Shown: positions 1-64,000 of the stretch, one piece after another
Numbering within the stretch: position 1 is the stretch's first letter
Layout: each line of letters starts with the position of its first letter
Notes under the pieces: model-generated
Told to the model about the DNA's origin: nothing
Databases searched by the model: none
Seen by the model: the letters and a program-made list of their open reading frames with translations, nothing else
Assembly: GCA_030068145.1 (NCBI GenBank)
Contig: JAPJBO010000782.1
Coordinates: 43,605-107,604, forward strand
Source: Diplonema papillatum
Lineage: Eukaryota; Euglenozoa; Diplonemea; Diplonemida; Diplonemidae
DNA: 64,000 nt
Direction of reading: 5' to 3'
Position numbers and translations under genes: made by a program

Positions 1-1871
1 TTGCAACCTGTCCATTGCCCCTATGGCTTACCGCACACGATGCATTTGCAATACAGTCAAGATTGATTCACACACAGACTCCCCATCGCGATATTCCTTC
101 TCCTGAATATTCTCATCGAGTTTTGCTTATCTTTTACTCCTCATATCCGCCACTTGCTTTCCTCCCGTTCTGATTTCTTCCGTTCTAATTTCCAGTGATT
201 GTCTCGTTTAGCTCGCGCACCCCGTCCACTCACCCCACTCCCCTTCGCTCGCCTTCACCTTGTGGTCGGGTCGAACAATCGTCTGCCCGTCACCAGGAGT
301 ACTTACCAGCCCGAGCTTCATTGAAAGGTCAGTTATGAACCTTCTGCACTACACATGTGTAAGTGGGTCTCAATGTACAGAAGTTGTCCGCAGATGGTGT
401 GTACTACTGACGCAAAGCGATAGCCACGCGATAGAATGCTGCAGTCTACCACCACTCATTCCAGCGTGATATCCAGCGTTTCCACGAGCGCTATCACCAG
501 CGTTTTCAGCAGCTGTCAGCTCTAAGTTCAACTGTAGTGTCGCGGCTTTACCTGCAATTGATAGAAGTGGCCAATTTTCTTTTTGATACGTACAGACTCT
601 GACCACCGAAGATGTCTTTTGAGCCAGTGAATAGTGATTGCTGTCTCAAAGGAATCAGAAGAACCCACTGGCAACGTATTTGGATTCCACCTCATCCATA
701 CCGGTGAGAGTTACTGCTCCCTCTGCCCCCAAGAAGAAAAATGTTAAAAGAAACCGATGGTGGTCAACACTGGCTTTACAGCGTGCGGTTGCTGACAGCA
801 CCTCGTGGCTGCAAAGTACTGGGTGCCAACGACCGTAATGGCACCAGTTGTTGCGGTCACGTGACCCGTCCTAAGGAAGCTCATTTCTGAGTGCCGCTTC
901 GTTTTTGGTTGATGTCGGCCTCCGTTAAGGCAGCCCTAAAAAACAGTTTGGGCTCATCAACACAGCTAGCACAACTCATCGCGGATCGGACCTCGGCAGA
1001 ATGCAATTCTTGCGCTTCACAAATTGAGAAGCTGACTCGTGTGGTACGTAATGGCCTGCCAATTTGCGCCACCGATGCGACAGGAGCTGACTATGACGTG
1101 GCACGTGTTGGTCGCATGCTGACACCACCCCGCCTCATATTTACAAAAGTAGAAGCAGAAAAACAAAACACAAACATGAGCTGGAACAAACAATTCCCAG
1201 ACCAGCCACCTCAAGGCTAGTTGGACACTAGATGTCGTCATGGTGAGGGACCAGCCCCGATGCATCTAACGCTTTTGCTCTCAACCCCAACCAAAAGCAT
1301 GCACTAAGCTGAACCTCACACAAACAAGAAGGTCGCAAGACACCAATCTGAACGCCCACACGGATCGTCGGAAACGAAAAAGAAAGAAAATCACCGAAGT
1401 AAAGTTGGTTTTTAAAGCAAAGGCAATCCGAAGAGGGAGAAAAGGAAAATAAAAACGAACTTGCACTCTTAAAAAAAAAAAAAAAAATGAACCGGCTTAT
1501 TACCTTCAGGGATATCTTCGACCCCACTTTCCCCTTTTTGTCCGATTCTCTATCAAGCACCAGCTCGCCTGTGGATCTCGGCCGCAGCTAGTGGTCAAGA
1601 ACCTGTCCGACGCTCGAAACCCGCAAAGAGAACACTGGAGCATGTTTGGAAGGAGGTTGACCTGATGATCATGTTCAGGCTACCTTCGCGCCGGCGCGTA
1701 CGTAAGGTAGCCTGTACCCAACATTTCCCGCATAATGGGGGATGGCCAAAATACGAACAGCACACATCGCTGGCAAACCAGCTACAACAGTGAAAGAAAC
1801 CTCAGAATACCACAGTAAATGCAAACAGCAGAGAAAAAAGAAGGACAAAACAGAAACATTCGATAGGGAAA
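1..1871. other. Gene-free segment upstream of the first gene
   Basis: I see no convincing coding region. The longest candidate is an ATG-started frame at 912-1220 (about 102 codons) with no recognisable motif; chance could explain it. The last 100 bases before 1872 are purine-rich, like the leaders of the other genes in this window, and probably hold the 5' UTR of the membrane-protein gene. An A15 run lies near 1471-1486. Confidence 0.5.
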
Positions 1872-3074
1872 ATGCCGCCAGTGACTAAGGCCCAGCAAAA
1901 TCAACAGCAGCAGCAGCAGCAGCAGGAAGATAACAATCGAGGCTTGCCGCCAAGGAGGCCGGGGCAAGGGGGGAGGAGACTTTTCATAGTGCCCTTGATC
2001 ATCGGGTCATACTTCTGGATACAGTACATGTTCCTCGAAATGCGTGCCGTGAAGCGGACGAAGGACGGCAGCTGGACGCAGACGTTGGTGCTTGTACCCG
2101 CTAACGTCCTTTACAAGCTGAGCCAGAACCCGATCTCGGCCGCAGCAATGGTGGAAACGCTGTTCCTGAACCTGTTTGGGTTTCTAGCTATCGCGCTGAT
2201 CCTCTACAAGCGAGGCGGCAGCGTAGGATACGTGTTCTCATCCTTCTTCACGAACTCGTTCCTCGGCCTCGGATTGTGCAACTACCTGTATCCATTCACT
2301 CCATTGGATACCCAAGCCTACCTGCAGCTCACAGATCGTGTCACCGACCTTGACAAGTCGCTAAAAAAGACTGCTTCTCCCAAGAAAACCCCAGCAATCG
2401 ACCCTTCCAAGGTACCAGGTCAACCCCTCACTACTCCGTCGATAGGTTATTTCTTGTTCACAATCGTTGCTGCAGGTCTACTCATCACCCCGAAGTTCAT
2501 GTGGGAACCCACAATCATTGTCTACGTGCCTCTGGTGTACCTAGCGGCCCCCTTAGCTCTGATGGCGTTGGTGCCGGCCAGAACTAGCGAGAATCACGTA
2601 CTGAGGACAGGTTGGGTTCAGTTCCTGCTGTTCACCTGGCTTTTGATCGGCATCGCCACAGCGTACCACACCCGGTGCGACAGCGCCAGCTTCCCTGTGT
2701 CAGATCTGCCCTTCACGCAAGGGAAGCAGGAGCTGACCCGGGTGTTTTTGTCTCGGTTCTCTCCGTTCCACGCGGAAAAACAGCCGGACAAGGCGCCCCC
2801 ATCCCGGTCCCGGCTCAACAAAACCACGCTCTTTCCCGGGTACCTTGGCTTCGTTGCCCAGCTGTACTCATTCACCGCCGCCGTGTTCCTGTTCTCGCTT
2901 CTCGACTCCACAGGCAAGGTGCCGATGCTGATCCGCGTCTTATTGCTGCCCCTGTACGTCGTGGCGCCGACGGTAGCGGTGCCTTTGTATTTCTTGCTGA
3001 GAAACCACGAGGATACAGATTTCATCGAGGCAGAACAACGTTGCAAAGAGGCACAGGTGAAGAAAAGAAAATAG
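1872..3074 (+). CDS. Eight-pass ER membrane protein with dilysine tail, function unknown
   Basis: 400 residues, single exon. The start ATG lies in a strong context (gggaaaATGCCGCC). After a Gln-rich, Arg/Gly-rich N-terminus (about residues 1-35), the sequence shows roughly eight hydrophobic segments, near residues 36-58, 92-115, 120-142, 193-215, 217-240, 250-270, 315-337 and 345-368. A Lys/Pro/Ser-rich loop separates segments 3 and 4. The last four residues are KKRK, which fits the KKXX dilysine signal that retrieves type I and multi-pass proteins to the ER through COPI. This suggests an ER-resident protein. I do not recognise the family and propose no reaction. Codon use is GC3-rich like the other genes here. 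The gene stands alone: the next gene starts about 1.6 kb downstream. Confidence 0.85.
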   Translation: MPPVTKAQQNQQQQQQQQEDNNRGLPPRRPGQGGRRLFIVPLIIGSYFWIQYMFLEMRAVKRTKDGSWTQTLVLVPANVLYKLSQNPISAAAMVETLFLNLFGFLAIALILYKRGGSVGYVFSSFFTNSFLGLGLCNYLYPFTPLDTQAYLQLTDRVTDLDKSLKKTASPKKTPAIDPSKVPGQPLTTPSIGYFLFTIVAAGLLITPKFMWEPTIIVYVPLVYLAAPLALMALVPARTSENHVLRTGWVQFLLFTWLLIGIATAYHTRCDSASFPVSDLPFTQGKQELTRVFLSRFSPFHAEKQPDKAPPSRSRLNKTTLFPGYLGFVAQLYSFTAAVFLFSLLDSTGKVPMLIRVLLLPLYVVAPTVAVPLYFLLRNHEDTDFIEAEQRCKEAQVKKRK

Positions 3075-4708
3075 AAAAGGCGAAGACGGTCGAGCCCGCG
3101 TTGTTCACGCCACTCCCACAAGGTCCGATGTAAGTCGGATGCAGTGCAGCAGACAACGCGGCAAAAGCCGCGATTTGAAACGTTAGTAGTCGTGACTGTG
3201 GTTGACCGAGTACCACTGACTTGTCAAACACCACCATGAAGAGGTGGGCAGAAGGTAGCTCGATTCTTCTGTTTCTAGCCTGGTGCTCGATGGGCAACTC
3301 TCGTCCCGCCCCTGGCATCCTTGGCTTTGTCGCTGTGTTCTTACTTGAGTAGGCAACTGCTGTGGGAAACAGTGGACGAGACCTCCCGAGTTTGTGCCCA
3401 CGAATACAAGAGTCGGAAAGGAACACAGTGCGATGGTCAACTGCATGAGGGGGACCGGTTTACTCCCATTGAAGTGGTGTGACTAGTGCGCACACATTAC
3501 TTGTCGTAGGAATGCATTCGGTGCCGAGGCAGCAAGAGAGCTCTTCTCTCTTTTGTTTTTTGCCAGTTAGTCTAACTTAGAAGTGTGCATGGTGTGCTCG
3601 CGCGAACGGCCACCGCACCAGGGAGTCATTTGACCAACCTCGTTCCCTGCTTTTTTGTTGAAAGGATGTGTAAGGTGGCAAGAGTAACAGAAGTCTAAAC
3701 CACAATAAACGCTAGAAGAAGAAGGAGAAAAACTATCTCTCTGACAAACACACGGAACCGATGGAACATCCTTGCTTACCTCGGGTTCAGTTCGACCAGC
3801 TGTCCTCAAGCATTGCTGGCGAGGGTTACACTGTGGCCAGTCACAATTATGACCGGCAAAATCTTGTGGGTTCCGCCGTCCGTTACTGCTGTCAATTGAG
3901 TTATGATAAAGTGGCTGAAGTATGATTTTTAAAGACGCCGGCTTTCAGGCGTGGGTATCCGTCGGCAATCGGTCAAGACGAGGTTCTACAAACATGTGCC
4001 GTTAAATGGTTAGCTTGAGACTGTCAGGGGGGAAGAAGGGGAGTGGGTTCAAGTATGCCAGGCGCGCCACAGCCGCCTATCGCGGCTGTGTCAATCACTA
4101 CGCCATGGCCGATTGTCCTCCGCTGTGGAAACCCCATCTGGAAACTGGAATGTGACGACACACTCTTTGTAGGTCTGCTTTCTATGTCTCATCAGCCCCA
4201 TGTATTTCGATTGTAGCTGCTAAGAAACGACAGCCAGCAGATGGATGAGAAAACCCACGGCCTCACGCAGGCAACAAGCCCCCTCCCCCGACCGTAGTTG
4301 AGAAATGCACACCTGAAGACTGCTGAGGCGGCTACACGAGACTCACATATGTTGCCGGTCCTTGTATAGATACCGTCCTTTCGGAACCAAGGCAAGCCAT
4401 GCGTTACAAAGAGCAAACAAATACTCCAAAGAAGAGTAGCAGCTGGTTGGGCTTACTTCAAGATGTCACACTTGAGCCCGAACCTTGAGAAAAGAGCTGA
4501 CCTCTATTGCTCATGGTTTCACTTCTAGCTTAGCCGAGTCTCAAACTCCCTTTCTCTATCTCTGTAGTGAGGCCGGATACTTCCCGAAGAGATGGTCCCT
4601 GCACTCTAGACCGAAGACTGTCGGCGTCAAGTAGGCCTGTAATGCACCTGTATTCATGTATTGCGTTGAGTACCGTTGTGTCATTTTGGTAGAAAAAGAA
4701 GAAACTGA
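3075..4708. other. Gene-free segment
   Basis: No coding region is supported. A 21-base string at 3693-3713 (tctaaaccacaataaacgct plus a) recurs at 9905-9925, so part of this spacer is dispersed repeat. The A/G-rich stretch 4690-4740 just before the next open frame could hold a 3' splice site for the zinc-knuckle gene. Confidence 0.4.
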
Positions 4709-4747
4709 TGCACAGGGTACGAGTCGCCAGAAGAAGTAGCAGCACTC

Positions 4748-6145
4748 GTGAACGGCACACGAAGCTTGCAACCAGCCCCCAGTGAGGTGACAGTGTGGCC
4801 TGTTGCTGCGGCGCACCCGTGGCCTCCACCTCTGGACGAAGATCTGCACGCAAGGTGCCTCCAACCGGACCCGTCACTCCTCGGCTGGCACGCGCAGAAT
4901 TTTGCGGCCTGGGCCGCGCACTGCAGGGGCAGGGGCGTGCACGATTTCACCACCGGGCTTCTGTCGTACGTAAAACAGATGTGGGAGTGGGGAGCGCCCG
5001 CACCCATCCCGTGGCAGCAGCAGCAGCAGCAGCAAAGCGAGACGGTAAACCAGTGGAACGAGCAGAGCTGGGCGGACTGGAACGCCGGGCATCAACCCCA
5101 TCTTCCTCACGGCATAGGCAACGGCGGCGCCAGTACCCAGTTCAATACCCGACCCCACGCTCACCACCAGCACAGCCACCCGTTTCAAACTCCCTGGTCC
5201 CAGCGTCCCCAGTCGTCAGCCCCGATGTATCCTTCTCCACACGACGCGCACCCCCAGCAACTGCAACCCACCCCGCCTGTACATGTTGACCCGTGCACCG
5301 TCCCCGTATCTGCCCTGCAATCTCACCCTACCCAGCAGCAGGACCCGATCAACACGTTTTTCAACCAATCCCCCCCATCGCCGACCCCTTGGATCGGCGG
5401 CGTCGCATCCAGCGACAGTTTGTCCGTCTTCGACCGCGAGGACGCGGCAGCGCCGCCCCGTGCTTTTGACAAGCCCGAGAAAAAGATGCCCGCTTTCACA
5501 GCGGGGATCCTCCAGAAGTTCACCGCCCACCAAGACTTCAAATACCAGCCGATCTGCTTCTCGTCAGCAGCCAGCAACACCGAGCACCAGGCGCAAGAGG
5601 ACCCAGCGCAGCAAACAGACGCGCTAAGGGCGATACGCGAGTTCTACCTAGAAATTTTCCCCGACCACGGCACCAACACACCAAAGAATGTAGAGGAGCT
5701 CGCACTCAGCGGAAGGCAGCGGAAACGGTTCGAAAAGGCGGAAATAAACGACAGCGTCGAAAAAAGTGGGCAAGACGTCGACCCGAAAACAGGAGTCGCG
5801 GTCGGGCCTAAGAACAGAAGCAAAGACGTGGCGGTGGACCTGGATCCGAATAGGCCGCTGCTGGAGCAGAAGGTCGAAGCGTTCCTCGACCGAACCGCGA
5901 AGAATGCAGAGCAGCGGACGGCCGCAATCGCTGAAAAACTGGCGAAGAAGAGAAAGGTGCCGCTGGAAGTGGCCCAGCAGCAGCTGGAACAGAAGCAACA
6001 GCAACAACCGCGCGACGCCTTCGACGAGTTTAGGCACCGCATGGCCAGGGGGAACGCTGCAAAGCTCAAAGCCTTTTCGAGTCTCAACAACCTGTGCTTC
6101 AACTGTGGCAAGCCGGGACACATGGCGAAAGAGTGCAAGGCGTGA
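4748..6145 (+). CDS. Gln-rich protein with C-terminal CCHC zinc knuckle
   Basis: The frame is open from 4709 (after a TGA at 4706) to the stop at 6143-6145 and contains no ATG before codon 78 (4979). The first exon is therefore probably upstream and spliced in (CAG sites at 4713-4715 and 4727-4729), or translation starts at residue 78; the start given is only a GTG. Residues 1-80 are Trp-rich and look folded. Residues 90-240 are Gln/His/Pro-rich and disordered. A central charged region follows, then a helix rich in Lys/Glu/Gln. The last 20 residues hold one zinc knuckle, CFNCGKPGHMAKEC (C-x2-C-x4-H-x4-C), a single-strand nucleic-acid binding motif shared by RNA-processing factors and retroviral-type Gag proteins. 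There is no RT, protease or LTR nearby, so I read it as a cellular RNA-binding protein. Its role is unknown. Confidence 0.75.
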   Translation: MNGTRSLQPAPSEVTVWPVAAAHPWPPPLDEDLHARCLQPDPSLLGWHAQNFAAWAAHCRGRGVHDFTTGLLSYVKQMWEWGAPAPIPWQQQQQQQSETVNQWNEQSWADWNAGHQPHLPHGIGNGGASTQFNTRPHAHHQHSHPFQTPWSQRPQSSAPMYPSPHDAHPQQLQPTPPVHVDPCTVPVSALQSHPTQQQDPINTFFNQSPPSPTPWIGGVASSDSLSVFDREDAAAPPRAFDKPEKKMPAFTAGILQKFTAHQDFKYQPICFSSAASNTEHQAQEDPAQQTDALRAIREFYLEIFPDHGTNTPKNVEELALSGRQRKRFEKAEINDSVEKSGQDVDPKTGVAVGPKNRSKDVAVDLDPNRPLLEQKVEAFLDRTAKNAEQRTAAIAEKLAKKRKVPLEVAQQQLEQKQQQQPRDAFDEFRHRMARGNAAKLKAFSSLNNLCFNCGKPGHMAKECKA

Positions 6146-7176
6146 CACCCCGTGCTATCTGCTAGCAGTGGCAGGTGTGCGAGACTAAAATATATACCAC
6201 AATCGCACATACACGTGCAGGGTGTCCACCGATTCAGTCGCTAGGAGGCTGACACACGTGAGACACCACACGCCTGCACACTTATCAGTCGCTCTCCAAC
6301 ATGGTTGGCGTAGTGTCGCGTGCACTCTCAGAGTGCGAGCTACCTGACAAAAGGTAAGTACAGCTCGTTACTCACCTACCTAGCCGTTGCAGAATACTGT
6401 TTCTGTCTCATCCCTTCAAATACCTTTTGTCCCTTTCAATGAACGGCTGACGATGGGTGTGAGCCATTGGGTGCAACAGAAACCAACGTGTTTGATGAGT
6501 TATTGCGTTGTGTTCGTGAGTGGATTTCACACGTTCTGGTGTTCCTGGTGGACGGAGGTTGCCATAGAAGGGACATCAGTGTGCTGGCTGTCAGCGCGTT
6601 CCCAACCCCAATCCAGTAGTCAGAACTGAGTGCGTGTCTACTGCTGCCGGTTTCTAGATGAACGGAAGGGGCGGACCCAGAAGCTCCCCAGGAAACCATA
6701 CCGGTCCACACCATATGCTTCGGCACCCCGCCTGACCCGACTCGAACCGTGGCTGCCGGGGCAGAGAACACCATTTTCCCAGTCTTTCACTTACTTTCCC
6801 ATAGGAGTGCGGTAGACGGCAATATTCCCTGTTGACTCCGCAAGCTGCCGACTGGCCCCGCGGGCCGTTTGTCGCTGGCGCGCTTCACATCCGTTGCGGA
6901 GACTGATTAGGTCCGCTTACAGCTCTACGAGACCCTGAGACGGGGGACCAGTGCCACCATCCCTCCAGCTCTCCCAGATGCACTTTTACCAAATTGATGG
7001 TGGAGTCCGCCTCCATCCGTCCCTCCTCATGGTTTCGCCAGAAACCTTTGCATCTGATCGATTCCAGCATGTTCCGATCCAATGCCTCCTTGGTTCGCCA
7101 TTTTTAGACCCATGGGAGGCCTCTCCGAGCGTGTGGCGAAACCTGGAAAAAGAAAACTGAGCTACTAGGTAAATCC
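6146..7176. other. Gene-free segment with a dispersed repeat
   Basis: No gene is supported. The stretch 6425-6480 matches 10331-10385 closely, including an identical ttcaatgaacggctgacg core, so it is part of a dispersed repeat. Otherwise I see nothing recognisable. Confidence 0.4.
6425..6480 (+). repeat. Dispersed repeat, copy 1 of 2 (partner at 10331-10385)
   Basis: About 55 bases agree with 10331-10385 with a handful of substitutions and one small indel. Both contain the core ttcaatgaacggctgacg followed by a g(t/g)gtgtg(a/c)gccattg block. The element type is unknown. Confidence 0.7.
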
Positions 7177-7217
<41 letters not shown>

Positions 7218-7218
7218 G
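7177..7218 (+). repeat. (TTG)14 microsatellite
   Basis: Fourteen uninterrupted TTG triplets, immediately upstream of the first composite element. Confidence 0.95.
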
Positions 7219-7323
7219 GAAGGCCGGCCTACCGGCTTTTTGGTCGATCAGGGGCTGGTTCACGTGTAAGCCAGCCGACCTATTCAAGAAAGTACATTTG
7301 CGCCGGTAAAGACCGGCGCTCAG

Positions 7324-8702
7324 CGAGACTAGAGGCAGCAGTTAAAGTTCGCGAAACAGTAAAGTTCTGGCGAAGCAAAGCAAAGTTCAGGTGAGCTAAG
7401 TTCGGCGAAGCTAAGTCAGCAGCAAAGTTCGGGTGAAGCTAAGTTCTGATGAAAGCAAAGTTCGGCAGCAAAGTTCGGGCGATGCTAAGTTCTGGTGAGC
7501 TAAGTTCGGCGAAGCTAAGTCAGCAGCAAAGTTCGGGTGAAGCTGAGTTCTGGGGAGGCTAAGTTCTGGTGAAAGCAAAGCTCGGGCGAAGCAAAGTTCG
7601 GGTGAATAAGTTCTGGTGAAAGCAAAGTTCGGGCGATGCTAAGTTCCGGTGAGCTAAGTTCGGCGAAGCTAAGTCAGCAGCAAAGTTCCGGTGAAGCTAA
7701 GTTCTGGGGAGGCTAAGTTCTGGTGAAAGCAAAGCTCGGGCGCGGGTGAAGCTAAGTTCTGGTGAAGCTAAGTTCTGGTGAAATCAATGTTCGGCAGCAA
7801 AGTTCGGGCGGTGCTATGTTCTGGTGAAGCTAAGTCAGCAGCAAAGTTCGGGTGAAGCTAAGTTCTGGGGAGGCTAAGTTCTGGTGAAAGCGGAGTTCCG
7901 GCGAAGCAAAGCAAAGTTCGGGCGAAGCTAAGTTCCGGTGAAGCAAAGTTCGGCAGCAAAGTTCGGGCGAAGCTAAGTTCCGGTGAAGCAAAGTTCGGCA
8001 GCAAAGTTCGGGCGATGCTAAGTTCTGGCGAGTCAAGTTCGGGCGAAGCTAAGTCAAAGCAAAATTCGGGTGAAGCTAAGTTCTGGGGAGGCTAAGTTCT
8101 GGTGAAAGCGGAGTTCCGGCGAAGCAAAGCAAAGTTCGGGCGAAACTAAGTTCCGGTGAAGCTAAGTTCTGGGGAAGTTCTGGTGAAGCAAGATGCTAAG
8201 TTCTGGTGAAGCAAAGTTCGGGCGAAACAAAGTTCGGGTGAAGCTAAGTTCTGGGGAAGTTCTGGTGAAGCAAGATGCTAAGTTCTGGTGAAGTCAAGTT
8301 CGGGCGAAGCTAAGTCAAAGCAAAGTGCAAAGTTCGGGCGAAGAAGCAAAGTTCGGGCGAAGCTAAGTTCCTCCGTCCGGGCCTGAAGTATGCAAATACC
8401 CGTGCCTAATCACGGGTCAAGAAAACCCCGGAGCGAGGGAATTGACCGAAGACCAAGGAGAACCAAAAAAAGGCCCTCGGCAGGGTTCGAACCCGGGAAC
8501 TCCAGCCCTAAACCCTGGCGCCGTTCACTCTGCCATCACGGTGTCAATTTCCAGGGGGAAAAAAAGCTATGGCCGCGGACAAAAATTCTGACCCAAAAAA
8601 ACACTACGAAAAACACTACGACAAAGTGCCCCCGGGCTTCGCCCCCGACCCCCCAAAAAGTGGGGTTGGCTCGATAGAGCTATTAGCATACCTCTAGTCT
8701 CG
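7324..8702. mobile_element. Composite element A: minisatellite plus tRNA-derived module with short inverted ends
   Basis: The 1379-bp unit begins with cgagactagagg (7324-7335) and ends with its exact reverse complement cctctagtctcg (8691-8702). The body (about 7345-8370) is a degenerate minisatellite of monomers of the type aagttcgggcgaagctaag and aagttctggtgaagc. A tRNA-like module on the minus strand follows (8472-8546), then a purine-rich tail and aagtggggttggctcga. A second copy with the same order of parts lies at 15858-16703. No coding region is present. The left flank carries a perfect hairpin (gcgccggt...accggcgc near 7301-7320), partly shared with copy B. No target-site duplication is evident. 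It may be a SINE-like element whose body expanded as a satellite. Confidence 0.7.
8472..8546 (-). ncRNA. tRNA-derived (SINE-head-like) module in element A
   Basis: The minus strand shows an A-box-like tggcagagtgaacgg and a near-consensus B box ggttcgaaccc about 45 nt downstream, with an anticodon-arm-like segment between them. The acceptor stem does not pair and the anticodon stem has a mismatch, so this is not a functional tRNA gene. Internal Pol III promoter boxes at this position would drive transcription leftward into the minisatellite body. The same module recurs in elements B and C. Confidence 0.6.
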
Positions 8703-8850
8703 GAAAATCTTTACATAGAATTGCCGAGGGGCAGTGCGTCTGGCGTTTGGTAGGAGCCGGAAGGAGGGAGAAGAGGGCAACCCAAATACTTAGACCGGCA
8801 GGTGGCAGTGTTTCCAGCGTCTGATTGAAAGTCCATAACTGCACACTAAA

Positions 8851-9441
8851 ATGTCAATGCAACGTCACGCATTCAGCCAATCGCGGCTACACCGACCAGA
8901 GTACGAATGTACGTTTGACCCAACAGAACCTGTACACGAACCGGTTCCCTGCCACCTCGACGACGACGCAAACTCAACACCGCACACCGCACTTCAGACC
9001 CCAACGCGCACGGGGAACGAAACCGCACAACGCAGCTCTCAATCCACCACCGACGTCCCATCATCCGACAAGAGCAGCGGCACTGCCACGCCAACCCAAC
9101 AAATTCTCGAAGAAATGCGTGGCCTAGAGCCTACTCCGGGCCACACGCCCGACACGGAGGCACTCCAATGTCCGAACTGCCACACACGAACGACGAAAAC
9201 TGGCACTGCAATAAAAGGCATCCACGGCCTGAGCATCCACCTGCGTTTTTGCAAGAAGAAACTACGACGCACACCACCACGCCACAGCACCACGCCTGCA
9301 AGCTCAGCAGGCAAAAGGGAGATTTGCCCGTACTGTCACAGCGACGGACAGACACCGAACAAACCACAATTCACAAGCCTACGACACCACAAACCGTGGT
9401 GCAAAACTAAACACCGCAAACCAGGAGCTACGACCAGATAA
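8851..9441 (+). CDS. Small protein with two C2HC zinc fingers, probably element-encoded
   Basis: 196 residues; the start ATG has an A-rich context (actaaaATGTCA). The first 100 residues are Ser/Thr/Pro-rich and disordered. Two similar zinc-finger motifs follow: C107-x2-C110-x19-H130-x3-C134 and C159-x2-C162-x17-H180-x3-C184, with basic residues after each. Fingers of the form CxxC...GLxxHxxxC are common in ORFs of non-LTR retrotransposons and other mobile elements and are expected to bind nucleic acid. The gene lies 149 bp after composite element A, and a copy of the structured RNA element lies about 250 bp after its stop, so it may be the coding part of a mobile element whose 3' UTR includes that RNA. 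No polymerase or transposase is seen nearby. A cellular DNA-binding protein is the alternative. Confidence 0.6.
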   Translation: MSMQRHAFSQSRLHRPEYECTFDPTEPVHEPVPCHLDDDANSTPHTALQTPTRTGNETAQRSSQSTTDVPSSDKSSGTATPTQQILEEMRGLEPTPGHTPDTEALQCPNCHTRTTKTGTAIKGIHGLSIHLRFCKKKLRRTPPRHSTTPASSAGKREICPYCHSDGQTPNKPQFTSLRHHKPWCKTKHRKPGATTR

Positions 9442-9696
9442 CCAGCCACGATGCCAGAGTGCATTCAGAGTACCTTAACTGCGGAGGACAACAAGCAGTC
9501 GCCACTTACGCAAGAAAGAATTTTTTTTTTAGCAGCAAACAGTTCACACATAAACTACAGCTAGGTCTACAACCAGTTGCTGAGTTTTCACCACTACTAC
9601 TACACCTGCTGTTGCCAAACCTTCTCTTTCTACTACCCGACCCTCCCCACCGCACGTCCTCCTCAACCTAAAAGAAAGTCAGAACGCATATTACAG

Positions 9697-9791
9697 ACCG
9701 ATACGAGCTGCATGGCAACCCCTGCTCAACATGCATGCGCGTGGGGGGCCCAAGGCGAAATTCAAAGCGAATTTCTTCTTGGTGTCGGTCG
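9697..9791 (+). ncRNA. Structured RNA element, copy 1
   Basis: A closing helix P1 pairs 9697-9705 (gaccgatac) with 9783-9791 (gtgtcggtc). P2 pairs tgcatg (9710-9715) with catgca (9731-9736) around a 15-nt loop. P3 is a long hairpin: ccaag and gaaattc (9751-9764) pair with gaatttc and cttgg (9770-9783). The P2 loop cccc (9720-9723) can pair with the gggg run after P2 (9744-9749). The same helices appear at 21342-21435 and 44262-44355 with compensatory base changes. Function and exact ends are unknown; homology to copy 3 continues downstream (ggagaccctaaaac near 9882-9896). Confidence 0.7.
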
Positions 9792-10330
9792 CAACACTTA
9801 CAAACATGGCTAGCCGTAGTTAAAGTGTATAAGCATACCTACTGCCCTCATACCACCCGCCTCACAGCCTCAATGGTCAACCGGAGACCCTAAAACACCG
9901 AACCTCTAAACCACAATAAACGCTAAAATGCTATGCAGAAAGGTGCAGTATATTCTCAATCAGGAAAACCTGCTGTAGAACGAAACCTGGGGGGGGGGAA
10001 TCAGTTGTGCTCGAGGCCGGCACTGGGCATCCAAGATGGGACAGGCATGTCACTCAACCGATTGTTTTTTCCGGGCCACCAGCACCTTACTCCACTCCTC
10101 TGAGGTCCCCTGATGGGGATGGTGTCGTCATCCACTGGACCTGTAAAACGAGTGGTCGACACTGCCTGGTCCATGGGCGACCAGTATAAAATGGGGGGGC
10201 CGACTGGTTAATGCACTTTTTCCCAACCGCGACTTGGACTTCCTCATGGAGGGTTCTCTGCCCTGGTGGGTCGAAGGAGCTCAGGTTGTTGTATACGGCG
10301 GAAAGTCGCTGAGGGACTGCTACAGCCCGT

Positions 10331-10385
10331 TTTTGTCCACTTCAATGAACGGCTGACGGTGGGGTGTGCGCCATTGAGCAACACC
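10331..10385 (+). repeat. Dispersed repeat, copy 2 of 2 (partner at 6425-6480)
   Basis: Matches 6425-6480 with the shared core ttcaatgaacggctgacg. It lies about 340 bp upstream of the secreted-protein gene. Confidence 0.7.
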
Positions 10386-10724
10386 GAACAACAGATGCCA
10401 GCATGATTGACAACTCGTCGCGGCTCTTCGACTGCTGCCAGTTCTCGTCAGCAAGTGTGCTCCGGAAAAGACAGTCTCGTTCTGCATGGATGCTTCGCAA
10501 CGCCTGGTTAGGAGCGCGCTTCCAGTTGTCCGTCTGACCTCGAACCAGACACCACAGCAGCTCAGGCTTCAGCATTCCGCGAGATCCGGGCTCTGGGCGG
10601 AGACCTTATCTGTCAAGTCTTCTCATTCGCTTTCCACCAACACTAACAAAATAGTCTTCGGGGTGAAGAAGATACAGCAGAAGAAAGCAAAAGGAAACAA
10701 GAGTTTTGGATAGCTGATCCAAAG

Positions 10725-13700
10725 ATGATGAAGCGGCTAGCCGCTTTGGCTGTCTTCGTCGTTGCCGCGACTGCGGACAGGTCGGCATGTGTATCGGAGG
10801 AGACGGTTTCATTCTGCATGAACTTCGGCGATGATTGGATGGGAACGTCGCTCTCCGAGTGCCTGTCAGGACTCGAGCCTAACACGACAAGCGGCACAAG
10901 CATCAACACGCAGCTTTCCGTGAAGATCAGGGTTTTGGGGAAGGAAAAGGACCTGTTCACCTCGGCTGTGCAGATGGTCGAACTGGCGTGCGTTTCTAAC
11001 GAAGCCGTGTTTTCTGTCACGAACGTACTGTCACCGTCTCTCATTGGCCTGCCAGACTTCATCAGCACCGTAGACATGGAGGTGGACTTGAAAATTGTGC
11101 AAGTGCCATCCGGAGACCTAGCGATGGAGTGGAAAGGCTCAATCGTCTCCGGTTCGATCGACGCCATTTTCCTCGATTTCGCTATCAAAAAAATCGGCTA
11201 CACCGACGACCTGATCACCGCCCTCGCCATCATGCCTCCGGTCAGCCAGACCGCACCGACCCTTCCGCCCCTCATCGAGTTCTCCGGCGAGCCGTTCGCT
11301 CTGTTTGAAGGCGTCGAGACCTGCCCAGTGACAAAGCTTGTTCCTGCACGACCCAACGATTCCGCGTTCTTCGCACCGTCTCTCGGTGTACCGGGAACTG
11401 AAGCGCCCATCGACATCATCGACGTGTTCTTCGACCCTTGCGCCGCGTTGAAGAGAACTGAGCTAAACTGCACAGAGCAGCCCGCGATTTGCAAGTCCGA
11501 AATTTTGGTTCTGTCGTTGACGGCGTCGATCGCGAACAACACGCAGGGCAGGACGTTCGTATATGGTGGAGTGGAGCTCACGGATTTATCGATTTCGATT
11601 GATGGTTACTTCGTTGGGCAGGGTGAGGACGAAAACGACATCGTGAACGGTGACCTCAACCTCGTCGAGGACGCAGACGAGGCCGCCATCGACATCGACC
11701 CTAACTCTCTGGAATGGGAAGGGACTGTGCTCGCGAGTGTCACGCTGTTCGATGCTGTGACAGGAAGGTTGGAGGGCTCATTCAGCTCTGAAACCGGTAT
11801 TGGGAACGTGGTTCTCCTCGTGCAATTCGCGACCTCAAGCATCGAAGCCAATGGTTCTGTTGCTTGGACATCCGACTGCTCCCCATCAGACGTCCCCAAC
11901 ATGGTGCCTTTGACCTACCCGAACACTGGCGTTATCACCGTCCTTTTCTCCGCACTCAACGCCTCTGTTGAAGCCACCGCCACGCAAGTGACATGCGAAA
12001 AATGGAGCCTCACTGGGAAGCTGTTGGGAGATTCGTTTAATCTATACGGAGTTGCTGTCGAGTCAGCGTTTGTCGATCTTCTAATGTCGCCATCATCCGG
12101 ACTTACAGGGACCGTGCAGGGATCTGTCGTTGTCGCATCGTTGGTGCAGGCGAGTGCGGCAGCGACGTTTGCGGAAGGAGAGCTGCGGGCGTTGATGGTC
12201 AGTGGGTCGATTGATCTTGAGTCAGTCTTACAGGGCAAGGTCTCGTTCACAGTAGATGAGACCGAGTTTATGAGAGGGACCGGTGAAGTCACGTTTGACC
12301 TTGCGAACGGAGCCTTGCCGAAGCTTAGCGCTGGGCTTGCGTACCGGAAGAATACGACTGTCGGAGAATCGATGTGGGAAGTTTCGGCGTCAATGGAGAC
12401 GTGGGAGCTTTACGGTATCGAGCTGACCGAAGTGGTTGCTGAATTCAAGGGTGTTCTTGGACCTAATGATGACCTGGTCTGGACGGGCGACGTTTCCGGG
12501 AAGGTGAGACTGAACGAAAACGTGTTCAGCGTGTCCGTGAGTGTTGTGGACAACGAGTTCCAGGCCATCCGCGGGTTTGCTTCGATTCGGGCAGGCGGGG
12601 TTGAGTTTGATGGAGCGTTTGAGCTGGATGAGACATCAAAGAACCCGAACTGCTCAGGGATCAGCTACACAGCCCTGGGCGACTTGAAAGCGAGCCGTTT
12701 CGTGTTCAACGGCACACTAACCGCCAACGGTTGCGCCGCTCCTGGTGACCTGGCATACGCGATTACTGGTGCGCTCCACCCAGACAGATCTTCTACGTTC
12801 GGCAAGCTCACGCTTAACCGAGTCCTGTTCAACGTCACCGCAATCGCGGGAAGCAAAAGGGAAGGCAACGTCTGGTCCGGGATGCTGCGTGCGAACGCAA
12901 ACTTGTTCGGAGGGACTTCGACGGTGTACATATCGTTTCAAGACGGTGCGTTTAGCGACGCGTGGCTGTCGACATATTTCCGAACCGAAACCCAGCTCAT
13001 TGCAGGTTCGCTCCATCTGAAGTACACACCGAACTGCAAAGAGTTTTCAAAGGGTGAAGCGAAGTTGTTGATCAACCTGGCTGGCGCATCTCAGATCAAT
13101 ATCCTGGGGGATTTGGACTACAACGTGTGCTCCGGAGAGCTGAAGTTTGAAGGAAATGTACAAGGGAAGTGGACAGCACCGAAAAGCACGAAGAGCTACG
13201 GGTCCGTGAGCATCAGTTTGTTCATCGCAGCGAACGAGACAGAGACGTCGATGCCAATCGGCAAGCGTACCTGGGAGGGCATGCTGAAGGCTGAGATGGG
13301 GATCGGGCAAGACAGCGAGAGCACGTTCATGACGGTTTTAAACTCGAAGACAACGGAAGTCGAAGTTTCCGCGGCTATTTCGTACGCCAACGACTTCTTG
13401 GTGCTTACCGCGGAGGCAAGCAGTAGCTCTACAGGTGATTGCGCGGGTGTCGGAACGATCGCAATCCAGAACCTGCCGCACGGGCTGCCTAGCGTCGAGG
13501 GCAGCGTTGCCGTATCGGTTGCCGACTGCTTTGCGCACAATAACGCGTGGTCAGTAACGGGGCAGCTCGACGACTTGACAATTCCGTTCCATTCGAAGAC
13601 AGTGACCATTGACTCCGTCACGGTCGAGGTCAAAAAGGAAGGGTCGGATTCCGTTTCAGTGGTGATCTCCGGGATTTTCGCCGGGAGGTTCTTTCTCGCG

Positions 13701-16700
13701 ATTGAATTCGACGCTTCCGATATCTCGACTCTCAGAGTCGTCGGCGGCTACTCGAAGGGCAACCCTGGTATCATCGATTTTATCAACGGCTGGTCCTCGG
13801 GTGGCGACAGCATGCCTGATTCATTGGGTAGCCAGAACCCAGGACTCATGAAAGACATGAAGGGCGCGTCGTTGTTGACGAACGTGGTGTTCGCGCTTGA
13901 TTTCGGCACGCAGTCCGTTGTGCTGGAGGCAGGCGGTAAAATGTGGGGAGCAGACTTCCATATTCTTGTAGTTATGCAGAGATACAACGCAAAGTGGGTG
14001 TTCGGCGTCAAACTGACGACATCACACTTGGAAGCCTTGAACGGCCTTCCCGGCATAGTGAAGACCGCTGTCGACAACGTAGGTCCAAACGAGTTGTCTG
14101 TGTCGGCGGCGAGCTTCGGAGCGCCCGGGGGTGGAATTGAGGTGCAATCAGTCATCAGCGGAAAGGTGGAAACAGTAAGAAGGGGACTCGCGCTGGTGTT
14201 TGTTTTGGGGTTGGACCACGACTTCGTGAAGCAGGTTCGAACGTTGGCTCCTGAGGATTTGAAGGGGCAAGTCGAGTCAGCCGGAGGGGCGGCGGGGTTG
14301 ACGATGATCGCAAACCTAGTGTCACCCCACGATTTGAACTTGTTGCTCGTGTTGGCTGGCAACGTGCCCATGGGAGGCAATGACATGGTGTTAGAAACTA
14401 TCGCGTTCTGCTTGCGTTTAAAGTCTACCGGGCCACCGGCCATCGGGTTTTTGATAACGATGCGGTTCACAATGGGGGACGGCAGCGACGAGAAAGAACT
14501 GGCCGCATCAGGCTTCGTCGCCCTCTCCGCCGCAGGGACGTTTTCCATCGAACTCGCAGTAGGCAGCCCGGAGCCGTGGGAGCGTCCCTTTGGACTCTCT
14601 GGGGTTGCTATCATATTTCCATTGGGATTGGAAGTTGGTGTAAACGTTGTATCCCTGGCGCCCATGAGTTTTGGGCTGGTCGGCGGAGCAGAAATTGGCG
14701 GAGTGCGAGGGCAAGCCGCGCTAGGGTTGAACTTGGAGGATATGACCAAGTCCGCCTTTAGGGTGGAGGTCTACAACGTGAACTTCAAAGACGTGTTCGT
14801 TGACATTACGGGGTGCGAAAAGTGTGTCAAGGGAATTGGAGGCGTTCTGCTCGACTTCGGTGTGAAGGCGTTCAAAGCCAGTTTCAATCCAAATTTGGTA
14901 GAAGACGTCGTCTTGCAGTTTGCTGATGAAAGCGTCACTATTCCCGCAGGTACGATTTGTTTTTGGATTTCCTCCCCTCCGAATCTACCCTCGTGGTCCA
15001 GAAAACAACTGGTCGGACTCACACTTGTTGAGGAAACGAGGCAGCGCGAGTGCTGACTCTTGACGTGCGCGAGGATCCAAACGTCTTTACCCTTGGAACA
15101 CACGAAGCATGTAACGGCATTACGTCTTGTCGCAACGGGCACGGCCACGTGGTAGGTGGATGTGGTGCACATGTGGTGGGGGAGCCGAAGGTGTGGACCA
15201 CTTGACAGTCCAACCTCTCGTTCGGCTCGCATCCTTCGACTCGACTTGCAGCGCGAGAGACCACTTGCCATGAGAAACAAGAAACCGGAATAAAGATCCT
15301 TGCCTGCAATACCAATGGACCACTTGGAACCACGGGCGCAGAGACAGGTGCCGAAGTCAACTCAAAAGGAAGCGGCTTGCAGGAAGCACAGGCGAACGAA
15401 AAGGAGCGTTTTGCGTATTCCAGCAGCAAATCAGCAACAACTGATCGGTATTGATGGCGGGACCCCACGCCGATGAGACGGGCCAACCCATCCTTGCGGT
15501 TGGAAAAGACGGACCTTGAGTGTTTCAGCGGCGGAGCATTGATCCCTTAGTTCTCGAGACAGACAGCCTTCACCCCCCGTAGAAGGCGGTGAGGACCCTC
15601 CATGTGACTGCCCGCCTAGGAAATCACATTAACCACTTAAGGGCGGGAGGGCGGGGTGAGACTTACGCCTAGACTTTTTTCGGGGAGACGGCAAGGAGTA
15701 GTCCCTACGGGCACGTGAAAAGGGCATTGTTTAAAATACTGAGAGATGAGCGATGGGAGAACCTTCGGTCATTAGGGTAAGCCGAGTACTTGAACAGGCA
15801 ACCACCACCGTGGGACACGCAATTAAGTACGTGCGCTCGGCTAAGGCCGGCGCGTGGCGAGACTGGAGGCAGCAGTTAAAGTTCGGAGAACAGTAAAGTT
15901 CGGGCGAAGCTAAGCTCGGGCAATGCTAAGTTCGAGTGATGCTAAGTTCGGGCGTTGCTAAGTTCTGGTGCTAAGCGCTCAGGGCCGAGTCAGGCTGCGC
16001 TGGTACTAAAAAAAAAATCGGGCACGAAGCGAAGTTCGGCCAGGGTGGTAAAGTCCGGGTGAGTCAAGGTCGGTGCTCGTGCCCGGGGGGGGACACCCCC
16101 TCCGGACCCCCCCCGACCCACCGAGTGCGGGAAATTTGGCGCTGGTACCCGGGTGCGCCCCCCCCGCCGCCGCCCCCCCAGCGAAGCAAAGTTCGGGCGC
16201 AGCTAAGTTCTGGTGAAGCTCAGTTCGGACGATAATAAGTTCGAGTGATGCTAAGTTCGGGCGGAGCTAAGTTCTGGTGAAGCAAAGTTCGCGCGAAGCT
16301 GAGTTCTGGTGAAGCAAAGTTCGGTTCTCGTAGCAAGTTTGGCCTGTGATGGCAAGCTCGGCCGCCCGACTCCGTTTCCCGGGGTGACCCAAATACCGCA
16401 AGATACTGTAAAACTCCGCCAAAAACGCAATTTTCGGGCACATTTGACCCCGAAACGCAACAAACCTCGAAAACAATCGTCGACCGGGAAAATGTCAAGG
16501 GCGGGATTCGAACCCGGGCCTACCGGCCTGAAGGCCGCCGCCCGCTCACTCTGTCACCCGTTTGCATTTTGGCAGGGGAAAAAAAGCTAGCGCTGCACAT
16601 CCCCCAGCTCCAAAAAAACAATACACTTTTGAGTGTAGAGAAAAGTGGGGTTGGCTCGAATAGAGGCTATTCACATTGCATGTTCATAGGACCTCCAGTC

Positions 16701-19700
16701 TCGAATTAATTTATTTATGTATACGCGCATGTTCGCACAGCTCGCTTCCACAGCCGTCGAACAACGTTGCCGAGTGAATGAACACATCAGACACCCAAAC
16801 CGGCGCAACCTGTTGTCTTTTAACCCCATGTCTTTTGCTCCTGTTCCCCCCCGTCGGGGATTTACAACCGAATTGTGGTGGGAATCCCCGTGGCCCCCCG
16901 TTGGGGGCTGAGTCCGGAACCCCCGTCGTTTTTGCATTCCCCGTCGGGGGTTACACGTATTTATGTATTTTGTGTGGGATGATTGTAGTGCCTAATATTA
17001 TAGAAATAAGAGACAAAACCATATCGGAAGCACTTAAGTGGGGAAAATATTTATCGGAACGTTTCCGATAAATATTTTTTTGTTTCCGATAAATATTTTT
17101 TTGTTTCCGATAAATATTTTTTTGTTTCCGATAAATATTTTTTTGTTTCCGATAAATATTTTTTGTTTCCGATAAATATTTTTGATACGGGTTCCTGGGG
17201 ACTAGTCCCCAGTGCGAAATGTGACCAAGGGGAGTCCCATTGGGCAAGCAATTTCATTGGATTTTGCGAGGACCCTAAGGAATCCGGAGCCAGTGTGATA
17301 GACCTCTGTGATGTGGGCCGCTTCACTGCTCGCCTGCATGTGGACTGCTCTGTACCTGTGCCTTCTCCGCGCTTGCAGCTTTTCAAGCCGGCCACGCCTG
17401 CTTTCCCTTTTCTGTCTTTCGACCTCGGTGATCCCTCGCGGGCGTCCTGCTGTGCCATCTGAATCTCCTCGCCTTCCTTCCTGGTTTGCTTGGCACCCTC
17501 TGCTCGCGCAGCTTGCGGCGCGGGTCTCTTCAGAGCCGGTCGTCTTCGTGTGCGCTGTTCTGTCATCGCTTGCCTTTGTTGCCGATTTCTGCAACAAAGG
17601 CAGTTTTGGCCCGTGAAATGGGCTAGTCTTTATTGTGTGAGTGCTTTTGTCTCCAGGATTGAAATGAGGCTGACGCGGAAAATCCTACCGTCCGACATGG
17701 CACAAGTCAAGGGAAACAAATATTTTACGGGAACTAGTATGCACGGCAGCCCCGATACTACTAAGCCCCGTTGGCATACTTACACTCCATGGCTGCCTCG
17801 ATGGCACCAAATCCGTAGTCGTGGTTAGACATTTTCAGGTAGGAGGATGTTACCTGGTCAGGACCGCATGCAGTTTTGTCGTATTGGGGCCGCATAGGAC
17901 CCGGATGAAGTCGTTGCGAATACACACAACAGATCAACGAAGGGTAGAACTGGGGAACATGCAGATCAGACGGAAGTAGAATGTGCAAACTTATCCTTTT
18001 CTTGACTTGCCGTTCTGAAAGCTGTTGAGGGGCCCCTACGTAGGTTCTCGCATGATTCGTTCGCCTTTGTAACACTATCCGTTTGTAGTAAGCTTTGCAG
18101 TTGTGTTCTTGCAATATCTAGCCGAATGGTGGGTGGCGGATTTCCGCGCTCGTGCGCAAGACGCAGTTTTACTGCAACTGCAGTGTAAGCCGAACCCGGT
18201 TCGTGACCTTTGTCGCGGTGAAGTGGTACAAAGTCTTCAGCTTTCAGATCCGGATACTGCTCAATGCAACCAGATAGTTAGATGTCACTTGATGGATACC
18301 CGTGTGCTGCATTCGAAAAGGTTTGCGTATCTGGTGTTGAAAATTGAACAGCCTTTGCTGGGGAGGCTTTCGACCCAAAACTAGATAGAAAAACGATCGT
18401 ATTTGGCTTCGTCGCGGTCGTCCACGGGACGAAGTAGGTGAACCTACTGTCAAAGTGATCAATACTTATCGGAAACAGAAAAATATTTATCGGAAACAAA
18501 AAATATTTATCGGAAACAAAAAATATTTATCGGAAACAGTTTCCGATAAATATTTTCCCGACTTAAGTGCTTCCCTTATGGTTTTCTCCGTAGAAATAAC
18601 AAACCGCAGGTATTCACGTCGAAGTCGAGGACCTGAACCTGTGGGACGTCGTCTTCATTGATAAAGCTGAGTTTTCGTTGTCTGCATCCGGTGCTGAGAT
18701 GCAGCTCCTCGCTCGCCCTGTGCAATGGGGACCCCTGTCGATAACGTCGAAAACCGATGCGTCCCAGGGTCCCATGATCCACTTCACCCTTTCAAAAGAG
18801 GAGCAGTACCTCTTCGTCAGCGGGAAAGCCCAAATCCTTGGATTCTCGGTTGGTCTCGAACTAGAGCTGTCGGACGAGCGGAAACGCGGTGAGTTCCAGC
18901 TGAATATCGGGAAGTTCATTGAGGTTTACGGCGCGATGGAAACCACGGGGTCGGTCAAAAAAGGCGATTTTGAGTCTACCGTGACAGCGTATTTGAAGGC
19001 AGATTTCAACGGGATGATAGACGCTGCGCTGGCGTGGCTTGACGACCTGAAGAAGAAGGCGGACGCACAGTTGATAAAAGCACTGCAGGCATTGGACCAA
19101 GTCCAAAATAAGCTGAATAAGGCTCAGAGCGACCTTAATGCACTTGACAGGAGATGGCAGTTGAAGTTGAATGGATGGCTTGCGAAAGTCCGTAGTTTGG
19201 ACTCGAAAATCAAGAGTCTGAACAGCAAGGTGGACAAGTACACAAGCAAGTGCAAGCGCAGGTGGAGTTTCGGGAGAGGCTGCGCGGAAATGGTCATGTA
19301 CAGGATTGAAAGGGCAGCAGTCGTGGTGGGCCGAAGTATTGCTGTCGCGTCGCTGAACGGTATCAAAGCCGCGGCTCGAGTGGCCGTATTGGGCATGAAG
19401 GGTGCTGTCAGCCTTGCCCAAAGTGCAGTAACCGCAGCGCAGAAAACCCTCAGTTTTGCGAGGAAGCTAGTGGCCGGATTTCTGAACTTGCTCAAAAAAG
19501 TCGGAGGCGCGTTCCGCAACGTGCTCCAAATCAATGAAATTCGGTTCTCAAGCTCCCTGTCGACGCGGGCGATGAAGGTCCAGTTCAGCGGCGACATCGT
19601 CGTCTTTGGCAAGCAGCTCAAATGGAACGCAAACTGTGAGCTCGACTTTGCTCGAATCGCAGCGTCAATTGGAATCTCGGCCCGGAAACAGCTGAAGAAG

Positions 19701-19730
19701 GTCCTGGGTAAAGCCATTCCTTGGTTGTAG
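10725..19730 (+). CDS. Giant secreted protein, paralogue 1 (two exons)
   Basis: Exons 10725-14949 and 18610-19730 join in phase (gcag|gt..att) across a GT-AG intron to give about 1781 residues, close to the 1774 of the intronless paralogue at 29952. An N-terminal hydrophobic stretch after MMKR (to about residue 18) looks like a signal peptide. It is followed by a Cys-containing segment (CVSEETVSFC...GDDW) conserved in the paralogue. Most of the protein is beta-rich, Gly/Ser/Val-rich, with repeated W-x-G-x-(V/L) and LYG(I/V) motifs and many N-x-S/T sites, as in an extracellular protein. The second exon encodes a coiled-coil-like Lys/Gln/Leu helix (about 1500-1620), a CKRRWSFGRGC pair of cysteines, helical segments and a final beta region. 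I do not recognise the family. A cell-wall, mucilage or surface role is inference. The continuation of exon 1 into the intron (to 15056) is not homologous to the paralogue. Confidence 0.85.
15858..16703. mobile_element. Composite element B (second copy of element A type)
   Basis: The 846-bp unit starts with cgagactggagg (15858-15869) and ends with its exact reverse complement (16692-16703). As in element A, the start is followed by cagcagttaaagttcg and a gaacagtaaagttc block. Then come aagttcgggcgaagctaag-type monomers interrupted by GC-rich sequence, a minus-strand tRNA-like module, a gggaaaaaaagcta tail and aaagtggggttggctcga. It differs from element A by a shorter satellite body. It lies inside the intron of the secreted-protein gene. 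Confidence 0.7.
16500..16570 (-). ncRNA. tRNA-derived module in element B
   Basis: The minus strand carries a perfect B box (ggttcgaatcc) and an A-box-like tgacagagtgagcgg. No full cloverleaf forms, so it is a SINE-like head rather than a tRNA gene. Confidence 0.6.
17061..17183 (+). repeat. Subterminal 20-21-bp tandem array (left)
   Basis: Six head-to-tail copies of gtttccgataaatatttttt. The unit preceding it (aaaatatttatcggaac) is in the opposite orientation, giving a palindromic junction at about 17045-17078. Confidence 0.9.
18465..18560 (-). repeat. Subterminal tandem array (right, inverted)
   Basis: About three and a half copies of the same unit as 17061-17183 in reverse orientation, then one forward copy at 18540-18556, forming a palindromic junction that mirrors the left end. 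Confidence 0.9.
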
Positions 19731-21227
19731 TCGTTGCGAGGCGGCATGCCAGTGCGTGAGATGTGCGAGTATTGAACGTCTGATCTACTTGGACCATCAC
19801 AGAGTACACCAAGCGAGAACGTGGCCATAATGATTCGACTAATGTATAGTTTGCCAAAAGGCTTCATCGGTCGCGCCGTCAGCCTCCTTTTCCCCGCCAA
19901 CAACCCAGGTACTGCGAACGTGCCACCTTCACGAATAGCGGCAAATCGGAAATGCGGGGCTAAAAAACTGGAAAGGTACATGGCTGGAACCGTTTCTCGG
20001 TTGTGCTGTCCGAAAATCGACCATACAGGCCACACCGACAGCATCCCTCGCCAACATTCTTCGCGAGCGTTCTTTGACAAATGAACGCGGTTGTAAGACC
20101 TCGGACATCACGATTCGTGTCTCCCTCAGCAAACCTCCCTCGAAGTGTCGCCCTTGGGCACGCCAACCGCCTCCATTCCCATCGCTCGCACATGCGTGTG
20201 ATCAACTCGCGAAACATTGAAGATAATACGAAAGCTGACGTGGGGGGGGGGGGGGGGGCAGGGGGCGCACTAAGGATTGGGGGGTGCAACGGGCAATGTC
20301 AACGTCTGCTAAATTTGGAAGGGGGGGGGGGGTCCTGTTTGGTGCACCTGGTGGCCGGGGACCCCCCACCCTTTTTTCCGGGGACCCCCTCAAACGCGCT
20401 CTTTCGCGATGGATCTTTCCACTCCGTCCTCGTTCGTCTGTGAGGCCTGAAATTTGACGTGCAAAACACAGGCTGAAACCGGGAAAATCTGCCCTTTCGT
20501 GCGCTTTTGGGGGGTATTGGCATTTTGGGGAAAGCACATGGTAAATCGGCCAAATTTGCTCGAATTTTCACTTTTTGGGCCAATTTTCCAGATTTTGGCT
20601 GATTTTTGAGTGCACTGCAGGAATCTTGGTTTTCGGGGAAACTGACTTTGCTCAAAAGTTGCTAAGTACATTTCCCTGCCAAAAAAGTGCAGGAAAACAT
20701 TTTGGTGGGGATTGACCTTTTTTTCCGCAAAAGTGGGTTTCGATTTCGAAAACGAGGAGAACGGATTCATCTGGAGGAAACAGAGTACCCACTCGGCACC
20801 GGGGGGTCTGGGAAACACCCCAAAAACAGCCCCCAAAACGACCCCCCCCCCCCCCCCCCCCCCCCCCAAATGGAAGTTACAATGAAAGGCATATAAAGAA
20901 CAAAAAAAGTCGTAACCCAACACAGGACGAGAAGGAAGGAGCAGCACCACCAGAACCGAGAAAGAACAAAAAAAGAAGAATACTACGCACCAAACCCACC
21001 ACCCTCCCCAACCCGGGCTTCCTTTTTACCCCTGCAAACCCGTGAATAGGTGCTACGGGAGTATCTGGCAACCGCTGCTTAACAGTGCTCACGTGGGCGG
21101 TGTCTTCGGACAGCACCTCGTGATGTTCGCATCACAAAACAAAGAAGACAGTGAAATGGTCGTTACCTGGTCGGGTTTCGCTCGCGACCGTTTCCTGAAC
21201 AATCCTTCACTAAATCCGCGGTTAAAT

Positions 21228-21298
21228 AACCTGGCCTCAGTGGTGCAAGCACCACGCGCTCTTCAACCCAAGAAACATTCCCCCCCCCCCCCCCCCCA
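21228..21298 (+). repeat. Dispersed repeat, copy 1 (partner at 35639-35697)
   Basis: The core tcagtggtgcaagcaccacg and the following cgctcttcaa block are identical in both copies, ending in a poly-C run. The core contains the palindrome ggtgcaagcacc-like hairpin. Confidence 0.75.
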
Positions 21299-21341
21299 AT
21301 GGAAGTTACAATGATCATCATGGAAGTTACATGAAGGCTTA

Positions 21342-21435
21342 GACCGGTACGGGCTACATGGCAACTCCTGCTCAACATGTAGAACGTGGGGAGCCCTTGG
21401 TCACATTCAATACGGGTGTGATCGTGGTGTCGGTC
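21342..21435 (+). ncRNA. Structured RNA element, copy 2
   Basis: P1: gaccggtac (21342-21350) with gtgtcggtc (21427-21435). P2: ctacatg (21354-21360) with catgtag (21376-21382). P3: ggtcaca (21399-21405) with tgtgatc (21417-21423). Possible pseudoknot: loop ctcc (21365-21368) with ggag (21390-21393). Single-stranded parts (gcaac, cctgctcaa, acgtggg) are conserved with copies 1 and 3. A diverged relative lies just upstream at about 21050-21110 (ggcaaccgctgcttaac...acgtgggc). Confidence 0.7.
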
Positions 21436-22202
21436 GCAACAGTCGTTTTGCTAGCCAAAGAGAGAGATAGAGAGAAAAAGAGCGCCAGAGAGAAAAGAAA
21501 AGATAACGTTATCTTCCGGAAAAGAAGGGTTACGCGAACCCCCGAAAAAAATAATAACAAAAAAACAAAAACCGAAAAAAAAAAAAAAACACAAACCGAC
21601 GAAGACCCAAAAAACCTTTTTCAACCTCTCCAATTCCCTTCAAGCTAGACATTATACAACGACCCCCCCCCCCCCCCCCCCCCCCCCCCAAAAGGGGGGT
21701 GCAACGTGCAACGGGGGCAACGTCCCTTAGTGCGCACCCTGGGGGGGGGGTAGGGCAGGGGGCGCACTAAGGATTGGGGGGTGCAACGGGTATGCGGAGT
21801 TTGCAGGTTAGGGTATGCTGTGCGTCCTTCCACCTTCATATCCGCACCCAACATGATCCCAATACCCCAATATGACCACAGTATGATCCCCACACGACCC
21901 CCCGATTGATGAGGCACTACAACAAAAAAATCCCAAAATTTCCACCGCCGGAAAATCTCTTTCCACCCGCGGGTCCCCCCCGGGTTTGCGGGTTTGCGGG
22001 GATCCGCGGGTTTGCAGGGTTTGCGGGGGGGGGGGGGGGGGGCATAGATGGAAACATAAAACCCAAAACCCAAGGCCACCAGACACCTAGTACAGCCACT
22101 ACTGGGCGGCTGGTCCTTTTTCCCGATCTTATATACACACCTCCGAATCTAAACGGGCGAAACCCGGCTTTTCTTTGCACCAATCCTTCCAAAAAAGAGG
22201 GG

Positions 22203-22250
22203 GGGATCCGGGGGCACCGCCCCCCGGCCGAACGGTACGGTACAGCGACA
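22203..22250 (-). repeat. GTACCGTACCGT plus GC-rich hairpin module (copy 1)
   Basis: Reading the minus strand: gtaccgtaccgttcggcc followed by a perfect ggggggcggtgccccc-type hairpin and ggatccccc. The same module occurs on the plus strand at 23818-23850, 43532-43575 and 43673-43717. Copies at 22203 and 23818 face each other across the satellite block 22386-23762. Confidence 0.7.
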
Positions 22251-22385
22251 CAGATCGTGCGGTGAAAAACCTCAAGCTTCACGGATTTCCGAGGGAATCT
22301 GTGAAGCTTTACGAACCTTCTAACACTTGTATTTCTAAGTTTCGAGTCCCCCACCAACGAGACCTGTAACCGAGTTTAACTAGTG

Positions 22386-23419
22386 CGTAACCAGTCTGTA
22401 ACCACTGTAACCACTTGTAACCGGGTGTAACCAGCCTGAAACCGGGATGTTACCGCTTTAACCAGCATGTAACCACTGTAACCGGGTGTAACCAGTCTGT
22501 AACCGGGATGTAACCGCTGTAACCACTTGTAACCAGCATGTAACCACTGTAACCGGGTGTAACCAGTCTGTAACCAGCATGTAACCGCTGTAACCGAGTG
22601 TAACCAGTCTGTAACCGGGATGTAACCGCTATAACCACTTGTAACCAGCATGTAACCGCTGTAACCGGGTGTAACCAGTCTGTAACCGGGATGTAACCGC
22701 TGTAACCACTTGTAACCAGCATGTAACCGCTGTAACCGAGGGTAACCAGTCTGTAACCGGGATGTAACCGCTGTAACCACTTGTAACCAGCATGTAACCG
22801 CTGTAACCGAGTGTAACCAGTCTGTAACCGGGATGTAACCGCTGTAACCACTTGTAACCAGCATGTAACCGCTGTAACCGAGTGTAACCAGTCTGTAACC
22901 GGGATGTAACCGCTGTAACCACTTGTAACCAGCATGTAACCGCTGTAACCGAGTGTAACCAGTCTGTAACCGGGATGTAACCGCTGTAACCACTTGTAAC
23001 CAGCATGTAACCACTGTAACCGGGTGTAACCAGTCTGTAACCGGGATGTAACCGCTGTAACCACTTGTAACCAGCATGTAACCACTGTAACCGAGTGTAA
23101 CCAGTCTGTAACCGGGATGTAACCGCTGTAACCACTTCTAACCAGCATGTAACCACTGTAACCGGGTGTAACCAGTCTGTAACCGGGATGTAACCGCTTT
23201 AACCACTTGTAACCAGCATGTAACCACTGTAACCGAGTGTAACCAGTCTGTAACCGGGATGTAACCGCTGTAACCACTTGTAACCAGTCTGTAACCACTG
23301 TAACCGGGTGTAACCAGTCTGTAACCGGGATGTAACCGCTGTAACCACTTGTAACCAGCATGTAACCACTGTAACCGAGTGTAACCAGTCTGTAACCGGG
23401 ATGTTACCGCTGTAACCAC
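22386..23419 (+). repeat. 71-bp satellite built of TGTAACC subrepeats
   Basis: About fourteen copies of a 71-bp unit, itself made of seven 9-11-bp blocks each containing tgtaacc. The period is exact at 71 between 22638, 22709, 22780 and 22851. Because 71 is not a multiple of three and no stops arise, all three minus-strand frames read through as repetitive peptide. These are not genes. Confidence 0.95.
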
Positions 23420-23424
23420 TTGTT

Positions 23425-23762
23425 GAATTTGGCTGGTTACATTGAGGTTACACTGTTTTTCAGTCAAATTAGGCTGGTTACATTGAGGGTACACTGTTTT
23501 TCAGTCAAATTAGGCTGGTTACATTGAGGTTACACTGTTTTTGAGTCGGATTCTGCTGGTTACATTGAGGTTACACTGTTTTTCAGTGAAATTTGGCTGG
23601 TTACATTGAGGGCACACTGTTTTTCAGTCAAATTAGGCTGGTTACATTGAGGTTACACTGTTTTTCAGTAAAATTTGAATGTTTTTCAGTCGAATTCGCC
23701 CGGTTACATTGAGGGTACACTGTTTTTCAGTCAAATTAGGCTGGTTACATTGAGGTTACACT
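23425..23762 (+). repeat. 41-bp minisatellite
   Basis: About eight copies of a 41-bp unit (ggctggttacattgagg, ttacactgtttttcag, tcaaatta), directly after the 71-bp satellite. Its ggttac core is the reverse complement of the satellite's gtaacc core. Confidence 0.9.
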
Positions 23763-25192
23763 CTAAAAGCACTGGGTTTCCGAAGATCAACGCGAAGAAA
23801 CGCCGAAGGCGTACCTTGGCGTACCGTACCGTCCGGCCGGGGGGCTTGGCCCCATTCTTCAAACTTTCACAAAATCCGTGAGGTGGGCCTCGAATTCTTC
23901 TAAGTACAAACGCTGGTGTCCTGGACAAGCCACCCCCCCCAGGAAACATAAAACCCAAAACCCAGACGGGCCAGATTCAGTTTCCACCCCTGGGGGGGGG
24001 GGCGAGTCGCCACTGGGGGAGGCGATAAAACATGCAAATCCTTCAGGGGATAGTTGACATTCAGCCTCTTGAAACTCGGAGTATAGTAGGCCACCCTTGT
24101 GTGTATATGAACACACTTTTTCTCCAGCTGCCGTATCTCTTGTTGTGTTAGTCCAGCTGTCATGAACTGCGGTTCTTCTGAATGTCATGCATGATTCATT
24201 TGGAAATCTTAGTTTTTCGTCGTCGTAACGATCATTGCTAGTAACATACTCTGGCAGGCCACCTGCAAATACACAGGTATGGTGCAGGTCAAAAGTTCAC
24301 ATCCAGGAGAGTTCCGAGAGGGAATGATGCGCAGGGTAGTTGAACCCCCCCTTTCCCTCTGTTGTTCTTGCACCTTGCACCCCCAGATTGGTGACGAAAA
24401 TACTCCGAACGGGTTAGGGTACAAATTTGGTTTGTCATCGCCCAGCCTTTTTATGCCTTGTGTGATTTACGGCAATTCAACCAAGAACCTCGAAATTCAG
24501 AAGAGAAATCCACAAATAATGCTAGAACTGACAACTTTACTGCGACATGGTACAAAACGTGGTCGACCACAATAGGATTTGTTTGTGCGCGCGTGTGTGG
24601 TTCCTATTAGGTATCACACGATACACTGCCGTCTCGTCACAGTGACAAGCGCGTTTGTTACCAAAAAAAAAAAAAAGAAAAAAAAAAAATCAACGAGAAA
24701 AAGAATCAACCACCCCCGGGTGGGCTAGTCTGACACAAGTTGTCAACAGGAAAAAAAAAAAAAATCCCCTTTCGAAGCCTTGGAGGAATCCACTCCGGAG
24801 CCTCACCGATATCCTGTGGCGCAAGGAAAAGTAAAAGAGCCACTCCATAATGGGCTAGTCTGACACCACACATCAGCCTAACCATCGTTACATCGGGGTC
24901 CTTCAGCTTCCGATCATCGCTGCCACAAGCCGATCCTTTGAGAGTGCCGGATGTCGCAACCCGCGTCGCCAGCACCTGAAAATCCTTCGATACCAACATC
25001 GAATCAGGCTCTCAAGGGGTCAAGAACGAAGCCAGGCGAAGTAGGAAGGGCTGCTGCGCTGGACTCGGAAGCTTCGGCTTCACGTGACAAAAAGGAGGTC
25101 AGTTCGTCCAAATCGCTTGCCATCCGTGTGTCGTGCTTGGTCTGGCCGTGTACTCGGTTGGCGCGCCGAAGGCGCCGAACGTGGTTTAGTTG

Positions 25193-25234
25193 TTAGTTGT
25201 CGACAACTAAGAAGTAAAAAAATAAAACAGAACT
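25193..25234 (+). repeat. Dispersed repeat with 18-bp palindrome (partner at 42522-42558)
   Basis: ttagttgtcgacaactaa is a perfect palindrome. The following agtaaa...ataaaacagaactac is shared with 42522-42558, where the palindrome is reduced to gttgtcgacaac. Confidence 0.7.
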
Positions 25235-27384
25235 ACTGGTGTGGTCGGTGGGCCAGTTCCCCGTAGTTCCCCCGTAGTTCAACATGGGGGGGGGGTCAGT
25301 GCTGATACTAAGCCTGAGACCCAAAACGAAGTTGCTAACCCTGGGTACCACCCCCCCTACCCCCCAGGCATCTTGTTAAGAACCATCCATCCATCCATCA
25401 GCCGGCTGACCCCCCCCCCTCAGGCTATTTTCTACCTGTCACACTCTAAGGTGGTCACCACGGTGGGCGGTCATGTCGACCACTTCAGCACAAATCTGCA
25501 GGGGATGACACCTCCCCTTACAGCAGAGCATCCGTTTCATGCGGCTACCGAATCCTGGTCACAAACAAAGACATGGTCGTGTCTTCAGGCTTGACGCTGC
25601 GCTAAACACAAGCTTGTAGAGACAAATATCCACGCAGAGGACGAGTTGTGCAAACTCCGACTTAAGCTTCTTCTGTGCTGCGGTGACAGTCATGATCTTG
25701 TACCATCGGTAACTCACTGCAAACAATGCAAGGAAAACGTCTCCTTCCGGTGTCATGTTTGGCAGAAAGCGGCAAAGCCGCATAGGCGTCGCCGATGGGG
25801 ACAACATAACCGGCTAATTGACATTCCTTCCGCAACCACGCACACTCGCAGGGAGGGACCAATCGCCCAGAGTGATTCAATTCATCCTGCGGCAACGGCA
25901 AATCTTTCTCTTCATTATTGGAACCCCAAAAGTACTCTTCAAAGTAGGCAACTGCTGAAGGTGTGACGGAGCTCGAACTATTCACAATTGCAGGAGTTCT
26001 GCGCTCTACCGCAGTCAACCAGGCACAATACGGTTCCTACAAATACGAAGCGTTCGTACCAACGAACAGCTCAGACTCAACTATTCTGGACTGCTTCTTG
26101 TCTGAAAACTGTGAAGTGAAGCATGTCGCTTGCTCCCACGTTCTTGTATGAACATCTCACCTCCACAGTACTTCACAAGGGCAGAAAAAAAAAAAGACGA
26201 GAAAGTCCGCCCTGTTCTTTTGTTGTCTGGCGCTTCCTCCCCCCTCCCGCGTTTGTTCCCCGAATAATAGTAAAAAGACTTAACTAGACTGATTGATGCG
26301 GACATCAGAGGCAGTACTCTGCCTAAAGAAGTCATCAATAATCCTCTTTCCCGTCTTTCCCCGAAGACTTTAAGAACTGGTCATCCTTTTCTCCCATGCC
26401 CTGCTTACAAACGGTGTTAATGCGTAGTGCGTATGTGAAGACGAGAGTACTCGAAGAAAAAAGCAATGGAAAAAGTAAAGCAACAACTCACAATAGAAAG
26501 GACACAAGACACACAACGACGGAAACACAAAATCAGAGAGAACCCCTTTCGAGACGATCTAAGTTGTGCACACATGATTGGCGCATCAGACCCTTTTTGA
26601 CAGCAGCTATGCATGGGCAACCACTGTAAAACGAGTGATCACCCAGTGGTCAACCACTGTACAACGAGTGGCAGACCACTGGTCAACCAGCCTAGCCATG
26701 TCAGAAAACTTACAAACCTTTGAGCGCTTATCTTGAAGACTGCCGTGCACGCATTGTCTTGAGAAAAACCCATGCCGTTGCCGTTGCCGGGTGCGGCAGA
26801 CAACGACATGTTTCTTTTTACTCTCCAAAGCAGAAATGCCCCCTCGTCGATGACCCTCGTGTTCCTCCTTTCATCGTTCCTTCTTTCGTCCCAAGGAAAC
26901 CTCTGATCTTTATCTTTCTATTTTTACCCCGTTCGACCCTTTCCAGCCCGACAGGACAAACCCTCTGAACAACGGTATTCCACAAGAAAAAAGGAATTCA
27001 TTCATGCCGCCTTTCAAAGGTTCTTGTTTCTTGTTCCACCCTGTTGTTTGGCTCTCCTCATGTTCAGAGAGACGAACGGGTACAGGACCCAAGCGATAAC
27101 TGCTCAGCGCTGGTGAGGTGTGGTTATCTGCCCAAACTGCCTGAGACCCCTCCTGGCCCTATACCTAGCTGATATCGGGGGGGGGGGTCAACTTCACACC
27201 TTGGCGTGTGAGTTTTGAATTCAAATATCTGCATTCTGACCGTTCCCATCGCAGTACGAGGACTTGGCAGACTATTGGCGACGAGGACGAGCTAGGGTTG
27301 TACAGACATACTTTCGAGTCGGGACGCGCGCGAACTAAGCTCATCAAGTGTGTCTTATTTCAGCAACGTGCGATCTCGATGTTT

Positions 27385-27386
<2 letters not shown>

Positions 27387-27433
<47 letters not shown>
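27387..27433 (+). repeat. (GT)n microsatellite
   Basis: About 23 uninterrupted GT dinucleotides. Confidence 0.95.
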
Positions 27434-27437
<4 letters not shown>

Positions 27438-29951
27438 TGGCAACAACACGCGGTTGTATCTGTTGTGACGTTCGGCTCGAGGATGCCTGATGATGCTTTT
27501 TTCAGTATCCCATATCTTCAAGGTACTTTAGGCGGGCCATCTGGCGAGAGAGTGCAGGTCGGCTGTGTTATGTATGAACCTTTTGTACGTGAGTACAACT
27601 TCTTTCCGAAGGTTGTAGATTGACTAATCGAGCTTCATTTTCTTTTCACTCGTTGTAGCAGTTATTATGTGAAAATGAAGGCCTCCTTTTTTTTTGAACG
27701 GGAAGAACACGCAGTCTTTTATCCACAAGGTTTTATTATCCCGCAATCGAACCAGGTGTAACACCCAAGCACATACACACCTTCCGGTAGCTCCCGGTTC
27801 AGCCGACTTCCGCGGCAAGGTGAGATCTCCCCTGGCAATACCTAAAGTGTTTTTTTTTTGGCTTTATACCCGGTTACGGGTATAGTATTATTAAACCGCG
27901 AAAACCGAATTAGTGTCGGTGCTTGAAAAGTATTCTTCTGCACGTTGTGGTTACCGTCTGATACGGGAGAATACCCTGGACCCAACCTTAAGTGCCCGGG
28001 GAACAAGAAAATATGCTCGTTTGAACCTCGGCGAAGCGTTGGCCTTTTCCTGCGGTTTGCTCAAGGACACACGAAGGCTGGGGGCAAGCAACTGCTGGGG
28101 ATTCTCCCGCTCCCACGTAGTATCAGGCGACTTCTATCTGGGCAGGACTGATAGCCACAGCTTCGGAGGGGCGGCTGTCAACTTCAGCTTTGGCTGTTTT
28201 AGGCACCCTCGCGAGTCGAAGAGCTACTGAGGGTGTGAGTGTCGAAAACGAAACCGACATCAACATCCAGTTCCCTTCGTACTATAACAACCAGCCTCGT
28301 CGGACGGTTAAAACGGGCGTTCAGAGTCTAAGCAGGCATCATTGCCTCAGGTAGGAATCGGAGTAAAAGGTCAAGTCGATCATCAATAAATATGCTACGT
28401 TGACGAAGAAGTAAGCGCGAGAACAGAGGAAGGAAGGCGTCATTGCCAAAACCTGCACGTATTAGTTGGTCAAGCCGGGAATAGAAGATATGTGTCGGCG
28501 CCCTGCACGAGCTTGCAGCAAGTGTTGAGGATGAGTCCAGACGCAAGTAGAACAGCAACACGCAGAGCGAGCCGCTGGAGAAAGCAACCCTTTGAAAAGC
28601 ACCGGGGAGCTCGGCAAAGGTTATAGGCTTCGAACTTGAGTGTGTTTGCGCAAGAACAGGACACGGCTGGTCGGGAGGGATGCACTTTGTTAGTACTTGA
28701 CGGGAACACATATCAAGCGCATTGAAAATGCGGACAAGGAAGACGGCAACTGTGCCACCATGTATCTCCTCGAGCAGCCTCGCGGAGTTACTACACAGCA
28801 CTAGGCAGCATCTTGAGGGTGCTGATCATTAAATTCCGCAAGCGATGTCGACATCAGAGGCATCGTGCTATTTGCCCCCATTTGCTAAAGTGTTCGGCTA
28901 GAGATGAACGGAAGCCAGCGGCGAGAATAACGCAGACGGGGAGAGCAGAGCGCTCCGACGGTTAGGCAACAGACGACAGCTCCACGAGGAATCAAAGGGT
29001 GACTGCAATCCAAGAAAAAGAACAGGCGGCAGTGAACACTGGTCTAAGTGAGGAACAGAAGGCAGTTCAGATTACCAAACGAAAGCAACGAACGGCACGC
29101 CTGAAAGGCAGCGGGAGATGGCATCGACCCACGCTGTAAGAGAACGGAGAGTTTCTGCTCTTATAGTCTGACAAGAACTGCCAAGAAGAAAGGGAGAAGT
29201 AAGAACACGTCTTTGTAACTGATATCACTAGCGCAAGATAATGTTGAGACTGCCTTAACTCGGGAAAACGAGCTAGTTGAGGTCGTCAAATGTCGCCAAC
29301 TGCTACCGGAGGACCGTAGTGTATCCAGTAGTGACCCACCGTTCAACAACACAACAAAACTACGCAGATATGGACCTTCCAACTGGTAAAATAGCCGTGC
29401 GCGTGCATCACTGCCGAGGGGGGTCACAAAAAGATTGTTTTTTGAGTTTGCACGAAGGCAGTGGCAAAAAAAGGCTTGTTTCCAAAAAATCGTCGCGAAA
29501 GGCGATGTAGAAAGAACCTGTTAAAGCCACCGTGATACCACATACAACCGAATTATTCAACTGCCATGTCCGCTCAATCCCGTCAGAACGAGAATGTAGC
29601 TACAGCAATCACATGCTTCCCATTCGAGTGGGACTGGGTGCCATCTCAGCATCAAACGACTTCACCGAAGTTTCGCTGGGCCACCGATTGCCCAACCCAA
29701 CACCAATCCTTACCGAACGAACTTGACTGCGTGGCTAGCTCTTTTTCGTTTTTCTCCTGACGTGACGACAAAAAGACCGTCGGTTGCAGGACTGGGGGCA
29801 TCTCTAGCCCAGGAGGGCGTGGGTAGAAACCTTTGTAGCAAACTCAATGCAAATGAATCTCGGCAGGAACCCACACAAAGAAAGAAACATCAAAGAATCG
29901 TAGGGAATACGAAGCTGGGACATTCTTTTTGTTGCTGAGAGGGTCTTAGAA

Positions 29952-32900
29952 ATGCTTCGATTAATCGCGGCGCTAACATTGGTGCCTTGGGGGCTGGCTA
30001 CGACTTGTCTGTCCGAGGAGTCACTTGCAGTGTGTTTCACTCTGGGGGATGACTGGCTGCTCAACGCGACGGAGGCTTGCTTTTCTGGCATGACTCCAGA
30101 TCAGGAAAGTGGTGTTGCGGAGACTTCGACAATGTCGCTCAGTCTTCAAACAGGGATTCTGCAAAAAGATATTTACAGTGTGGTTCCCCATTTGGTGGTC
30201 GCCACTTGCGACGGCACTGCGGTTGTCTTCACGCTCCAGACCGCTCTGGTTCCTTCGGAATCCGGGTTGCCCGAATACGTCTCGTCCATCTCTGTAGATG
30301 CCAATTTCAGGCTTACAGATGCACCGTCCTTGGAGTGGCAAGGGGACATTGTAAACGGAATGCTCGACTCGATCTTCGTAGAGTTCGCCTTGCACAAAGA
30401 CGCATACGACACCGATGCCAATCTGGTCGTCGGTCTTATCACACCACCCGCTCTGACGTCCCCTGCTCTGCCCCCGGTGTTGAAGTTCACAGGAGACGCG
30501 ATTGCTCTCCTCACACATGCCGACACGTGCCCGTTCACAAGTCTGGTCCCAGAGACTGTCGGTTACTCCGGTCCTGTTCTTGAGATTGTGGAAGTCGCCA
30601 CGCCGTTCCCTATCCTTCATGCATACTTTGACCCATGCCTTGCACGACGAGTGAGCGATCGGAACTGCACCGAAGATCCAACTGCTTGCACGGCTTTGAA
30701 TAGAGACGTAGTTGTTACACTGTCAGCATCAACAGGTTCTTCGAATGCGACGGCGATGTTTGCTGGGATGGATATCGAAGCCGTGACTGTCAGCCTGCAA
30801 GGAACGTTCATCTGGCAAGGGACGGAGCTCGCAGATACTTCCGGCGCTGGCACGGGCCAGGTAGCGGAGAACGGCATCCGGTGGAATGGGTCGGTTTCGG
30901 CTAATGTAAAGTTGTTCGACGATTTGTATGCTTTCGGGACGGCTCCCTACTCGCCCGATGGTTTCTCGAGCCTCGAGGTTGCAATATCGTACAACACATC
31001 GCTCGCACAAGTACAAGGAACAGCGGTGCTGAGCACTGCTTGTACCGACACGACAACACCGCACAACGTCGGAGACGTCAACGTGGTGCTGAAGGCTTTG
31101 AACGCATCATTTGAGGCGAAGGCGATGCAAACACGGTGCAACGAATGGCAGATAACAGGCGAAGTGCTCGGAAAAAAACTGTCGCTTTTCGGAGTGTCGC
31201 TTCAGTCTTCGTTTGTGAATATGTCGCTGAAGGACGTGAACGAGACACTGTCTCTGAGAGGAAGTGTCGTCGGTGTTGCTGCAATTGACTCGTGGGTGAC
31301 GGCGACCGGAACCATCGCCATTGTCGACGGCGCGGTGGCGTCGTTCGAAGCTATCGGCACTATTGATAACGACATTCTTACGGGGGACATCTCATTTGTA
31401 GTGGATGCTGCGAAGGACGTACTCATCGGTGAAGGTGATCTTTCCTTGTCATTCTCCAATGGCGACATTCCCCAGCTGTCTGCGACTGTTGAACTTGCGA
31501 AGTCGCCGCTGGCCCACCCGCTTTGGACGGTCAAGGGTAGTCTGGCATCGTGGACACTGTATGGCATCGAAGTCAAGGATGTTGAGGTGTACTTGACTGC
31601 ATCCACAGAGATTGTGAATGCCACGTCCGGGTCGGCGAGTTCTCTCCTGTGGAGTGGCGTTGTCTCAGGCAGTCTGATACTGGAAGGGAAAGAAGTTGCA
31701 GTGAACGTAACGGTTGCAGACAATGCGTTTCAGTCGATCGTTGGTGTCCTGCAGGTGGAGGGTCCCCATGTGTTTTTTGATGGGGTATTTGAGCTCGACG
31801 ACATGTCAAAGCACACCGGGTGCGAGGGGCTTGTTTACTCGGCCCACGGAAACCTCGAACTTGCAGGCTACGAATTCGGAGCTGACGTTGTTTCTAATGG
31901 CTGCTCAAACCCGGCCATCGGCGAAGCATTGTTCACGTTTTCTGCTACTGTAGACGGTGGCGCGACGTTGCACTACTCGTCCGTCACACTGACAAAGGCT
32001 GTGGTCGAACTTTACGCTTACGGCGACATCTGCACAGACACGTGCGATGCGACCGATCTGTTGGGCGCGGGAGCTTCGCGAAAAATTAAATCGTGGTCAG
32101 GGGTTCTTTCTGGGAACTCGAACTTGTTCGGTGGAACTTCGACGGCATCTGTGTCCTTTGCGAACGGAGAGCTCAGCGACCTCTATGTGTCGACGTTCTT
32201 CCGCACAGATTCGCAGCTGATCTCGGGGTCCCTTGAGGTTCTGTACTCCTCCGACTGTGCAAAAATGTCGGAGGGAACTGCAGACGTGAAGGTGCGGTTG
32301 CAGAACGCACAGACTCTTAACGTATCGGGAGACATCGGTTATGACACATGCACAGGGCGGCTCGACTTCTCCGGCAAGCTTGTTGGAAAATGGGAATCAC
32401 CGTTTGTAACGGCGAAAGAAGTGACACTGGGATTGTCTCTTCCGGCAGAACCGGCACTGATTTCATCGGGAGTGGGGAAGCGTTTCTGGTACGGGGAGAT
32501 GGTGATCGTGCCAGAAGATGTTCAGCAGGCGAGTCTGACTTTAAAGTTCAATTCGTCTTCGAGTACAAGTGTAGTCGGAGAGCTGGCATACAATCACGAG
32601 AACGTTGTGGTTAACGCCGCACTGCAGTTCAGCAGCGGAGGGGCGTGCGTTGGAGATGGGACAGTCTTCATTGAGAAGCTGCCTTACGGAATTCCGAGCT
32701 TTGAGACCGAGGTCTCGGTGCAGATGAACACGTGCACCGATGAGTCAGCCGGGTGGTCTCTCAGCGGCAAGGTCTCGTCATTCGTGCTGCCTTTCCACTC
32801 CAAAACGATGAACCTCACGTCAGTGAAGATCTCGGTCAGTCGTTTCAGTGCGAACGATACAGTGTATGTCACTGTGACGGGGGCCTACGCGAAGCACTAC

Positions 32901-35276
32901 TACGTGGAAGTTGAGTTCGACACGGCGCCTGGCAGCAGTGTCCGTGTGACCGGTGGCCTTCTTTCAAGCACGCCGTCCGTGAGCTCGTTCTTGACTGCAT
33001 GGACCGGGGGGACACCGGCGCTTCCGGCATCGCTAGGGGCTGGTGCCCCGGAGCTTTATAGCGGTATTAGAGGCTTTGCGTTGAGAACAGTGTTCCTTGA
33101 CTTCTTGTATGACGACCGACAGGTGACACTGGTTGGCTCTGGTGTCTTATACGGACTCGGCTTTGACGCGATTGTTGTCATCAAAAGAGTGTCCGGAGGA
33201 TGGGCATATGGAATCAAGCTGACAACGCAAGACACGGATGCGCCACAGCCCTCCGGCCTGACGCCTTTTCTTGAGAACATTGTGACACAGCTTTCTCCCA
33301 ACCGGCTCATGTTCTCTCTGGCGAGTCCGTTCCTTCAGGATGAAGGACTTGCAGTGGTCTCGAGAGACGGCACAACTGCGCACATCCGAAAGGGTCTCGA
33401 GCTCGAGATGTACCTTGGCTCGAATAGTGAGGTGATGGAGCAAGTTGCAAGCGCGTCACCGGCGGATCTAAAGTTGCAGATTGATGAAGCAAAGGACTCG
33501 GCATCCGGGATCACCGTCATCGCTAAGTTAACATCGAGGACGAAAGCGAACGTGTTTGCGATGCTTCGAGGCAACATGGAACTTGGTACAGACCGGGTGA
33601 AGCTGACGACGTTGGCGTTAAACTTCCGATTCGAGTCGGAGACTGGCAAGCCGCAAATTGGATTCCTTTCGACGGTCTGGTTCAGACTCGGCAGCGTGCC
33701 GTACGAGGAGGAGTTTTCAGCGACAGGGTTCATTCAACTTGACGCTACCGGAAACTTGACGCTTGATTTGTCGGTAACGAGCCCGACGCCCTGGATTGAC
33801 GCGTTCGGAGTAAGCGGTGTGGACGTTCAGTTTCCTCTTGCCGTGCACCTTGGGACGTCTTCATCGATGAAACCTTCGGCGTTTGCGTTGTCCGGTCCGG
33901 CGCTTGTGGGTGGTGCGCAGGGGACGATTGTTCTCAGCGCTAATACGGCTGACTTTGGAGAAACGGCGTTCGCAGCAAAAGTTGATAATGTAAACCTAAA
34001 ACACATCGTGACGGAGCTGACGGGGTGCTCGGACTGCGTGAGAGGCATTGCAGAAACCTTGACTAGCGTTTCCATCAAAAAGGCGACTGTGACAGCCTAC
34101 CACGGATCGTCAGGTTCTACTACCTTCCCCGTCGGCGGAGAGACCACGACAATCCCCGTGGGTGTGGTTGCAAGTGCGCAAATGATCAATCTCTGGAACG
34201 TTATCACTATCGCACGTGCTGATTTCGTGATCACCTCAGCCGGCACGGATGGGTACTTTGAGGCTGCGCCTATCCAGTGGGGTCCGATTCTTATCACATC
34301 GACCCAGAACGCAACTGTGGGTCCTACCGTGGAATTTGCTCTTTCGGGTGCGAACCAAAGTATTGTCGTGGATGGAATGGCAACTATCTGGGGTGTGTCG
34401 GTTTCGGTCGTCCTCGAGTTCACTGACAAGTTGAAACAGGGACATTTCAACTTGGACCTTGGCGGCTTCGCTACCCTCGATGCGGAAATACTGATGGAAG
34501 GGACTCCGGGAAGCGCTGAATTCGCGAATATCATTGATGGGGAACTGAAGGTTGAGCCAGTTGAGCTGGTGAAGGACGCGACACAATGGCTGGTTGACCT
34601 GCAGGAGAAAGCGACGACGGTACACGAGACCGTGAAGACAGGCCTGGACACGGCCAGCGAGGTTCTGTCGACGGCGAATACAATGCTGGATTCGTTGGAA
34701 GCACATTGGCAGAATGTCATGGCGTCGTGGGAGCGCAAGGTTGCGAGTCTGGATGTGAGGATCACGGCTCTGACACTGACCTGCAAAAAGCACGAGGAGA
34801 AGTGCGACGGACCCCCGTTCACGTCTTGTCTGCAGCTCGGTTGGTGCAGGACGAAGCAGTCGCTCATGGGAGCGATGAAAGTCGGTACGACGTCGTTGAT
34901 TGCCGCCCTAAAGGCAATGTCCCGCGTGCCTGTGTCTTTGGCAAGGACAGCAGTCAATGCAGCGCTTGCTGTTGTAGAAACTGCAGAAGACGCCCTTGCA
35001 AAATCTTGGAGCGTGGTTTCCGGCTTCATGCAACTTGCTGAGATTGCTGGCGGAAATCTTACGAACACCCTGGACTTCGAACGCATTGGGTTCACGTCTG
35101 CACTGTCACCAACGGTTTCGGAGGTCACATTCACAGGTGAGGTTAAGATTCTTGGTCGGGAAATTACGTGGGACTTTACTTCGAATCTGACGTACGACGG
35201 CATTACTTCAGCAGTCGCAAATGAAGTCCGTGAATCCCTCCGCACAAGCTGGGGCGGCCTCATTTCCGCTCTCTAG
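29952..35276 (+). CDS. Giant secreted protein, paralogue 2 (intronless)
   Basis: 1774 residues in one exon, same strand as and 10.2 kb downstream of paralogue 1. A hydrophobic N-terminus (about residues 1-17) looks like a signal peptide. The following CLSEESLAVCFTLGDDW block aligns with paralogue 1. Shared landmarks run through the protein: YFDPC, NCTE-P-C, LYGIE, WSG(M/V)L-AN-NLFGGTST, TFFRT-SQLI-GSL, PF(H)SKTM, TSPTPW-like and QWGP-ITS blocks. As in paralogue 1, a helical, coiled-coil-like region with CQ-W-CR cysteines (about 1540-1680) precedes a C-terminal beta segment. There are many N-x-S/T sequons. There is no membrane anchor after the signal peptide, so secretion or wall attachment is likely. 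The family is unrecognised. The overall identity of the pair appears moderate, so the duplication is not recent. Confidence 0.9.
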   Translation: MLRLIAALTLVPWGLATTCLSEESLAVCFTLGDDWLLNATEACFSGMTPDQESGVAETSTMSLSLQTGILQKDIYSVVPHLVVATCDGTAVVFTLQTALVPSESGLPEYVSSISVDANFRLTDAPSLEWQGDIVNGMLDSIFVEFALHKDAYDTDANLVVGLITPPALTSPALPPVLKFTGDAIALLTHADTCPFTSLVPETVGYSGPVLEIVEVATPFPILHAYFDPCLARRVSDRNCTEDPTACTALNRDVVVTLSASTGSSNATAMFAGMDIEAVTVSLQGTFIWQGTELADTSGAGTGQVAENGIRWNGSVSANVKLFDDLYAFGTAPYSPDGFSSLEVAISYNTSLAQVQGTAVLSTACTDTTTPHNVGDVNVVLKALNASFEAKAMQTRCNEWQITGEVLGKKLSLFGVSLQSSFVNMSLKDVNETLSLRGSVVGVAAIDSWVTATGTIAIVDGAVASFEAIGTIDNDILTGDISFVVDAAKDVLIGEGDLSLSFSNGDIPQLSATVELAKSPLAHPLWTVKGSLASWTLYGIEVKDVEVYLTASTEIVNATSGSASSLLWSGVVSGSLILEGKEVAVNVTVADNAFQSIVGVLQVEGPHVFFDGVFELDDMSKHTGCEGLVYSAHGNLELAGYEFGADVVSNGCSNPAIGEALFTFSATVDGGATLHYSSVTLTKAVVELYAYGDICTDTCDATDLLGAGASRKIKSWSGVLSGNSNLFGGTSTASVSFANGELSDLYVSTFFRTDSQLISGSLEVLYSSDCAKMSEGTADVKVRLQNAQTLNVSGDIGYDTCTGRLDFSGKLVGKWESPFVTAKEVTLGLSLPAEPALISSGVGKRFWYGEMVIVPEDVQQASLTLKFNSSSSTSVVGELAYNHENVVVNAALQFSSGGACVGDGTVFIEKLPYGIPSFETEVSVQMNTCTDESAGWSLSGKVSSFVLPFHSKTMNLTSVKISVSRFSANDTVYVTVTGAYAKHYYVEVEFDTAPGSSVRVTGGLLSSTPSVSSFLTAWTGGTPALPASLGAGAPELYSGIRGFALRTVFLDFLYDDRQVTLVGSGVLYGLGFDAIVVIKRVSGGWAYGIKLTTQDTDAPQPSGLTPFLENIVTQLSPNRLMFSLASPFLQDEGLAVVSRDGTTAHIRKGLELEMYLGSNSEVMEQVASASPADLKLQIDEAKDSASGITVIAKLTSRTKANVFAMLRGNMELGTDRVKLTTLALNFRFESETGKPQIGFLSTVWFRLGSVPYEEEFSATGFIQLDATGNLTLDLSVTSPTPWIDAFGVSGVDVQFPLAVHLGTSSSMKPSAFALSGPALVGGAQGTIVLSANTADFGETAFAAKVDNVNLKHIVTELTGCSDCVRGIAETLTSVSIKKATVTAYHGSSGSTTFPVGGETTTIPVGVVASAQMINLWNVITIARADFVITSAGTDGYFEAAPIQWGPILITSTQNATVGPTVEFALSGANQSIVVDGMATIWGVSVSVVLEFTDKLKQGHFNLDLGGFATLDAEILMEGTPGSAEFANIIDGELKVEPVELVKDATQWLVDLQEKATTVHETVKTGLDTASEVLSTANTMLDSLEAHWQNVMASWERKVASLDVRITALTLTCKKHEEKCDGPPFTSCLQLGWCRTKQSLMGAMKVGTTSLIAALKAMSRVPVSLARTAVNAALAVVETAEDALAKSWSVVSGFMQLAEIAGGNLTNTLDFERIGFTSALSPTVSEVTFTGEVKILGREITWDFTSNLTYDGITSAVANEVRESLRTSWGGLISAL

Positions 35277-35638
35277 CATCGGATCGTCGGAATGGAAGCT
35301 AGAAGACGAGATGAACATCAAATGAATATAACTAACTTGCAGGTGTAGCTTCAATGCAAGAGAAAAAACGTATCCTTCAGCCGCGAGAACGATATGGAAC
35401 AGTGATCACACGGCATCGATATTTTCTTGTCGCGTAAGATAAGGTTCTTTGGATCTTAGAAGATTGATACGTACCGACTAGAAACACTCCTTGCACTTTG
35501 CTCGCTTGCTCCCTCCCCCTCCCCCGTTTCTATGCGGCATCTTCTTCGAAGGAGACTTGGTGCTAGCACCGCACATGAGAGGCAGTGTTCTGTCCAAACA
35601 TTGAACTGATATCCCCCCCAGCCACTGAAGCCGTGACA

Positions 35639-35697
35639 AACCTGGTCAGTGGTGCAAGCACCACGCGCTCTTCAAACTCAAGAAATTATTCCCCCCC
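35639..35697 (+). repeat. Dispersed repeat, copy 2 (partner at 21228-21298)
   Basis: Identical tcagtggtgcaagcaccacg core and following cgctcttcaa block, ending in a C-run. Confidence 0.75.
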
Positions 35698-36261
35698 TCA
35701 CCCTACCCTACCATGGGCTGCGTCACGAAACTGTGGCAAACACACGCATTTCTTCCCCTCTGCATGCATCTATGTGTTTTCATTCCCACGCCTGTTGGCT
35801 GCTCACCACAATCTCCTAGCGTTCTCGTTTGTTTAAATGCCATCTTCGTCGTCCTCACCCGTTTTACCACTTCTTCAGCAGCTATTGTTTTTTCTGTTTC
35901 CTTCCTGTTGCTCGAATTTCTATTCTTGTCTTGAGCCGTCTTTTGTGCACGATCCCCGCGCCCCCTACCGACAAAGCTCCTCCTTCTCCACCTTCCATAC
36001 CTTCTGCTTTCCCACAACGGTAAAAGAAAGTCAACATCAACACGAGCGAAACGATTGTCAAAGAACAGTGACCGGTCTTCACATACGCATGCGCATTAAC
36101 ATCTTTTAAAGAGAACGAGTCATTTGCTGAATAGAATAAAACAGCTGAGCAGAGTTGGAAAAAAAAGAGCGACATCTTGAGAAGTTTGAAGAAAAACCAG
36201 CTTAAGAAAGACGGGATGAAAATCGAAAAAAAAAACAAAACACACGGTTGGCAGATAATCA

Positions 36262-36435
36262 CGATGATTATCTATTATTAGATTTCCGAAATCCGCCCCA
36301 AATTATTAGATTTTATTAGAAATCATTAAATATTATTACCTGGTTCCTGAAATTATTAGATATTATCACCTGATTATTAGAAATTATTACCCATTATTAG
36401 ATATCATTACCAAGTAATAATCCATTATTACCTGA
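36262..36435 (+). repeat. Irregular ATTATTAG array (left block)
   Basis: Numerous attattaga(a/t)att units with spacers such as cctg. The same motif makes up 37372-37391 and 38996-39120. Confidence 0.7.
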
Positions 36436-37391
36436 CTTTCCCATGCATTCTCACAGCAAAGGTGATCGTCACGGTGGGTGTTCGTGCGTCCAAACCGTTC
36501 CTTTCATCCCGTTCGCAATTCCGTTGGTTGCTAAGTCGAAAAGGAAGGATGCCAAAAGAGGTAGGAGAGGTTTAAGGCAAGATCCTGGCAGAGGACGATG
36601 ATGCGGCATGTGGGGTATGCGACCTCTACCCGCCAGAACCCGTATTCTTAGGGCAGAATGGGAATCTGGGAAACCTTCTTTTGAGCACGAATCCCGTTCG
36701 CTGGGCATACAGTCCGTTGCATGCGGCCTTTGATGATCGGCATTCGCTGGAACCCGACCGAAGCAGATAATAAGATCCTGTGTCATTTCACGTTCATCTG
36801 CACGCGGAATGTACGGCCTGCTTGTGATCTTCTGCCGGTTCTTCGGGCTGTCTTCTGCAAGCACCATAGTCACGTCCTGCCTTTTCACCGCGGCTTACCC
36901 ACAACCGCTTTATTAAGTACATTATGGGGCGACATTAATACAATACCATTGCTTAAAACACCTTGGCGTCACCGCTTGGCTTGCACTGCCAGGCCACCAG
37001 TCTCTTGCCTGGCATGTTTCTTCTTCTTTGCGTTCGTCGCCACTGAGCATCGTCCGGGACCGTGGTGTCTTCTGGGCGGGCGCCGGGGTTTCGCTCACGA
37101 ACTCGCAGATTTTGAACTCGCATGTGAGTTTTGGGCTGAATGCATAATCTGAGATTGGAGGAACAATCTGCACATCTTCACCGAAAGCTGAATCTGAGAT
37201 TTTCACCGAGAGATAAATCAGATATTTTCACTAAGTACAAGTCTGATATTTAGGTGTAGCTACTTTGATTTCTGGGTTCCCTCCATTTTCGCGGCTTCAT
37301 TGCCAAGATCCTAGTCCGACTGAGTAGTCTTTCCCGGATCCTCCCACATCCTGGGGACTCTCTACAGGCGATTATTAGATTATTAGACATT

Positions 37392-38995
37392 AGGGTAGGC
37401 GGTTTTTTTTTTTTGGCCCATGTCCGCGCGCGCGTAATTTTTTGGAAACTCCCGGAAAAAAAAAACTTTTGCCAAAAAAAAAACTTTTGGGATCTGTGCA
37501 TTGGAACCGGTCGTGAGAGCAACTGCAGGCGTAGTCACGAGCGTGTCCGGCTCGGGAAAAGTCGAAAACCTGTTCATCACACCGATACTTCACGGCGATG
37601 CAAATCGCGTAGACTTTGTTTACCTCAGTGTGTATTGACTTTGAAGCTGACTATGCCCGGTGCTGGGTTGGTGCGCTGGGCAAGCAATATCGTGCTACTT
37701 TGACGTTGGTGTCAATCTAAACAGCAAGATTTGCGTAGCTTTAGCCAGCTCCTGCTGGACGAAGCACGCGGGATACAAGCACAGCCTCAGCCTCGAAAGT
37801 GTGCGCGGTTTTACCGGCAAGTCGGGAGGTTTTGCCACTGTGGTGCGATTATCACACAGAACCAGTCCGGGGCAGTGCACGCGTCTATGCCTTCCGACGC
37901 CTGAAGCAGCTACTAGTATCTGAGACTCGACTGAGGAGGCATTAAAAGGACGCGGGGCAAGCGATGCGTTCACGGTGCTTGCGACATAGTGTACTTGACC
38001 GGCGGCAATGCCTTGTGCCGCGGTATATTTGCGAAGAAAACGGCACTCGTCGCCTGACAGTCTAGACCGCATATCCCTGAGCATGACTGCCTTCGTTGCA
38101 CACGGCGTCTAACCAATTGCCGTGTGCTAGAAGCACCTGCCCTGCGGATGTAAAGACATCACTGGTCTCTTTCGATGTGGGTGAGGTACATCTTGTGAGT
38201 CCGGCGCCGTTTGCAAGGTGGCCACTGGCTAAAGCTTGCTGATAGGAGGGTCGGCAAAGTACCGACAAACTCCGTTTACACCAAGCAGGGCATCTTTGTA
38301 TACTCGGGTAATATTGACAAAGCCACTACACCCGAAGTGACGGTGTCGACGTTCGCCTTTGGGGGTTTCAACAGCAGACCGCCGCAGAAGCCGCGAGAGC
38401 AACCATCCTTGCACAAGGTGGAGGAAAGCCGACCAGCCGTCAGTAGGCTCTCGCACGGTGGTTCGGTAGGACCGTGACATCGCAATTGGGCATGTCAGAA
38501 GAGAGATACAAGATTGACGGACACCCGCACAATTGACAGTCCTCTGGGACACTGCTTTATTGTTCGCAGCGTACCCAGCGAACCGCGATCTCGAGTTCAA
38601 ACCCGAGTGTTTTTTCTCCTGTGGCATCGTCTATTATCTGCAGCCTCCGACTACGGAAGGTTTTTGTCGAAACGCACCCCGTGCGACGTTCAGGACTGTT
38701 GAACTCTAGACTGCCACCGCAACCCCTCGGACACATCAAGTTCATCATCACACTCACCTTTGAGCTCATCGTCCAGGAATTCTACCAACAACGGGCACAA
38801 AAGTGCCAACAGCGGACTGGCCAGTAGTATAACCGGCACATATGGTGTGACATCCAGTAGCAGAAAGTCTTGTGGCAAAAGTTTTTTTTTTCTGAAAAGT
38901 TTTTTTTTGCGCGCGCGCGCGTAAATTTCTGTGGGCCGACGGACATGGGCCAAAAAAAAAAAAAAACTTTTGCCACAAGAAAAACCGCCTACCCT
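37392..38995. mobile_element. Second Mutator-like element, non-autonomous
   Basis: The 1604-bp unit starts agggtaggcggttttt (37392) and ends with the reverse complement of that (to 38995). A further inverted match covers ttttttggcccatgtccg, then CG dinucleotide tracts and aaaaaaaaaacttttgcca. One arm has about 16 extra bases. The flanks tattagacatt (37381-37391) and tattagaaatt (38996-39006) form an 11-bp duplication with one mismatch, but they lie in an ATTATTAG-rich environment where such matches are easy. The core has no transposase-like frame. Confidence 0.65.
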
Positions 38996-39120
38996 TATTA
39001 GAAATTATTAGATTTTATTAGAAATTATTAGAAATTATTAGTTATTGCCCATTATTAGATCTAAGAATACGTAATAATCAGTCTAATAATATCTAATACA
39101 ATCTAATCGAATCTAATAAT
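38996..39120 (+). repeat. Irregular ATTATTAG array (right block)
   Basis: Continuation of the motif at 36262-36435, first as attattag, then in inverted form (ctaataat, ctaatcg). Confidence 0.7.
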
Positions 39121-39150
39121 TATTTGAGCCAATTCACCTACCCCCCCTGA

Positions 39151-40110
39151 AAGCGACTTGAGCTCGATTACACTCGATTACGCGTCGATTACACTCGATT
39201 ACACTACGACGCTACGGAGAAGAAGAGAGGCAAGAAGTCGGCTGTCGTCGGAGGGGATCCGTGGCTCGTGCCGGAAGGGATTCCCCGACACGAAAAGTGG
39301 GGTGAGCGGGTGTGCCCCGGGCACCAAAAGGTGAAGTGCGACGTGTGCAAGCGCCGGGGCAAGTCGGTGGCGTGGTGCTGCCAGGCCCATCACAGGGAGG
39401 GTGATGGCCTAGCCGTAAATATGTGTGCCGAGCACCGGATGACGCAGTGCGCCACGTGTAAGACGACAGCGGAGTGCTGTCGCAACCATCACCACCGATG
39501 CCTCGACCATGGCATGCCGACGTGCGACGGCTGTAAGAAACACGCCGACCTGAGGAGTAGGAGACCCGGGCACTGCTGCAGGAAAGGGCACCACCGGGCG
39601 GCCGTGGCGAGAGGTGAAGAAACAACAACGGAGAAGAGGAAGGCGGAGCCGGAGGGTCCCGCGCCAGCGCCGAGACAGGCGAAACGTGAGAACGTGGTGC
39701 TCGTTCTGCCGGAAGCAGAGGAAGACGAGCGAGAACCCGCAACATCAACGCCGACATCAGCAGCGAAGGACGGGAAGACGGCGCCAACGCCAGCGACGAA
39801 GCGGCAATCAGACTCCGCGGCGGAGCCGGTACCGAAAAGACGCAAAGGACGCGTCGATGCGCCACGACCATCGCCCAGGCGCCGAGAAGAAGCAGATATC
39901 GACGCGCAACCGATGAACCTCGACGAGCAATCGAAGAAGAAGCGAAGCACCAAACGCGCGCCTGAGCGCGACGATCAAGACGAGCTAAAGAGGCGAAAGC
40001 ATGACACTACAGATTCTTTGCATTCTAATCCAAACGATTACACTCGATTACGATCGATTACAATCGATCAGCTTTTGGTGAATTGGGGGGGTACTGTAAC
40101 AATTGATTAA
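39151..40110 (+). CDS. Triple Cys/His-cluster protein, 5' end unresolved
   Basis: The frame is open from 39151 to the stop at 40108-40110 but has no ATG before 39421, which would remove the first zinc cluster. An upstream exon is likely, or the gene is truncated. From 39313 there are three tandem clusters of the form C-x2-H-x4-C-x2-C-x(5-13)-C-C-x(2-3)-H-H (CPGHQKVKCDVC...CCQAHH, CAEHRMTQCATC...CCRNHH, CLDHGMPTCDGC...CCRKGHH). Each has eight possible ligands, enough for two zinc ions. The rest (about 170 residues) is Lys/Arg/Glu/Pro-rich and disordered, with several nuclear-signal-like basic clusters (KRRKGR, KKKRSTKR, KRRKH). Both ends lie in cgattacactcgattac repeats (39163-39205 and 40034-40070). 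I do not recognise the family. It could be nuclear and nucleic-acid binding, or an element gene fragment. Confidence 0.5.
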   Translation, partial: KRLELDYTRLRVDYTRLHYDATEKKRGKKSAVVGGDPWLVPEGIPRHEKWGERVCPGHQKVKCDVCKRRGKSVAWCCQAHHREGDGLAVNMCAEHRMTQCATCKTTAECCRNHHHRCLDHGMPTCDGCKKHADLRSRRPGHCCRKGHHRAAVARGEETTTEKRKAEPEGPAPAPRQAKRENVVLVLPEAEEDEREPATSTPTSAAKDGKTAPTPATKRQSDSAAEPVPKRRKGRVDAPRPSPRRREEADIDAQPMNLDEQSKKKRSTKRAPERDDQDELKRRKHDTTDSLHSNPNDYTRLRSITIDQLLVNWGGTVTID

Positions 40111-42607
40111 ACACACAGCACTCAGCCAATCCTGATTAGCCGATGCAACGTGTCTATTATCGAGCCTTCTTCTGGGGTTAAAGATGCTGATAGCACGATC
40201 ATCGAATATCGAACAAAAAGAAGCATATTCGTCTGAAAAAAGGATGTAGCCAGGCAGTGCAGCAGGGGACGAGGAAGTTCGGACTGACTTGTGGAAGCAG
40301 GTTGTCGAGTGCATAGGGGCTCAGGTACCCGTTTTCCCGTATTAGCAACCTTTGCAATTTAGCGCAGCTAATACTCGAGCCTTTTGGCATTCCCTGCGGG
40401 GCAGTTCCAGGCGATAGGGCAAGCGCTTGGCAGACACCCTGTCCTCGAAGATGTCAAGTTTCTGTTTGTGGGTTCGATCTCCCTGGCGACAACAAGGCGG
40501 TTGAAAACGGAGGCTAATCTCACCTTTAGGCACTGCAATGTCACGCATGCCATTGTCAGACGCTACCGTCTGGCATTGCGCAATTCGTGCCGGGGTATTG
40601 GCAAGGGGGTTCAGTGGACACTCATCTGTTGGCTCCTCGTTACTGCCCACGTAGGTTCCGGGAGGTCTGCTTGGCTGCACGCGGCTTGTGGTGTTGCTTC
40701 GTTCTTGAACTTTTTCTTCGGCTTCATGCGGTTCATCGTCCCGGCCTGCCCCTGGTACACGACTCGTCTCGTCTCCGTAGCTCGTCTATCCTGCTTCACT
40801 TCGTGCTTCCATCGAGCCTACTTGCGCTGTCACATTCCGATGGGTAGTGCGTCTGCGGGAGGAACCTGCCGTTATTGTGGCTGACACACCCTGTCCCTGC
40901 GGCCTTCATCGCTGTCTGCTCTCGTGCGGCCACTGTGGGGCATGATTCCGCCTCGGATCCTCGGTTGTGCTCCTTAGCTGGATCGCTAGCTCGATAAGAA
41001 GAGCTGGTGTGTGGGCACAAGCGAATGTGGTTGCGGTTGCGGGCCGGCCGGCGTGACTGCGAGCAGACAGGCTGCATGCGCGTGGGCCCAATCGCGCCAT
41101 TCACGCGGTACTCCAAAGGCCTAATCGGGCCGGGCCGGCACATACAGATTGCGACCGGGGCCAGCGTCGCACCTCGGTCTCGTCCCTTACAGCCGGAGCA
41201 CGTGGCTCTCCCCAAGCCTCTGGGAAGGTGGCGGAGCTGGGAAGACGCGAGAGAAAACCAAAGTAGCGGCGGCCGACCTCTGTCTGCAAGCACGTCTCTG
41301 GCAGGGCAGTCGGCACCAAACGGAGCACAGTACCTCTTCCAAAGCAGTCGGCTGAAGCGGAGCACAGTCAATGGGCATTCAGAGAGTGCAAAGCATGTCT
41401 CTTGCAGGGCAGTGGGCAGCAGGCTTTGAGGGAAAGGTCAGCGCGGTAGCGATGACCAGGAGAACACATACAGATGGGTGGGGAGAGGCCCTGGGACTAA
41501 GGCGTGACTACCCCCGTCCCTGTCCCTCCGAGGGCGCCACCCCGAATCTAGCCTGGCTCCACCACGGTGAAGGCCCACACCTGCGGTTTCCGTCCCTCGT
41601 ATGCTTGTGCTTGGCACTTCTTGGGCCAGACAGTGGTCAACATGGTCGCTCATGGGCCAGCCAGGGGTCCACCAGATGCCAACCGTGAAAACAGCTAAAC
41701 GTTGGTCAACGTCACGATTCATGGAAATTGACCGCGCCTTAATTGAGCTGCGAACCGCCAGCATCATGTACTTGACGCGACGCGGAACGAAGTGCTGCTT
41801 AGCAGCCAATGGCCTGTGATGGCTGAGTGCACACCTAAGCAGGGCTGCATCCTCGTGTTGTAGCCGTGTTGTGTATAAGGCTTCGTGGGGGCCTGGTCAA
41901 CCACCTCATCACTATAGGCACAAACCTTTCGCGACCGTGAATGGACAGTCGGGATTGTCGGGGGCGGGTCTCCACGAAGAAGAGAAAAATAAAGCAAGAC
42001 CTGCCCCTGCGCCTGCTGTCTCCGGCTGCTTCGGCAGACATCACATACTACTATCGTCACAGATTGTTGCTGTATATCAAGTTCAAACATACTACTACTA
42101 TTACTACGTTACCACTATGTGCAGTCTATTGTCACAGATTGTTGCTGCATATTAAGTTCAAACTACTACTACGGCTACTACTTTACGGCGTCTTACTCGA
42201 CGGTAACACAAAAAATATGAAGTACGGGCAAAATATGGGCTTACAGGCAGAATACGGGTAAAAAACAAGGAAAATACGGGCGAAGTACAGGCCAAGTACG
42301 GGCTGATGGGCATAATACGGGCTCGGCGCATTTTTTCTGAATATTCTTTTTGTAAAGTTTAACGCCTGACCCAGCGAGCTACGAGGGTCTCAACAAATTA
42401 TCAAGTTCCCAATTACTTCCAATCAAATAGGTGTCACGGCAAGTTTTGGCAGCCGCAGCTTAACAAAATTTGACGTGGGCGGCTTTAGATCTACATCTGA
42501 ATGACACCTCAACCACAATATGTTGTCGACAACAAACAAGTAAAATAAAACAAAACTACGCATTTCTTCTGAGGAAGCGTCAAGTACATGGGTAGGGCCA
42601 CCCTTAG
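40111..42607. other. Gene-free segment
   Basis: I see no supported gene. Frames at 40384-40884 and 41007-41429 lack ATG starts or motifs. A repeated cacagattgttgctg(c/t)atat(c/t)aagttc unit occurs at about 42058 and 42132, next to TAC-rich sequence. The dispersed palindrome repeat is at 42522-42558. Confidence 0.4.
42522..42558 (+). repeat. Dispersed repeat with GTTGTCGACAAC palindrome
   Basis: Partner of 25193-25234; shares gttgtcgacaac and agtaaa-ataaaaca-aactac. Confidence 0.7.
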
Positions 42608-42960
42608 CGAGTCTAGAGGTAACCTTGTGCTCAGTCTGGCGTTTGCGCAAACCCGAACCTTTTTGCCCAGTCCGGCGTTTTTCCCCAGTCCGGCGTTGTG
42701 CAAACCCGAATCGTTTTGCCCAGTCCGGCGTTTGTGCAAACCCGCACCTTTTTGTCCAGTTCGGCGTTTGTGTAAACCCGAACCCGTTGAACCCTGAATC
42801 AAGAGCGATGATGCCAAGCTCGGTGTTTGGTGGCAAGTTCGGGGACCTGGTGCTAAGTTTGGGATGATAGCAAGTTCGGGGCACAAAAGTCCACCGGCGG
42901 GAACCGAACCTCCACCCGTAGGTCAGGAACGTCGTCCACTGACGACTGTGCCACGCCCCG
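42608..42960. mobile_element. Composite element C (diverged or partial)
   Basis: It starts with cgagtctagagg, one mismatch from the end of element A. A minisatellite of about 30-bp units follows (cccagtccggcgtttgtgcaaacccgaac), then aagttcggg-type sequence and a minus-strand tRNA-like module (42888-42960) with B box ggttcggttcc and A-box-like tggcacagtcgtcagtgg. The order end, minisatellite, tRNA-like module matches elements A and B. The right-hand inverted end is not found. Confidence 0.5.
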
Positions 42961-42969
42961 CTGCGAGAA

Positions 42970-43022
42970 ATTTTGGCGCCAGATTGTTAACCTGAGGGTC
43001 GCTGGTTCGATTCCCTGACTGG
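42970..43022 (+). pseudogene. tRNA-Asn-like 3' fragment
   Basis: The plus strand shows a ttGTTaa anticodon loop (GTT, Asn) with a partial stem, a ggtcg variable region and a ggttcgattcc T loop with degenerate stem. No matching 5' half is visible, so it is a relic or part of an element. Confidence 0.3.
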
Positions 43023-44261
43023 CCAACTTCTCCAGGCGTTTGGGGATGAACTCCCAGATGCAAGCCCTAGTTCAATAGCCGAGCGGAAACTGGTCCGCGA
43101 AAGGATGGCTTCCATACCTAGTATGGTTTCCCAACCATCCCCATCAAGGGGACCTCAAAGGAGTGGAGCAAGGTGCCCTGGTGGCCTGAAAAAAAAAAAA
43201 ATTTTTTTTTTCTCGACGAATTGTGAAGTCTCGAAAATCAGGGGGTTATGCACTGCAGTGGTTGGGTGAGGGGGTAACTCACCCAAAAAAAAAACAAAAA
43301 TCGAAAATCGGGTGGGAGGTTGGGTTGATTTACACTACCTCAAATTGGGTTGGGCAGGAGTTTGGTGTCTGTAATCTTGGGTTGGCAGAGGTTTTGGGTG
43401 TCTGTAGTGGGAAATAGTTCTCCTATTCTGAAGGGTGAGACCTAACATCAGTAGGCTAGGTGTCTTCTGGAGGAGAACACTGGCTGCAGAAGGTCCTGCC
43501 TTAGCCAGGACATCAGATTCTGAGGCACCATGTACCGTACCGTCTCCCAGGGGGCGGTGCCCTGGACCCCCCATAAACTATCTACAAGATTTCGAATTTT
43601 CGCCAGAGGCCTGTTACCAGGCATCAGTTTCTGTTACAGGTTCCGAACAAGACAGAATCTGAAGTGCCATGTACCGTACCGTCTCCCGGGGGGCGGTGCC
43701 CCCCCGGACCCCCCCTGCATTAAGACTCACCAGAAAAGATGGGCTTGGTGTCTAGTCTGAAGGAGAAAATGGGCTGCATATGGTCTTCTGTCGAAAAATA
43801 CCAAAAAAAAAAAAAAAAACGGTAGAGAAATATCACAGGCATCGACAAGACAAGTGACCGCGTGCGTTGCACAGGATCCAACCCCCCTGTCTGACTCTTT
43901 TTTTGATGTGCCCAGCGTTTTTGTTATTCCTTGACATCACATTCGAAACTCGACGGAATCCACACCTGTGATACTCATCTCAGCTGGGATTTCTTTGGGT
44001 TGACCTGCAGATGACCAGCATATGCGACCCCCCTCCTCCGAAACTTCTTGAAAGCTCGGTTAAAAAAACGAAACCCACGAGCTTTTCTGACTTTGACACG
44101 AAAACCGTCGGTGTTCAAATCATCCCACCTGTCGGATCAAAACCCAAGACCCCCTGGGCAGCCAAAAAGCCGACAACCCCTTCGTCCCCGACAAACAGAC
44201 CAAAAAAAGCCACTCCTAAAAACACCACACTGCGAGAAAATACATATAAACGCGGACAACA
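43023..44261. other. Gene-free segment with two GTACCGTACCGT modules
   Basis: Two tandem-like blocks (about 43520-43580 and 43660-43720) contain ccatgtaccgtaccgtctcc followed by a gggggcggtgccccc hairpin and ggacccccc. Poly-A/T and poly-A tracts lie near 43188-43211, 43288 and 43803. No coding region is supported; the frame 44011-44379 has no motif and overlaps the structured RNA. Confidence 0.5.
43532..43717 (+). repeat. GTACCGTACCGT modules, copies 3 and 4
   Basis: Both have gtaccgtaccgtctccc, then (a/g)gggggcggtgccc and ggaccccccc. See 22203-22250 for the inverted copy. Confidence 0.7.
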
Positions 44262-44355
44262 GACCGGTACGGGCTACAAGGCAACCCCTGCTCAACTTGT
44301 AGAACGTGGGGGGTCCAAGACTACACTCCACGAAGGAATGTACTTGGTGTCGGTC
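44262..44355 (+). ncRNA. Structured RNA element, copy 3
   Basis: P1: gaccggtac (44262-44270) with gtgtcggtc (44347-44355). P2: ctacaag (44274-44280) with cttgtag (44296-44302). P3: ccaag, taca, tcc (44315-44329) with gga, tgta, cttgg (44335-44347). Possible pseudoknot: loop cccc (44285-44288) with the G run at 44308-44313. Downstream, ggtcacacggagaccctaaaac (about 44466-44487) matches the region after copy 1. Confidence 0.7.
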
Positions 44356-45250
44356 ACAAACAGTCCCGGACACGGCTAGCCAGAACCCATAACGAAAGCG
44401 TGCACTAAATATACAACCCGTAACCACATAGCCCTTTCTTGCTCGAAGAGAATCCATTCATGAACGGTCACACGGAGACCCTAAAACCCCGGAATTTCAA
44501 GCGGGTTTGCGGGGTTTGCGGGCTAAACTTGAGAGTTTTACAATTACTGGGGGCGGGTGAGTCAGGCCTGCACTAGCTTTTTTTGGCTCTCTGTTTGCAT
44601 ATCAGTCATTCTCCTGGCGACCGTCGAAAATGACTACCCTATTGCATCACACTTGCTGCAAAGTCTGCTGTGCGAGAACCTGAAGAAGGGTTGCTTCGGT
44701 TCCTCAACCCGTGTCGCGTGGGCTCGAAGTGAAGAAGAGACTGGAACACGAAGACATCTGTTTGACGTGCTTCCTGTCGTTGTGGTACCTTTGTGTCTTG
44801 CCTCTGGAGCAGGTGCCTTTAAGCATCCTGAAGATGTGTGCAGATTGACTGCACTAGTCGCTACCGACTACCTCTTTGTACGCGTCCTGTTATGCTTCGG
44901 TCGCTTTTTGCGGTTGTCTCTGGTGCACGTTTCACGTCCGCTGTAAAGTATGAGCCTGCGGACTTATCTGAATCGGCGCACTCTTGTCGCGGCTCTGCTT
45001 CGGTTGGGTACGCGGCTGTTCACTGTTGGTGCGCGCTCCTCTTCTGGACGGTCGCTGCGGCGTTTTCACCTGCTTGCTTGTCGTCGCCCTCGCGCTTTCG
45101 CGGAGCTCTTTTTGTCCTCCACACTCTCGCCTTTTGGTCGACAGGCCGTGCTTTGTGGTGCCCCGGCTTGCAGCGCTGCTTGGGCCTTCATAGTAGGAAG
45201 GCAAGACTCCCCAGTACTGCTGACCGGAAAATCCAGCAGGAGAGATCGTT
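44356..45250. other. Gene-free segment before the RT relic
   Basis: Frames at 44557-44946 and 44950-45495 show no recognisable domain. The second overlaps the RT relic in another frame. The region may be decayed retroelement sequence. Confidence 0.35.
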
Positions 45251-45530
45251 GTAGTGACACTAGAGATCGAACGAGCCTTTGGAGAACCACTGTACGGACT
45301 ATCTTTCCCATGGGAAATTGCACTTCGCCGCATGCAGGACCTCAGGCTTCACTCCTGAATTCTGAAGCCGTTAAGAACCGTCTACGACACCCTCGTCAGG
45401 CGGTTCCTCGGGGTCGGACAGGAGTTTCAGGTGACCAACAGCGTTCTGCAAGGATGTCCAATCCCCGTCATCCCGAGCAGATTGGAAGAGGTTAAGCAAC
45501 TTCTTCGGAAGGGGGAAAAGTACTCACGAC
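45251..45530 (+). pseudogene. Reverse transcriptase relic of a non-LTR element
   Basis: In the frame through 45260, motif A is recognisable but damaged (TLEIERAFGEP, where LINE RTs have a LDxxKAFD-type motif). An in-frame TGA lies at 45356-45358. RTVYDTLVRRF, then EFQVTNSVLQGCPI (motif B region) follow at about 45371-45466. After CPI the match stops abruptly, so the catalytic YxDD part is deleted. It is not closely related to the RT at 62.8-64 kb and marks a second, dead family. Confidence 0.7.
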
Positions 45531-45880
45531 GAAGTAGAGGTCAAACAAAACACCCTCTGCTCAAGCGCGGAAAGGGAAGACACCCAAGCCGGTTTCACTT
45601 GCTGACTGGCACGAGAGCGTACATGCTGTGTTCATCATTTTTCCCGTTCCTCAAAATCCTCTTCCTTTTCCAACAGCCCCTTTTCCTCCGACCGTAGCGG
45701 TTGCCTTCTTCATGTTGTCGCACAACCACAGGCAGGTGAGCAGCGGCACCTCCCCAAGACGACCACAATCGAACTGTGTGTAGCTAGGTATGCATGTAGG
45801 CTGGGCCATGCAAGATCTTCTGAACCGACAAGCTGTTTTGCACCTGGTAGGTTCGCCCCAGCTGGCGACAGGGGGCTCAC

Positions 45881-46015
45881 CTCTTCGGAACTGAACATGG
45901 CACCTCTAAGGAACGTGACGTTCACGAAGCAAAAGGCAAGAACAGTAGGAGGCGTGATCACGAAAAGCAGAAAACTTGCAAAGCAGAACCTGACCACGCG
46001 GATGAACGATCCCAT
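45881..46015 (-). CDS. First exon of a small membrane protein, head-to-head with COG8
   Basis: On the minus strand an ATG at 46015-46013 opens 45 codons ending exactly at a strong donor, GAG|GTGAGC (45880 downward). The exon encodes one hydrophobic segment (about residues 6-31) and a short polar end (FSSEE). A possible acceptor, ACACACAG, lies at about 45773 on the minus strand, but the following exon could not be fixed in a convincing frame. The single-helix N-terminus followed by a Gly/Ser-rich stretch vaguely recalls VMA21-type assembly factors, but I do not assign it. The start is only 28 bp from the proposed COG8 start, implying a shared bidirectional promoter. Confidence 0.4.
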
Positions 46016-46042
46016 GTCGCGCCTGCATATTTGAGACAAGCC

Positions 46043-48496
46043 ATGCTTTCGTCGAGATCATTACTGAGTGAAGTACCCGTAGTAGCCCTTTTATATGCTC
46101 ACTGTCGCATGTGTCAACTTATACTAACTAAGGGGCGGGGGTCTTCTATACAACGAAGAGCATCCAAAATGGAGTCGTTCTTGCGAGAGCCCGTGCGGCT
46201 TGCTGCGGAGCAACAACGGATCGTGAACGAAATGATTGATGTGTCGATGAAGCACTACCCAGTCTTGATCCAAAGCGTCGAGAGCTGCAGCCAAGTGCTC
46301 AGGGAAGCCGCTGAAGATGTGCAACTGACCGAACGGCTGGCAGCGGAGCAAGAGTCCCTGAAGGAATGTGTGGACATGCTCGCCGAGCGTGGGAAAGAGT
46401 GGAAGAGAGGACGTCAGCAGCTATTGATCCTGCGCAGCAGCCAGGAGCTCATCAGAGACCTTTTCGAGCTTCCCGCGACACTCGAAAACTGCCTCCGGAA
46501 CGAACTGTACCACGAGGCCATCCTCCTGCACGAAAAGGTCGAATCCCTCTTATCTTCTGCGCCCCAGCTCCGTGTCATACAAGCCATCGCAACCGATGTT
46601 GAAGAGACGATGAAGCGGCACATTCCTCTCCTCATCTTCAAGCTCACCACAGCACTTTCTCCCGCGCAATGCGTCAAAATCACCCGTTTCTTGTCTCGCT
46701 TGCGCATCGTCTCCGCACGCGAGCTTCAAAAGGTATTTCTATCCCGCCGTCTCACATACCTGCAGTCCCTATTGAAGGACACTCGCCGGTCTCCCTTCAC
46801 ATACTTAAACCGGGTGTGTAACATCCTTGGCGTCAATCTCCCCGCTGTTATCCAGGAGTATCAAAGCTGTTTTGAGATAAAAGAGGCACGGCTGGCGTTG
46901 CAAGACACAGACTACGATTTGCCGGCGTGCGACGTTCTGGCGGCTTGGCTGGCTGGGGTGGTCAATGAGTTTTTGGACGCGATCAAGAAGACGTTACCGG
47001 TGATATCTTCAGGCGGAGAACTGAAACAGCTAGTCGAGCAAAGCGGGCAGTGTGGCAGGCTTTTAGCCCAAAAGGGATTTGACATCCGGACACTGTTGTA
47101 CGATCTGTTCAGCAAACGAATTTTGAATTTGTGGACCGACGGTATCCATGCTGCATACGATCAATTCAGGCTAGCACTAGGCAACCACGTATGGAGTCTC
47201 CGCCACAACAGCGGTGCAACACGTGAACCGAAGTACGAGCGTACAAGCGGGACCAACATGGCACCCCCGCAAATACTCAGGCAGTATTTGCCCTTGGGCT
47301 ACTTCACCAATGGAATCCTCACGGCGCTGAACGAAGTTCGGCGGTGTGCTTTGACGACATTAACACCCAGGTTTTTATTGTCGTTGACTGAGGTACTTGT
47401 TCAAAGCGTCGCTAACGTGGTCGAAACACACCAGACACAATCGCTCGACGAAAACGAGATGAAAGGCTTCCTTTCCTTTGCGAAGGTGATGACATCCGAC
47501 TTCCTGCCATACATTGGGCGCGCCACAGATACAATGCTCGGACAAGTGCGCGGGCTGAACATTCGGTCCATTAGCAGGCCGCTCCTAGAAATTTGCAATG
47601 CACACACCAAAGCAAAGGAGCCACCATCACAAGAATCGAAGCCCGGAACCAGTATGCCTGCAACAGGTGTTGCCAGCACAAAGGAGTTGGATGGCGGCTC
47701 GCATGAGCATGTCTTCGCTATTGACATGGGTTCTGTCGTGTCCGGAAGCGAGCAGCAGCAGGAACACCAAGACAGACACCAACAACTAGAACAGCAAGAC
47801 CAACAGCGGCAGGACCACCAGCACCACCAGCACCACCAGCACCACCAGCACCACCAGCACCAACATCAACAACAACATAAACAACAGCAACAAGAACAAT
47901 ACCAACAGCAGCAAGACCACCATCACCACCACCCACACCAACAACATCAACACCAACACCATCAACACTATCAACAGCAGGAACACCAACATCAACATCA
48001 ACATCAACACCAACAAGAACACCAATACCGGCAGCAGGACCAGCAACAGCATCAACTCCAACAGCAGCATCAACATCAACGACAACAGTCTCAGCATTAC
48101 ATCCAAGAGCAACAGCAGCATCACCAAGAACACCATCATGAGCATGAAGCGATGCACCGGAACCAGGATCAGAACTACCAGGGTGACATTCAGACGGAAC
48201 AGCAGCAGCCTCAGGATGAGGTGCTACAGCAACAGGAGTCCTGGCAGCAAGGGCAGAGTGCTCCCCAGTACCCTGAACAACAGCAGCATGCAACAACCAG
48301 CACAGACCGAACACGACCACCGTTCATCGCTTCCAACCAGCAATACACTGAGCAGCCAAACGATCCCGCCCAACAGCATGAACTCCCCCCAGACCACGAA
48401 CAGCAGCAGCAGCCAGACCAAGGAAACCAGGCGGTCACACACAATGTCGAATCAGGCTGGGGAGACGACGAATACGACGGCCTGCCGCCGGCATAA
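46043..48496 (+). CDS. COG8: Conserved oligomeric Golgi complex subunit 8 (COG8/Dor1 family) with Gln/His-rich tail
   Basis: COG8 belongs to the eight-subunit COG tether that captures retrograde vesicles at the Golgi. The N-terminal region matches the family well: the REPxRLAxEQ block, the run equivalent to IPxLMDTCxRNxxYxEALxL (here LPATLENCLRNELYHEAILL), then IPLLIFKLTTAL and the YLRR-like CVKITRFLSRLR segment. A small intron is likely: donor A|GTGAAG (46068), TACTAAC branch site (46122-46128), acceptor AG at 46159-46160. Exon 1 would be 46043-46067, giving MLSSRSLLTSKMESFLREP, which aligns with the family N-terminus. Further upstream exons are possible. After about residue 540 comes an unusual tail of over 230 residues, mostly Gln and His (47750-48440), ending in an acidic SGWGDDEYDGLPPA. 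The CAG/CAC/CAA-rich tail is probably a lineage-specific expansion. Confidence 0.85.
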   Translation: MLSSRSLLSEVPVVALLYAHCRMCQLILTKGRGSSIQRRASKMESFLREPVRLAAEQQRIVNEMIDVSMKHYPVLIQSVESCSQVLREAAEDVQLTERLAAEQESLKECVDMLAERGKEWKRGRQQLLILRSSQELIRDLFELPATLENCLRNELYHEAILLHEKVESLLSSAPQLRVIQAIATDVEETMKRHIPLLIFKLTTALSPAQCVKITRFLSRLRIVSARELQKVFLSRRLTYLQSLLKDTRRSPFTYLNRVCNILGVNLPAVIQEYQSCFEIKEARLALQDTDYDLPACDVLAAWLAGVVNEFLDAIKKTLPVISSGGELKQLVEQSGQCGRLLAQKGFDIRTLLYDLFSKRILNLWTDGIHAAYDQFRLALGNHVWSLRHNSGATREPKYERTSGTNMAPPQILRQYLPLGYFTNGILTALNEVRRCALTTLTPRFLLSLTEVLVQSVANVVETHQTQSLDENEMKGFLSFAKVMTSDFLPYIGRATDTMLGQVRGLNIRSISRPLLEICNAHTKAKEPPSQESKPGTSMPATGVASTKELDGGSHEHVFAIDMGSVVSGSEQQQEHQDRHQQLEQQDQQRQDHQHHQHHQHHQHHQHQHQQQHKQQQQEQYQQQQDHHHHHPHQQHQHQHHQHYQQQEHQHQHQHQHQQEHQYRQQDQQQHQLQQQHQHQRQQSQHYIQEQQQHHQEHHHEHEAMHRNQDQNYQGDIQTEQQQPQDEVLQQQESWQQGQSAPQYPEQQQHATTSTDRTRPPFIASNQQYTEQPNDPAQQHELPPDHEQQQQPDQGNQAVTHNVESGWGDDEYDGLPPA

Positions 48497-49176
48497 CAAG
48501 AAGTCTCGTAATGCACCTTATCGGCAGGTTGAATCTCGGTGGTTGCCTCTCGGAGCGTTAGTTCACACAACCAAAATCGGGGAGGTTTCTTTGGTCCCCC
48601 ATATAGGATCGAGTTGAAGAAAGCAGATCTTTGAACTTTTAGTTCAGCTGGTCGATACTTCACACAAACAAACCCGTACCTCTATTCCCAAAACAGGAGA
48701 AATACACAGAAACTCGGCACAACTGAACTTTATTTCTGCTGTCGCTCTGGGTGCACTGGTGGACCAAACCAATGGTTGCCTTTATGCCGTGTCAGAGAGC
48801 GTAGTTCACATATCCGGGTTTTTGTCTCCACATTGGAATCTCGAACCCAGTTCGGAATCCTGATTCGGCACTAGACATGCTTCATTGGGCATCAGTCTTC
48901 TGTGTTGCTGTTGCAGCTGCCTACTTTTCTTCCAAAGCTGCATAGTCTTTCTTTTGCAACGAGCGTTTTACGATAAGGTCTCTGTTTCCTTTTTCTTCTG
49001 TTCTTTTTCTTCCGTTCTACTTTTTCTTTTTCAGAAGTACATTGTGCCAGGAACCGTAGTCATTGCTGAACATGATGCACATGCAGCATTTACCAGTGCA
49101 AGTGTTGTGAGAGCAGTGCTACTTCCAGACGACCGAGCAGAACAGGTGACGAACTACGTTTCCGCTGTGTACACAT
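48497..49176. other. Intergenic region with a probable spliced 5' leader for the next gene
   Basis: A long pyrimidine tract (about 48946-49033) ends in tttctttttcag|aagtac at 49035, a textbook 3' splice site, so the next gene probably has an upstream, perhaps untranslated, exon. A short frame after it (KYIVPGTVVIAE...) ends at 49193 in a different frame from the next gene. Whether any of it is coding is unclear. Confidence 0.5.
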
Positions 49177-52005
49177 ATGAGCAAGCGGCGTGAAAATCCG
49201 AACACTCACTACAGGATGCCTCCCACACCCTATCGCCCCCTCCCACTCAATGAACGCGAAGCATGGCACCCACCGCCTGCGTTGGGCAGCCGACAGCAGA
49301 GACCAGTGCAGTACTACCATCTGTCACCCAGCCCGCAAAGGCAGCGAGCCCGACCTGCAGCATGGGGTTCTCCACACAGCAAAGAAGAAACTTCGCGGTT
49401 ACTAAAGGCCGCTCACTTCAGGCACAGTGACACTCTCACCGCTGTCCTAGCAGGAGCGCTAGCGGTGGCACGAACAGCAAAGAGAAAGCAACGTGAGAAG
49501 TTGGGCAAGGCGACTCGCAGGGAATTAGGCATGCGTGGAATGCTGATCGCCAGCAGTGGAGTCGGGCACAGTGTGCGGACCTGGTGGGACGAGAAGGTTG
49601 TCCGGAGACTGCAGCTGGGCGCCCCTGGGGAAAAAATGCCAAAACACGGTGGATGGAACGACAAGATCATTCGATACCTGGACTGCCCCGGCTTCCTCAC
49701 AAGCATGCGCTGCGGGATTGGACTTCAGAATGTGTGGGTTGTTAAGTTCAGAGATGGGCTCGAGATACCACTGCATCGGGACTGCCTTTACAAGTCGTTG
49801 TATCCGCAGCTGCGCGGATATCTCTACGGGCTATTGCACGCAAAGGCAGCAAAGGCCGCTCCTATGGGTGCCCTTTTGCACTCGCTTCCGGGTAGCTTAG
49901 CTATATTAATTGCCTCGTTTCTCTTTCACTCCCCCCAGCCTTCTTTCACTGCTTACACCGCCCGTGCCTTCACCACTGCATCGAAGAAGAACCACACCAC
50001 CATTGTGGTAAAGGGAGTCAAGCGCGGGTCCTTCCAAGTGCATGCAGGTCAACCCATTGCGGCCTCAGATGTCGTCGACAAGAAAGCGTTCACTCAAGCG
50101 TTAGGGGTCTCTGGAGTTTGTCGAAGCTTTGCGGAGGAGATGGCAAAGATTGTTGGAGATGTCGGTAATGTAACATGGGAAGACCTGGTTGGGTCAGTGA
50201 AGAAGGTTATAGACAGCAGGAGTGCATTGAGACCTAGGAGGTCGATTGTGTCAGGGCTGCCAGGGGTCACAGCCAGTTGTAATACTCCTGCGGCTGTTGC
50301 TGGGGCTACACAGGCTAGCACTGGTGTTAGCACTGGTGTTTCCGGTGCGAAACGGGAGTCCGTTCTTTCTGTGACATCACCCCCCCAAGGTCCTACAAAA
50401 CGTGAGAGCTTAACAACAGGAGCTGCACCGTCTGTAGTCGTTTCACCAGTCACGAAACCGGCATCGACAACGACACCCACTGCAGCGTCCCGTGCCTCGA
50501 TATCAGGCAGCACATCTAGCGAAAAGCCACCAGTTGGTCCTGCTGGGCAAGCTCTGTCAGCCGCAAAGCCTGTGGGCACTTCGTCAACCGTCGATGTTTC
50601 CATGCGGACACCTGGTGCAAAGGCTGTCGCTACCGTTGTCAGTCGGGGAGAAATGAGCTTACCCGTTGCATCACTTCGGCATGAGTGCGTGCGGTTATCC
50701 GCTAAAATCAGCGAACTCGAAGGCCGTGCACACAACGATGTGTCTGCGCAGACAAAGATGCGAGAGATGATCAACACTCTGCAGTGGCAACTCGACTCAT
50801 CCATCAACAACACACCACCAGCCACCCGCCGGCATTCTCTATTCAGTGCACACAAGTCCCCCTGCCAACAACTTCAGCTGAAGGTCAAATGCATGACCGC
50901 CAAGCTAAGCAGGCGGAGCATTCCCGCCTTCCTCCTGCACTTTGGATCTACCGATACTGTGTACACAGTCCACCAGCACCTGGAAATGACACTCGGCATT
51001 CCCAAGGGTCGACAGGTTTGTCTTTTGACCTTCTTCTGAGAAGAGTGGCAGGACTCAAAAGCATCATGTCGATTATTGAAAGCCGACTGGTGAGAGTGAC
51101 CAGTAGGCTATACTTCGCTGCAGACTTTACCCACTTTAATCCCTGTATAAAGGCACCGCTACACACAGATTGTTGCTATTGAAGGAACCTCCCGCCTAAA
51201 GACAAGACGCCTACCAGAAGAAACAAACACAACACTTTCGGATGCAGGCGTGCACGATGGCAACACACTACTCGTCAGTGAAAGCGGACCCATCATCATC
51301 GACTTCAGGCTAAGTCTTGAGCGAAAAGTAAGGCTCAAGGTTTACCCAGATGAAACAATTGGGTTCATTAAAGACGTACTATCACAACATGCAAACACAT
51401 CGTCGAGAGAACTCTCAGTCTTCACAACTGCAGGAAGTGAGCTAAAACCAGATAGTCGGTCACTGTGGGACTGTGGTCTACGCTGTGGAGTGATTATGTT
51501 GGACGTTCGACGAACGGGCCGGCAGCTGAATGTCACTGCAGCCACCGACGAAGAAGGTCGGCTGCGTAAGTTGCAAATTCCCATCCGATTGGATGAAACA
51601 GCATCTTCGGTAAAACAGAGGCTCGCCAGCAGGTTGTCTGTGAACAAGGTCCAGCTACACGAAACGGGGCACCATTCGATCCCAGCAGCTCTTCCTGACA
51701 GTGTGTCCATGAACCATGTCGCAAACCGGACATTTCTAGTCCTACCAGACAAAGAAGCCGAGACAGCTAGTAGATTGTCCAAAAAGCTGACAGAGGTACG
51801 CAGTCTTGTTGACCAGCTCGCACGCAATACAGGCAACCTGCAGGACACTATCGAGACAGTAAAAGGAAGCGATTGGGGAGACAGGCACACAATGACATAT
51901 GATCAACCCAGTGTCGCTATGGCATCGACCCTTGACACCACAACCGACCTCTTGAACAGGCTGAGTGAGAGGAGACATCACCTTGATATTGTGAAGTGGA
52001 ATTAG
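49177..52005 (+). CDS. Protein with three tandem ubiquitin-like domains (two exons)
   Basis: Exon 1 is 49177-51015 and exon 2 is 51169-52005, joined in phase 0 across a 153-nt intron (CAG|GTTTGT...ACACAG|ATTGTT), giving about 891 residues. The junction falls inside a ubiquitin-like fold: residues about 566-653 read DTVYTVHQHLEMTLGIPKGRQ across it, then RLKTRRLPEETN-TTLSDAGVHDGNTL, matching the ubiquitin pattern DTIxxVKxKIxxxxGIPxxQQ...LxxxxTLxxYxIxxxxTL. Two more such folds follow (about 655-727 and 732-807), then a short coiled coil and a disordered end. The first 330 residues are basic, contain a Trp/Cys-rich segment and are unrecognised. Residues 340-530 are Ser/Thr/Ala/Pro-rich and disordered. 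There is no Gly-Gly processing site, so these are integral UBL domains, perhaps for proteasome or p97-type contacts; that role is inference. Confidence 0.75.
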
Positions 52006-53176
52006 CTATAAAGAATCTGGGCGACTCAGCGTGTTTTGCCTGTGCCTCTGACCACTTGTTCTGTCACGAGAATGTGAAAGAGACTGCTTCTTAAATGGGA
52101 CACTCTAAAACAATTGCTCGGTTGAGCAGATATGAGGTCTACATATAACACTCTTCCTCTTCCTAAACTAACTGGGGTTAACCCATCATTGTGAACTACC
52201 TGCACAGAGCCTCCTAAAATCTTTGCTTAAAGGAATATGTTTACCACAGGAAAATGCGCTTCTCCAGCTCAAGCCTTCACATCTTTTTTGTGTCTGTAAT
52301 TGTACTCCATACCCAATCTCAGTTGCTTCCTGCCTCTCACTCTTCATGGGGAAGCCGAAACCTTTAACCTCAGAAAGAACAGCGCATTGCTTGAGGAATA
52401 AAAAGATGCTTTTTGGACATCCAGCGGGTTGGGTGCTAGTGTGCTTTGTGGCTGCAGTTTCGGGTCTAAGGATTCCAAATAAAATTGCCTTGTGGAGGGA
52501 ACCAGTTATTTTGGATTTCCCGAGCATTTTAAGACCACCCAGGGTCCTTTCAGGGTCCCGGCGGTTTGGCGACACATTTTGCAGGCGTTTTATGAACCCA
52601 CACCGGTGTGGATCAAACTTTCCTGGGGTTTCCGATTGTTTTTGGGTTCCCTTTGCGGTTGTGTCCGCGGTTTGGGATTTGATGATTTTCCTTAAGGAAT
52701 TGCCTAGGAACTGGCTTGTGGGGGTGATTTGGCCTTGTTTTCGCATTCTGCAGCCATTATGTCAGCCTAAACGAGCGTCTGACCACTTTTTCCGCCGTTT
52801 CGGAGCATTTTATGAGCACCTGAGTGGTAGGTTTCGAGTTTTGGATTTCTGGTGACGCCCCCCCTGGAGGAGTTCCCAGGGGACGCACCCGGGCAGGAGC
52901 GAGGCCGGACACGGTCACCGAGCCCCCCTCCCGCGGGGGTCCAGGTACAGGCCACGGGTATGGGAGCGGAGGCGCGCGGGTTCCTTTCCCCAAACCCGCA
53001 AACCTGCACTCGGTGGCCCTGCGGGCCCCCTCGTGCATTTGATGGATTCTTAGTGCTTCGATGTGGGCCTTCTTGTCCAGGTTCGGCCTCTTGTGTGAAG
53101 AGGCCGACTCGAAAGAAAACAGGATTCAGCACACACAACGCAAACAGGAACTAGAAGAAGAAAAGAAATTCACAAG
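52006..53176. other. Gene-free segment
   Basis: A frame at 52223-52855 has no ATG start and no motif. From about 52850 to 53040 the DNA becomes very GC-rich (possible promoter or repeat edge), then purine-rich to 53176, like the leaders of other genes here. Confidence 0.4.
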
Positions 53177-53548
53177 ATGGTTCGGGTCGGAGTTGTGCTT
53201 GAAAAATCTGGTGTTCGAGAGTTCGTGTGGAAGCAGTCAAGGTATGTGAAGTTCCGAGTCAGCGAAAAGGTTCTGACAGAGCTATGGGTACATATTTTTG
53301 TTGATATTTTGACCGATGCATCCAACGAAACCGTCACAGGAATTCGAAGCTCCTACGAACGACGTTCTTTCAAGGGTCGCAACTTCGGGAGAACGTGCCC
53401 CCCCATTTCGACATGCAACAGTTGCCTATCACGTTTTCGGTGTTCCTTCAGCAAAGTGCTCCTGAGAGGTCGTGAAGTCCAAGAAGCTGGCCATCAAAGG
53501 CCCCGGAATTCTCAATGGGTGGTCTTGGGGTTGGGGGACAAAATCTGA
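53177..53548 (+). CDS. Small hypothetical protein, possible histone-fold N-terminus
   Basis: 123 codons from an ATG in an excellent context (cacaagATGG), after a purine-rich leader. Residues 1-70 resemble the pattern of short histone-fold proteins: an N-terminal beta/helix (VLEKSGVREFV), a basic turn followed by VSEKVLTELWVHIFVDILTDA as the long central helix, and a basic ERRSFKGRNF end where histone-fold proteins often carry an RKTxxxxDL-like motif. The remainder is Cys/Ser/Arg-rich and may be intron read-through. The family assignment is weak. It could also be a chance frame. Confidence 0.35.
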   Translation: MVRVGVVLEKSGVREFVWKQSRYVKFRVSEKVLTELWVHIFVDILTDASNETVTGIRSSYERRSFKGRNFGRTCPPISTCNSCLSRFRCSFSKVLLRGREVQEAGHQRPRNSQWVVLGLGDKI

Positions 53549-53702
53549 CTTGCCACCTCCTCGCGGTGTCCCCTGGAAACGTGTTTTTCGAAACGCGGCC
53601 AAGGCAAGCAGTTCCTTTGCTGTGGGTGAAAGCCCCTAACTTCGTATCTGGCCTCCGAGCTGTGCACCTACTCTTCCCAGGCGTAAAAAAGGTCGGCAAG
53701 AA

Positions 53703-54000
53703 AGCAGCAGCAGCAGCAAGGCAGCAGCAGCAAGGCAGGCAGCAGTAGAAGCAAGGCAGCAGCAGCAAGGCAGCAGCAGCAAGGCAGCAGCAGCAAGGCA
53801 GCCACGGCAAGGCAGCCGCGGCAAGGCAGCAACGGCAATGCAGCAGCAGAAGCAAGACAGCAGCGGCAAGGCAGCAGCAGCAAGGCAAGACAGCAGCGGC
53901 AAGGCAGGAGCGGCAGCAGGACAGCAGCAGCAAGGCAGCAGCAGCAAGGCAGCAGCGGCAAGGCAGCAGCAGCAAGGCAGCCAGAGCAAGACAGCAGCGG
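53703..54000 (+). repeat. Degenerate CAG-triplet array
   Basis: Units of the type cagcagcagcaaggcag with substitutions to ggcaaggcag; no conserved frame. Confidence 0.9.
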
Positions 54001-54049
54001 TTAATCAGCAGGAGGAAGAGCACCAACAGAAGGCAGCAGACAGGATAGG

Positions 54050-54490
54050 AGCTTTGAATTCAAATAAACATAAACAGAAAATCAAAACACAGACGAAGTT
54101 TGTTTGAAGCGCTTAAGAAGGAAATCGGAGCTTGCAATGAAAGCAGTCTTTGCAAGCGAAGGTCCTTGACTGCAGTGTTTGGTTTTGCGAGAATTCCACA
54201 GCTTCGGAGAAAGGCAGCAGAGCAGCAGGAGCAAGAGTAGCAGCAAGAAGAGCAGCAAGAGGAGGAGCAAGGCAGCAGCAAGGCAGACAGCAACTTTCGT
54301 TTCAAAGAAACCTAAACAGGAAATTAAAACACAGACGAAGTTTGCGAATCGGGGCTTCGATGAAAAATGCAAGCCTTTCCATTTCGAAGGGGGAGGGTCG
54401 TTTACTGCAGCGTTTGGTTTTGAGAGAGTTTCACAGCTTCGATGAAAGGCAACAAGAGAAGCAGGAGCAAGAGCAGCACCAGCACCAAAC
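54050..54490 (+). repeat. Tandem duplication of about 240 bp
   Basis: Two diverged copies each run from ttcaaa(t/g)aaac(a/c)taaacag through acacagacgaagtttg, ctgcag(t/c)gtttggtttt and cacagcttcg to agcaggagcaagag. The CAG-rich spacer differs in length. Confidence 0.7.
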
Positions 54491-55496
54491 ACAGGAACAA
54501 CAGGAGCAGCTAGATGAGCAGCAGCAAGGCAGCAAAAACCCCATCGAAGTCAAGAGAAGGTTGCTTTAAGCCTTTTGTCCACACTTTTCTTCTTATTTTA
54601 AAGAAATGAATGTAAAGAAATGAAAAGATGTCCCAGTGCTGGCATGGCAGGCCCCTTTTGGCCCAAAGAACAGGTAGCCACCGTTGTCAGCACATGGGGT
54701 TTCCACTCATTCGCATTTTTTTTTGTAGCAGCAGAAACATCAGCAAGACTGAAGCACCAGCAGGGGGAGAAGGAGCAGAAGCAGCAGCAGCAGCAGCAGC
54801 AGAAGTAGCAGCAGAAGCAGCACAGCATCAGCAGAACCAAACCAGGAACCCAAAACATTGGGAGGAAGGATGGGGGAGGGGAAAATGGCTATTGGTTGTC
54901 TCTTGTGTGCGTGCTTTGTCCTATCTTTGAAGGGTTGAAAGGAAGCTGCACTTTGCAACGCGGGAGTACCTGTCGAGCCAGTCAGCAAGATCAACCCGTG
55001 TCACTATGCCAGCATTTTGGATCAGATGCGAGCCCCTCCATAGGCTTTGTTGAGCGTCCTTGACGTTCATGCTTTGAGCAACTCCTGCAGGCAGTTCCTC
55101 GCAACTGGCCGAAAAAACTTTGTCTCACGACATTGTATGTGGCTAACCGCAGTGGAAACAAAACAGGAGGAAGCAAACCTTTCGAGGTCTGCGTGTTCAT
55201 AGTTCTGATGATCCCTAATCGGTGGAAGTTTTGGGCAGATTAGAGACAGACAAAGCACACGCATAGCAACAATCTTTGGCACGGGGACTGTGATACTTGG
55301 GTATATTTTTCGAATTTTCAAGTTTTGGAAAAAAATATTATGAGCACCAGGCAGCACCAGCAGGAGGCACACACCAGCCAGCACCAGCAGCAGGCAGCAC
55401 CAACGGCAGGCAGCACCAACGGCAGGCAGCACACGCAGGCACCAGCAGGAAGCACATAGCAGGCAGCGCAGTACCAGCAGACACCCACCCAGGCCA

Positions 55497-55620
55497 GCAC
55501 CCAGCAAGTCAGCACCAGCAAGTCAGCACCAGCAAGTCAGCACCAGCAAGTCAGCACCAGCAAGTCAGCACCAGCAAGTCAGCACCAGCAAGTCAGCACC
55601 AGCAAGTCAGCAGCCAGCAA
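55497..55620 (+). repeat. 14-bp minisatellite (AGCACCAGCAAGTC)
   Basis: About eight head-to-tail copies of agcaccagcaagtc, the last ones degenerate. Confidence 0.9.
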
Positions 55621-55781
55621 GCCAGCCAACAAAAAGCCTTGAGTGAGAGACAAGCCCCTAGACACACAGGACTCCCACCACTCATCCTTTTGCTTCCCAT
55701 TCTGCGCGTTCTTTGGGGGTCCTGTGTTGCCAAGCCTGATTGGAAGAGATAGAGGGGGGCACACCTCCTGCAAACCCGGGC

Positions 55782-56144
55782 AAACCTGACCTGTGGAATT
55801 GGATGCTGCCAAAAAATGGCTGGTTTGCGGGTCTGGTTCATAGGAAAACCAATAGAAACTGGATTCTGAATTTTGAGTTTTTCAGAATTTTTTTTTGACA
55901 AAGGTGAAATTTTTGCTTGGAATTTTTCATTGTGACGAACAGACAGACAGACAGACAGACAGACGGACAAGCCACATAATTATATAGTAACCTGACCTGT
56001 GGAATTGGATGCTGCCAAAAAATGGCTGGTTTGCGGGTCTGGTTCATAGGAAAACCAATAGAAACTGGATTCTGAATTTTGAGTTTTTCAGAATTTTTTT
56101 TTGACAAAGGTGAAATTTTTGCTTGGAATTTTTCATTGTGACGA

Positions 56145-56175
<31 letters not shown>

Positions 56176-56768
56176 CCAAGCCACATAATTATATAGTAAC
56201 CTGACCTGTGGAATTGGATGCTGCCAAAAAATGGCTGGTTTGCGGGTCTGGTTCATAGGAAAACCAATAGAAACTGGATTCTGAATTTTGAGTTTTTCAG
56301 AATTTTTTTTTGACAAAGGTGAAATTTTTGCTTGGAATTTTTCATTGTGACGAACAGACAGACAGACAGACAGACAGACAAGACAGACGGAATTATATAG
56401 TAAACCTGACCTGTGGAATTGGATGCTGCCAAAAAATGGCTGTTTGCGGGTCTGGTTCATAGGAAAACCAATAGAAACTGGATTCTGAATTTTGAGTTTT
56501 TCAGAATTTTTTTTTGACAAAGGTGAAATTTTTGCTTGGAATTTTTCATTGTGACGAACAGACAGAACAGACGACAGACAGACAGACGACGGACAAGCCA
56601 CATCATTATATAGTAACCTGACCTGTGGAATTGGATGCTGCCAAAAAATGGCTGGTTTGCGGGTCTGGTTCATAGGAAAACCAATAGAAACTGGATTCTG
56701 AATTTTGAGTTTTTCAGAATTTTCTTTTGACAAAGGTGAAATTTTTGCTTGGAATTTTTCATTGTGAC
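55782..56768 (+). repeat. 205-212-bp tandem repeat, five copies, each with a CAGA microsatellite
   Basis: Copies start at 55782, 55989, 56198, 56403 and 56615 with aacctgacctgtggaattgg. Each contains a near-identical 160-bp block, a (gaca)n tract of variable length and acataattatatagt. The fifth copy stops at cattgtgac (56768), exactly where the others enter the CAGA tract; GC-rich retrotransposon sequence begins soon after. Confidence 0.95.
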
Positions 56769-56975
56769 TACAGTTTCTGTACTTTATTGGTGGCTCACCG
56801 TGGTCACCCGCGGACCTCCCTCGGGTTCGTGCGGAAAGCGGTACCGGTCCCCCCGGTGAAAGAAACAACCGCCGCCGACACCCTCTCACCCCGGAGAGGG
56901 CTACACACAACACCCCCCCCAAGCCGCGCCCCGTGCGCGCCCCCTCGCCGGGGAGAAGCGGGCGAAAGCCCACCA

Positions 56976-57200
56976 CCTGCCCCTGAGCCGGGGAAGAGCC
57001 GGTTGACAACGGCTAGTGCCTTCGTTCAGGCACGCGTGAGGCCCACACCCGGCGGAGGGGTGTGCGACGTTCTTCTGCCGCCGGGCGCCCGACCGCGCAC
57101 CCGTGTCACCGCCTGCCCCTGAGCCGGGGAAGAGCCGCGTGACACCGGCTGGCGCCACCGTTCCGGCGCGCGTGAAGGCCCACACCCGGCGGAGGGGTGT
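56976..57200 (+). promoter_or_regulatory. 136-bp tandem 5' UTR monomers of the retrotransposon
   Basis: cctgcccctgagccgggg starts at 56976 and again at 57112. Both units run on through gaagagccg, gacaacggct or gacaccggct, and cacacccggcggaggggtgtg. Tandem 5' monomers act as internal promoters in some LINEs (for example mouse L1); that role here is inference. Confidence 0.6.
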
Positions 57201-57229
57201 GAAAGGATCTGCCGGTCGGAAGGTCGGAG

Positions 57230-58090
57230 GGAGGCGCCGCCGGCTCGCCCGGGGCTGCAGCTGCCCCGGCAGCAGCTGGCCGCAGCCACAGGTAGCAGCA
57301 GCCACGCCGCAGCAGCAACAGCCACAGCAACCGCCTGCCCCAGCACCAACAGCGGCATCTGCCGCAGCAACAGCAGCTCCAGAACCAGCAGCCACAACTG
57401 CAGCAACGGCAAAAGCCCCATCAGCAGCAGCCCCAGGGCCAGCAGCAGCAGCCCCAGCAGCCGCAGCCACAACAGCAGAAGCTGCACCCGCTGCAGCGGC
57501 ACCAGCAGCCGCAGCGACAGCGGCAGCAGCATCGGACACAGCGGCAGCTGCCCCAGAAGCAGCAGCAACACCAGCGGCCGCAGCAACAACAGCGGCAGCA
57601 GCAACGGCGACTGCGGCCGCAGCAACGGCAGCTCCCCGATCGCTGTCGACGGACGCCCCGCGGGCCGGCGCTGCCCACGTGCACCCCCCATCACACCACC
57701 AGTGAGGGGCCTACTGCCGTGGCCGCCCCCAGGCGCCGCCGGCTCGCCCGGGGCTGCAGCTGCCTCGGCAGCAGCGGCCGCAGCCACAACAGCAACAGCA
57801 GCACCAACGACAGCGGCAGCAGCCTCACGGGCAGCAGCAGCGACAGCCCCAACTCCAGCGGCAACAACGGCCCCGACAGCGGCGGCAACACGAGCACCAG
57901 CAGCAGCACCTGCCGCAGCAACAGCAGCCCCAGATCCAGCAGCCACAACAGCAGCAACGGCAAAGGCCCCTACAGCGGCAGCCCCAGCCCCAGCAGCCGC
58001 AGCCACAACAGCAGAAGCAGTAACTGCCTCAACGGCAGCAGCCCCAGCACCCGCAGCAGCGGCACCAGCAGCCGCAGCATCAACGGCAGC
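57230..58090 (+). repeat. GCA-rich low-complexity leader, internally duplicated
   Basis: Two units of about 490 bp (from 57231 and 57728) both begin gcgccgccggctcgcccggg and continue as cagcagcagccccagcagc-type sequence. All forward frames lack ATG codons (frames at 57103 and 57702 begin with GTG), so I treat it as untranslated leader. Confidence 0.6.
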
Positions 58091-58206
58091 TGCTTCTCTT
58101 TTTCCCCCCCGCCCGCACTTGGCCAGCAGTCGTCCGGGATCATACCCCGAGGGCCGGTGTTTTCTTTTTGTTTTTTGTTTTTTCTTTAGTCCTTTCCCCT
58201 CCCACC

Positions 58207-61200
58207 ATGCCCGAGGGACCCATACCCGGGCTCAGCTTCCAGTCGGTCCCTCAGGGCCTTCTGGAGAGGCTCAGCCGGGTACCCGAGCTCGGGCCGAGAG
58301 CCCCGTGGAGGAGGCTGGGGGGCAGGGAGACCCAGCAATGGGGGTTCGCCTTCCGACAGGGCGGACTCCCGCTCAAGCTGGAAGAGGGGATCCCCGAAGG
58401 GCCCCTTAAAGAAATGGCGGATCTCATTCGAGTCCGCCTGGGGTGGGTACCGGACCAGTTGCTGGTCAACCGGTACGGGAGAGGGGTGGGAATCGCCCCC
58501 CACACGGACCAGCGGGCGCTGGGTCCGACGGTCGCGACCGTGTCGCTCTTAAGTGACACGGTCATGGAGTGGGAGAAGGGGGGACGGAAGGTAAGGACCC
58601 CCCTGCCAGTCGGCACCCTGTGCCACATGGAAGGCGAGGCCAGGTGCCTGTGGACGCACGGGATTCGTCCCGCCGACGTCACACAGCCCCGGGTCTCGCT
58701 GACCTACAGGTCGGTGTGCGGGGGGGCCCGATCACTCTCCCACGATCCCCCCCAGCCCTCGGCCGATGCCCCGTCGCACCCCACGGTCGGAGCTCCTCGG
58801 ACGAAACGCCCCACCGACCGGGCTCAAGGTCTCCTGCCAGGCAAGCCGGGGAGAAACGAAGAGGAGGAGCACGACCAGGGAGGTGCGACGGACGCAGAGC
58901 GGGATCAGGGCCGCCCCCCCCAGAGAGAAGAACGGGACCGGGACGCCCCCCCGAGGGCACCCCCAGCATCCCTTGCGCCCCAGCCCCGGGAAGCCCGCCC
59001 GTGGAGGTGGGAGGACGTGTACACACACGTCTTCGAGAGCCCCGCCCAAGGCTGGATTCCCCTCCGAGATTCCAACCGGAGGGGGGTAAGGCTAGTGGGG
59101 CCCAGTCCCCCGCCAGCGCCCCCCGGAAGAGTCCCCCCCCCTCCCCCACCACAGGAGTGGGGGCCGGAGTGGGTCCCAGGGGATGCCCCCCTCGCCCGGG
59201 GCAGGCCGGCACGACTGCCAAAGACGGGGGGCACAAAAGGAGGGGACAGACGCCGGAGCCCGCTCCCCACCTACCCGCCCAAGCCCCGCCCGAAGAAACT
59301 GAGGCCCACCCCTAGCAAAGAAGAAAGGAGGGTAAAAGCGGGGCGCCGACGGGAGGCCCGGGCCAAAAGGAGGGAGGAGGAAGGGCAGCAGCCCCGCAGC
59401 CCCAGCCCGGCCCCCCGAAAGGAGGACGAGGGGGACCCGCCCACCACGAAGGGGAGGTGGTGGGCGAGAAACAAAAGGAGGAGGGAGGGTGGAAGGAGAA
59501 AGACCCGTCCCCACAAGAAGAGACGGGAAGGCCTCCGCAGGCCTGCCCCGCCCGAGGAGGACGAAGAGACCCCGGTCTCGTGCCCGCAAGGCAGGGGCGC
59601 CCCCCCCAGGAGGGCGGGAGGGTGGAAGAAGGGACCCTCCCCTGGTCTAGGCGTGTGGGGGTTAATCGTACTGTGCGGGGCGTTCTGCCTCGGGCAGGCG
59701 ACCCCACGGCCCCAGGGGGTGGTACGCGGCCGGTGGGGGGCACAACCCTCCACCGACGACGGCGAACCCACGCCGACACCGGAGGCCCGGTGCCCAAGGA
59801 CGCCCCGCCCCCCCCGCCCCAGCCCCCGCCCTCGCCCCCCTTCCCGGTCTGACGATGGGGGGGAACAACGCGCCAGGGTTGGAGAGCGGCCACAAGACCG
59901 GCCATCCCCCCCACGACCCCCCCAAGAGAACAGACACACCCCCCGGCCGCCTATGAAGGAGGGAGGGGGCAGGGGGCGAGCGGCCCCGTGGCCCCTCCCC
60001 CCGGAGGGGGGACAAGACCCGGACACCGGCGGAGCACCGGTGTCCGGGGCGTGGTGGGGTGGGGCAGTGCTGATGACGGGCCTGGGGCTCTTGTACGTAG
60101 TCCGCAATGGGTGGAGCAAGGTTCCACGGGCCTTGGCCCGGGGGACCCCGCCAACGACGAAGGTCCCCGAAAGCTCGGGGCCGGGACGACAGGACCCAGG
60201 GACGCACAGCACTGCCCCGGAACCCCGGTACCCGCGCGGCTCCAAGCTGGTGTGGGAAAGGAGGGTGGGCCTTCTCAAAAGCTCCCGCCCAAGTGGCCTA
60301 CACGGTGGGGCGCAGGCCCGGAGTAGTTGTACCCGCAGCCGGTGGGTTTTGCTGTGGGTAGTGCTAGTAGGGGCGGCGGCGGCGTGGGGGGACTCCCACC
60401 TGACGGAACGGCTCCGGGGCAGGAGGGGGGACGGTTTGCCGAACGTAGGGGCCTCAGGACTGGGCCGACCGAGCTCGTCGACTGCAGCCGAGGGGCGGGT
60501 CCCAGGCCGCGAGACCGCTTGGGAGGCGATGCGGGAAGGTGCCCGGCAGGCACGACCAATCCTGGCCCCAGGGGCCCAGTGGACGATGCTCGCTGCGGGG
60601 CTGGGCATGCTCCTGGGGCTGAGGCGACGAAGGCAGCCGGAAGGCGGAACACTCGAGAGGCGGCCGAGGAGGTTGCGGAGGTGGAGGGGTTCACGCCCGG
60701 GCAGACGCCGCCCGGTCTCGGCCTACGAGAGGGAAGAGGCCGCTCGGAGGCAGGAGGCGAGGTACGAGGGGTGGGGCGACCCGCAGGCCGGCCCTCAAGT
60801 GATCTGGCTCGACCCCCACGACCTGAGGGGTGGCGGGGAGCCCGAGGCGACGAAAAAGGCGCAGCAGCAGAAGCGCCCCCCGAGCCGGTCGGCCCCCGGC
60901 AACAACCCCGAGTGCCCAAGCGTGCGGGAAGAGGCGTGCAAAGTCGGAGGCTGCCCCTTCAAAGGCACGCGCGATAAACTCGTGCATCACCTGGCGAGGG
61001 AGCACCAGTTGCCGGGGGGGAAGGACGCCGTGCCGGCGGCGGATCTAGCCAGGCTAAAGATGGGCCTGTGCCACCACTGCGGAGCTGTGGAGGACCGGAA
61101 GTGCGCCAGCAATGCCCATGTGAGCTGCAGGCAGAAAGCCGAGTCGACCAGGGACCACCCGCACGAAGAGCCGGAAGGGTGCTGGGAATACGCGGCGGCG

Positions 61201-64000
61201 ATCGACCGCACCAGGATCCTAAGGGAAGCGGGGGCGACGGCTCTCTCCACAAGCGGGGAGGGCGGAAACTGTGGCTACAGGGCGCTCCTGCACGCGATGG
61301 ACCCCTCCGCGGACGACGTGGGGCAGCTCAGGAGGGAGTTAGCCCGCCACATAGCGACGAGGTCGGACTACTATAAAGGGGTCCTGGGCTCGGAGAAAGC
61401 AGTGCGGGAATACGTCCAGGAGATGGGGTCGGGCTCGAAGTGGATGGACCACCTCGCTCTCCAGGCAGCGGCCGACATGCGCGGGGCGTGCATCATCGTG
61501 GTGAAGGGAGGGAGGAACCCGGTCATCAGGATAGGGGAGGACACGCGGGACGAGAGGAGGATCCTCGTGGTGGCTTTCGGTAACGGGCACTACGAGAAGG
61601 TCTCCTACAAGGACCTGAAAAAGGAGAAGGCCGAGGGAAGTGCGAAAGAGATCCTCTGGAAGAGGTCGGCCAAGGCGAAGATGGTCAACGTAGATGAAAG
61701 CCCCGCGCACGCGGGGACAATCGAGGGGACCCTCGGTGTCCGCGACGCCCGGTGGTTGGCTTGCCCAGACCTGAAGCAGGGGTGCTACTCCCTGCACGGG
61801 ATTCGGCAGGGAGCGGCCTTCTTTTGCCCACTGCTCGGGTGCGAGAGGTCCATGAGGGCGGCGGGCGGGCGGATGGGACCGAAGTTCAGCAGCTTCGGGG
61901 CTTTAAAGGCGCACTTAGATGTCCACAACAGGGAGGACAAGATCAACCCTAACGTACTGTCGCAGCTGGGGCTGAGGGAGTGCGTGGTGTGCGGGGACAT
62001 GGTCAAGATCGAGAAGATGGCACACGCAGCGTGCGCCAAGAAGCTGAAGGGAGGGGACAACCCGGGGGTGACGAGCATCCCTCACGCGGACAGGAGTACG
62101 CTCCCAGGGTGGGGGGAAGTGGCACACCTGCGGCTCCAGACCCGCAACTCCGTTCCGAGGCCGCTCCACCGGTTGTGGGCGGAGACTTTAACGCGGACCT
62201 TGAAACTGGTCAACGAGGAAAAGAGCGAGGCCTCGGCGCTCTTGCTGTACATGCTGCCGAAGACGTGCCTGGGGAGGGACAGGGGGGGCCGGAAGGCCCA
62301 TAACAAGAACATCACCCTGACGAGAGACAGGCTGGTGGCCTGGGGCGAAGGCAGCTACAGCCGGCTGTGGGAAGACGCCAAGGCCGGGGCCGCCGCGGCC
62401 GGCGGGAAAGACAGGGCAAGATTGGACGAGGAGGAGGGGAAGCTGGCCAGAGCCACAACGCTGACCAAGATGGGGAGATTCTCTATGGGCAACGCGGCAC
62501 TGGTAGCAGAGGGCCTAGCCGAGGACAACAACACCACCTGGGAAGCTCTCCTTTCCAAACACCCGAAGGCAGCCGAACACCGGCGACAGGAGGGGCCGGC
62601 AGGGCTGGAGGCCGGGGATCCGCTCTCGGTGCCTGAGGACGCAGTGCTCAGCGCGATAAAAGAGTTTCCGAGAGGCTCGGGGGCCGGCCCGTCCTCCCTC
62701 AGGGCGCAGTTCCTCAAGGACGCGGCGGGAGCGCCAGACAATCCGGGGGTTGTGGCAGAGATGACGTCCTTTGTCAACCTGCTGCTGGCGGGCAAGGTCC
62801 CGGTCGAGGCGAGGCCGTACCTGGCCGGAGCCACACTGATAGCCCTCAGGAAGAAAGACAAGCCCGGGGACGTCCGGCCGATCGCAGTGGGAGAGGTGTG
62901 GCGGCGCCTGACGGCCAAGTGCGCGTGCGCCAAAGTTAAGGACCAGGCCAGGGAGGTGCTGATGGAGGGCAATCAGGTGGGGGTAGCGGTGCCGGGAGGA
63001 GCGGAAGCGGCAGTACAGGTGGTACGGGAGTACGCCCGCCGGATGAGCAGGGTGAAGGGGAAGGCCATGCTGAAGGTGGATTTGCGGAACGCCTTCAACT
63101 GCGTGCACAGGGAGGCGTTCCTGAGGGAAGTGGAGGACCGCTTGCCAGAGATCTGGCCCTGGGTGAAGTGGTGCTACGGAGGGAGCTCCAAGCTGTTCAC
63201 CAAAGGGAGGGAGATCTCCTCAGAGGAAGGGGCGCAACAGGGGGACCCTCTCGGCCCCCTTCTGTTCTCCCTCGCCATAGCCCCCATCATCAAGCAGATT
63301 AAGGCAGAGACAGGAGTCGACCTGAGTCTTTTCTATTTAGACGACGGGTTTTTTGCAGGAGACAGCGAGTGCGTCCTCAAGGCGTTCAAAAAGTTTGAGC
63401 GAGCGTGCTTGAAAATAGGCCTGAAAGTGGCCAGGGACAAGTGCGAGTGGATCATGCTGGACGAGAGCCTGAGCAGGGACCCGCAGGACTGGGGGTTCCC
63501 GAAGGACACGAAAATGAGGAAAGGGGACGCCTTCGACTTCCTGGGGGCCCCGATCGGGTCCGACCAACACTGCGCGGCGTTCCTGGGGAAGAAGGTGGAG
63601 GAGCTGAAGGCGACTTTCCGGATGCTCCGAAAGATGGAGGACAAGCAGGCGGCCTACTGCCTCCTGAGAGCGTGCGACTCCTTCGGGAAAATGGTATACT
63701 ACATGCGGGCCGTACCAGGGACAGGGGTCCGCAAGACTTTCCGGAAGTTCGACGCCCTTGTCAAAGACGCGATGGAGGACATCTGCGAGCTGGGGTTCTC
63801 GGACAGGTCATGGAAGCAGGCCAAACTGGCGATCAGGCTCGGAGGACTAGGGCTCAGGAGCACAGAGGAGCACCACGTGTCCGCCAGCATCGCAGCCCTA
63901 GCGGGCAGGAGGGGCCTGGCACGCACGCTGGACCCGGCTTACGAGATCAACGGAGCGCAGTGGGGGGAGGCCGCGGCGGAGTTCAATAGGTCGATTCCCC
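58207..64000 (+). CDS. Retrotransposon polyprotein: AlkB dioxygenase - linker - zinc fingers - OTU protease - zinc fingers - reverse transcriptase (3' end beyond window)
   Basis: I translated this frame codon by codon: no stop from the ATG at 58207 (context cccaccATGC, first ATG after the TAA at 58021) to the window edge, 1931 codons. Residues 80-170 are AlkB-like: NRYGRGVGIAPHTDQ gives Fe ligands H99 and D101, H151 (WTHGI) is the third, and RVSLTYR (R162, R168) is the 2-oxoglutarate motif with family spacing. Residues 176-900 are Pro/Arg/Gly-rich with hydrophobic segments near 483-498, 619-632, 712-728 and 790-805. Zinc module 1: C911-x4-C916-x11-H928-x4-H933 and C955-x2-C958-x12-H971-x2-C974. 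OTU protease: GGNCGYRALLHAM with C1022, and NGHYEKVSY with H1128. Zinc module 2: C1207, C1212, H1236, H1240 and C1259, C1262, H1273, C1276. RT: motif A VDLRNAF (D1625), motif B GAQQGDPLGPLLFSL (1675 on), motif C YLDD (1710-1713). The catalytic residues are intact, so it may be active or recently so. Confidence 0.85.
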   Translation, partial: MPEGPIPGLSFQSVPQGLLERLSRVPELGPRAPWRRLGGRETQQWGFAFRQGGLPLKLEEGIPEGPLKEMADLIRVRLGWVPDQLLVNRYGRGVGIAPHTDQRALGPTVATVSLLSDTVMEWEKGGRKVRTPLPVGTLCHMEGEARCLWTHGIRPADVTQPRVSLTYRSVCGGARSLSHDPPQPSADAPSHPTVGAPRTKRPTDRAQGLLPGKPGRNEEEEHDQGGATDAERDQGRPPQREERDRDAPPRAPPASLAPQPREARPWRWEDVYTHVFESPAQGWIPLRDSNRRGVRLVGPSPPPAPPGRVPPPPPPQEWGPEWVPGDAPLARGRPARLPKTGGTKGGDRRRSPLPTYPPKPRPKKLRPTPSKEERRVKAGRRREARAKRREEEGQQPRSPSPAPRKEDEGDPPTTKGRWWARNKRRREGGRRKTRPHKKRREGLRRPAPPEEDEETPVSCPQGRGAPPRRAGGWKKGPSPGLGVWGLIVLCGAFCLGQATPRPQGVVRGRWGAQPSTDDGEPTPTPEARCPRTPRPPRPSPRPRPPSRSDDGGEQRARVGERPQDRPSPPRPPQENRHTPRPPMKEGGGRGRAAPWPLPPEGGQDPDTGGAPVSGAWWGGAVLMTGLGLLYVVRNGWSKVPRALARGTPPTTKVPESSGPGRQDPGTHSTAPEPRYPRGSKLVWERRVGLLKSSRPSGLHGGAQARSSCTRSRWVLLWVVLVGAAAAWGDSHLTERLRGRRGDGLPNVGASGLGRPSSSTAAEGRVPGRETAWEAMREGARQARPILAPGAQWTMLAAGLGMLLGLRRRRQPEGGTLERRPRRLRRWRGSRPGRRRPVSAYEREEAARRQEARYEGWGDPQAGPQVIWLDPHDLRGGGEPEATKKAQQQKRPPSRSAPGNNPECPSVREEACKVGGCPFKGTRDKLVHHLAREHQLPGGKDAVPAADLARLKMGLCHHCGAVEDRKCASNAHVSCRQKAESTRDHPHEEPEGCWEYAAAIDRTRILREAGATALSTSGEGGNCGYRALLHAMDPSADDVGQLRRELARHIATRSDYYKGVLGSEKAVREYVQEMGSGSKWMDHLALQAAADMRGACIIVVKGGRNPVIRIGEDTRDERRILVVAFGNGHYEKVSYKDLKKEKAEGSAKEILWKRSAKAKMVNVDESPAHAGTIEGTLGVRDARWLACPDLKQGCYSLHGIRQGAAFFCPLLGCERSMRAAGGRMGPKFSSFGALKAHLDVHNREDKINPNVLSQLGLRECVVCGDMVKIEKMAHAACAKKLKGGDNPGVTSIPHADRSTLPGWGEVAHLRLQTRNSVPRPLHRLWAETLTRTLKLVNEEKSEASALLLYMLPKTCLGRDRGGRKAHNKNITLTRDRLVAWGEGSYSRLWEDAKAGAAAAGGKDRARLDEEEGKLARATTLTKMGRFSMGNAALVAEGLAEDNNTTWEALLSKHPKAAEHRRQEGPAGLEAGDPLSVPEDAVLSAIKEFPRGSGAGPSSLRAQFLKDAAGAPDNPGVVAEMTSFVNLLLAGKVPVEARPYLAGATLIALRKKDKPGDVRPIAVGEVWRRLTAKCACAKVKDQAREVLMEGNQVGVAVPGGAEAAVQVVREYARRMSRVKGKAMLKVDLRNAFNCVHREAFLREVEDRLPEIWPWVKWCYGGSSKLFTKGREISSEEGAQQGDPLGPLLFSLAIAPIIKQIKAETGVDLSLFYLDDGFFAGDSECVLKAFKKFERACLKIGLKVARDKCEWIMLDESLSRDPQDWGFPKDTKMRKGDAFDFLGAPIGSDQHCAAFLGKKVEELKATFRMLRKMEDKQAAYCLLRACDSFGKMVYYMRAVPGTGVRKTFRKFDALVKDAMEDICELGFSDRSWKQAKLAIRLGGLGLRSTEEHHVSASIAALAGRRGLARTLDPAYEINGAQWGEAAAEFNRSIP

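Follow-up and report, generated by a model that had tools for sequence, protein, structure and literature searches.

AlkB domains related to each other head R2-like LINEs, APE-type LINEs and Helitrons of Diplonema papillatum

The R2 and CRE groups of RLE-type LINEs (R2, NeSL, Utopia, SLACS/CZAR/CRE) share zinc-finger-like motifs and poly(A) with the Diplonema element described here, but differ from it in its AlkB domain, its USP domain and its size of 3745 amino acids. R2 provides the nearest solved reverse transcriptase (RT), and a CX2CX10HX3C motif followed by PGD...D past the RT may correspond to the one in RLE-type LINEs. CRE and SLACS have a fixed insertion site in spliced-leader RNA genes, whereas the Diplonema element shows no such fixed site at the 16 junctions read; in a protein search that scored 8000 candidates, one relative from D. 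papillatum bears the source name ‘SLACS 132 kDa’. Trypanosomatid LINEs (INGI/L1Tc, SLACS) come from the same phylum as the host of the element, the marine single-celled flagellate Diplonema papillatum (Euglenozoa). A survey of 57 trypanosomatid genomes reported INGI, CRE, VIPER and TATE elements, and the words AlkB, OTU and protease do not occur in its main text (PMC12278014).

The same accessory pair is known from viruses. Plant flexiviruses possess an OTU-like domain besides AlkB, both within one replication polyprotein; they are, however, RNA viruses with an RNA polymerase, and their likeness to the Diplonema element lies in the domain families. The presence of AlkB is reported for the Alpha- and Betaflexiviridae (PMC9289625). 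According to the same report, transposon-borne AlkB is already known, since a Ty3/Gypsy element of the orchid Phalaenopsis bears an ALKBH5-like ORF whose product keeps the cofactor residues, as in Diplonema, and works as an RNA demethylase in vitro (PMC9289625). The orchid case concerns a separate ORF in one lineage of an LTR element, whereas in Diplonema one AlkB group appears to extend across LINEs and Helitrons. Helitrons and Helentrons have been described with additional proteins, among them OTU-like proteases (PMC4067079); those with OTU, SET or RPA proteins are rolling-circle elements like the two Diplonema Helitrons C166 and C1735 (Rep and PIF1). Our literature search, with Helitron papers judged by titles and abstract starts, found neither a LINE nor a Helitron with AlkB, and the published accessory domains that it found were captures within one element class.

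The polyprotein and its domains

The window, i.e., the whole 64,000-nt stretch of D. papillatum DNA that was analyzed, holds a stop-free frame of 1931 codons from the ATG at 58207 to base 64000. This base is the end of the contig, where the element ORF is cut and remains open at its 3′ side. The element and its flank comprise the following features:

55783..56768, + strand: satellite array in the 5′ flank of the element, 209-bp unit, 4.7 copies (Tandem Repeats Finder)
56769..56789, + strand: spliced-leader exon remnant at the element 5′ end (exact match, 0 expected; 16 junctions; leader per PMC3795323)
56790..58206, + strand: element 5′ UTR, common to other copies (junction sequence at 14 places)
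58207..64000, + strand: polyprotein ORF, cut at the contig end (3745 codons in the copy C233)
58207..58731, + strand: AlkB domain, residues 1-175 (Pfam, alignments, dN/dS)
59233..59571, + strand: basic tail with GRWWARNKRRR, residues 343-455 (aligned with Helitron C166)
59579..59581, + strand: module joint, after which the window and C703 copies diverge
59638..59694, + strand: hydrophobic segment, residues 478-496 (Kyte-Doolittle mean 1.71 over 19 residues)
60937..61005, + strand: zinc-finger-like CX4CX12HX4H-type motif upstream of the OTU domain (by eye; no Pfam match)
61261..61611, + strand: OTU domain, residues 1019-1135, containing C1022 and H1128 (Pfam, 26.5 bits)
61825..61926, + strand: second zinc-finger-like motif (by eye; in P0004 the corresponding part matches C2H2 weakly, under the cut-off)
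62848..63549, + strand: reverse transcriptase, residues 1548-1781, with GAQQGDP and YLDD (Pfam, 3.4e-20; R2 the nearest solved structure)

The element is a non-LTR retrotransposon encoding one very large polyprotein, and its 5′ half lies in the window. A near-identical natural copy, C233, differs from the window frame by 5 mismatches over 5794 nt (3 of them synonymous) and then runs on as an unbroken ORF of 3745 codons, with the order AlkB, basic tail, hydrophobic segment, zinc finger, OTU, zinc finger, RT, endonuclease-like motif and USP. In each of 19 bins (300 nt, from 58300) the window frame scored above the other two forward frames, and in 17 of the 19 it scored above all five other frames, with the bins from about 61207 onward overlapping the training set.

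A reading of the window sequence alone had proposed a LINE-type element with AlkB, OTU and RT in one uninterrupted frame. Each of the three domains scored above its Pfam cut-off in the window. The HMM searches did not speak against AlkB and OTU as parts of the element, other copies confirmed that both belong to one uninterrupted polyprotein, and the same frame in C233 over 5794 nt showed that the ORF does not arise from two frames joined by error. The AlkB matched 2OG-FeII_Oxy_2 at residues 78-168 (44.4 bits, cut-off 31.2; 2.8e-11). The ligand and catalytic residues that the sequence-only reading had named were found at their positions: in an alignment with 13 outside AlkBs, the HxD...H ligands H99, D101 and H151 were invariant and the two 2-oxoglutarate arginines R162 and R168 nearly so, while the OTU residues C1022 and H1128 lie within GGNCGYRA and GNGHYEK. 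NCBIfam gave a weak AlkB match and a group II intron RT match far under its cut-off.

The OTU match covers residues 1020-1104 (26.5 bits in the window, 25.9 in C233, cut-off 23.3; 1e-5 for the window), and both copies have the catalytic Cys and His; in a second body of this LINE kind, body B, the OTU region scored 20.3-21.7 bits, under the Pfam cut-off. The RT gave 73.1 bits to RVT_1. In C233 and C703 it is followed by the CX2CX10HX3C and PGD...D segment, which had no Pfam match and lies beyond the point where the PDB alignment to R2 ends. Past the window end, C233 encodes a USP domain (30.2 bits, cut-off 23.9; boxes NSCYLQAALN and HTGENNAGHY), the second deubiquitinase-type domain of the element; OTU, RT and USP thus co-occur in one natural copy headed by the same AlkB. 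The earlier comparison with plant viruses bearing AlkB and OTU proved apt and is strengthened by this second domain. The USP, the endonuclease-like motif, the spliced-leader 5′ ends and the sharing of AlkB across transposon classes lie beyond what was read from the window alone.

Among solved structures, the window AlkB is nearest to ALKBH8 (3.2e-12), with ALKBH6 also near and both ahead of ALKBH2, ALKBH3 and E. coli AlkB. Its dN/dS, computed by NG86 and crude at this GC content, was 0.22-0.31 against C641, C17, C4, C817 and C64 (p 4e-8 to 3e-6). HxD and LWTHGI were both in frame in 28 of 30 loci, which are part of 40 scored places among 256 candidates. By these measures (multiple copies, purifying selection, retained catalytic residues), the AlkB belongs to the element. 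No relative was found in viral contigs scanned with the AlkB alignment, and the protein search in other hosts gave 3 long-protein matches, all from D. papillatum; the search of short proteins, in which the best 8000 candidates were scored, gave 13 matches from outside collections.

The same AlkB is a modular part, joined with its tail to two bodies of this LINE kind, i.e., the window body and body B. The v1/body-B joint was the same in all six loci read (C703, L013, L014, L016, L018, L020), and L014 and L020 have differing 5′ flanks. Splicing may have given rise to module joints, since a GT donor can be recognized at 59580; the L019 joint at 59854 and the L026 and L033 deletions, however, are at odds with it. 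Template switching is another candidate.

Element ends and the retrotransposed template

Each of the 16 copies read starts with the host spliced-leader exon, whole or in part. In these junctions the leader 3′ end abuts the element 5′ UTR after differing flanks; the control for the junction pattern gave 0. The bases following the leader are GT in the main type, as would be expected where an SL intron starts, and GA and AA in two other types. A leader joined at an acceptor-like site just upstream of the ATG was found at 0 places. In the window copy, the C at 56768 is compatible with both the satellite and the leader.

At the other end, five 3′ stretches were scanned, of which three end in poly(A) of 21, 50 and 138 nt (L042, L044, L045), and two (L040, L041) are without poly(A) and may not reach a 3′ end. 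The C233 contig starts within a GA repeat and does not reach a tail, and numerous contigs break inside these elements. The 5′ ends of copies lie at varying points, so that the element combines an RT domain, poly(A) and variable 5′ truncation, as a LINE does; no target-site duplication was seen by eye at copy C6.

With the leader at 16 copy starts and poly(A) at three 3′ ends, the retrotransposed template is, on sequence grounds, a trans-spliced, spliced-leader-bearing mRNA, and the leader-headed copies record its retrotransposition in the genome. In trypanosomatids, by contrast, Pr77-driven transcripts are described as unspliced (PMC8190864). Insertion into spliced-leader genes in the fashion of SLACS was considered and rejected, as the flanks differ and the leader stops at the start of the 5′ UTR.

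Related AlkBs in other transposon types

Besides body B, AlkBs related to that of the window head two other kinds of transposon. Four LINEs (C17, C4, C817, C64) have the layout AlkB-2A-APE-RT, with PF03372 (1.3e-10 to 1.9e-8) and RVT_1 in each, which marks them as APE-type; the nearest solved structure to the C17 RT is L1 ORF2 (2.3e-19). In pairing a 2A motif with an APE-type LINE, this layout is reminiscent of L1Tc. No OTU or USP match was obtained in any of the four. Two further elements, C166 and C1735, encode a Rep domain (Helitron_like_N) and a PIF1-type helicase (about 1e-37 and 1e-41), the domains of Helitrons, and one Helitron layout is AlkB-Rep-PIF1-USP. Window residues 7-462, including the basic motif, align with C166, and in both elements the AlkB sits inside a longer related unit with basic tail and hydrophobic segment. 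A USP lies near the C-terminus in C166 as in the window-type LINE, but BLAST found no likeness between the two (E 0.075); because they are not detectably alike, the LINE and Helitron USPs were probably gained separately.

In a tree where the ‘host’ label of 11 loci (C232 and C169 included), the ‘TEx’ label of three repeat loci (one adjoining a PIF1 fragment) and the four ‘Helitron’ rows (C479 and C797 by AlkB likeness only) were our assignments, a branch (support 86/96; 85% of 200 bootstraps) separated the 14 transposon-assigned AlkBs from the genome’s other 11 AlkB loci and from 13 outside sequences. The profile matched 17 of 19 fetched AlkB-hit loci, leaving out L053 (the best PF13532 match) and L060, and L070, an APE-type LINE fragment, was also left out. 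The tree lends moderate support to one transposon AlkB lineage. Within this genome, one enzymatic module occurs both in retrotransposons and in rolling-circle DNA transposons, joined to different bodies.

Possible role of the shared module

We lean slightly toward the reading that the AlkB is an accessory module swapped between transposon classes, which would remove a host-imposed methyl mark, with OTU and USP countering ubiquitination. The AlkB would oxidatively strip a methyl mark placed by the host on transposon RNA or DNA, and OTU and USP might take ubiquitin off element proteins and/or cut the polyprotein. We propose that unrelated elements share the module because it would be advantageous to any transposon class in this host; the combination of AlkB with enzymes of ubiquitin-cutting type suggests a shared tool kit against host defence. 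If a host mark is removed, the AlkB substrate would name the defence, and the AlkB/OTU pair known from plant RNA viruses would have its counterpart in a transposon. Somewhat short of an even chance, in our estimate, is the broader proposition that a single AlkB lineage is a common property of the R2-like LINEs, APE-type LINEs and Helitrons of one host, mechanistically unrelated elements having converged on a counter-defence kit, which would imply that the host methyl-marks mobile DNA or RNA and AlkB removes the marks. The ALKBH8 AlkB domain hydroxylates the tRNA wobble base, and because ALKBH8 is the nearest solved structure, the substrate may be other than a methyl mark.

Damage repair, in which host marks would play no part and the AlkB would reverse m1A and m3C in RNA or single-stranded DNA of the element itself, seems to us unlikely. 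It would be the classical role of AlkB, the reversal of alkylation lesions, and would suit Helitrons too, as both they and LINEs have an RNA or single-stranded DNA stage; yet it gives no reason why transposons of this host in particular need AlkB, and it sits poorly with the lower scores of ALKBH2, ALKBH3 and E. coli AlkB relative to ALKBH8 and ALKBH6. The sequence-only reading had suggested repair or demethylation of the element’s own RNA or cDNA; as a whole account this is weakened, because Helitrons, moving without reverse transcription, have related AlkBs. For the plant-virus AlkB, a repair role has been postulated (PMC9289625).

Action on tRNA or other host RNA, tuning translation for the element as an ALKBH8-like enzyme might, appears improbable. 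The closeness to ALKBH8 and the name tRNA (carboxymethyluridine(34)-5-O)-methyltransferase given to P0002 by a source speak for it, but Pfam found no methyltransferase or RNA-recognition domain beside the AlkB, and the transposon AlkBs stand apart from the genome’s other AlkBs, none of which was identified as ALKBH8.

More doubtful still is removal by the LINE AlkB of cap-proximal base methyls from the leader, allowing reverse transcription to reach the mRNA 5′ end. Nine of the 16 junctions begin within leader nt 1-4, four of these exactly at nt 2, and the trypanosome cap-4, from which the D. papillatum cap may differ, is described as having m6,6Am as nt 1 and m3Um as nt 4 (PMC7004131); against this, leader nt 4 is C, not U, in D. 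papillatum, and a related AlkB also occurs in Helitrons. That the AlkB is a useless passenger caught by chance, or the joints assembly chimeras, is the least credible account: transposons often catch host exons and many contigs break inside these elements, but the v1/body-B joint recurs in six of six loci, two of them with differing flanks, the AlkB is under purifying selection and related AlkBs head three transposon types.

The sharing of AlkB among transposons also matters for annotation. In the genome paper of D. papillatum, a dozen AlkB homologues are interpreted in terms of host regulation (PMC10161547), whereas 108 of the 150 AlkB matches scored (the best 150 of 250 candidates) lie in frames of at least 1000 codons. 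C232 and C169, labeled ‘host’, sit in frames of 1484 and 1427 codons, and frame length alone is therefore no proof of a transposon. All ten of the long-frame AlkB elements that were read, in part or whole, were transposons, and one such transposon is named tRNA methyltransferase in a source.

The window element and its longer copies

The frame beginning at the ATG at 58207 is stop-free to the last base of the window, which is also the contig end, so the ORF is open at its 3′ side. The sequence-only reading of AlkB, OTU and reverse transcriptase (RT) domains in one uninterrupted LINE-type frame was upheld, with all three recovered by Pfam.

Domains of the window ORF, all above curated Pfam cut-offs
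AlkB: 2.8e-11
OTU: 1e-5
Reverse transcriptase: 3.4e-20

Among solved structures, the RT was nearest to R2 (4.1e-8; L1 ORF2 just 0.6) and the AlkB to ALKBH8 (5e-8) and ALKBH6 (3e-7), ALKBH8 reaching 3.2e-12 with a profile built from three AlkB versions. By coding score, the frame ranked top among the three forward frames in 19/19 bins from 58300 and among all six in 17/19, the later bins overlapping the training set. Elsewhere in the window, what is probably an ordinary gene of the host, at 46031-48496, encodes a Dor1-like protein (PF04124, 6e-40), and the long open frames at 10725-15056 and 29952-35276 (1443 and 1774 aa) gave no Pfam match.

A copy on contig C233 differs from the window at 5 positions over 5794 nt (3 synonymous) and reaches a stop after 3745 codons. 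Past the window part it encodes a CX2CX10HX3C motif followed by PGD...D, and a USP domain (4.3e-7) with the boxes NSCYLQAALN and HTGENNAGHY. The protein record P0003, whose overlap with the window is 510 residues (99.8%), has the C233-type USP too. A second family, on contig C703, shows the C233 domain order in a frame that is 3838 codons or longer (OTU 20.3 bits, below cut-off; USP 9.5e-8). Residues 2552-2757 of C233, between the endonuclease-like motif and USP, contain three TPAxxKPxTAGG motifs, which may be repeats or cleavage sites.

A movable AlkB module in LINEs and Helitrons

Searching with the AlkB DNA gave identities of 100 to 82% for the best 40 of 256 candidates. The other copies examined bore out the AlkB reading: HxD and LWTHGI were both in frame in 28/30 AlkB loci, the remaining two having lost HxD to an internal deletion (L026) or being cut by a contig end (L032). 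Between the window and C703, AlkB and its basic tail are 99.4 and 99.3% identical in the residues of the segments counted, and beyond them identity is 35-64% of residues. The C641 body matches that of C703 at 99.96% over 5292 nt and carries a different AlkB version, with identity at 86% of residues and 49% in the tail; the module joints fall at one point of the C703/C641 body. Near-identical AlkBs on differing bodies, and differing AlkBs on a near-identical body, indicate that AlkB versions and bodies have recombined. As judged from these sequences, AlkB is part of the element, and movable.

AlkB was also encoded by APE-type LINEs and Helitrons.

AlkB-bearing frames on other contigs
C17: 1992 codons; AlkB 2.5e-12, 2A motif GDIEQNPGP, APE endonuclease 3.1e-9, RT 5.9e-19
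C4, C817, C64: 2002, 2046 and 2007 codons; domain order of C17
C166 (Helitron): 2986 codons; AlkB 1.2e-16, Helitron_like_N 7.3e-38, PIF1 7.7e-42, USP 3.6e-14
C1735 (Helitron): 3188 codons in the stretch fetched, open at the end and read without the C-terminus; AlkB, Helitron_like_N, PIF1

The C17 RT is nearest to L1 ORF2 (2.3e-19). The window protein aligns over residues 7-462 with C166 (33% identity, E 4e-47), the GRWWxxNKRRR motif lying inside the alignment, and a hydrophobic segment after the tail is common to the window, C703, C166 and C1735. Comparison of the LINE and Helitron USPs revealed no detectable likeness. OTU has an N-terminal place in another LINE family: C1760 (L082:88-6003) encodes OTU-APE-RT-RNase H in 1972 codons, a length frequent among the OTU matches listed, with an OTU resembling that of the window (E 9e-7) and no AlkB match.

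A tree built from 38 AlkB cores has a branch (86/96; 85% of 200 bootstraps) that separates the 14 AlkBs assigned to transposons from 11 other genome loci and 13 outside sequences. Identity to the window AlkB was 86% for C641, 76-80% for three APE-type elements, 45-49% for two Helitrons, 48% for an unassigned repeat, 27-33% for four other genome AlkBs and 33-35% for two outside sequences. NG86 dN/dS of the window AlkB against C641, C17, C4, C817 and C64 was 0.22-0.31, with a synonymous excess in all five comparisons (p 4e-8 to 3e-6); the excess was not significant for the near-identical pair C817 and C64 (p 0.17), and synonymous sites were saturated between LINE and Helitron AlkBs. The transposon AlkBs thus appear to be one lineage under selection.

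Across the 271 Mb searched, 108 of the best 150 of 250 PF13532 (AlkB-type) candidates lay in frames of ≥1000 codons, 64 of them in frames of 1980-2050; the window version, at 44.4 bits, is not among these 150 because it scores below the last (47.9). Many of the best 150 of 656 PF02338 (OTU) candidates lay in frames of 1544-2130 codons. A long frame with AlkB is not always a transposon, as the AlkBs of C232 and C169 (1484 and 1427 codons) do not group with those of the transposons. Another AlkB version, with 48% identity to that of the window, occurs at L066, L067 and L065 (C1931, C948, C32); on C1931 it adjoins a PIF1 helicase fragment, and it is possibly a decayed Helitron.

Spliced-leader 5′ ends and poly(A) 3′ ends

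We take the exon AACCAACGATTTAAAAGCTACAGTTTCTGTACTTTATTG (Euglenozoa 14) to be the Diplonema spliced leader. Its last 21-22 nt form the 5′ end of the window element, upstream of which a satellite array stops at 56768. The leader end is fused to the element 5′ UTR at 14 genomic positions (control pattern, 0); together with two at other acceptors, 16 junctions were read, the pattern missing shorter remnants such as the 12 nt on C6 (L020). The first leader base present is nt 1 in three, nt 2 in four, nt 3 and nt 4 in one each, and a later one in seven; flanks vary, but C845 and C468 share one repeat. Of five 3′ stretches scanned, three have a poly(A) tract, 21, 50 and 138 nt long. The leader-headed junctions and poly(A) ends show, at the level of genomic sequence, that the retrotransposition template is a trans-spliced, polyadenylated mRNA. 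The exon is Euglenozoa 14 in PMC3795323, and the genome paper places the leader on essentially all D. papillatum mRNAs (PMC10161547).

In the C2428 copy (L042), poly(A) of 50 is followed by GACGAACAGACAGACAG, resembling the satellite 5′ of the window element (55783-56768), and some of the other 5′ flanks likewise appear repetitive; an insertion preference for such satellite-like repeats is possible. Among the AlkB DNA matches listed, numerous copies of the window type are found close to a contig end with the 3′ end outward, probably reflecting assembly breaks in a 12-13 kb repeat, with a telomeric position as the alternative.

Possible function and known relatives

Building on the established part of the picture, namely template RNA, domain content, conservation and sharing, we hypothesize that AlkB would take off a methyl group placed by the host, and that OTU and USP would target ubiquitin. 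The presence of AlkB in Helitrons too speaks for a target general to this host's transposons, e.g., a mark on RNA or DNA, rather than one peculiar to reverse transcription. Action on cap-proximal methyls of the spliced leader would fit the 9/16 copies that begin within leader nt 1-4, but nt 4 here is C, whereas trypanosome cap-4 is described as having U there, as m3Um (PMC7004131), and we keep this cap reading as a rival of low probability.

AlkB and OTU are already known in transposons, and the sharing across classes is the surprising part. Orchid Gypsy elements are described as carrying AlkB with demethylase activity in vitro (PMC9289625), Helentrons as carrying OTU (PMC4067079), and NeSL and Utopia LINEs as carrying Ulp1-like proteases (PMC4640811). 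In a survey of trypanosomatid transposons, the words AlkB, OTU and protease are all absent from the main text (PMC12278014). In mostly open-access literature, largely at title and abstract level, we found no LINE and no Helitron described with AlkB, and no description of a module common to classes.

For D. papillatum, whose proteins were the nearest named matches among the candidates scored, the genome paper gives ~280 Mb and ~2500 transposon gene models (PMC10161547). Gene models also absorb the present transposons: P0002 is named tRNA methyltransferase in its source, P0006 fuses AlkB with an endonuclease-motif part and has an unrelated N-terminus, and P0010 ends in an APE-type AlkB fragment.
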